From Photorhabdus sp. CRCIA-P01 (GTDB taxonomy: Bacteria > Pseudomonadota > Gammaproteobacteria > Enterobacterales > Enterobacteriaceae), in assembly GCF_003545805.1 (NCBI RefSeq), contig NZ_NMQR01000042.1, forward strand, positions 1-35,851: 35,851 nucleotides of DNA. The letters are read 5' to 3'. Below the pieces are notes generated by a model that was not told the DNA's origin, did not search any database, and saw only the letters and a list, made by a program, of their open reading frames with translations. The position numbers and the translations under genes were made by a program. Shown here one piece after another: positions 1-35,851 of this stretch (the stretch's first letter is position 1; the number at the start of each line of letters is the position of its first letter).

Positions 1-22
1 CCAACAAGTAGCCAACAAGTAG
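1..22. repeat. 11-bp perfect tandem duplication at the window edge
   Basis: Positions 1-11 and 12-22 are the same 11 bases, ccaacaagtag. All other A domains here read YLLD or YLLV at this place, so one copy is expected. Two copies shift the frame: after TLYLL the NRPS1 frame reads Ala-Thr-Cys-Trp instead of Asp/Val. It may be a contig-end or assembly artefact in a highly repetitive gene, or a true frameshift. Confidence 0.9.
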
Positions 23-2454
23 AGCGTCAAATCGGGAATACGTGTCCCGATAGGGCTGGTTATCTGCGCCACATCATGAGGACTCAGTTCCCGATAAGTC
101 ACATGAACCGTCGTCTCCGTGATACCGTACATATTCACCAACCGGGGCGACGTCTCTTCACGCAGGCGATACCACGGCCGCAACATCCCCGGATCGAGGG
201 CTTCTCCCCCAAAGATGATATAACGCAACTGGTCCGGTAATGGGTTGTCGACATAACTGGCAATAAAGGCTTTGAAAGCACTCGGCGTCTGATTCAACAC
301 GGTGATACCGTGCTGACACACAAATTGATGCAGCTCCTGAGGTGAACGGGCGATCGCGTGTGGCACCAGAACCAGTTTTGCGCCGTAGCGTAAAGCCCCC
401 CACAATTCCCATACCGAGAAATCAAAGGCGATGGAGTGCAACAGGCACCAAATATCCTGCCGGTTAAAGTGATACCAGGATTCAGTCGCCTCAAACAAAC
501 GCTGGATATTACGATGCTCGACCATCACCCCCTTCGGCATCCCGGTCGAACCGGAGGTGTAAATCACATATGCCAGGTGCCGGGCATTCAGCACCGGTAC
601 CTGCGGGTTACTATCCGGCTGTTCAGGCAGGGTATTCGGGTCAAGCACAGTCAGCGCAGCCAACGTTTTCTCGTCCAGTGCAGCACGTCCGGCCTTATCT
701 GCCAGCAAAATAGCCGGGGCCGCATCGGTCAGAATATGAGTCAGACGCTCCCCGGTATAGACCGGATCCAACGGCACATAGGCGCCACCGGCTTTCAGCA
801 CCGCCAATACCGCCGCCACCATTGCCGGTGAACGTGATACGCAAATCGCCACCCGCTGATCCGGCACCACACCCAGAGCAATCAACTGATGGGCCAGCCG
901 GTTAGCACGGGCATTTAATTCGGCATAGCTAAGAGTTTGATCTTCATATACCAATGCTATCGCGTCTGGGGTTTGTTCTACCTGTTGTTCAAACAACTGA
1001 TGAATACATAGCTGGTCAGGGTAAATGGTTTCCGTCGCGTTCCAGGTTTCCAATAACAACCTGCGCTCCGCCTGAGCCAGGATATCAATTTCCCCGATCC
1101 GCTGTTGAGCATGAGCGACCATCTCTTGCAACACCGCGTGCAGATATCCCACCTGCCGCTCTATCGTCGATTGATCAAACAGGGCGGTGGCATAACTCAA
1201 CGCACCGACAATCCTCCCCTCTTCTTCTGACAGATTCAGTTCGAGATCAAATTTGACAATATCAATATCAGAGACCTGATCGACCGGTGACACGGCCAGC
1301 CCAGGTAATTGCCAGGCCGTGCTCTCATTGTTCTGCCAGGCAAACATGACCTGGAACAACGGCGTATGCGCCAGTCGGCGCGGCGGCTGCACGATTTCCA
1401 CCACCTGCTCAAACGGTAAATCCTGGTGCTCCTGTGCCGCTAAAGCGGTCTGCCGCACACGCGCCAGCAACTCCGTCACCGTCAGCTCACCCGATAAATC
1501 AACACGCAACGCCAGCGTATTGACAAAGAATCCGATCAGCGACTCCACTTCCTGACGACTGCGGCCTGCACTCGGTGTGCCTATCACCACATCGTCCTGA
1601 CCTGACAAACGTGACAGAACCACCGCCCAGGCTGACAACAGCGTCATAAATAACGTGACACCGTGCTGCTCACTCAGCCGTTTAAGCGCCGTCGTTAATG
1701 CCGGATCCAGGTTAACCGGCACGGCATGCCCAACAAATGACTGCTCCAGCGGACGGGGACGGTCAGTGGGTAAATCCAGCAGAACCGGGGCGTCAGCCAA
1801 TATCGCACGCCAATAGTCGGATTGCAGTTGAGTCCGTTCCGCCAGCAACCACTGACGCTGCCAGGCGGCGTAATCCGGGTATTGAATCACCAACGGCGGT
1901 AACGGATCAGATTGCCCGTCCATAAATGCCGTATAGAGCGTATTCAGTTCCTGTATCAGCACATTGGCGGACCAGCCATCGGAAACAATGTGATGCTGAG
2001 TCAGCAGGAACCAATATTCATCATCGGTGAGCCGGATAAGACCGGCCCGGATCAGCGGGCCACGCTCAAGGTTAAATGATGCGCGCGCTTCCTCGCCGCA
2101 CAAGCGCTCAAGAACCCTCTCCGCATCCGGGAGCCCACGCAGGTCATGTTGAGATAACCGCAAGCCGCTATCCGGTGCCAACAGCTGCACTTGTGGCTGC
2201 CCCTCAATAGAGATAAAGACAGAGCGTAACGCTTCATGACGAGCAAATAAGGTATCCAGCGCCTTTTGCCAGGCCATGATATCCAGTTGACCACGTAAGC
2301 GCAGGGCCATCGGGATATGATAAGTCTCGCTGACCCCCTCAAGCTGTGCCAGGAACCACAGTCGCTGTTGAGCAAATGACAGCGGCAACTCACCCTCGCG
2401 GGATATCGGCACGATGGCGGGCAGGATAGTATCCGGTTGCTCCTGCTGGGCCTG
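1..2454 (-). other. NRPS1 module 5 (partial): LCL-type C, A5 (Thr)
   Basis: The C domain has LPLSFAQQRLWFLAQL and HHIVSDGWS, the LCL type. A5 shows FDFSVWELW and NMYGITETTVHVTY, giving D-F-W-N-I-G-M-V-H-K, the classical threonine code. The A domain is cut at the left edge after the motif TLYLL, before the A7-A10 motifs, so its T domain and anything after it are not visible. Confidence 0.85.
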
Positions 2455-5400
2455 CATGACCTCGGCAAATGCCTTCAACGAAGGAGATTTAAACAGGGTG
2501 GTTAGTGGCAGTTCGACACCCAAAGCGGCTACCCGGTTCATCACCCGCACCGCCAGCAACGAATGGCCGCCCAGAGCAAAGAAATTGTCATACCGGCTAA
2601 TCTGCTCAATCCCCAGGACCTCACGCCAAATCGCCGCCAGAGCCATTTCCGTTTCTCCCTGAGGCGCTTCATAAATCTGACGAGCAACCGCTTCATTGTC
2701 CGCTGCCGGCAACGCTTGACGATCCAGCTTGCCGTTCGGGGTTAACGGAAACGCATCCAGCCGCATAAAGGCCGATGGCACCATGTAATCAGGCAACTGA
2801 ATGCTCAGATGTTCGCGTAAACTGTTAATCAACCCCTCGTGAGCTTCTGCCACCACATAGGCCACCAACCGTTTCTCCTGCCCGTCACCCTGCGCCAATA
2901 CCACAGATTCACTCACCGCCGGGTGTTCCACCAACCGGGCCTCAATTTCCCTCGGTTCAATGCGGAAACCGCGAATTTTAACCTGCTGGTCGTTACGGCC
3001 CAAGAACTCCAGATTACCATCCGGCAAATAACGGGCTAAATCTCCGGTGCGATACATCCGGGCATCCTGCACACCACTAAACGGATCGACAAGAAAACGT
3101 TCCGCCGTCAAGTCTGGGCGATTGAGGTAGCCACGCGCCACTCCCGCGCCCCCGATATAAATTTCCCCCACCACGCCCAACGGCATCGGTTGACCATACT
3201 CGCCCAGTAAGTAAAGGCAAGTGTTGGCTATCGGGCGCCCGATACTTTCAATAATCCTGTCACCTCGCTGTATCGGCAACCAGGCAGAATAGGTTGTCGT
3301 TTCAGAAGGTCCATAAAGATTACATAATCGCTGTATTTGCGTTTTCTCGAAAATCTGTTCAATTAAGGCGCCTTTAAGCGGTTCCCCCGCCAGATTAACG
3401 GTATGAACCGAAGCCATCAGCGCCCGAGCTTGCAATAACGGTTTCATTGCCGATGGAACTGAGTTGATTAAAGTTACCGGCAGGGCATGCTGCATTAATG
3501 ACAAAGCATCATCCACCAGATAAATCGCCGCGCCACGAGACAATGGCACGAAACATTCAAAAATGGACAGGTCGAAATTTATTGACGTTGAGAAAAGCAC
3601 CTTACGGATCTCTTCCGTCTCAAAAGCCTGCTGAGCCCAGTACAAGAAGTTAACCGTATTGCGATGCTCAACCATCACCCCTTTGGGCACCCCAGTGGAA
3701 CCGGAGGTGTAAATCACATAGGCCAGATGACGAGAAGTCAGCCCAGGCACCTGTGGATTACCATCCGGTTGATCAGGCAAGGTATTCGGGTCCAGTACCG
3801 TTAATCCAGCTAACGCTTCCTCGCTTAGTGCAACCCTGCCAGCCTTATCCGCCAGTACAACAGCCGGAGCAGCATCGGTCAGAATATGTGTCAAACGCCC
3901 ACCAGGATAAGTCGGGTCTAGTGGCACATAAGCCCCACCCGCTTTCATCACCGCCAGCAATCCCACTACCATTGCCGGTGAACGTGACACGCAAATCGCC
4001 ACCCGCTGATCCGGCTCTACCCCTAGAGTAATAAGCTGATGAGCCAACCGGTTAGCACGGGCATTTAATTCGGCATAACCGAGGGTCCACCCTTCACACA
4101 CTAATGCCATCGCCTCTGGAGTTTTCTCCACCTGTTGTTCAAACAATTGATGAACACATAACGCATCAGGATAGGCGGTTGCCGTGGCATTCCAGGTTTC
4201 CAGTAACAACCTGCGCTCTGCCGGAGACAAAATATCAATTTCTCCGACAGGCTGTTGAGGGTTAGCCACCATCGCTTGCAACACCGCGTGCAGATATCCC
4301 ACCTGCCGTTCCATTGTCGTTGGATCAAACAGGGCCGTGGCATAACTCAACGCACCAACAATCCCGCCTTCCTCTTCTAACAGATTGAGCTCAAGATCAA
4401 ATTTGACAACATCAACGGCTTGATCGACCGGCGATACCGCCAGCCCCGGTAATCCCCATTCCGTGCTTTCATTGTTCTGCCAGGCAAACATCACCTGGAA
4501 TAACGGGGTATGCGCCAGTCGGCGCGGTGGTTGCACGATTTCCACCACCTGTTCAAACGGTAAATCCTGATGTTCCTGTGCCGCCAATGCGGTTTGCCGA
4601 ACTCGCGCCAATAATTCCGTCACGGTCAGCTCACCGGATAAATCCATGCGCAACGCCAACGTATTAACAAAGAAGCCAATCAACGGCTCCACTTCCCGAC
4701 GACTACGGCCTGCGCTCGGTGTGCCAATCACCACATCTTCCTGACCTGACAGGCGCGACAGGACTATCGCCCAAGCTGACAACAGCGTCATGAATAAGGT
4801 GACGCCCTGCTGTTCACTCAGACGCTTAAGGGCGGTCGTTAACGCCACATCCAGGTTAATCGGCACGGCCTGTCCGGCAAACAACTGCTCCGATGGACGA
4901 GGCCAATCAGTAGGCAAATCCAACAGAACCGGTGCATCAACCAACATTGCACGCCAATAGTCGGATTGAACCTGAATACGTTCAGCCGACAGCCACTGAC
5001 GCTGCCAGGCGGCGTAATCCGGGTATTGGATCGCCAACGACGGCAACGGATTTGACTGTCCGGCCATAAACGCCGTATAGAGTGAGTTCAGTTCCTGTAC
5101 CAGCACATTGGCAGACCAGCCATCAGAAATTATATGATGTTGGGTCAGCAAAAATTGATATTCGTCATCGGCAATCCGGATAAGACAGGCGCGGATAAGC
5201 GGGCCACTGTCAAGGTCAAATGACGCATGGGCTTCCTCCACGCTCAAGCGTTCAAGCACCCTATCCGCATCCGGAACCCCACGCAGATCATATTGAGACA
5301 ACAGTAAGCCACTATCCGGCGCCAACAGCCGCACTTGTGGCTGACCATCCACAGAGACAAAGACAGAACGTAATGCTTCATGACGAGCAAATAAGGTATC

Positions 5401-8400
5401 CAGTGCTTTCTGCCAGGCCATGATATCCAACTCACCACACAAGCGCAGAGCCATCGGAATATGATACGTTTCACTGACGCCCTCAAGTTGTGCCAAGAAC
5501 CACAAGCGTTGTTGAGCAAATGACAACGGTAATTCCCCTTCACGGGATATCGGCACAATGGCGGGCAGAATAGTATCCGGTTGCTCCTGCCGGGTCTGCA
5601 TAGCCTCGGCAAATGCCCTTAACGAAGGCGATTTAAACAGGGTGGTTAGCGGCAATTCAATGCCCAAGGCAGCTACCCGGTTCATCACCCGCACCGCCAG
5701 CAACGAATGGCCGCCCAGCGCAAAGAAATTGTCATACCGGCTGATCTGTTCAACGCCCAGAACTTCACGCCAAATCGCCGCCAGAGCCATTTCCATTTCT
5801 CCCTGAGGCGCTTCATAAACCTGACGGGCAACGGCTTCATTGTCCGGCGCCGGTAGCGCTTGACGATCCAATTTACCGTTCGGCGTTAACGGAAACCCAT
5901 CCAGACGCACAAAAGCTGACGGCACCATATAATCCGGTAACATGGCACCTAGGTAGGTATGCAGACTATTTACCAGCCCCTCATGGGCTTCCGCCACCAC
6001 ATAGGCAACCAGCCGTTTTTCCTGCCCTTCCCCCTGTGCCAATACCACAGATTCACTCACCGCCGGGTGTTCCACCAACCGGGATTCAATTTCACCCGGT
6101 TCAATGCGGAAACCACGGATTTTAACCTGTTGGTCGTTACGACCCAGAAATTCCAGATTGCCGTCCGGCAAATAACGGGCTAAATCCCCGGTGCGATACA
6201 TCCGGGCATTCGCTACATCACTAAACGGATCAATCAGGAACCGTTCCGCCGTCAAGTCAGGGCGATTGAGGTAGCCACGCGCCACTCCCGCCCCCCCGAT
6301 ATAAATTTCCCCCACCACGCCCAACGGCACCGGTTGACCATATTCGTCCAGTAAGTAAAGGCAAGTGTTGGCTATCGGACGGCCGATACTTTCAATGATC
6401 CTGTCACCCCGCTGTATCGGTAACCAGGCAGAATAGGTTGTCGTTTCAGAAGGTCCATAGAGATTACACAACCGCTGTATTTGCGTGTCTTCGAAAATTT
6501 GTTCAATTAAGGCGTCTTTAAGCGGTTCTCCCGCCAGATTGACCGTATGAACCGACGCCATCAGCGCCCGAGCCTGCAATAACGGCTTCATCGCGGATGG
6601 AACTGAGTTGATCAAGGTCACTGGCAGGGCATGCCGCATCAATGACAGGGCATCTTCAACCAGATAAATCGCCGCGCCACGAGACAACGGCATAAAACAT
6701 TCAAAAATAGACAGGTCGAAATTCATCGACGTTGAGAAAAGCACCTTACGGATCTCTTCTGTTTCAAAAGTCTGCTGAGCCCAGTACAGGAAATTAACTG
6801 TATTGCGGTGTTCAATCATCACCCCTTTGGGCACCCCAGTAGAACCGGAGGTATAAATCACATAGGCCAGATGCCGCGAAGTCAGCCCAGGTACCCGCGG
6901 ATTACTATCCGACTGATCAGGCAAGGTATTCGGGTCCAGTACCGTGAGTCCAGCCAGCGCTTCCTCACCCAGTGCAGACCAACCGGCCTTATCCGCCAGC
7001 ACCACGGCCGGGGCAGCATCGGTCAAAATATGTGCCAGACGCGCGCCAGGATAAGTCGGGTCTAGTGGCACATAAGCCCCGCCCGCTTTCATCACCGCCA
7101 GCAATCCCACCACCATTGCCGGTGAACGTGTCACACAAATCGCTACCCGTTGGTCGGGTACAACGCCCTGTGCGATAAGTTGATGAGCCAGGCGGTTAGC
7201 ACAGGCATTTAATTCGGCATAACTGAGAGTTTGCTCTTGATACACTAACGCTGCCGCGTCAGGGGTTTGATCCACCTGTTGTTCAAATAATCGATGAATG
7301 CACAACTGGTCAGGATAGGCGGCTTCCGTCGCGTTCCAGGTTGTTAACAACAAGGTACGCTCCGCTTCCGACAGAATTTCCAACTGTCGTACCGGCATTT
7401 CCGGGGCCTGTTCCAGCGCTGTCACCAAGCTCTCTAGTGCCTGCTGCATATAACCGCATAGGTTTTCCGGATTAAACGGCCGCACTACCTGAGCCGTCAG
7501 CCCCAGAGCATCACCAAAATCCTCCACCGATAGCATTAACGGATAGTTGGTCCGCTCCTGCGCGCCAAGAAACTCAATACCGCTTATCAAATCATCTGAC
7601 GTTACCGGCAAAGTATTGTGCCGATAGTTCAATAAGCTATTAAACAGGGGGATCTCACCCTGAACACCGCTGCAACGCTGGGCCAGCGCCAGTGACGCGT
7701 GTTCATGCGCCAGTAATCCGGCCAGTCGGGTATGAGCGGTCTGTACACTGTCCCGTACCGGGGTATCATCCATATCCAACCGCAACGGCAAGGTATTAAT
7801 AAACAGCCCCATGCCATTGTCAGCCCCGTCTCCCACCGCCATACGCCCAAACAGCACAGTACCGAACACCACTTGATCTTGCCCGCTGGTACGCGCCAAC
7901 ACCTGTGCCCAGGCTAGGTGACACAAGGTCGCCAGACTCACACTCAAACGCCGGGCCTGACTACGCAAACGGCTATTGAGCTCAGGCGCTAACATCCGGT
8001 GAGATTCAGCCACCTGCGAACCATCACGATGCACTTCCGTCAACCCGAATGGCAACGTGGGTTCCTCTACCTCCGCTAACATGTCAGTAAAGAAACGGGT
8101 ATGTTCTTCCTGACTCATCCCCAACCGAGCTTGCGCCACCAGATTACGGAAAGGCGCCGGTGCAGGCAGGCTCTCCTCCTGACCTGCCAGATACGCCCGC
8201 ACTTCACGGTGCATCACTTCCATCGTTTCATGGTCGCCAATCAGGTGATGCAGCAATTGCAGCAGGATCCAACGACCATCAGTTTCTTGTGCCGCCACAA
8301 AACGTAATAACGGCGCTTCCCTCAAGTCAATACGATGCTGACGCGGATCAAAACGCCGGGTTAGCTGGTCACTGACCGGACCATCAACCGGGTTCAGTGT

Positions 8401-11400
8401 CAGTTCCGTCACCGATAAAGTAGCCTGACGCCAGACTACCTGTGCCGGAATTGACAATCCTTGCCAGATAAAAGCGGTACGCAGAATATCATGGCGATCA
8501 ACCACCCGCTGAACCGCTGCCAGATAACGATCCAACAGATTCCGGTCAGCAAAGGCCATCTGACTGATTAACAGATAGGGATCACCTTCATTCTCCAGCA
8601 AATGGTGGAACAAAATACCGTCCTGCAACGGCGACAGGGCATAAATATCCTGAATATTGGCAACCCCGCCCGGCACTTGCCCGACGATGCAATCAATGTC
8701 AGCCTGAGTCAAATCAATCAGCGGCAACATTGTCGGCGTCAACTCTGTGGTTGCTGACGTAATGATGTTAGGCGGCACTTTCACAGCCTGATGCTGCCCC
8801 AACGTTTGCGCCAGGTCTGACAGCACCGGCGACTGGAACAGATCACGCGCCGTCAGTGTCAACCCCAGATGACGCAAACGTCCAATCATACGTACAGCGA
8901 GCAACGAATGACCACCCAAGGCAAAAAAGCTGTCATACCGACTGATCTGCTCAATGCCCAGTAATTCACGCCAGATCGCCGCCAGCGCTATTTCTGTTTC
9001 TCCCTGAGGCTCAGCGTAAACCTGACGGGCTACCATTTCATTGTCTGGCGCCGGTAATGCCCGATGATCCAACTTACCGTTCGGCGTTAACGGAAAAGCA
9101 TCCAGCCGCACAAAGGCCGTTGGTACCATATAGTCAGGTAAAATAGTGCTCAGGTGAGTATGCAGGCTGTCCACCAGCCCGTCATCCGCTGATTCCACCA
9201 CATAGGCCACCAGCCGTTTATTCTGCCCTTCCCCCTGTACTAACACCGCCACTTCACGCACCGTTGGGTACTCGGCCAACCGAGCCTCAATTTCCTTTGG
9301 TTCAATGCGGAAACCGCGAATTTTAACCTGCTGATCATTCCGGCCCAGGAACTCCAGATTGCCGTCTGGCAGATAACGCGCCAAATCCCCGGTACGATAC
9401 AGGCGGGCATCCGGGTTATCACTGAATGGATCGACAAGGAAACATTCGGCGGTCAATTCAGGCCGATTAAGATAACCATAGGCCACCCCATCTCCACCCA
9501 CATAAATCTCTCCGACCACCCCCAACGGCACCGGCTGACCATAGATATCCAACAAATAAACCCGCGTGTTGGCTACCGGTCGGCCAATTGGGATGTTGGT
9601 CGCTCCCGGTGCGACTGCATTGATACGGTATGTGGTCGTAAAAGTGGTGCCTTCACTTGGCCCATAGCCATTTAATAGCTGTTGTGGCGGATTCGTGCGC
9701 AGTACCTGACCGATGACATGCGGATCAAGGGCATCTCCGCCAACAATCAGCAGCCTTATCCGCGGCAAAACCGGAGACAATTCCTCTGCTAGCTGGTTAA
9801 ACAACCCGACACTCAACCACAGAACAGTCATTCGTTGAATCTGTAAAACTTGTACAAACTCTAGCGGCGTCAGCAAAGTAGCATGATCGATAACCACTAA
9901 CGCGCCGCCATTAAGCAACGGCGCCCAGACTTCAAACGTGCTGGCATCAAAAGCCGGATTAGCGGCAAAAGCCACCCGATCATCCGGTCTGATTTCAGCA
10001 TAGCCATTATTGATGACCAGCCGGACCACCGCACGATGCGGCACCAGGACGCCTTTAGGTATCCCGGTAGAACCGGAGGTATACATGATATACGCTAACT
10101 CAGTGCTGGAACGCGGTAAGTTAAGATTAAAGCGATCTCCCTCTCGGCCCGTATCTGACTCATCCGAGAAACGAAACAGCGGTACAGCCAGATCCACCGG
10201 AATATCTCCCTGTGTATCGATGAGCAACAATCTGGCGGCGCAATCACTTATTAGCCAGTTTTTCCGCTCATCCGGCACACTAGGATCTATCGGCACGTAA
10301 ACAGCACCGGCTTTGAGAATCGCCAATTGGGCTATCACCAGTTCCATCGAGCGCGCCAGCAAGAGCGCGACATGATCACCGGGACACACCCCTTGTTCAA
10401 TAAGCTGACGAGCTAACCGGTTAGCACGGGCATTTAATTCGGCATAACCGAGGGTCTGCTCTTCATATACTAATGCTACCGCGTCAGGCGTTTTCTCCAC
10501 CTGTTGTTCAAACAACTGATGGATACATAACTGATCAGGATAGACGGTTTCCGTGGCGTTCCAGGTTGTTAGCAGCAAGGTACGCTCCGCTTCTGGCAGG
10601 ATTTCCAATGCCCGAATAGGCATATCCGGGGCTTGCTCAAGGGCCTCCACCAGACTCTCCAGCGTCTGTTGCATATAGCCGCATACCCGTTCCGGCTCAA
10701 ACGGTTGCACGACCTGAGCCGTCAACCCTAGTGCATCACCAAAATCCTCCACCGACAGCACTAACGGGTAGTTGGTCCGCTCCTGTACGCCAAGAAATTC
10801 AATACCACCTATCAGCTCATTTGACGTTGCCGATAAGGCATTATGCCGATAGTTCAACAGGGCACTAAAGAGAGGTGTACCGCTGGCAACCCCACTGCAA
10901 CGCTGAGCCAACGCCAGTGACGCATGCTCATGCGCCAGTAATCCGGCGAGTTGGGAATGAGCAGCTTGTACACTCTCCCATACCGGGGTTTCATCGATAT
11001 CCAACCGCAACGGCAAGGTATTAATAAACAATCCCATACCATTGTCGGCGCCATCCGCTGCCTGCATCCGCCCAAACAGCACGGTGCCAAACACGACTTG
11101 TTCCTGACCACTGGTACGCGACAGCACCTGTGCCCAGGCCAAATGACACAACGCCGCCAGACTGACACCTAAACGCCGGGCCTGACCGCGCAGGCGCTCA
11201 TTCAACTCAGGCGCCAACATCCGGTGGGATTCCGTCACCCGTGAGCCGTCGCGGTGCACCTCTGTCAAGCCGAATGGCAGCGTCGGTTCATCCACCGCCG
11301 CCAGCATCTCGCTAAAGAAGCGGGTATGTTCCTCCTGACTCACCCCCAACCGAGCTTGCGCCACCAAATTGCGGAAAGGCACCGGGTCAGGCAAGCTCTC

Positions 11401-14400
11401 TTCCTGACCGGTTAGATATGTCTGTACTTCGCGGTGCATCACTTCCATCGTTTCATGGTCACCAATCAGATGATGCAGAAGTTGCAAGGCAATCCAACGG
11501 CCATCAGTCTCCTGCGCCACCACAAAGCGCAATAACGGAGCCTCCCCTAGGTCAAGACGATGATGACGCGGATCGAAGCACCGGGTTAACTGGTCACTGA
11601 CCGAGCCGTCAGCTGGGTTCAATGTCAGTTCCGTTACCGACAATTGGGCCTGACGCCAGACCACCTGCACCGGCACTGACAATTCTTGCCAGATAAAGGC
11701 GGTACGTAAGATATCGTGCCGATCAACCGTTCGTTGAACCGCTGCCAGATAACGATCTAATAGAGACCGGTCAGCAAAGGCCATCTGACCTGTCAACAGA
11801 TACGGATCCCCTTCGTTTGCCAGTAAGTGGTGGAACAAAATACCGTCCTGCAACGGCGACAAGGCATAGATATCCTGAATATTGGTCACCCCGCCCGGCA
11901 CCTGCCCGACGATGCGGTCAATGTCAATCTGAGTCAGATCGATCAGCGGCAACATCTCCGGCGTCAGTGCCGTGGTTGCCGGTGTTATGACGTTAGGCGG
12001 CACTATCACCGCCTGGTGCTGTCCCAGTGACTGAGCCAGTTCAAACAACACCGGAAACTGGAACAGATCACGCGCCGTCAGGGTCAATCCCAGATGACGC
12101 AGGCGTTCAACCACTCGTATCGCAAGTAGCGAATGCCCCCCCAGAGCAAAAAAGCTGTCATACCGGCTTATCTGCTCAATCCCCAGTAATTCACGCCAAA
12201 TCGCCGCCAGCGCTATTTCTGTTTCTCCCTGAGGCGCTTCGTAAACTTGACGGGCAAAGGCTTCACTGTCCGGTGCCGGTAGTGCACGACGATCCAGTTT
12301 ACCGTTCGGAGTCAGTGGAAAAGCATCCAGCCGCACAAAGGCTGACGGCACCATATAGTCAGGCAAAATAGCTTGCAGATGAGCACTCAGGCTGTTCACC
12401 AACCCGTCATGGGCTTCCGCCGCCACATAAGCCACCAGCCGTTTATCCTGCCCGTCCCCCCGTGCCAACACCGCCGCTTCACGCACCGTTGAGTGCTCTG
12501 CTAACCGGGCTTCAATTTCCCCGAGTTCAACGCGGAAGCCGCGGATTTTAACCTGTTGATCGTTTCGGCCCAAGAATTCCAGATTGCCGTCCGGCAGATA
12601 GCGGGCCAAATCTCCGGTGCGGTACATGCGAGCATCCGGGTTATCACTGAATGGATCGGTAAGGAAACGCTCGGCGGTCAATTCAGGCCGATTAAGATAA
12701 CCACAGGCAACCCCATCTCCCCCGATATAAATCTCTCCGACTCCCCCTAACGGCACTGGCTGACCATAGGCATCCAACAGATAAACCCGCGTGTTGGCTA
12801 CCGGTCGGCCGATCGGGATATTGGTTGTTCCCGGTGCGACTGCATTGATTCGGTATGTTGCCGTAAAGGTAGTGCCTTCACTTGGCCCATAGCCATTTAA
12901 TAGCTGTTGTGGCGGACTGGTGCGCAGTACCTGACCGACAATATGGGGATCAAGGGCATCTCCGCCGACAATCAGGAACTTTATTTGCGGAAGAACCGGC
13001 GACAGCTCCGCTGCCAGCTGATTAAACAATCCAACACTCAACCACAGAACAGTGATTCGCTGAACCTGTAGATCCTGTACAAACGCCTTCGGTGTCAACA
13101 AAGTAGCATGATCAACAACCACTAACGCGCCACCATTGAGCAACGGTGCCCAGACTTCAAACGTGCTGGCATCGAAAGCCGGATTAGCGGCAAAAGCTAC
13201 CCGGTCATCCGATCCAATTTCAGCATACCCGTTGTTGATGACCAGCCGGACCACCGCACGATGAGGCACCAGAACCCCTTTAGGTGTACCGGTAGAACCG
13301 GAGGTATACATGATATACGCTAACTCAGCGCTAGAACACGGTAAGTCAGGGTTGAGGCAATCTTCCTCTCTATTCGTGTCTGTCTCATCAAAGAGACGCA
13401 ACAGCGGAACAGCCAGGTTAACCGGAATATCATCCCGTGTATCAGTGAGCAACAACCTGGCTGAACAATCACTTATCAGCCAGTTTTTCCGTTCATCCGG
13501 CACATTGGGATCAATCGGCACGTAAACGGCACCCGCTTTGAGAATCGCCAATTGGGCTACCACCAGCTCCAATGAACGCGCTAGCAGAAACGCAACATGA
13601 TCACCGGGACACACTCCTTGTTCGATGAGTTGACGAGCTAACCGATTGGCGCGGGTATTCAGTTCCATATAACTGAAAGTTTTCTCTCCCGCTATCAGTG
13701 CCATTGCCTCTGGGTTTTTCTCTACCTGTTGTTCAAACAACCGATGGATGCATAACGCCTCGGGATACACGGTTTCAGTCGCGTTCCAGGTTTCCAGTAA
13801 CAACCTACGTTCAGCCTCAGGTAACAAATTAAGCTGCCCCACGGGGATTTCATCACTCATCCTTTTTGATGACGCCAACACCTGCAAATGTTCACTCATC
13901 CGCAGAATAACTTCCGGGCTCAGGCGATTTTCATCATAGATCCAGCGAAAGCCGCCCTGTGCATTCATCTGGAACGTCAACAATTCGCCGGATACCGTCT
14001 GAGCACACGATTTGTCATCCTGTATCACAGAAACGGCGATCTGCCACGGTCGGCTTGCTCTTAATTCCGGGATAGACCGCAGTGAAGGAGAACGGGAAAG
14101 AAGATCACGACTAAATGTGCGGTGCCGTGCCAATCGAGCAAGTTCATCATCAACCCAATCAGCTACCACGGAACACGGCTTATCAAACGCCACCTCAACA
14201 ACCATCGGCACCATCGATGACAACCCGGTCAATATATCTGGTTTATCGTTTGCCTCATCCATGCACCAACCGATGTGGAGTTCCGTCTGCTGAGTCAAGC
14301 GCGCAAGATAGATAACGAATACCTGCAACAATGCCTGTAATGGATCTTCTCCAGCGTTTTTTAACAATGGAGGCTGCCAGGGGCTCATTCCCCATCGGGG

Positions 14401-15552
14401 TTCTGCCTGTTTCCCAATCATTTCAAAAGGCAACTGGAGTGGTTGCAACGAGGCAAGACGCTTGTACCAAAATGGTTCACTGGGTGCGAGTGTTTGAAGG
14501 GTATCTTTTACATTCTGAGCCTGCTGTGAGGAAAGCAGAGGCAGCGGTTTACCCGGACTGAGTTCCGATATATCGGCAAGCTCCCTGGCAGACAGCAAGT
14601 GACCTTCAAGGGTGGCGAACCCGCCGATCCGAACATCCTCACTGCCGGTCGTCACCTGCCAGGCATCCTCCTCCACACTAATCAACGTACCGGGTGCCCC
14701 CTCGGAGCACGTGTTCAACCGTTGAAGCCAGGAAATTTGCACCGTGCCCTGTTCGAGTAACAGTTTAGGGCAACCCAATGGATTTAAATAATTTTCCCCA
14801 AAATCTAATGCCCGTACTAAAGCTGACAAGACCTCTCCCGACTGCTCCCAACATAAATATCCCCCCCAATCGGGGCGACGTGACCGAGCATAAAAACTCC
14901 GTTGCGAGAGATCCTGAGGATAAGTCACCAGTGCGTCGCGCCCCAGATTTTTCAGTAGTTCAACAAATCCTTTCTGAGCCGCCTGGTAACATTTCAGATT
15001 CAACGAGAAAGCGTTATCCCGTTCTTCAATCGATACCGGCCATTGCACGGCAATATCGCCGGTATCCACACCGCCTTCAAGACAGTGCCAGGAAATAGCA
15101 TAATGAGTCTCCCGAGCCAACAACGCCCAGGAAGTCGCATGACTGCCCGCATAGCGTGGCAGAGGACTATCATGATAATTAAAAGCATTGCCACGAATTT
15201 GTTCAATGAGCGACCCCGGCAGGATAATTGGGTTGACGATTGAGAAAAGCCAATCGACAGGCTGTGACGTGATATGTTCTTGTAATGCATCAACCGAGTT
15301 CACACAAGCAATCCCTTGCCGAGCAGCCCACGTTTGTAGAACAGTATCAGTAGGTAGCACTGCTTGTATGGTATGCCCTGCCGCCAGAATTTGCTCGGCG
15401 CAGAACACCGCAAGGGTCGTTCCCCCCACCACAACGCATTCTCGTGGTGGAATCAATGTATCATACGTATTATGAGTTATATTTTCACATGACATCTGAG
15501 AGAGAGCTTCGTCTTTAAGAACATTTCCCACTGTAGCAATGTTACCCTTCAT
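1..15552 (-). CDS. NRPS1: giant nonribosomal peptide synthetase with N-terminal formyltransferase domain (3' end outside window)
   Basis: The reading frame is open from an ATG at 15552 to the left edge (5184 codons seen), so the C-terminus, any further modules and the release domain are not visible. The start is supported by TGAGGT five bases upstream and by alignment with the start of NRPS2. Domain order: F (about residues 37-325), C-terminal lobe of a C domain (361-580), A1-T1 (T serine 1141), dual E/C-A2-T2 (Ser2216), dual E/C-A3-T3 (Ser3283), LCL-type C4-A4-T4 (Ser4331), LCL-type C5-A5 (cut). Pocket codes read by alignment to GrsA: DAFWIGGTFK (Val), DAFWIGGTFK (Val), DLFNNALTYK (Ala-like), DLFNNALTYK (Ala-like), DFWNIGMVHK (Thr). 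Inference: the enzyme makes an N-formylated peptide beginning D-Val-D-Val-L-Ala-L-Ala-Thr in the cytoplasm. Photorhabdus has a known 15-module NRPS (KolS, kolossin A); whether this is that gene or a relative cannot be decided from the fragment. The last codons at the edge are disturbed by an 11-bp tandem repeat. Confidence 0.95.
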   Translation of the reverse strand, partial: MKGNIATVGNVLKDEALSQMSCENITHNTYDTLIPPRECVVVGGTTLAVFCAEQILAAGHTIQAVLPTDTVLQTWAARQGIACVNSVDALQEHITSQPVDWLFSIVNPIILPGSLIEQIRGNAFNYHDSPLPRYAGSHATSWALLARETHYAISWHCLEGGVDTGDIAVQWPVSIEERDNAFSLNLKCYQAAQKGFVELLKNLGRDALVTYPQDLSQRSFYARSRRPDWGGYLCWEQSGEVLSALVRALDFGENYLNPLGCPKLLLEQGTVQISWLQRLNTCSEGAPGTLISVEEDAWQVTTGSEDVRIGGFATLEGHLLSARELADISELSPGKPLPLLSSQQAQNVKDTLQTLAPSEPFWYKRLASLQPLQLPFEMIGKQAEPRWGMSPWQPPLLKNAGEDPLQALLQVFVIYLARLTQQTELHIGWCMDEANDKPDILTGLSSMVPMVVEVAFDKPCSVVADWVDDELARLARHRTFSRDLLSRSPSLRSIPELRASRPWQIAVSVIQDDKSCAQTVSGELLTFQMNAQGGFRWIYDENRLSPEVILRMSEHLQVLASSKRMSDEIPVGQLNLLPEAERRLLLETWNATETVYPEALCIHRLFEQQVEKNPEAMALIAGEKTFSYMELNTRANRLARQLIEQGVCPGDHVAFLLARSLELVVAQLAILKAGAVYVPIDPNVPDERKNWLISDCSARLLLTDTRDDIPVNLAVPLLRLFDETDTNREEDCLNPDLPCSSAELAYIMYTSGSTGTPKGVLVPHRAVVRLVINNGYAEIGSDDRVAFAANPAFDASTFEVWAPLLNGGALVVVDHATLLTPKAFVQDLQVQRITVLWLSVGLFNQLAAELSPVLPQIKFLIVGGDALDPHIVGQVLRTSPPQQLLNGYGPSEGTTFTATYRINAVAPGTTNIPIGRPVANTRVYLLDAYGQPVPLGGVGEIYIGGDGVACGYLNRPELTAERFLTDPFSDNPDARMYRTGDLARYLPDGNLEFLGRNDQQVKIRGFRVELGEIEARLAEHSTVREAAVLARGDGQDKRLVAYVAAEAHDGLVNSLSAHLQAILPDYMVPSAFVRLDAFPLTPNGKLDRRALPAPDSEAFARQVYEAPQGETEIALAAIWRELLGIEQISRYDSFFALGGHSLLAIRVVERLRHLGLTLTARDLFQFPVLFELAQSLGQHQAVIVPPNVITPATTALTPEMLPLIDLTQIDIDRIVGQVPGGVTNIQDIYALSPLQDGILFHHLLANEGDPYLLTGQMAFADRSLLDRYLAAVQRTVDRHDILRTAFIWQELSVPVQVVWRQAQLSVTELTLNPADGSVSDQLTRCFDPRHHRLDLGEAPLLRFVVAQETDGRWIALQLLHHLIGDHETMEVMHREVQTYLTGQEESLPDPVPFRNLVAQARLGVSQEEHTRFFSEMLAAVDEPTLPFGLTEVHRDGSRVTESHRMLAPELNERLRGQARRLGVSLAALCHLAWAQVLSRTSGQEQVVFGTVLFGRMQAADGADNGMGLFINTLPLRLDIDETPVWESVQAAHSQLAGLLAHEHASLALAQRCSGVASGTPLFSALLNYRHNALSATSNELIGGIEFLGVQERTNYPLVLSVEDFGDALGLTAQVVQPFEPERVCGYMQQTLESLVEALEQAPDMPIRALEILPEAERTLLLTTWNATETVYPDQLCIHQLFEQQVEKTPDAVALVYEEQTLGYAELNARANRLARQLIEQGVCPGDHVALLLARSMELVIAQLAILKAGAVYVPIDPSVPDERKNWLISDCAARLLLIDTQGDIPVDLAVPLFRFSDESDTGREGDRFNLNLPRSSTELAYIMYTSGSTGIPKGVLVPHRAVVRLVINNGYAEIRPDDRVAFAANPAFDASTFEVWAPLLNGGALVVIDHATLLTPLEFVQVLQIQRMTVLWLSVGLFNQLAEELSPVLPRIRLLIVGGDALDPHVIGQVLRTNPPQQLLNGYGPSEGTTFTTTYRINAVAPGATNIPIGRPVANTRVYLLDIYGQPVPLGVVGEIYVGGDGVAYGYLNRPELTAECFLVDPFSDNPDARLYRTGDLARYLPDGNLEFLGRNDQQVKIRGFRIEPKEIEARLAEYPTVREVAVLVQGEGQNKRLVAYVVESADDGLVDSLHTHLSTILPDYMVPTAFVRLDAFPLTPNGKLDHRALPAPDNEMVARQVYAEPQGETEIALAAIWRELLGIEQISRYDSFFALGGHSLLAVRMIGRLRHLGLTLTARDLFQSPVLSDLAQTLGQHQAVKVPPNIITSATTELTPTMLPLIDLTQADIDCIVGQVPGGVANIQDIYALSPLQDGILFHHLLENEGDPYLLISQMAFADRNLLDRYLAAVQRVVDRHDILRTAFIWQGLSIPAQVVWRQATLSVTELTLNPVDGPVSDQLTRRFDPRQHRIDLREAPLLRFVAAQETDGRWILLQLLHHLIGDHETMEVMHREVRAYLAGQEESLPAPAPFRNLVAQARLGMSQEEHTRFFTDMLAEVEEPTLPFGLTEVHRDGSQVAESHRMLAPELNSRLRSQARRLSVSLATLCHLAWAQVLARTSGQDQVVFGTVLFGRMAVGDGADNGMGLFINTLPLRLDMDDTPVRDSVQTAHTRLAGLLAHEHASLALAQRCSGVQGEIPLFNSLLNYRHNTLPVTSDDLISGIEFLGAQERTNYPLMLSVEDFGDALGLTAQVVRPFNPENLCGYMQQALESLVTALEQAPEMPVRQLEILSEAERTLLLTTWNATEAAYPDQLCIHRLFEQQVDQTPDAAALVYQEQTLSYAELNACANRLAHQLIAQGVVPDQRVAICVTRSPAMVVGLLAVMKAGGAYVPLDPTYPGARLAHILTDAAPAVVLADKAGWSALGEEALAGLTVLDPNTLPDQSDSNPRVPGLTSRHLAYVIYTSGSTGVPKGVMIEHRNTVNFLYWAQQTFETEEIRKVLFSTSMNFDLSIFECFMPLSRGAAIYLVEDALSLMRHALPVTLINSVPSAMKPLLQARALMASVHTVNLAGEPLKDALIEQIFEDTQIQRLCNLYGPSETTTYSAWLPIQRGDRIIESIGRPIANTCLYLLDEYGQPVPLGVVGEIYIGGAGVARGYLNRPDLTAERFLIDPFSDVANARMYRTGDLARYLPDGNLEFLGRNDQQVKIRGFRIEPGEIESRLVEHPAVSESVVLAQGEGQEKRLVAYVVAEAHEGLVNSLHTYLGAMLPDYMVPSAFVRLDGFPLTPNGKLDRQALPAPDNEAVARQVYEAPQGEMEMALAAIWREVLGVEQISRYDNFFALGGHSLLAVRVMNRVAALGIELPLTTLFKSPSLRAFAEAMQTRQEQPDTILPAIVPISREGELPLSFAQQRLWFLAQLEGVSETYHIPMALRLCGELDIMAWQKALDTLFARHEALRSVFVSVDGQPQVRLLAPDSGLLLSQYDLRGVPDADRVLERLSVEEAHASFDLDSGPLIRACLIRIADDEYQFLLTQHHIISDGWSANVLVQELNSLYTAFMAGQSNPLPSLAIQYPDYAAWQRQWLSAERIQVQSDYWRAMLVDAPVLLDLPTDWPRPSEQLFAGQAVPINLDVALTTALKRLSEQQGVTLFMTLLSAWAIVLSRLSGQEDVVIGTPSAGRSRREVEPLIGFFVNTLALRMDLSGELTVTELLARVRQTALAAQEHQDLPFEQVVEIVQPPRRLAHTPLFQVMFAWQNNESTEWGLPGLAVSPVDQAVDVVKFDLELNLLEEEGGIVGALSYATALFDPTTMERQVGYLHAVLQAMVANPQQPVGEIDILSPAERRLLLETWNATATAYPDALCVHQLFEQQVEKTPEAMALVCEGWTLGYAELNARANRLAHQLITLGVEPDQRVAICVSRSPAMVVGLLAVMKAGGAYVPLDPTYPGGRLTHILTDAAPAVVLADKAGRVALSEEALAGLTVLDPNTLPDQPDGNPQVPGLTSRHLAYVIYTSGSTGVPKGVMVEHRNTVNFLYWAQQAFETEEIRKVLFSTSINFDLSIFECFVPLSRGAAIYLVDDALSLMQHALPVTLINSVPSAMKPLLQARALMASVHTVNLAGEPLKGALIEQIFEKTQIQRLCNLYGPSETTTYSAWLPIQRGDRIIESIGRPIANTCLYLLGEYGQPMPLGVVGEIYIGGAGVARGYLNRPDLTAERFLVDPFSGVQDARMYRTGDLARYLPDGNLEFLGRNDQQVKIRGFRIEPREIEARLVEHPAVSESVVLAQGDGQEKRLVAYVVAEAHEGLINSLREHLSIQLPDYMVPSAFMRLDAFPLTPNGKLDRQALPAADNEAVARQIYEAPQGETEMALAAIWREVLGIEQISRYDNFFALGGHSLLAVRVMNRVAALGVELPLTTLFKSPSLKAFAEVMQAQQEQPDTILPAIVPISREGELPLSFAQQRLWFLAQLEGVSETYHIPMALRLRGQLDIMAWQKALDTLFARHEALRSVFISIEGQPQVQLLAPDSGLRLSQHDLRGLPDAERVLERLCGEEARASFNLERGPLIRAGLIRLTDDEYWFLLTQHHIVSDGWSANVLIQELNTLYTAFMDGQSDPLPPLVIQYPDYAAWQRQWLLAERTQLQSDYWRAILADAPVLLDLPTDRPRPLEQSFVGHAVPVNLDPALTTALKRLSEQHGVTLFMTLLSAWAVVLSRLSGQDDVVIGTPSAGRSRQEVESLIGFFVNTLALRVDLSGELTVTELLARVRQTALAAQEHQDLPFEQVVEIVQPPRRLAHTPLFQVMFAWQNNESTAWQLPGLAVSPVDQVSDIDIVKFDLELNLSEEEGRIVGALSYATALFDQSTIERQVGYLHAVLQEMVAHAQQRIGEIDILAQAERRLLLETWNATETIYPDQLCIHQLFEQQVEQTPDAIALVYEDQTLSYAELNARANRLAHQLIALGVVPDQRVAICVSRSPAMVAAVLAVLKAGGAYVPLDPVYTGERLTHILTDAAPAILLADKAGRAALDEKTLAALTVLDPNTLPEQPDSNPQVPVLNARHLAYVIYTSGSTGMPKGVMVEHRNIQRLFEATESWYHFNRQDIWCLLHSIAFDFSVWELWGALRYGAKLVLVPHAIARSPQELHQFVCQHGITVLNQTPSAFKAFIASYVDNPLPDQLRYIIFGGEALDPGMLRPWYRLREETSPRLVNMYGITETTVHVTYRELSPHDVAQITSPIGTRIPDLTLYLLATCW
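2455..5589 (-). other. NRPS1 module 4: LCL-type C, A4 (Ala-like), T4
   Basis: This C domain is a different type from those in modules 2 and 3: it starts LPLSFAQQRLWFLAQLEG and has the canonical HHIISDGWS motif without the elongated N-terminal His motif. It is therefore an ordinary LCL domain joining two L residues. A4 has the same code as A3 (D-L-F-N-N-A-L-T-Y-K) and T4 has Ser4331. Residue 3 should stay L. Confidence 0.8.
5590..8790 (-). other. NRPS1 module 3: dual E/C, A3 (Ala-like), T3
   Basis: The condensation domain again shows the dual E/C signature (FHHLLENEGD) and so should epimerise residue 2. A3 has FDLSIFECF and CNLYGPSETTTY, giving the code D-L-F-N-N-A-L-T-Y-K, which I recall as an alanine code. 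T3 has Ser3283. The stretch around A3 is almost identical to that of A4, 3144 bp away. Confidence 0.8.
8791..12012 (-). other. NRPS1 module 2: dual E/C, A2 (Val), T2
   Basis: The condensation domain has FHHLLANEGD near its start, which fits the HH[I/L]xxxxGD signature of dual epimerisation/condensation domains, and the later active-site motif HHLIGDH. It should convert residue 1 to the D form before condensation. A2 carries the valine code D-A-F-W-I-G-G-T-F-K, identical to that of A1, and T2 has Ser2216. The A1 and A2 pocket regions are nearly the same sequence, so the two modules look like a recent duplication. The spacing between equivalent residues of modules 1 and 2 is 1075 residues. Confidence 0.85.
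12013..14472 (-). other. NRPS1 module 1: half-C, A1 (Val), T1
   Basis: The module opens at FWYKRL (residue 361) with about 220 residues that match only the C-terminal lobe of a condensation domain; no HHxxxDG motif precedes it, so it cannot condense. A1 (about 595-1090) has the FDASTFEVW and AYIMYTSGSTG cores and the code D-A-F-W-I-G-G-T-F-K, which is the classical valine code of gramicidin S and tyrocidine synthetases. T1 carries GGHSLL with Ser1141 for phosphopantetheine. It acts as the starter, loading valine for formylation by the F domain. Confidence 0.85.
14578..15444 (-). other. NRPS1 formyltransferase (F) domain
   Basis: Residues about 37-325 resemble methionyl-tRNA formyltransferase in both its N-terminal catalytic part and its C-terminal part. 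A Rossmann-like start (ECVVVGG) is followed by the catalytic motif FNYHDSPLPRYAG with Asn125 and His127, then GGVDTGDI with Asp163; these match the Asn/His/Asp triad of formyltransferases. Known family members fused to NRPS initiation modules, such as the linear gramicidin LgrA F domain, use 10-formyl-tetrahydrofolate to formylate the amino group of the first T-bound residue. By analogy this domain should formylate the first valine. NRPS2 lacks the domain although its flanking sequence is otherwise colinear. Confidence 0.9.
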
Positions 15553-15678
15553 TTATTACCTCAACGAATCTGTTAGAAATTTGAAAACTGTCATACCTGA
15601 CAGCCATCACCCATATTTCTTTCTCACTTCTTGCCCCCAAGAAATAAAAACGGACATATCCGACATCAATTCAAAATA
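15553..15678 (-). repeat. Duplicated leader, copy upstream of NRPS1
   Basis: These 126 bases align without gaps to 33134-33259 upstream of NRPS2, with about 8 mismatches by hand count. It ends next to the start codon with a strong Shine-Dalgarno (TGAGGT, five-base spacer). Such conservation in an otherwise AT-rich, drifting spacer suggests retained regulatory function or recent duplication. I cannot place a convincing -10/-35 pair: TTGATG with TATTTC at 17 bp is conserved in both copies but is a poor match. Beyond this block the two spacers show weaker, patchy similarity. Confidence 0.85.
15588..15643. promoter_or_regulatory. Two conserved inverted repeats in the NRPS1 leader
   Basis: CTGTCA-tacc-TGACAG lies at 15588-15603 and TTCTTG-cccc-CAAGAA at 15628-15643; both have perfect 6-bp arms and 4-base centres. 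Both recur at the same distance from the start codon in the NRPS2 leader. In the first, three of the four centre positions or fewer differ between copies while the arms are unchanged. They could be operator half-sites for a dimeric regulator or short RNA hairpins near the ribosome binding site; the sequence alone does not tell which. Confidence 0.5.
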
Positions 15679-16056
15679 TTAAGACACCTTGCCATCTCTC
15701 GATTAATAACGGCCAATGAGTCATTTTTTATACTAATTCCCCTAATAACCGAAGAAATAATCGACCTTAATCACACAAATAAAAAATTCTATTCTTATCC
15801 CTACAATGACATTATTATATTCAATACCACAAAGAAACATTACAAATTACAATTAATATCACTACATATTATTTCAGAATAATAAAATAATGTGACATGT
15901 ATAATAGTTAACGCAATAAAATATTGATTGTAACGAGATGTATTCCAATTAGATCGTTTTGTGATGTTATTTTTCCGACGCCCCGAAATATTTACCAACA
16001 CGTGGTGAAAGCTAGGATAAAGCTTAATATTATTCAATTATATACTCCTCCCAACA
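15679..16056. other. AT-rich spacer upstream of the NRPS1 leader
   Basis: No gene is supported here. The base composition is strongly AT-rich and short open frames lack ribosome binding sites and recognisable protein content. Pieces near 15810-15850 and 15960-16045 weakly resemble parts of the NRPS2 upstream spacer (about 33870-33910 and 34020-34080), which suggests that the duplication covering the leader once extended several hundred bases upstream. The NRPS1 promoter may lie in this region or in the conserved leader. Confidence 0.5.
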
Positions 16057-16184
16057 TATACCCTTCATCTTTCAAGCTGCTGCTTTGTTGGCTGCTTTCA
16101 CTCACCCCGGTCATATAGTTATCTATGCTCCCGGTGATTCGCTCCCTTGCCGTCGCGATGCATCTTGAAATCCATAAGGTATAT
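16057..16184. repeat. ERIC-like (IRU) intergenic repeat element
   Basis: A 128-bp element with imperfect inverted ends (tatacccttcatctttcaag at the left; cttgaaatccataaggtata at the right) and a core of CACTCACCCCGGTCA and ATGCTCCCGGTGATTCGC. These cores match the well-known ERIC consensus positions (CTCACCCCAGTCA and AAGCTCCTGGGGATTCAC), and the length is that of ERIC elements (about 127 bp). ERIC elements are non-coding, lie between genes in enterobacteria and can fold when transcribed. Here it sits between the NRPS2 terminator and the NRPS1 leader, about 500 bp upstream of the NRPS1 start. Confidence 0.85.
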
Positions 16185-16680
16185 ACATTTATTGCCTATC
16201 CAAGAGGGCTATTTTTTGCCATAAGCGAGGCGAATCACCCCTCACATATTGCGTGTATACCCCGGGTTTTCCACACTGTCCGTGTTTACTGTTCATTTAT
16301 AAGAACAGCCAGCAACAATTACCTCTAATAGGTAAGGCTTTTAATTATCACGGGTATTTAAAATAAACCTAATATATTATAAAGCGAGATCATGAAATTA
16401 AGGGTAATTAAAGCATCCTATATCACCACCCAAAAACACATTGCCATGATCATAGCTTCGATTATCTTCTCATAATTATCTATTACAAGAAATATGCCCA
16501 ACAATAACGCTACAATTAAAAATATAATTTTGATACCAAGGCAATCAACAAAACAAAATAAAATCAACAATAAAATCCGTTTGAGATCACACAATATAAA
16601 ATAGCAACAATAATAACAAAGAAACCTAAAAAGATAACTTATATGAGAATGATAACTTCCCTTATTCTATTTTAATGCAT
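16185..16680. other. AT-rich spacer between the ERIC-like element and the NRPS2 terminator
   Basis: No gene is supported. A short perfect dyad TTACCT-ctaat-AGGTAA occurs around 16319-16335, but without a clear T-run it is not called a terminator. The rest is AT-rich and featureless to the eye. Confidence 0.5.
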
Positions 16681-16713
16681 AAAAAATCCGGTATAATAAA
16701 TACATACCGGATT
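16681..16713 (-). terminator. Rho-independent terminator of NRPS2
   Basis: AATCCGGTAT at 16685-16694 and ATACCGGATT at 16704-16713 form a perfect 10-bp stem with a 9-base loop. Read on the minus strand, the stem runs into a T tract (complement of the A run at 16681-16686). It lies 46 bases past the NRPS2 stop codon, so NRPS1 should be transcribed mainly from its own promoter. Confidence 0.9.
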
Positions 16714-16759
16714 CTCACACCAGAACTAAATAATTGAGCACCTCCTTAATATATCAGTA

Positions 16760-19700
16760 TTACGAAGCCTCCTTGTCATAGTTGATTGTCAACGCCCTAT
16801 TCAAAACCTGAGCTAAAGCGGTTTTATTTTCATTATCCTCCAATAAACTAAAATGGTTACCCGGAATAGCAATCAACTTAAGTGAAGTATCGGGCATGAC
16901 CCGCTCCCAACCTAACGACGGCTCTATATTTACGGACTCCGACTTTTCATCCGTCACAAAAGAAATAGCGGGAGAAGGTTCCACCGCATAGAACTGATGC
17001 AGCGTTATTGCTAATGCTGGCGGCTCATAATCCGCAACCATTTGCGCGTAATGTTCGATCTGTTCCCAATGTTTTGCGATCACATCAGCACACAGACTTA
17101 CCGGATATAACGCCAATGCTTGTGCTGCTTCAATAAACCGCACCAAATTCAATTCATCAATTCGCCGGTACAACACCGCAATCTCTTCTTTGTATTCCTC
17201 CCCTAATTGCCGGGCCAGCTCAGTAAAGAAATGGTATTTGGGCTGCATAGCCTCTTTGCCAAAATAATGCGGCGCCGGCGTATCGATTAACCCTAGGAAA
17301 TTAACCCGCTCGCCAGCACCCAAAAGCCGCTGGACAATGGCATAAGCCAATATCCCACCGGAAGAGTAGCCACTTATCCGATATGGGCCTACGGGTTGTA
17401 CTGCTTTCATCAAGGTGATCATTCTGGCAGCCTGCTCTTCCATCGTTGACATCGATTCTTCATGAATAGACGGCCAAGGCAGCGCATAAATCGGGTAGCC
17501 CGACGGGATATGTTGAGCCAGTCCGAAAACATAGGAATAGTCACCCATGCCACTGGGAACAAAGAACAATGGCAGCCCTATTCCGTCAGGTCGCACCGAT
17601 ATAGCCTCGCTTTGCGGCCGAGACAATAAATCCGAGGTGATTTTCGATGCCAATTCGGATAACACCGGGAATTGGAACAGAGCATTCAATGTAAAAATCA
17701 AACCCCGACCGGCGGCAAGATTCATCATTCGCATGGCAAGCAGTGAGTGGCCGCCCAACGCGAAGAAATTGTCATACCGGCTAACCTGCTCAATCCCCAG
17801 CAATTCACACCAAATCGCTGCTAATACGGTTTCCGTTTCGCCTTGTGGCGCTTCATAAGCTTGATGAGCAAACGCTTCATTGTCCGGCTCCGGTAATACA
17901 CGACGATCCAACTTACCGTTTGGCGTCAATGGAAAAGCATCCAGACGCACAAAAGCTGATGGCACCATATAGTCAGGTAAAATGGCACTCAGGTGGGTAC
18001 GCAGGCTATTCGCCAACCCTTCATCCGCTGGTGCCACCACATAAGCAACCAGCCGTTTATCCTGCCCCTCACCCTGCGCCAGTACTACAGATTGACTGAC
18101 CGCAGGATGCTCCACCAACCGGGCCTCAATTTCACCCGGTTCAACCCGGAAGCCACGAATTTTCACCTGCTGGTCGTTACGCCCCAAGAATTCCAGGTTG
18201 CCATCCGGTAAGTAGCGAGCCAAATCCCCGGTGCGGTACATCCGGGCCTCTGGGTTATCACTAAACGGATCAGCAAGGAAGTATTCCGTGGTCAGCTCAG
18301 GACGATTGAGATAACCCCGTGCTACACCGGCCCCGCCAACATACAATTCCCCTACTGCTCCTAGCGGTATTGGTTGACCTTGAGCATCCAGCAGGTAAAC
18401 ACGTGTATTCGGCAGCGGACGACCAATGATATTGGCCTGCCCTGCCATCTCATTCAGACAGGATATCGTCGTGGTAATCGTCGCTTCTGTTGGACCGTAG
18501 CAATTCACCAGAACAGGAGATTCACGGTGAGCCGATAACCAGCGTTGTAACTCATGATCAGATATCGCTTCCCCACCAATGCAAATCATCCTCAAGCCCT
18601 GATAGATATCGCCTTCATGAACATCTGATATTATCCGCCAGAATTGGGCCGGTATTGCAATGTAGGTAATTTTATAAGACTCACACAGACGCCAGAACTC
18701 CTGCGCACTCAGGATCCATTGATTTGTCCTTAAGACTAATTGTGCCCCCTGTGTTATTGCGCAAAATATTTCTGATGCACAAACGTCAAAAGAAGGGTTG
18801 CAAAATTGCAATAGACGGTCAGATGCGTTAAACGACCACTTCGTGTTCAGCGAAGTAATTTGACTGACCAATTGCCTATGTTCAACCATCACGCCTTTCG
18901 GTGTGCCGGTCGAGCCGGAGGTGTAAATCACATACGCCAGGTGCTGTGAGGTTAATTCAGGTCTCTGTGGATTGCTGTCTGGCTGATCAGGCAAGGTATT
19001 CGGATCAAACACGGTCAACCCAGTCAGCGCGTTCTCGCCCAACACGGCACGCCCGACGTCATCGGCCAGCAAAATAACCGGTGAAACATCAGCCAAAATA
19101 TGCGTTAGACGTTCACCCGGATAATCCGGATCGAGTGGCACATAAGCCGCGCCCGCTTTCAGTACTGCCAATAATCCCACTACCATTGCCGGTGAACGTG
19201 CCACGCAAATCGCCACCCGCTGGTCCGGTTCTACACCTAGGGCAATTAGCTGATGGGCTAACCGATTAGCGCGGGCATTTAATTCGGCATAACTGAAAGT
19301 TTGTGTTTCATACATTAACGCGGTCGCGTCAGGGGTTTTTTCCACCTGTTGTTCAAATAATTGATGTATACACCACGGGTCAAGATATGCTGCCGTTTCC
19401 GGGGCGTTCCAAGTTTTCAGCATCAACGTACTTTCAATTTCAGGTAGGATGTTCAATGTCCGTACCGGCGTTTCCGGGGTCTGTTCCAACGCCTCCACCA
19501 GGCTTTCCAGTGCCTGTTGCATATAGCCACATACCCGTTCCGGCTCAAACGGTTGGACAACTTGAGCCGTCAGCCCTAGTGCGTCACCAAAATCTTCCAC
19601 CGACAAGGCAAACGGATAGTTGGTAAACTCCTGTGCCCCAAGGAATTCAATCCCGTCCATCGTTTCATCCAAAGGATCTGGTTGCTCATTATGTCGGTAG

Positions 19701-22700
19701 TTCAACAGAGCGCTAAACAGTGGAACACCATCCTGCACACCACTACAACGCTGGGCCAGCGCCAGTGAGGCATGCTCATGTTCCAACAATCCCGCCAACC
19801 GATTATGCGCCGCCTGTACACTATCACGCACCGGGGTATCATCGATATCCAGCCGCAACGGCAAAGTATTGATAAACAGCCCCATACCACTGTCAACCCC
19901 TTTCCCTACCGCCATGCGTCCAAATATTACGGTACCAAACACCACCTGTTCCTGTCCGCTGGTACGCGACAACACCTGCGCCCAAGCCAGATGACATAAA
20001 GCCGCCAGACTCACCCCCAAACGCCGAGCTTGACTGCGTAGGCGGTCATTCAGCTCAGGTGCCAACATCCGCTGCGATTCCGTCACTTGGGAGCCATCAC
20101 GATGCACCTCCGTCAATCCGAACGGCAATGTGGGTTCATCCACCTCCGCCAGCATTTCGGTAAAGAAACGGATATGTGCTTCCTGATTCACCCCCAACCG
20201 GACCTCAGCCACCAGATTACGGAACGATACTGGGGTAGGCAGGCTCTCCTGCTGTCCGTCCAGATAAGCTTGTACTTCACGGTTCATCACGTCCAGCGTG
20301 GTATGGTCGCCAATCAGATGATGCAGCAATTGCAGCACAATCCAACGGCCATCCCTTTCCTGTGCCACCACAAACCGCAATAACGGTGCTTCGCTCAGGT
20401 CCAGACGATGGTGACGGGGATCAAAACGCTCAGTTAATTGCCCGCTAACCGATCCATCGGCCAAATCCAGTGTCAGTTCAGTCACCGATAAGGATGCCTG
20501 ACGCCAAACCACTTGGGCGGGCACTGAAAGCCCTTGCCAGATAAAGGCGGTACGCAGGATATCGTGTCGATTAATCACCTGTTGCACTGCCGCCAGATAA
20601 CGGTCCAGCAGAGTTCGCTCAGTAAAGACCATCTGGCCGGTTAATAGATACGGATCCCCTGCGTTTGCCAGTAAATGGTGGAACAAAATACCGTCCTGCA
20701 ACGGCGACAAAGCATAGATATCCTGAATATTGGCCACCCCACCCGGCACTTGCCCGACGATGCGGTCAATGTCAGTCTGAGTCAAATCAATCAGCGGTAA
20801 CATCTCCGGTGTCAACGCCGTAGTTTCCGGGGTGATGACGTTAGACGGTACAATTACAGCCTGATGCTGTCCCAACGTTTGGGCCAGATCTGACAGCACC
20901 GGAGACTGGAACAGATCACGCGCCGCCAGTGTCAACCCCAAGTGACGCAGGCGTTCAATCATGCGTACAGCGAGCAATGAATGGCCGCCCAGTGCAAAAA
21001 AGCTGTCATACCGGCTGACCTGTTCCATTCCCAGTAATTCACGCCAAATCGCCGCTAGCGCCATTTCCGTTTCGCCTTGTGGCGCTGAGTAAACCTGACG
21101 GGCAACAGCTTCACTATCCGGTGCGGGTAACGCCCGACGATCCAGCTTACCGTTCGATGTCAACGGAAACGCCTCCAGACGCACAAAGGCTGACGGCACC
21201 ATATAGTCAGGCAAAATTTTACTCAGGTGATCACGCAAACTATTCACCAGCCCATCATCGGCAGGTGCCACCACATAAGCCACCAGCCGTTTGTCCGGCC
21301 CATCCCCTAACGCCAGCACAGCCGCCTCACGCACCACCGGATGCTCTACCAGACGCGCCTCGATTTCTCCCGGTTCAATTCGGAAGCCCCGGATTTTAAC
21401 CTGCTGGTCATTACGGCCCAGGAATTCCAGATTACCGTCCGGCAGATAACGAGCCAAATCCCCAGTGCGGTACATGCGTGCCTCCGGGTCATCACTGAAC
21501 GGATCGACAAGGAAACGTTCGGCGGTTAACTCAGGGCGATTGAAATAACCTTGGGCTACCCCATCGCCACCGACATAAATCTCACCGATCACACCTGACG
21601 GTACCGGCTGACCATACGCATCCAACAAATAAACTCGCGTGTTGGCTATCGGCCGACCAATCGGGATTCGGGTTGCTCCCTGTGGTAACGCCTCGATAGG
21701 ATACATAGTGGTAAAAGTGGTTCCCTCACTCGGACCATAAGCCTGCAATAATTGTTGTGGCGGACGATTATCCAAAATCTGAGCAATCACCTGTAAATCG
21801 GGGATATCTCCCCCGAAAATCAGGATTTTAATTTGCGGGAGAATGGGAGATAACTCTGCCGCCAGCCGGTTAAACAACCCGATAGTCAACCACAGAACCG
21901 TGATGCGGTGCGCCTGTAAAGCCAGTACTAACTCCGGTGGTGTCAACAACGTGGCGTGGTCAATAACCACTAAAGCACCACCGTTAAGCAACGGTGCCCA
22001 GACTTCAAACGTGCTGGCATCAAAAGCGGGATTAGCCGTAAAGGCAACCCGATCCTCAGGCCCGATGTTGGCATAACCATTATTGATGACCAGCCGGACC
22101 ATAGCACGATGCGGCACCAAAACCCCTTTGGGTGTGCCGGTAGAACCGGAGGTATACATGATATACGCCAATTCTGTACTGGAACGCGGCAAATCAGGGT
22201 TGATACGATCTTGCTCTCTGTTCGCATTTTTCTCATCCGAGAGACGCAACAGCGGAATAGTCAAGTTAGCCGGAATATCAGTCCGTGCATCGGTGAGCAG
22301 CAACCGGGCGGAACAATCACTTATTAGCCAATGTTTCCGTTCATCCGGCATACTGGGATCAACTGGCACGTAAACAGCGCCAGCCTTGAGGATAGCCAAT
22401 TGGGCCACCACCAGCTCCATCGATCGTTCTAACAGGATCGCAACATGGTCATCCGGGCGAATCCCCTGTTCGATTAGCTGATGAGCCAACCGATTAGCAC
22501 ACGTATTCAGTTCCGTATAGCTTAAGGTTTTATCTCCCGCTATCAGCGCGGTCGCCACTGGCGTTTTCTCCACCTGCTGCTCAAACAATTGATGAATACA
22601 TAACGCATCAGGATAGGCGGTTTCCGTGGCATTCCAGGTTTCCAGCAACAACGTGCGTTCCGTTTCAGGCAGAATGTTCAACGCCCGTATCGGTGTTTCC

Positions 22701-25700
22701 GGGGTTTGCTCCAACGCTTCTACCAGACTCTCCAGCGCCTGTTGCATATAACCGCACAAGCTTTCCGGATCAAACGGTTGCACGACCTGAGCCGTCAGCC
22801 CCAGTGATTCACCAAAATCCTCCACCGACAGCACAAATGGGTAGTTGGTTCGCTCCTGTGCGTCAAGAAATTCAATACCACTAATCAGTTCATCTGACGT
22901 TGCCGACAAAGCATTATGCCGATAGTTCAACAGCGCACTAAAAAGTGGCGTACCGCTGGCAATCCCACTACACTGCTGAGCCAGTGCTAGTGAAGCATGC
23001 TCATGTGCTAATAATCCGGCGAGGCGGGTATGGGCAGCTTGCACACTGTCCCGTACTGGGGTCTCATCGATATCCAGCCGCAACGGCAAGGTATTGATAA
23101 ACAACCCCATACCATTGTCAGCACCATTTCCCGCCTGCATACGCCCAAACAACACCGTACCAAACACCACGTTCTCCTGACCACTGGTACAGGATAATAC
23201 CTGTGCCCAAGCCAGATGACACAGCGCCGCCAGACTGACACCCAGATGCCGGGCCCGATTACGCAAACGGTCATTCAGTGTACTTGTCAGCCTCCGATGA
23301 GATTCCGTCACCTGCGAACCATCACGATGCACCTCCGTCAATCCGAACGGCAGCGTCGGTTCACCCACCTCCGCCAGCATCTCGGTAAAGAAGCGGGTAT
23401 GCTCTTCCTGACTGACACCCAATCGGGCCTGCGCCACCAAATTGCGGAAAGGAGCCGGCGCAGGCAAGCTCTCCTCCTGACCGGTTAGATACGCTTGCAC
23501 TTCGCGGTGCATCACTTCCATCGTTTCATGGTCACCGATCAAGTGATGATGCAATTCCAGTAACAACCAGCGACCATCAGTTTCCTGCGCGATAACAAAA
23601 CGCAATAGCGGCGCCTGACTCAGGTCAAGACGATACTGAGCGGGATCAAAACGCCGGGTTAACTGGTCACTCACCGGACCGTCAGCCGAGTTTAGCGTCA
23701 ATTCCGTCACTGACAATGGGGCCTGACGCCAAACCACCTGTGCCGGCACTGACAATCCTTGCCAGATAAAGGCGGTACGTAAGATATCGTGCCGATCAAT
23801 GGTCCGTTGAATCGCCACCAAATAACGATCCAACAGCGCCCGGTCAGCAAAAACCATCTGGCTGATTAACAGATACGGATCACCTTCATTCTCCAGCAGA
23901 TGGTGGAACAAAATGCCATCCTGCAACGGTGACAGCGCATAGATATCCTGAATATTCGCCATCCCGCCCGGTACCTGTCCGACGATGTAGTCAATGTCAG
24001 GCTGAGTCAAATCAATCAGCGGCAACATCTCCGGTGTCAGTACCGTCGTCTCTGGTGTAATACGGTTGTCGGGCACCTGGATTTCATCATGCTGAACCAG
24101 AGATTGTGCCAAAACACGCAGTGTTGGATGTTGGAATAACGTTTGTACCGACACGCCAAGACCGACACGCCGCAATCGTTCAATCATGCGCACGGCGAGC
24201 AGTGAATGGCCGCCCAACGCAAAGAAGCTGTCATGTCGACTAATCTGCTCAACGCCCAGTAATTCACACCAGACAGCCGCCAGCATCGTTTCTCTCTTCC
24301 CTTGCGGGGCTTCATAGACCTGACGGGCAAACGCCGCTTCCCCCGGTGCCGGTAACGCCCGGCGATCCAGCTTGCCATTCGGCGTCTGCGGGAAGCTATC
24401 CAGCCGCACAAAAGCCGCCGGTATCATATAGTCAGGTAAAACGGCACACAGGTGTTCACGTAAACCGGCAGTCAATCCCTCATGCGCTTCCGCCACCACA
24501 TAGGCAACCAGCCGTTTGCCCAGTTCATCATCCAGCGCCAACACCGCCGCCTCTTGCACCGCCGGGTGTTCCACCAGCCGGGTTTCAATTTCCCCTAGCT
24601 CAACCCGGAAGCCGCGAATTTTAACCTGTTGGTCGTTACGCCCCAGGAATTCCAGTTCACCGTTCGGCAGATAACGAGCCAAATCCCCGGTACGATACAT
24701 CCGTGCATCAGACACCGGATTAAAGGGATCGGGTATAAAACGTTCCTCGCTCAATGTCAGCCGGTTCAGATAACCCCGTGCCACCCCCACGCCACCAATA
24801 TACATTTCGCCTACACAGCCCAATGGCACAGGTTGGCCGTGTCTGTCCAGTAAGTAGATGCGAGTATTCCTAATCGGCCGACCAATAGAACGATCGTCTT
24901 CTGGGGATAATATTGCTTTACAGGTCGCCGTCACGGTATTTTCCGTCGGGCCATACGCGTTCAATAGCTGGAGTGGGTAGGTTTCCTGCCTAAACCAGTC
25001 CTGAATGGCGTTCCTTTTGACCGCCTCACTGCCAATGATGATGAGCCTGAGATCATCCGGCAGCGGTAATCCGTTGTCTCTGGCCGCCAGCTCGGACCAG
25101 AATAAGGTCGGCAGAAACATCACCGTGATACGATTCTGCCGGGCTAAGGCAATAAATTCCGGCATTGAAGCCAGCCAGCTATCATCACGGATAACTAGCG
25201 TGGCTCCGTTGCATAATGACGAGAAGCACTCTTCCACTGAAACATCAAACGCAAAAGCGGCAAATTGCAACACCCGGTCTTGCTCGGTGACGGCATAGAG
25301 TTCATTAACCCCCAGATAACGTTGATACACCGCCTGATGTTCTACCATCACCCCTTTCGGCTGCCCGGTTGAACCGGAGGTATAAATGATGTAAGCCAAG
25401 TGCTGTGGCGTCAACTCCGGGACCCGCGGGTTACTATCCGGCAGGTCTGGTTGGATATTCGGGTCGAGTACCGTCAGCCCGGCCAGCGCCTCGTCACCCA
25501 GTGCAGCCTGTCCGGTCGCATCAGCCAATACCACTGATGGGGCGGTATCATTCAGGATATACGTCAGACGCTCCCCCGGGTAAGTTGGATCCAGCGGCAC
25601 ATAGGCCCCACCGGCTTTCAGTACCGCCAACAATGCCACCACCATCGTCGGGGAGCGAGCCACGCAAATTGCTACTGGCTGATCCGGGGTTACGCCAAAC

Positions 25701-28700
25701 GCAATCAGTTGATGGGCAAGGCGGTTGGCGCAAGCATTTAATTCAGCATAACTCCGCGTCTGCTCTTGATACACCAGCGCCGTCGCATCAGGGGTTTTCT
25801 CCACCTGTTGTTCAAACAATTGATGAAGACATAACGCGTCGGGATACGGGCTCTCCGTGGCGTTCCAGGTTTCCAGTAACAACGTGCGTTCGGTTTCAGG
25901 CAAGATATTCAGTGCTCGTACTGGTGTCTCTGGGGCCTGTTCAAGAGCCTCGACCAAACTCTCCAGCGCCTGCTGCATATAATCGCATAGGCTTTCCGGA
26001 TCAAACGGCTGTACCACATGAGCGATCAACCCTAACGTGGCGCCATCGTCCTCCACCGACATTCCAAAGGGATAGTTAGTGCTCTCCTGCTCGCCCAGAA
26101 ATTCAATCCCGTCTATCGTTTCATCCAAAGGATCAAGCTGATCATTATGTCGGTAATTCATCAGGGCACTAAAAAGTGGCGTACCGCTGGCAACCCCACT
26201 GCATCTCTGAGCCAACGCCAGTGAAGCATGCTCATGTTCCAATAATCCTGCCAGCCGGGTATGTACGGCCTGTACACTATCACGCACCGGCGTATCATCG
26301 ATATCCAGCCGTAACGGCAGGGTATTGATAAACAGCCCCATGCCATTATCAACCCCTTCTCCCGCCGCCATACGCCCAAACAACACAGTGCCGAATACCA
26401 CTTTCTCCTGTCCACTGGTACACGACAATACCTGTGCCCAGGCCAGATGGCACAACGCCGCCAGACTGACACCCAAACGCCGGGCCTGGCTACGCAGACG
26501 GTCATTCAAGTTGGTTGTCAGCATCCGGTGGGATGCTATCTCCTGCGATCCATCACGATGCACATCCGCCAGCCCGAACGGCAACGTGGGCTCATCCACC
26601 TCCGCCAACATGTCAGTAAAGAAGCGGATATGCGCATCCTGACTCACCCCTAACCGGGCTTGAGCCACCAAATTGCGGAAAGGAGCCGGGTCAGGCAGGC
26701 TATTCCCTTGCCCGGCAAGGTACGCCTGCACTTCACGGTTCATCACTTTCATGGTGGTATGGTCACCAATCAAGTGATGTTGCAATTCCAGTAACCACCA
26801 GCGGCCATCGGTCTCCTGCGCCACCACAAAACGTAACAGCGGTGCCTGAGCCAAATCGAGACGATAATGACGGGGATCAAAACGTCGAGCCAGTTGATCG
26901 CTAACCGGCCCATCAACCGGGTCCAGCGTCAATTCAGTCACTAATAAGGATGCTTGACGCCAGACTACCTGTGCCGGCACTGACAATCCTTGCCAGATAA
27001 AGGCGGTGCGCAGAATATCGTGGCGATTAATCACCTGTTGCACCGCCGCTAAATAACGATCTAGCAGAGACCGGTCAGCAAAGGCCATTTGACTGACCAC
27101 CAGATAGGGATCACCTTCGTTTGCCAGTAAGTGGTGGAATAAAATACCGTCCTGCAACGGTGACAGGGCATAGATATCCTGAATATTCGTTATCCCACCC
27201 GGCACCTGCCCGACGATACGGTCAATCTCAGCCTGAGTCAGATCAATCAGCGGCACCATCTCTGGAGTGATTTTCGTCGTCGCTGACGTAATCACATTCG
27301 GTGGCACCACCATAACCGGGTGCTGCCCCAGGGTTTGCGCCAATTCAAACAACACTGGCGACTGGAACAGGTCACGCACCGCCAGCGTCAACCCTAAGTG
27401 ACGCAGGTGTTCAACCATCCGTACAGCGAGCAGCGAGTGGCCGCCCAAGGCAAAAAAGCTGTCATGCCGGCTGACCTGTTCAATCCCCAGTAATTCACGC
27501 CAAATCGCCGCCAACGCCATTTCGGTTTCGCCTTGCGGCGCAGCATAAACCTGACGAGCCAAAGCCTCATTGTCTGGTGCCGGCAATGCCCGGCGATCCA
27601 ACTTACCGTTCGGGGTCAACGGAAATATATCCAGACGCACAAAGGCTGTCGGTACCATGTAATCCGGTAAAATCGCACTCAGGTGATCACGCAGACTAAT
27701 CGCCAGCCCCTCATGGGCTTCCGCCACCACATAGGCCACCAGCCGTTTATCCGGCCCATCACCCAGCACCAACACCGCCGCCTCACGCACCACCGGATGC
27801 TCTACCAGACGTGTCTCAATTTCCCCCGGTTCAATGCGGAAACCGCGGATTTTAACCTGCTGGTCATTACGGCCCAGAAATTCCAGATTGCCATCCGGCA
27901 GATAACGGGCCAAATCCCCGGTCCGGTACATGCGCGCATCCGGTTGATCACTAAATGGATCTGTCAGGAAACGTTCAGCCGTCTGGGCAGGGCGATTAAG
28001 ATAGCCACAAGCCACCCCATCTCCCCCCACATAAATCTCACCAATCGCACCTGACGGTACCGGCAGACCGTAAGCATCCAGCAGATAAATACGTGTATTG
28101 GCTATCGGTCGGCCAATGGGGATCCGGGTCACTCCCTGCGCTAATGCCACGATAGGATACATGGTGGTAAAAGTGGTTCCCTCACTCGGACCATAAGCTT
28201 GCAATAATTGTTGTGGCGGACGATTATTCAGGACCTGAGCAATCACCTGTAAATCGGGGATATCTCCCCCGAAAATCAGGATCTTAATCTGCGGAAGAAC
28301 CGAGGATAACTCTGCCGCCAGCCGGTTAAATAACCCAATCGTCAGCCACAGCACTGTGATGTGATGAGCCTGTAAAACCCGGACTAACTCCGGCGGCGTT
28401 AATAACGTGGCACGGTCAATAACCACTAACGCCCCGCCATTAAGCAACGGCGCCCAGACTTCAAATGTACTGGCATCAAAAGCCGGATTAGCCGTAAAGG
28501 CAACCCGGTCATCTTGACCGATTTCAGCATAGCCATTATTGATGACCAGCCGAACCACCGCACGATGCGGTACCAACACCCCTTTGGGGGTACCGGTCGA
28601 ACCGGAGGTGTACATGATATACGCTAAATCGGCGCTGGAATGCGGTAAATCAAGGTTGAGGCAATCTTCCTCTTTGCTCGTATCTGTCTCATCCGAAAAA

Positions 28701-31700
28701 CGAAGCAGCGGAACAGCCAAGTTAGCCGGAATCTCCGTCTGTGTATCGGTGAGCAGCAACCGAGCGGCACAATCATTTATCAGCCAGTTTTTCCGTTCAT
28801 CCGGCACACTGGGATCAACCGGTACGTAAACCGCACCGGCTTTAAGAATCGCCAACTGGGCCACCACCAGTTCTATCGATCGCTCTAACAGGAGCGCAAT
28901 ATGATCACCGGGATAAACCCCTTGTTCGATTAACTGATGAGCCAACCGGTTAGCACGCGTATTCAGTTCCATATAACTTAGCGTTTTATCTCCGGCTATC
29001 AGCGCCGTCGCCGCTGGAGTTTTCGCCACCTGCTGTTCAAACAACTGATGGACACATAACTGATCAGGATAGACGGTTTGCGTGGCGTTCCAGGTTTCCA
29101 GCAACAAGGTACGCTCCGCTTCCGGCAGGATGTCCAATACCCGAACGGGCATTTCTGGGGCTTGCTCCAAGGCTTCCACCAGACTCTCCAGTGCCTGTTG
29201 CATATAACCGCATAGGCTTTCCGGATCAAACGGCTGCACGACCTGAGCCGTCAGGCCCAGCGTAGAGCCACCGTCCTCCACTGACAGCACAAACGGATAG
29301 TTAGTTCGCTCCTGTTCGCCCAAGAATTCAATCCCGGCCATCGTTTCATCCAAAGGATCTGGCTGTTCATTATGGCGATAGTTCAACAGAGCACTAAAGA
29401 GTGGCACACCGCTGTCAACCCCACTGCATCGTTGAGCCAATGCCAACGGAGCATGCTCATGCTCCAACAACCCGGCCAGTCGCAGATGCACCTCCCGCAC
29501 ACTGTCCTGTACCGGGGTCTCATCGATATCCAGCCGCAGCGGTAGAGTATTGATAAACAACCCCATCCCTTCCCCCACGGCCATGCGCCCAAACAGGACG
29601 GTACCAAACACCACTTTCTCCTGCCCACTGGTGCGCGATAACACCTGCGCCCAAGCCAGATGACACAACGCCGCCAGACTGACGCCCAAACGCCGGGCCT
29701 GACCGCGCAGACGGTTATTTAGCTCAGGAACTAACATCCGGTGAGATTCGGTCTTCTGAGATCCATCACGATGCACACCCGTCAGCCCGAACGGCAGCGT
29801 GGGTTCATCCACTGCCGCCAACATGTCGGTGAAGAAACGGCTATGCGCTTCCTGACTCACCCCAAGCCGAGCCTCAGCCACCAGATTACGGAACGGCACC
29901 GGAGCAGGTAGGCACGCCTCCTGTCCGGCAAAATAAGCCTGCACTTCACGGTGCATCACTTCCATCGTTTCATGGTCACCAATCAAGTGATGCTGTAATT
30001 CCAGTAAAAACCAGCGGCCATCGGTTTCCTGAGCGATAACAAAATGCAGTAGCGGCGCCTGACTCAAGTCAAGACGATACCAAGCAGGATCAAAACGCCG
30101 AGTTAACTGGTCAATCACTGGACCGTCAGCTGGATCCAGCGTCAGTTCCGTCACGGGCAACCGGGCCCGACGCCAGACCACCTGCGCCGGCACGGATAAT
30201 CCTTGCCAGACAAACGCCGTCCGCAGGATGTCATGGCGATCAACCACCTGTTGCACCGCCGCCAGATAACGGTCCAGCAAAGACCGATTAGCAAAAGCCA
30301 CCGGATAGAGCACCAGATAGGGGTCACCTTCCTGTTCCAACAGGTGGTGGAACAAGATACCGTCCTGTAACGGCGACAACGCATAGATATCCTGAATATT
30401 CGTTATCCCACCCGGTACCTGCTCGACGATGCGGTCAATGTCAGTCTGAACCAAATCAATCAGCGGTAACATCGCCGGCGTCAGCGCCGTGGTTGTCGGC
30501 GTGATGACGTTAGGCGGGACTATCACAGCCTGATGCTGTCCCAACGTTTGAGCCAATGCTGACAGCACCGGCGACTGGAACAGATCACGTGCCGTCAGTG
30601 TCAAACCCAGGTAGCGCAAGCGCTCAATCATCTGTACGCCGAGTAGGGAATGACCGCCCAATGCAAAGAAACTGTCATGCCGGCTGATGTGTTCAATGCC
30701 CAATAATTCACGCCAGATGTCCGCCAGCGTGATCTCAGCCTTCCCTTGTGGGGCTTCATAAATCTGACGGGCAAAATCGTTTTCCCCGGGCGCAGGCAAC
30801 GCCCGACGATCCAGCTTACCGCTCGGAGTCTGTGGGAAGGTATCCAGCCGCACAAAGGCCGCCGGCACCATATAGTCAGGCAAAATCGCACTCAGGTATT
30901 CACGCAAATCAGCCGCCAATCGCTCATTCGCTTCCGCCTCCACATAAGCCACCAGCCGTTTGCCCAGATCGCCATCCAGTGCCAACACCGCCGCCTCTCG
31001 TACCGCCGGGTGTTCCGTCAGTCGGGTTTCAATTTCCCCCAGTTCAATCCGAAAACCGCGAATTTTAACCTGCTCATCGTTACGGCCCAGAAATTCCAGG
31101 TCACCGTCCGGCAGGTAGCGGGCTAAATCCCCAGAGCGATACATCCGTTCACCAGATAGCGGACTAAAAGTATCCAACATAAAACGTTCCACACTCAACG
31201 CCGGCCGGTTCAGATAACCTCGTGCCACACCCACGCCACCAATATACATCTCGCCCACGCCACCTACCGGTACCAGTTCGCCATATTTGTCCAGCAGGTA
31301 GATGCGGGCATTTTTAGCCGGTCTGCCGATAGAACGGGCATCCTCCGGCGATAACACATCCTTATAGGTCACCGTCACGGTGTTTTCCGTCGGGCCATAA
31401 CCATTCAACAACCGAGGCCGGTGGCCGGCTTGTCTAAACCAGTCCTGAATAGCACTCTTTTTCACCGCCTCACCCCCAATGATGATGAGCCGGAGACAAT
31501 CCGGCAGCGGTAATCCATTGTCTCTGGCGGCCAGTTCAGACCAGAATAAAGTCGGCAGTGACATCACCGTAATACGATATTGCCGGGTTAAGGCAACAAA
31601 TTCTGGTATCGACGCCAGCCAGCTATCATCCCGGATCACCAGTGTGGCGCCGTTGCATAATGACGAGAAGAAATCTTCCACTGAAACATCAAACGCAAAC

Positions 31701-33133
31701 GCGGCAAATTGCAATACCCGGTCTTGTGCGGTGACGGCATAGGTGTCATTAAAACCCAGATAACGTTGATAAATCGCCTGATGTTCCACCATTACCCCTT
31801 TCGGCTGCCCGGTTGAGCCGGAGGTGTAAATCACATAGGCCAGATGCTGTGGCGTTAACGCCGGGATCTGCGGATTGCTGTCGGGCTGGTCAAGTTGGAT
31901 ATTCGGATCAAGTACCGTCATGCCTACCAGCGCCTGTTCGCCCAGCGCCACCCGGCCAGCTTCATCAACCAGTACCACTGACGGGGCACTATCACTCAGA
32001 ATATACGCCAGACGCTCCCGCGGATAAGTTGAATCCAGCGGCACATAAGCCCCGCCGGCTTTCAGTACCGCCAGCAAAGCCACCACCATTGCCGGTGAGC
32101 GTGCCACACAAATCGCCACCCGCCGATCCGGTGTGACACCTAGCGCAATCAGTTGATGAGCCAGCCGGTTAGCACGGATATTCAATTCCGCATAACTGAG
32201 GGTCTGTTCTTGATATTCTAATGCCGTGGCGTGCGGGGCTTGCTCTGCCTGTTGTTCAAACAATTGATGAATACATAATGGGTCAGGATAAGGGGTATCC
32301 GTGGCATTCCAGGTTTCCAGTAACAGGGTACGTTCAGCCTCCGATAACACATTAAGCTGCCAGATAGGAACTTCCTCTCCCTGCCTTTTTGACGCTGCCA
32401 GCATCTGTAAATGTTCACCCATGCGCAGAACCACTTCCGTGCTCAGGCGATTTTCATCGTAGATCCAACGAAAACCGCCCTGCGCATTGATTTGGAGGGT
32501 CAGCAATTCGCCGGGCGCCGGCTGATCACACGGCCTATCCTCCGCGATGGCAGCAACGGCGATCCGCCATGGCCGGTGGGTTGTCAACGCCGGAATAGCC
32601 CACAATGAAGGAGAACGCGAGAGGAGATCTCGACTAAATGTGTGGTGCCGGGCCAACCGGGCCAGCTCGCCATCCAGCCAGTTAGCTACCACATACCACG
32701 GTTTATCAAACGCCACCTCAACGACCATTGGCACCACCGATGCCAGCTCTGACGACGTATCGCTTACGCCATCCACACACCAACCCATTTGGAATGTCGC
32801 CTGCTGAGTCAAACGCGCAAGATAGATAACGAATGCCTGTAACAACGTTCGCAGCGGCTCTTCTTCACCATTTTTTGGCAATGGGGAGTGCCAGTCACTG
32901 ATTACCCAGTAGGGTTCCGCTTGCTCTCCGGCGGTTTCGAAAGGTAATTGAAGGGGTTGCAAAGCAGCAAGGCGTTCATACCAGAATGATTCATTGGAAG
33001 TAAACGTCTGGGGAATATTCTTTACATTCTGAGTCGGTGGTAAAGTGTCATTTACGTTGGTTATATTTTCTGACGTCTGAGAGAGGAGTTCAGCTTTAAA
33101 GGCACTTCCTGCTTGAGCAATGCTATCTTTCAT
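16760..33133 (-). CDS. NRPS2: complete five-module nonribosomal peptide synthetase with thioesterase
   Basis: A complete 5457-residue synthetase. The ATG at 33133 has TGAGGT five bases upstream and matches the NRPS1 start. Domain order: C-terminal lobe of a C domain (about 50-265), A1-T1 (Ser829), then four repeats of dual E/C-A-T (Ser1900, Ser2977, Ser4052, Ser5130), then a thioesterase (about 5180-5450; GYSSGG with Ser5257, His5427). All four internal condensation domains carry HHL-xxxx-GD and HHLIGDH, the dual E/C type, so residues 1-4 should be D. Pocket codes by hand: DVESIGGVTK, DAFWIGATFK (Val-like), DVEFIGAVTK, DAFWIGATFK (Val-like), DVSACGCITK. Glu at position 239 in modules 1 and 3 suggests basic residues; module 5 is unassigned. 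Inference: the product is a pentapeptide, X-Val-X-Val-X, released as a free acid or a ring. It is not the GameXPeptide enzyme, whose product needs Leu/Phe codes. A Rho-independent terminator follows the stop. Confidence 0.97.
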   Translation of the reverse strand: MKDSIAQAGSAFKAELLSQTSENITNVNDTLPPTQNVKNIPQTFTSNESFWYERLAALQPLQLPFETAGEQAEPYWVISDWHSPLPKNGEEEPLRTLLQAFVIYLARLTQQATFQMGWCVDGVSDTSSELASVVPMVVEVAFDKPWYVVANWLDGELARLARHHTFSRDLLSRSPSLWAIPALTTHRPWRIAVAAIAEDRPCDQPAPGELLTLQINAQGGFRWIYDENRLSTEVVLRMGEHLQMLAASKRQGEEVPIWQLNVLSEAERTLLLETWNATDTPYPDPLCIHQLFEQQAEQAPHATALEYQEQTLSYAELNIRANRLAHQLIALGVTPDRRVAICVARSPAMVVALLAVLKAGGAYVPLDSTYPRERLAYILSDSAPSVVLVDEAGRVALGEQALVGMTVLDPNIQLDQPDSNPQIPALTPQHLAYVIYTSGSTGQPKGVMVEHQAIYQRYLGFNDTYAVTAQDRVLQFAAFAFDVSVEDFFSSLCNGATLVIRDDSWLASIPEFVALTRQYRITVMSLPTLFWSELAARDNGLPLPDCLRLIIIGGEAVKKSAIQDWFRQAGHRPRLLNGYGPTENTVTVTYKDVLSPEDARSIGRPAKNARIYLLDKYGELVPVGGVGEMYIGGVGVARGYLNRPALSVERFMLDTFSPLSGERMYRSGDLARYLPDGDLEFLGRNDEQVKIRGFRIELGEIETRLTEHPAVREAAVLALDGDLGKRLVAYVEAEANERLAADLREYLSAILPDYMVPAAFVRLDTFPQTPSGKLDRRALPAPGENDFARQIYEAPQGKAEITLADIWRELLGIEHISRHDSFFALGGHSLLGVQMIERLRYLGLTLTARDLFQSPVLSALAQTLGQHQAVIVPPNVITPTTTALTPAMLPLIDLVQTDIDRIVEQVPGGITNIQDIYALSPLQDGILFHHLLEQEGDPYLVLYPVAFANRSLLDRYLAAVQQVVDRHDILRTAFVWQGLSVPAQVVWRRARLPVTELTLDPADGPVIDQLTRRFDPAWYRLDLSQAPLLHFVIAQETDGRWFLLELQHHLIGDHETMEVMHREVQAYFAGQEACLPAPVPFRNLVAEARLGVSQEAHSRFFTDMLAAVDEPTLPFGLTGVHRDGSQKTESHRMLVPELNNRLRGQARRLGVSLAALCHLAWAQVLSRTSGQEKVVFGTVLFGRMAVGEGMGLFINTLPLRLDIDETPVQDSVREVHLRLAGLLEHEHAPLALAQRCSGVDSGVPLFSALLNYRHNEQPDPLDETMAGIEFLGEQERTNYPFVLSVEDGGSTLGLTAQVVQPFDPESLCGYMQQALESLVEALEQAPEMPVRVLDILPEAERTLLLETWNATQTVYPDQLCVHQLFEQQVAKTPAATALIAGDKTLSYMELNTRANRLAHQLIEQGVYPGDHIALLLERSIELVVAQLAILKAGAVYVPVDPSVPDERKNWLINDCAARLLLTDTQTEIPANLAVPLLRFSDETDTSKEEDCLNLDLPHSSADLAYIMYTSGSTGTPKGVLVPHRAVVRLVINNGYAEIGQDDRVAFTANPAFDASTFEVWAPLLNGGALVVIDRATLLTPPELVRVLQAHHITVLWLTIGLFNRLAAELSSVLPQIKILIFGGDIPDLQVIAQVLNNRPPQQLLQAYGPSEGTTFTTMYPIVALAQGVTRIPIGRPIANTRIYLLDAYGLPVPSGAIGEIYVGGDGVACGYLNRPAQTAERFLTDPFSDQPDARMYRTGDLARYLPDGNLEFLGRNDQQVKIRGFRIEPGEIETRLVEHPVVREAAVLVLGDGPDKRLVAYVVAEAHEGLAISLRDHLSAILPDYMVPTAFVRLDIFPLTPNGKLDRRALPAPDNEALARQVYAAPQGETEMALAAIWRELLGIEQVSRHDSFFALGGHSLLAVRMVEHLRHLGLTLAVRDLFQSPVLFELAQTLGQHPVMVVPPNVITSATTKITPEMVPLIDLTQAEIDRIVGQVPGGITNIQDIYALSPLQDGILFHHLLANEGDPYLVVSQMAFADRSLLDRYLAAVQQVINRHDILRTAFIWQGLSVPAQVVWRQASLLVTELTLDPVDGPVSDQLARRFDPRHYRLDLAQAPLLRFVVAQETDGRWWLLELQHHLIGDHTTMKVMNREVQAYLAGQGNSLPDPAPFRNLVAQARLGVSQDAHIRFFTDMLAEVDEPTLPFGLADVHRDGSQEIASHRMLTTNLNDRLRSQARRLGVSLAALCHLAWAQVLSCTSGQEKVVFGTVLFGRMAAGEGVDNGMGLFINTLPLRLDIDDTPVRDSVQAVHTRLAGLLEHEHASLALAQRCSGVASGTPLFSALMNYRHNDQLDPLDETIDGIEFLGEQESTNYPFGMSVEDDGATLGLIAHVVQPFDPESLCDYMQQALESLVEALEQAPETPVRALNILPETERTLLLETWNATESPYPDALCLHQLFEQQVEKTPDATALVYQEQTRSYAELNACANRLAHQLIAFGVTPDQPVAICVARSPTMVVALLAVLKAGGAYVPLDPTYPGERLTYILNDTAPSVVLADATGQAALGDEALAGLTVLDPNIQPDLPDSNPRVPELTPQHLAYIIYTSGSTGQPKGVMVEHQAVYQRYLGVNELYAVTEQDRVLQFAAFAFDVSVEECFSSLCNGATLVIRDDSWLASMPEFIALARQNRITVMFLPTLFWSELAARDNGLPLPDDLRLIIIGSEAVKRNAIQDWFRQETYPLQLLNAYGPTENTVTATCKAILSPEDDRSIGRPIRNTRIYLLDRHGQPVPLGCVGEMYIGGVGVARGYLNRLTLSEERFIPDPFNPVSDARMYRTGDLARYLPNGELEFLGRNDQQVKIRGFRVELGEIETRLVEHPAVQEAAVLALDDELGKRLVAYVVAEAHEGLTAGLREHLCAVLPDYMIPAAFVRLDSFPQTPNGKLDRRALPAPGEAAFARQVYEAPQGKRETMLAAVWCELLGVEQISRHDSFFALGGHSLLAVRMIERLRRVGLGVSVQTLFQHPTLRVLAQSLVQHDEIQVPDNRITPETTVLTPEMLPLIDLTQPDIDYIVGQVPGGMANIQDIYALSPLQDGILFHHLLENEGDPYLLISQMVFADRALLDRYLVAIQRTIDRHDILRTAFIWQGLSVPAQVVWRQAPLSVTELTLNSADGPVSDQLTRRFDPAQYRLDLSQAPLLRFVIAQETDGRWLLLELHHHLIGDHETMEVMHREVQAYLTGQEESLPAPAPFRNLVAQARLGVSQEEHTRFFTEMLAEVGEPTLPFGLTEVHRDGSQVTESHRRLTSTLNDRLRNRARHLGVSLAALCHLAWAQVLSCTSGQENVVFGTVLFGRMQAGNGADNGMGLFINTLPLRLDIDETPVRDSVQAAHTRLAGLLAHEHASLALAQQCSGIASGTPLFSALLNYRHNALSATSDELISGIEFLDAQERTNYPFVLSVEDFGESLGLTAQVVQPFDPESLCGYMQQALESLVEALEQTPETPIRALNILPETERTLLLETWNATETAYPDALCIHQLFEQQVEKTPVATALIAGDKTLSYTELNTCANRLAHQLIEQGIRPDDHVAILLERSMELVVAQLAILKAGAVYVPVDPSMPDERKHWLISDCSARLLLTDARTDIPANLTIPLLRLSDEKNANREQDRINPDLPRSSTELAYIMYTSGSTGTPKGVLVPHRAMVRLVINNGYANIGPEDRVAFTANPAFDASTFEVWAPLLNGGALVVIDHATLLTPPELVLALQAHRITVLWLTIGLFNRLAAELSPILPQIKILIFGGDIPDLQVIAQILDNRPPQQLLQAYGPSEGTTFTTMYPIEALPQGATRIPIGRPIANTRVYLLDAYGQPVPSGVIGEIYVGGDGVAQGYFNRPELTAERFLVDPFSDDPEARMYRTGDLARYLPDGNLEFLGRNDQQVKIRGFRIEPGEIEARLVEHPVVREAAVLALGDGPDKRLVAYVVAPADDGLVNSLRDHLSKILPDYMVPSAFVRLEAFPLTSNGKLDRRALPAPDSEAVARQVYSAPQGETEMALAAIWRELLGMEQVSRYDSFFALGGHSLLAVRMIERLRHLGLTLAARDLFQSPVLSDLAQTLGQHQAVIVPSNVITPETTALTPEMLPLIDLTQTDIDRIVGQVPGGVANIQDIYALSPLQDGILFHHLLANAGDPYLLTGQMVFTERTLLDRYLAAVQQVINRHDILRTAFIWQGLSVPAQVVWRQASLSVTELTLDLADGSVSGQLTERFDPRHHRLDLSEAPLLRFVVAQERDGRWIVLQLLHHLIGDHTTLDVMNREVQAYLDGQQESLPTPVSFRNLVAEVRLGVNQEAHIRFFTEMLAEVDEPTLPFGLTEVHRDGSQVTESQRMLAPELNDRLRSQARRLGVSLAALCHLAWAQVLSRTSGQEQVVFGTVIFGRMAVGKGVDSGMGLFINTLPLRLDIDDTPVRDSVQAAHNRLAGLLEHEHASLALAQRCSGVQDGVPLFSALLNYRHNEQPDPLDETMDGIEFLGAQEFTNYPFALSVEDFGDALGLTAQVVQPFEPERVCGYMQQALESLVEALEQTPETPVRTLNILPEIESTLMLKTWNAPETAAYLDPWCIHQLFEQQVEKTPDATALMYETQTFSYAELNARANRLAHQLIALGVEPDQRVAICVARSPAMVVGLLAVLKAGAAYVPLDPDYPGERLTHILADVSPVILLADDVGRAVLGENALTGLTVFDPNTLPDQPDSNPQRPELTSQHLAYVIYTSGSTGTPKGVMVEHRQLVSQITSLNTKWSFNASDRLLQFCNPSFDVCASEIFCAITQGAQLVLRTNQWILSAQEFWRLCESYKITYIAIPAQFWRIISDVHEGDIYQGLRMICIGGEAISDHELQRWLSAHRESPVLVNCYGPTEATITTTISCLNEMAGQANIIGRPLPNTRVYLLDAQGQPIPLGAVGELYVGGAGVARGYLNRPELTTEYFLADPFSDNPEARMYRTGDLARYLPDGNLEFLGRNDQQVKIRGFRVEPGEIEARLVEHPAVSQSVVLAQGEGQDKRLVAYVVAPADEGLANSLRTHLSAILPDYMVPSAFVRLDAFPLTPNGKLDRRVLPEPDNEAFAHQAYEAPQGETETVLAAIWCELLGIEQVSRYDNFFALGGHSLLAMRMMNLAAGRGLIFTLNALFQFPVLSELASKITSDLLSRPQSEAISVRPDGIGLPLFFVPSGMGDYSYVFGLAQHIPSGYPIYALPWPSIHEESMSTMEEQAARMITLMKAVQPVGPYRISGYSSGGILAYAIVQRLLGAGERVNFLGLIDTPAPHYFGKEAMQPKYHFFTELARQLGEEYKEEIAVLYRRIDELNLVRFIEAAQALALYPVSLCADVIAKHWEQIEHYAQMVADYEPPALAITLHQFYAVEPSPAISFVTDEKSESVNIEPSLGWERVMPDTSLKLIAIPGNHFSLLEDNENKTALAQVLNRALTINYDKEAS
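16784..17596 (-). other. NRPS2 type I thioesterase domain
   Basis: About residues 5180-5450. PLFFVPSGMG is followed by the nucleophile motif GYSSGG (Ser5257), LIDTPAP with a likely catalytic Asp, and GNHFSLLED with His5427. It takes the peptide from T5 and releases it by hydrolysis or cyclisation; the sequence does not say which. Confidence 0.9.
17630..20869 (-). other. NRPS2 module 5: dual E/C, A5 (unassigned), T5
   Basis: The dual E/C domain shows FHHLLANAGD. A5 has FDVCASEIF and NCYGPTEATITTTI, giving D-V-S-A-C-G-C-I-T-K, which I do not recognise. Its pocket-bearing core (about 18400-18880) is unlike any other A domain here, while its flanks match the A4/A5 type of NRPS1. T5 has Ser5130. 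The residue it adds is not epimerised by a later domain and should remain L. Confidence 0.7.
20870..24094 (-). other. NRPS2 module 4: dual E/C, A4 (Val-like), T4
   Basis: The dual E/C domain shows FHHLLENEGD. A4 repeats A2 closely and has the same code D-A-F-W-I-G-A-T-F-K. T4 has Ser4052. Equivalent residues of modules 2 and 4 lie 2152 residues apart, and those of modules 1 and 3 lie 2148 apart, so modules 1-2 and 3-4 look like a duplicated bimodule. Confidence 0.8.
24095..27319 (-). other. NRPS2 module 3: dual E/C, A3 (basic residue?), T3
   Basis: The dual E/C domain shows FHHLLANEGD. A3 is a close relative of A1 (for example FDVSVEECF against FDVSVEDFF, and the same CNGATLVIRDDSWLAS) but the code is D-V-E-F-I-G-A-V-T-K: Ser278 becomes Phe and Gly322 becomes Ala. 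Glu239 is kept, so a positively charged side chain is still the first guess, though possibly a different one from module 1. T3 has Ser2977. Confidence 0.75.
27320..30529 (-). other. NRPS2 module 2: dual E/C, A2 (Val-like), T2
   Basis: The dual E/C domain shows FHHLLEQEGD and HHLIGDHE. A2 gives D-A-F-W-I-G-A-T-F-K, one change (Gly322 to Ala) from the classical valine code that is intact in NRPS1. The change could slightly narrow the pocket but valine remains the best call. T2 has Ser1900. Confidence 0.8.
30530..32986 (-). other. NRPS2 module 1: half-C, A1 (basic residue?), T1
   Basis: It starts at FWYERL (residue 50) with a C-terminal-lobe-only condensation remnant like that in NRPS1. A1 has FDVSVEDFF and NGYGPTENTVTVTY, giving D-V-E-S-I-G-G-V-T-K. 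The D-x-E-S-I-G pattern is shared with the bacitracin lysine code (DAESIGSVCK), so a basic residue such as lysine is the best guess; this is a hand reading with modest certainty. T1 has Ser829. No F domain precedes it, so the N-terminus of the peptide should be free. Confidence 0.75.
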
Positions 33134-33259
33134 TTACGACCTCAACGAATCTGTTAGAAATTTGAAAACTGTCATTTCTGACAGCCATCACCCATATTTC
33201 TTTCTTACTTCTTGCCCCCAAGAAATAAAAACCGACACATCTGACATCAATTCAAAATA
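33134..33259 (-). repeat. Duplicated leader, copy upstream of NRPS2
   Basis: Ungapped partner of the NRPS1 leader at 15553-15678. Differences cluster in the hairpin centre (tttc against tacc), in the two bases near the start codon and in three positions of the distal palindrome CGGACATATCCG, which is intact only in the NRPS1 copy. Confidence 0.85.
33169..33224. promoter_or_regulatory. Two conserved inverted repeats in the NRPS2 leader
   Basis: CTGTCA-tttc-TGACAG lies at 33169-33184 and TTCTTG-cccc-CAAGAA at 33209-33224. Arms are identical to those in the NRPS1 leader and sit at the same distance from the start codon. A shared regulator or RNA structure would make the two synthetases respond together. 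Confidence 0.5.
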
Positions 33260-34416
33260 CACAGATACGGGATGCCATAGCCCGGTTAATAACGACTAAT
33301 TAACAAATTTTTGACACTAATTTTTCTGACAGAGAAATAAATAATTCATCTTATAATCCGGAATAAAACATTCCATTTTTGTCCCTGTTTTTTAGATAAG
33401 CCCGATTAATTAACTGCAATTTTAATTGGCTGATACTGAATTCCATCATTAAAAATGGCGCCGTTAACTGCATTTAATTATGCATAAACACCAAATCACC
33501 ATTGTGTTTTATTTATTCTCTATTAATATCTAATTGAAATTATTTCAAAGACAAATGACATATTTACCAAGATAAACTGAATAAATTAGCCTGAAATTAC
33601 CAAACAGTTCACTTTGATAATTACCTATAAAATAAGTTCCTTATCTTAATAATGAACAAACACCTCAATCACAAATGAAATTATTCAATATTTACAAGCT
33701 CACTCTATATATTCAATTATTTGAAAATATAAGATGGGTTAAAATAATCCATAACACACTATTTTTCAACAAATAAATAATAACCTTAATGTAAATGCCG
33801 TAAACAAACCAATACGAATTAAAATTAAATTCATTATATTATTTTATAATAATAAGATGATAAAACCAATATAAACATTATTATGTTTAATACCATAGAG
33901 AAACAATTTAAAACCAGAAATGACTTTATTACACACTATCCTACAACAATAATTCATGAAATTAATCATTAATTACAAAACAATATATCTCAAGTAAATC
34001 ATCCTACAAGGTAATTTACTTGATGCCCTGCGATATTTATTAACCTGGAGTTTTATCCTAATATTATTTAATTTCCATACAGAAGGAAAGTATATAGGAA
34101 TTATATTATTCAATTTTCATGTTAATTATCACTCGTTATTTTAATATCAAAACCAGATTTTTTAATTAAATCATTCAATATTAACAGTGGAAAATATATG
34201 GCTATTCTTAAAATTTACATTAAATAGCTTTCCATAATACCGATACACCTATGCCTTTTGTTTTCTTTTTAAGCAATGTTGGTTCTGTAGCCTATCTCAC
34301 TGATTCTACGGACTGCTTGGATGAAAAGACTGTATGTCTTAGTACACAAAGGCTGGTTGGAGATGGAACATAATTATGAAAACTTATTTAACATCTGATA
34401 AGTATTCATGAGAGCA
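33260..34416. other. AT-rich spacer between NRPS2 and the effector-like genes
   Basis: More than 1.1 kb without a supported gene. Parts weakly resemble the NRPS1 upstream spacer. A GC-richer patch at about 34250-34375 stands out from its surroundings and holds short open frames (plus strand 34251-34373, 40 codons; an overlapping one from 34321, 25 codons), but they lack good ribosome binding sites and I recognise neither. It may be debris of a lost gene or mobile element. Confidence 0.5.
34374..34409 (-). pseudogene. Possible vestigial start of a third effector-like copy
   Basis: The 87-bp repeat at 34417-34503 ends with AAGG, and an ATG follows at 34409 at nearly the spacing seen before the 331-residue gene. 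The frame reads MNTYQMLNKFS and stops; the intact gene starts MSTFRPYKEA. The shared layout suggests the decayed start of another tandem copy, but similarity over so few residues is weak. Confidence 0.25.
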
Positions 34417-34503
34417 CCTTAATTGCATCGGCAAAGTTTTTACTTTATTACATAACCAACATTCACTATTTAATTACTTAAATCAGTAATAGTAGTAATG
34501 GCT
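34417..34503. repeat. 87-bp direct repeat, copy 1
   Basis: Nearly identical to 35486-35572 (one mismatch seen, gcatcggc against gcatcagc). The unit contains the last codons and stop of one paralogue (encoding SHYYYY) plus the spacer and ribosome binding site of the next gene. The two copies are 1069 bp apart, the length of one gene unit. Confidence 0.9.
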
Positions 34504-35478
34504 TAATAAACAATGCCTATCAGGCAAAACCCTTCCTTTACTGGAATTCCCATCCAATGAATTAGCCTTGATTTCTTTAAGCTTCTTCTTCGTGAACTGT
34601 TGAAGATTAACTTCCGTAGGATTAGGCAAGTCTAATGCAGAGAAAATCTCTTCTGCCAATCTGAATGTGGGTTTAGGATTTCTCATGCAAGAAAAATATA
34701 TAAATGGTGAAAGTATTCCTGCCGCCAAAATGCAGAAAAAACATACGTATTTCATATATTCGATAATATCCATTTTCACAAAAAAGACATCTATCATCAT
34801 GTAAAAAAACATGAAAAATAAAAAGCAATACCAATTACCACGTACCTGATATTTGGCATTTGAATGAATACCTTGTTTACAACGCGGTGTCATCGATATC
34901 ACCCTTAATTCAGGATGCGCAATGGCATAAACCACATAATGTCCCTCTTGTTCTGTCACCGCTAATTCAACGTAATCACCCACTTTTGCTATGGTAAAAC
35001 CCAGCCAACCGTAAAACGGGACGCCATTAATTTTCCCCCGAACAAAATCACAAACATCACTCCTCCTATCTTCGGTTTGTGAAGTTATTGCCGCCCCTGC
35101 ACTATTTCCTGCCATTGCCAACAATAACGCTCCAAACTGATTCCGCTCCTCTTTCCTAGCAAAAGCGACCGGATCATATTCCCGATCGGTAAAATAGCCT
35201 ATGACACACAGGGTTTCGAATTCTTCCAATACACCACTCACTTTAATTAATGGTTTACAGGGAGGTAATTCCGGCGGCGGCGGTTCTTTTGCTAATATTG
35301 CATCCAGTTCGGGGATTTTTTCTTTTGTTTTTGCAATCTCCTTTTCTGCCTCTTCTCTGCCTTCTGGATGGCTTACTATCCAGTCAAGGTTAACTTCAAT
35401 CCATGTATCAAGACTGCTTCTCTGACTTTTTATTTCTTCAAAGTCAATAGCCTCTTTGTAAGGACGAAAGGTACTCAT
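34483..35478 (-). CDS. Putative type VI secretion system effector-like membrane protein
   Basis: 331 residues from ATG at 35478, with AAGGA six bases upstream. Residues 1-66 are charged and probably helical (EEAEKEIAKTKEKIPELDAI). Residues 71-82 read LPPCKPLIKVSG, the hallmark opening of a family that databases label 'putative type VI secretion system effector', followed by a beta-rich soluble part (VRGKINGVPFYGW, GDYVELAVTE). Two hydrophobic helices follow (about 216-234 and 241-263), then a soluble tail with LAEEIFSALDLPNP and a Lys-rich segment, ending SHYYYY. I assign the family from memory of its motifs; a toxic activity has not been shown by anything in the sequence. No immunity gene or T6SS structural gene is visible nearby. 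A paralogue lies directly upstream. It is unrelated in function to the NRPS genes as far as can be seen. Confidence 0.75.
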   Translation of the reverse strand: MSTFRPYKEAIDFEEIKSQRSSLDTWIEVNLDWIVSHPEGREEAEKEIAKTKEKIPELDAILAKEPPPPELPPCKPLIKVSGVLEEFETLCVIGYFTDREYDPVAFARKEERNQFGALLLAMAGNSAGAAITSQTEDRRSDVCDFVRGKINGVPFYGWLGFTIAKVGDYVELAVTEQEGHYVVYAIAHPELRVISMTPRCKQGIHSNAKYQVRGNWYCFLFFMFFYMMIDVFFVKMDIIEYMKYVCFFCILAAGILSPFIYFSCMRNPKPTFRLAEEIFSALDLPNPTEVNLQQFTKKKLKEIKANSLDGNSSKGRVLPDRHCLLSHYYYY

Positions 35479-35485
35479 AAGCCAT

Positions 35486-35572
35486 CCTTAATTGCATCAG
35501 CAAAGTTTTTACTTTATTACATAACCAACATTCACTATTTAATTACTTAAATCAGTAATAGTAGTAATGGCT
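35486..35572. repeat. 87-bp direct repeat, copy 2
   Basis: Partner of 34417-34503. It spans the junction between the upstream paralogue and the 331-residue gene and provides the latter's Shine-Dalgarno. Confidence 0.9.
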
Positions 35573-35851
35573 CAGGATACAAACCTTATCCGGTAATACT
35601 TCTTCACTGTTTTCAGACGATGGATTAGATTTCATTTCCTCAATCTTTTTCTTAGTTAATTTACTAAGACTAATATCCTGCGGATTCGGGAAACCCAACA
35701 CGGAGAAAATATCCTGAGCCAGTTTAACTGACGGCCACGGTTTTTTGAGGCTGACAAAGTATGCATAGAAAGAAAATACGGTTGCCACAAATATAAACCA
35801 TAAGGTTAAAAGGTCTGGTCCATCCCAAAAACTGCCCCCATCTGAAAAAAA
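35552..35851 (-). CDS. Second effector-like paralogue (5' end outside window)
   Basis: The frame is open to the right edge; a GTG at 35788 is possible as a start but the reading frame continues upstream with a hydrophobic stretch (DLLTLWFIFVATVFSFYAYF) that fits the second membrane helix of the neighbour, so the gene almost certainly begins beyond the window. The tail matches the neighbour: LAQDIFSVLGFPNP, a Lys-rich segment (LTKKKIEEMK), LPDKVCILSHYYYY. It is the upstream gene of a tandem pair and may be co-transcribed with the 331-residue copy, 73 bases downstream. Confidence 0.8.
   Translation of the reverse strand, partial: FFSDGGSFWDGPDLLTLWFIFVATVFSFYAYFVSLKKPWPSVKLAQDIFSVLGFPNPQDISLSKLTKKKIEEMKSNPSSENSEEVLPDKVCILSHYYYY

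What the first reader, a model, noticed from the sequence alone, without database searches (positions are those of the whole stretch)
14505..15460. Formyltransferase domain present in one of two tandem paralogous synthetases, with clean junctions
NRPS1 and NRPS2 share their first ~35 residues and then the sequence from QNVK into the half-C domain. In NRPS1 an F domain of about 920 bp lies between DTLIPP and QNVK; in NRPS2 the same place is a short linker (DTLPPTQNVK). The re-entry point is shared even at DNA level (CTCAGAATGTAAA in both). The pair captures a gain or loss of an initiating F domain in frame, which naturally marks where such a domain joins an NRPS.
Basis: partly seen in the sequence, partly recalled or inferred. 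Interest (0 to 1): 0.7.

Follow-up and report, generated by a model that had tools for sequence, protein, structure and literature searches.

The report
Peptide synthetase that lost its formyltransferase
Two neighbouring Photorhabdus peptide-assembly enzymes share the same start, but one keeps a formyl-adding domain that the other lacks, and relatives in other bacteria suggest that the version with the domain is the older one.

Summary
NRPS1 (window 1-15552, minus) and NRPS2 (16760-33133, minus) share 5'UTR DNA (112 of the last 120 bp), a leader of about 35 residues and a condensation C-lobe ("half-C"). Only NRPS1 has a 309-residue formyltransferase (F) block between leader and half-C. In 12 Photorhabdus genomes, 17 F-bearing and 31 F-less genes share this start. 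The best reading is loss of F in the NRPS2 lineage: F joined to half-C by a linker of fixed length occurs in many phyla; half-C searches outside the genus gave 8 F-bearing, 2 F-less and 7 C-FC-half-C places; and the ancestor of the Photorhabdus group is reconstructed as F-bearing (P 0.97-0.99). Trees do not settle how many losses or swaps happened inside the genus, and F-less half-C genes outside this phylum were not surveyed. The two window genes are paralogues, not sister copies, and the exact re-entry point is uncertain by a few residues. Most novel: in seven loci the F C-terminal subdomain plus half-C follow a full condensation domain instead of F, so the pair may be a common mount for N-capping domains. 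Function is inferred; nothing was assayed.

The parts
15445..15552 (-). NRPS1 leader, residues 1-36
   Evidence: start shared with NRPS2 and other genus copies
14908..15444 (-). F domain, catalytic N-subdomain, residues 37 to about 215; Asn125, His127, Asp163
   Evidence: Pfam Formyl_trans_N; N and H in 91 of 91, D in 82 of 91 F-bearing rows; catalytic role recalled from Fmt/ArnA
14530..14907 (-). F domain, C-terminal subdomain (FC), residues about 216-341
   Evidence: Pfam Formyl_trans_C, borderline; boundary approximate
14467..14553 (-). F-to-half-C linker, residues 334-362, of fixed length across phyla
13768..14517 (-). NRPS1 half-C (condensation C-lobe), residues 346-595
12526..13737 (-). 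NRPS1 first adenylation domain, 81% and 79% identical to NRPS2 A2 and A4
15553..15672 (-). NRPS1 5'UTR stretch shared with NRPS2 (112/120), with hairpin CTGTCA-N4-TGACAG
33032..33133 (-). NRPS2 leader, residues 1-34, no F after it
32294..33031 (-). NRPS2 half-C, residues 35-280
33134..33253 (-). NRPS2 5'UTR stretch shared with NRPS1
31043..32260 (-). NRPS2 first adenylation domain, 79% identical to NRPS2 A3

Best explanation
An ancestral Photorhabdus NRPS gene began leader - F (formyltransferase, N and C subdomains) - half-C - A1 - T1. NRPS1 keeps this state: F is expected to move a formyl group from formyl-tetrahydrofolate to the amino group of the first residue on T1, so that the peptide starts N-formylated, as described for kolossin A. 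In the lineage of NRPS2 about 310 codons of F were deleted in frame between the leader and the F-to-half-C linker. The half-C stayed, as a relic or as a brace that shapes the first A domain, and F-less genes multiplied in the genus. NRPS2 therefore starts its peptide with a free amine. Shown: anatomy, shared flanks, wide spread of F-half-C, direction by reconstruction. Inferred: catalysis, products, role of half-C, the deletion event.
For: Shared UTR, leader and half-C with F in one gene only. Of 80 named loci from many phyla, 77 have F followed at once by half-C in one frame; these were found by F motifs and ranked with half-C in the query, so they are not a fair census. The fairer test is half-C searches that did not ask for F: outside the genus 8 F-bearing places (in one a stop codon lies in the linker), 2 F-less, 7 with C-FC-half-C. 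The F-less L209 (G807) is nested at 99/84 beside an F-bearing Bradyrhizobium hipponense gene and keeps linker residues RRPILSDDQVQSISAADE, with no F found in the 1.5 kb held upstream. Mk reconstruction of the ancestor of 49 core rows: F-bearing, P 0.99 (equal rates) and 0.97 (unequal), at least 0.93 in 30 of 30 sampled bootstrap trees; with outgroups from half-C searches only, P 0.9995, at least 0.95 in 30 of 30, the core being one clade in 23 of these 30. F and half-C trees agree on Mycetohabitans as nearest F-bearing outsider.
Against: AU tests reject neither F-bearing core genes as one clade (p 0.275), nor F-less core genes as one clade (0.378), nor the F-less core plus L097 (0.178); the same holds for the F-less genes in the DNA tree (0.245), where the kolossin group lies among F-less genes (80/92) and two changes are needed. 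L097, F-less and from another genus, stands on a long branch next to the core group. Only 12 of 29 F-less genes keep SQQ of the linker. 25 of 27 outgroup rows carry F, but many were chosen through F. A truncated N-terminal C domain without F is already described in a starter module of Thermoactinomyces (ThdA, PMC7253712, passages), and F-less half-C outside this phylum was not surveyed. Mk ignores recombination.
Confidence: 0.78

Rival explanations
1. F was gained: an F-less leader-half-C gene received F by in-frame insertion, giving the NRPS1 type.
For: AU tests do not exclude F-bearing core genes as one clade; F-less genes are more numerous in the genus (31 against 17); one near outgroup, L097, is F-less; F-less truncated C domains in starter modules exist elsewhere.
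Against: Core ancestor reconstructed as F-bearing with either outgroup set; F and half-C have the same nearest F-bearing outside relative; the F-half-C joint is the same in many phyla.
Confidence: 0.1
2. F is swapped in and out repeatedly by homologous recombination between paralogues through the shared UTR/leader and half-C flanks, so that losses and re-gains both occurred inside the genus (compatible with an F-bearing ancestor).
For: Both flanks are shared within one genome; DNA and protein half-C trees disagree on the kolossin group; the first A domain breaks ranks with F state in a few genes (L012, L064, L066, L080).
Against: F state needs only 2 changes on the DNA tree and 4 on the 76-row protein tree, outgroup losses included. 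No formal recombination test was run.
Confidence: 0.2
3. Separate fusions made the two genes and the similar flanks are convergent or chance.
For: Leaders are short.
Against: Leader and UTR recur across the genus with the same layout.
Confidence: 0.01

Closest known systems
Kolossin A synthetase (plu2670, Photorhabdus laumondii TT01)
   Same: Leader, F, linker and half-C alike: the G007 gene of 16367 aa (80% to the NRPS1 query over residues 9-349) fits the 49.1-kb, 15-module plu2670 of PMC4381043 (passages); that G007 is TT01-like is my inference. F-domain formylation in kolossin: PMC8949500 (passages).
   Different: A separate gene with other modules, lying next to NRPS2. PMC4381043 lists plu2670 from A-T on, naming neither F nor half-C in the passages seen.
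Linear gramicidin synthetase LgrA initiation module
   Same: N-terminal F before A and T; NRPS1 F matches LgrA F.
   Different: No room for a half-C: in LgrA the F match ends at residue 161 and the A match begins at 205; in NRPS1 385 residues lie between the matched stretches.
Ririwpeptide synthetase (plu3123)
   Same: Probable identity of NRPS2: five modules, 5457 aa as in G007, 87% over its first 263 residues, A domains in the pattern A1~A3, A2~A4, A5 apart, which fits R-I-R-I-W as I read the name. plu3123 as ririwpeptide gene: PMC9177418 (passages).
   Different: plu3123 itself was not compared; the product of the window gene is unknown.
ThdA starter module with truncated N-terminal C domain (thermoactinoamide, Thermoactinomyces)
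   Same: A truncated C domain, called probably inactive, before the first A domain with no F; the authors suggest that it may influence A-domain selectivity (PMC7253712, passages).
   Different: Other phylum; sequence not compared here, so common origin is untested.
Starter-C initiation modules
   Same: Seven loci in other genera of the family carry full C - FC - half-C - A with the same FC-half-C pair.
   Different: The head is a condensation domain, not a formyltransferase.

Membership tests
Formylating NRPS initiation module (LgrA/kolossin type) | Formyl transferase domain at the N-terminus of the first module | tested here: met
   NRPS1: PF00551 5e-14, PF02911 borderline
Formylating NRPS initiation module (LgrA/kolossin type) | Asn-His-Asp residues of formyl-THF transferases present | tested here: met
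   N125, H127, D163 in NRPS1; their role is recalled
Formylating NRPS initiation module (LgrA/kolossin type) | F linked directly to A as in LgrA | tested here: not met
   half-C lies between; kolossin-type genes have the half-C too
Formylating NRPS initiation module (LgrA/kolossin type) | Product carries an N-formyl group | not testable with these tools
   needs mass spectrometry
Ririwpeptide synthetase (NRPS2) | Five-module orthologue of plu3123 with matching A-domain pattern | tested here: inconclusive
   size, identity to G007 and A pattern fit; plu3123 not compared directly
Condensation domain (half-C) | C-lobe of the C-domain fold | tested here: met
   hhalign E 9e-7 over columns 183-435 of 435; PDB matches
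Condensation domain (half-C) | HHxxxDG active site of the N-lobe | tested here: not met
   N-lobe absent; Pfam Condensation only E 0.088 for the NRPS1 half-C

The most novel reading that the evidence does not exclude
FC-half-C is a conserved mounting adaptor of NRPS initiation modules: different N-capping enzymes (formyltransferase core or starter condensation domain) plug in upstream of it, and the head can be dropped, switching a synthetase between formylated, acylated and free-amine starts at a natural seam of fixed length.
Probability: 0.42. Interest if true: 0.68.

Novelty: new variant of a known kind. Interest (0 to 1): 0.5.

Why it matters
N-terminal capping decides whether a nonribosomal peptide starts blocked or with a free amine, which for instance limits head-to-tail cyclisation (general knowledge). 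This pair, among 48 genes with the same start in 12 genomes of one genus, shows evolution removing such a cap while the reading frame of the rest is kept. The half-C was not called by Pfam in the NRPS1 pieces scanned, so annotations that start at A miss it. The fixed seam between F and half-C is a natural place to test in NRPS biochemistry.

Tried and rejected
Chance or separate fusion: rejected by the shared non-coding UTR. Recent tandem duplication of NRPS1/NRPS2: not supported by the trees. Excision of F between NVKNIP-like repeats: kolossin-type leaders have NNVKNIP before F and QNVKDI after it, but P. asymbiotica-type leaders have NNVNNTP/NNVNNIP there, so I read it as the leader's own residues; no junction mechanism is shown. 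'Most F-less relatives re-enter at SQQxQNVK', my first wording, is wrong: 12 of 29. Link of F loss with the type of the first A domain: best match to NRPS2 A1/A3 in 25 of 28 F-less genes (26 with L080, which matches at 67% only) against 1 of 19 F-bearing ones (Fisher 5e-9), but the tree holds only 1-2 independent pairs, so this shows no cause; calling that type Arg rests on the ririwpeptide name. Substrate codes by motif came out incomplete and are not used. Structure of the F-half-C piece (A3) was never run. Rfam: no match in the window at gathering scores.

Rows dropped: of 129 distinct half-C sequences (91 F-bearing, 7 C-FC, 31 F-less) one search used 70; 59 were left out (24 mostly rhizobial rows, the broken L046, 34 far rows). 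One search used 61 rows, one search used 76, one search used 52, the F tree used 41, the DNA tree used 47. The UTR alignment used 38 of those 47 genes. Of the 80 named loci, L154, L168 and L171 did not show F and half-C together in one frame.


Full report
What is there. The window is contig C146 of a 5.3-Mb genome in 208 contigs. NRPS1 (1-15552, minus, 5184 aa, cut by the contig edge) reads leader, F, half-C, A-T-C-A-T-C-A-T-C-A-T-C and part of a fifth A. NRPS2 (16760-33133, minus, 5457 aa) reads leader, half-C, five A-T units with four C domains, and a tail that I read as a thioesterase.

Observation. Aligning the first 1500 and 600 bp shows the shared leader, the NRPS1-only block and re-entry at CTCAGAATGTAAA. 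From DTLIPP to QNVK the block is residues 37-345, 927 bp. Pfam calls Formyl_trans_N (5e-14) and, just over its cut-off, Formyl_trans_C in the 517-aa piece; in the 2600-aa piece only Formyl_trans_N is listed. The 120 bp before the two ATGs are 112/120 identical.

Half-C. Pfam hardly sees it (Condensation E 0.088). Its profile aligns to columns 183-435 of a 435-column profile of the window's own full C domains (probability 91%, E 9e-7). The model of NRPS2 residues 1-289 (mean pLDDT 80.9, leader below 60) matches C domains in the PDB (best Txo1, TM 0.60 over the query). So it is the C-lobe without the HHxxxDG lobe.

Genus survey. In 12 genomes one search found 31 F-less places with this start, among them two broken ones (G008:C2:1008733, whose start lies in a separate 76-aa frame, and a 143-aa fragment at G006:C38:18155) and one with masked bases at its start (G008:C2:991114). 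One search found 17 F-bearing places at 75% identity or more, in 10 of 12 genomes; five more at 42-49% are apart. The order NRPS2-NRPS1 recurs in G001, G003, G006 and G009 (positions).

Linker. Of 91 F-bearing rows, 90 have Gly at one fixed distance before FW and 66 have LP with 22 residues between it and FW; the F model ends 3 residues before half-C in 76 rows, 2-8 in the rest. Of 29 F-less core rows, 12 keep SQQ and 11 keep QNVK exactly; NRPS2 has LPPTQNVK.

Outside the genus. In 77 of the 80, F and half-C adjoin in one frame. Searches by half-C are the fairer test: family, 392 genomes, E 1e-8; class, 369, E 1e-20; phylum, 398, E 1e-15. Outside the genus they gave 8 F-bearing places (G396; G446, G590, G455; G956 four times, in one of which, L211, a stop codon lies in the linker), 2 F-less (G387 L097, G807 L209) and 7 in which half-C follows FC and a C domain (G097, G105, G174 twice, G282, G345, G401). 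Stretches fetched for 5 of these 7 show the C domain near the start of the open frame; for L101 and L110 the start was not fetched. Pfam, run on two of them, calls Condensation in both and Formyl_trans_C in one (L221, over cut-off), not in L220; FC in the others rests on my own F profile (54-76 bits). L209 keeps linker residues and shows no F in the 1.5 kb held upstream; I did not identify its start codon, so it may be a broken gene. In the 76-row tree it is nested among F-bearing rhizobial genes (99/84).

Trees. (70 rows): the 29 F-less core genes form one clade (83/86) among F-bearing ones. (76 rows): the kolossin and P. asymbiotica F-bearing groups branch first (96/86 and 96/98), the rest of the core is unresolved. 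Against this: (61 rows) leaves the core open, and AU tests reject neither F-bearing (p 0.275) nor F-less (0.378) core genes as one clade, nor F-less with L097 (0.178); the DNA tree puts the kolossin group among F-less genes (80/92; AU for one F-less clade 0.245). Core ancestor by Mk: F-bearing, P 0.99/0.97, minimum 0.93 over 30 bootstrap trees; with outgroups from half-C searches only, 0.9995, minimum 0.95, the core being one clade in 23 of 30. The F tree has the same nearest F-bearing outsider, Mycetohabitans.

Function. Asn125 and His127 are invariant in 91 of 91 F-bearing rows, Asp163 is kept in 82; NRPS1 has all three. L012 is also the one F-bearing gene whose first A domain is of the NRPS2 A1 type. 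This would fit decay before deletion, but it is a single case.

Literature. All papers were seen as passages only. PMC8949500: only three peptides formylated by an F domain were known to its authors (anabaenopeptilides, linear gramicidin, kolossin A). PMC7253712: a truncated, probably inactive N-terminal C domain in the starter module of ThdA, which may influence A-domain selectivity; so a half-C starter without F is known. PMC10212144 mentions a truncated C domain in a fungal NRPS. PMC4381043, PMC9177418, PMC6972681, PMC11547657, PMC10587159, PMC8097286, PMC1894796 and PMC2717986 were used as cited or gave nothing further. Searches for F with a partial C domain, or for F gain or loss, listed none whose title or abstract start treats this; the listed papers were mostly not opened, and subscription papers, including the kolossin paper, were not seen.

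Verdict. A real in-frame F difference; loss in the NRPS2 lineage is the best reading (0.78), with swapping inside the genus open. New variant of a known kind. The boldest point, that FC-half-C also follows full C domains, rests on seven loci.

Noticed in passing
L219, L220, L221, L222, L223 (G345, G105, G174, G097, G282); L101, L110: C domain - FC - half-C - A: the F C-terminal subdomain plus half-C follow a condensation domain instead of the formyltransferase core. C near the start of the open frame in the five fetched further; Pfam Formyl_trans_C over its cut-off in L221 but not found in L220.
   Followed up: partly
L086 2697-4532 minus (G000:C46); L087, L088; L103: Free-standing F-half-C frames of 574-622 aa with no A domain found; in three Photorhabdus genomes the gene follows an NRPS end and a transporter-like gene. 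Neighbours of L103 not looked at. Possibly acts in trans.
   Followed up: partly
L074 (G007) and L012/L124 (P. tasmaniensis): F domains with Asn in place of Asp163, perhaps inactive.
   Followed up: partly
window 15553-15672 and 33134-33253 (minus); alignment A5: Conserved 5'UTR before F-bearing and F-less genes; fold z-score -4.1 for the NRPS1 copy; a hairpin with 10 predicted pairs kept mostly through G-U changes, one pair with changes on both sides; no Rfam match in the window.
   Followed up: partly
L209 (G807) and L211 (G956): In one rhizobial genus, a half-C frame without F but with linker residues, and one with a stop codon between F and half-C.
   Followed up: partly
window 34483-35478 minus: Protein matching NCBIfam NF041560, putative type VI secretion effector (1.5e-63), beside NRPS2.
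   Followed up: no
L217 (G387): F-less half-C NRPS frame of 1503 aa followed by transposase-like frames (IS21-like by eye, recalled) and a further NRPS piece.
   Followed up: no
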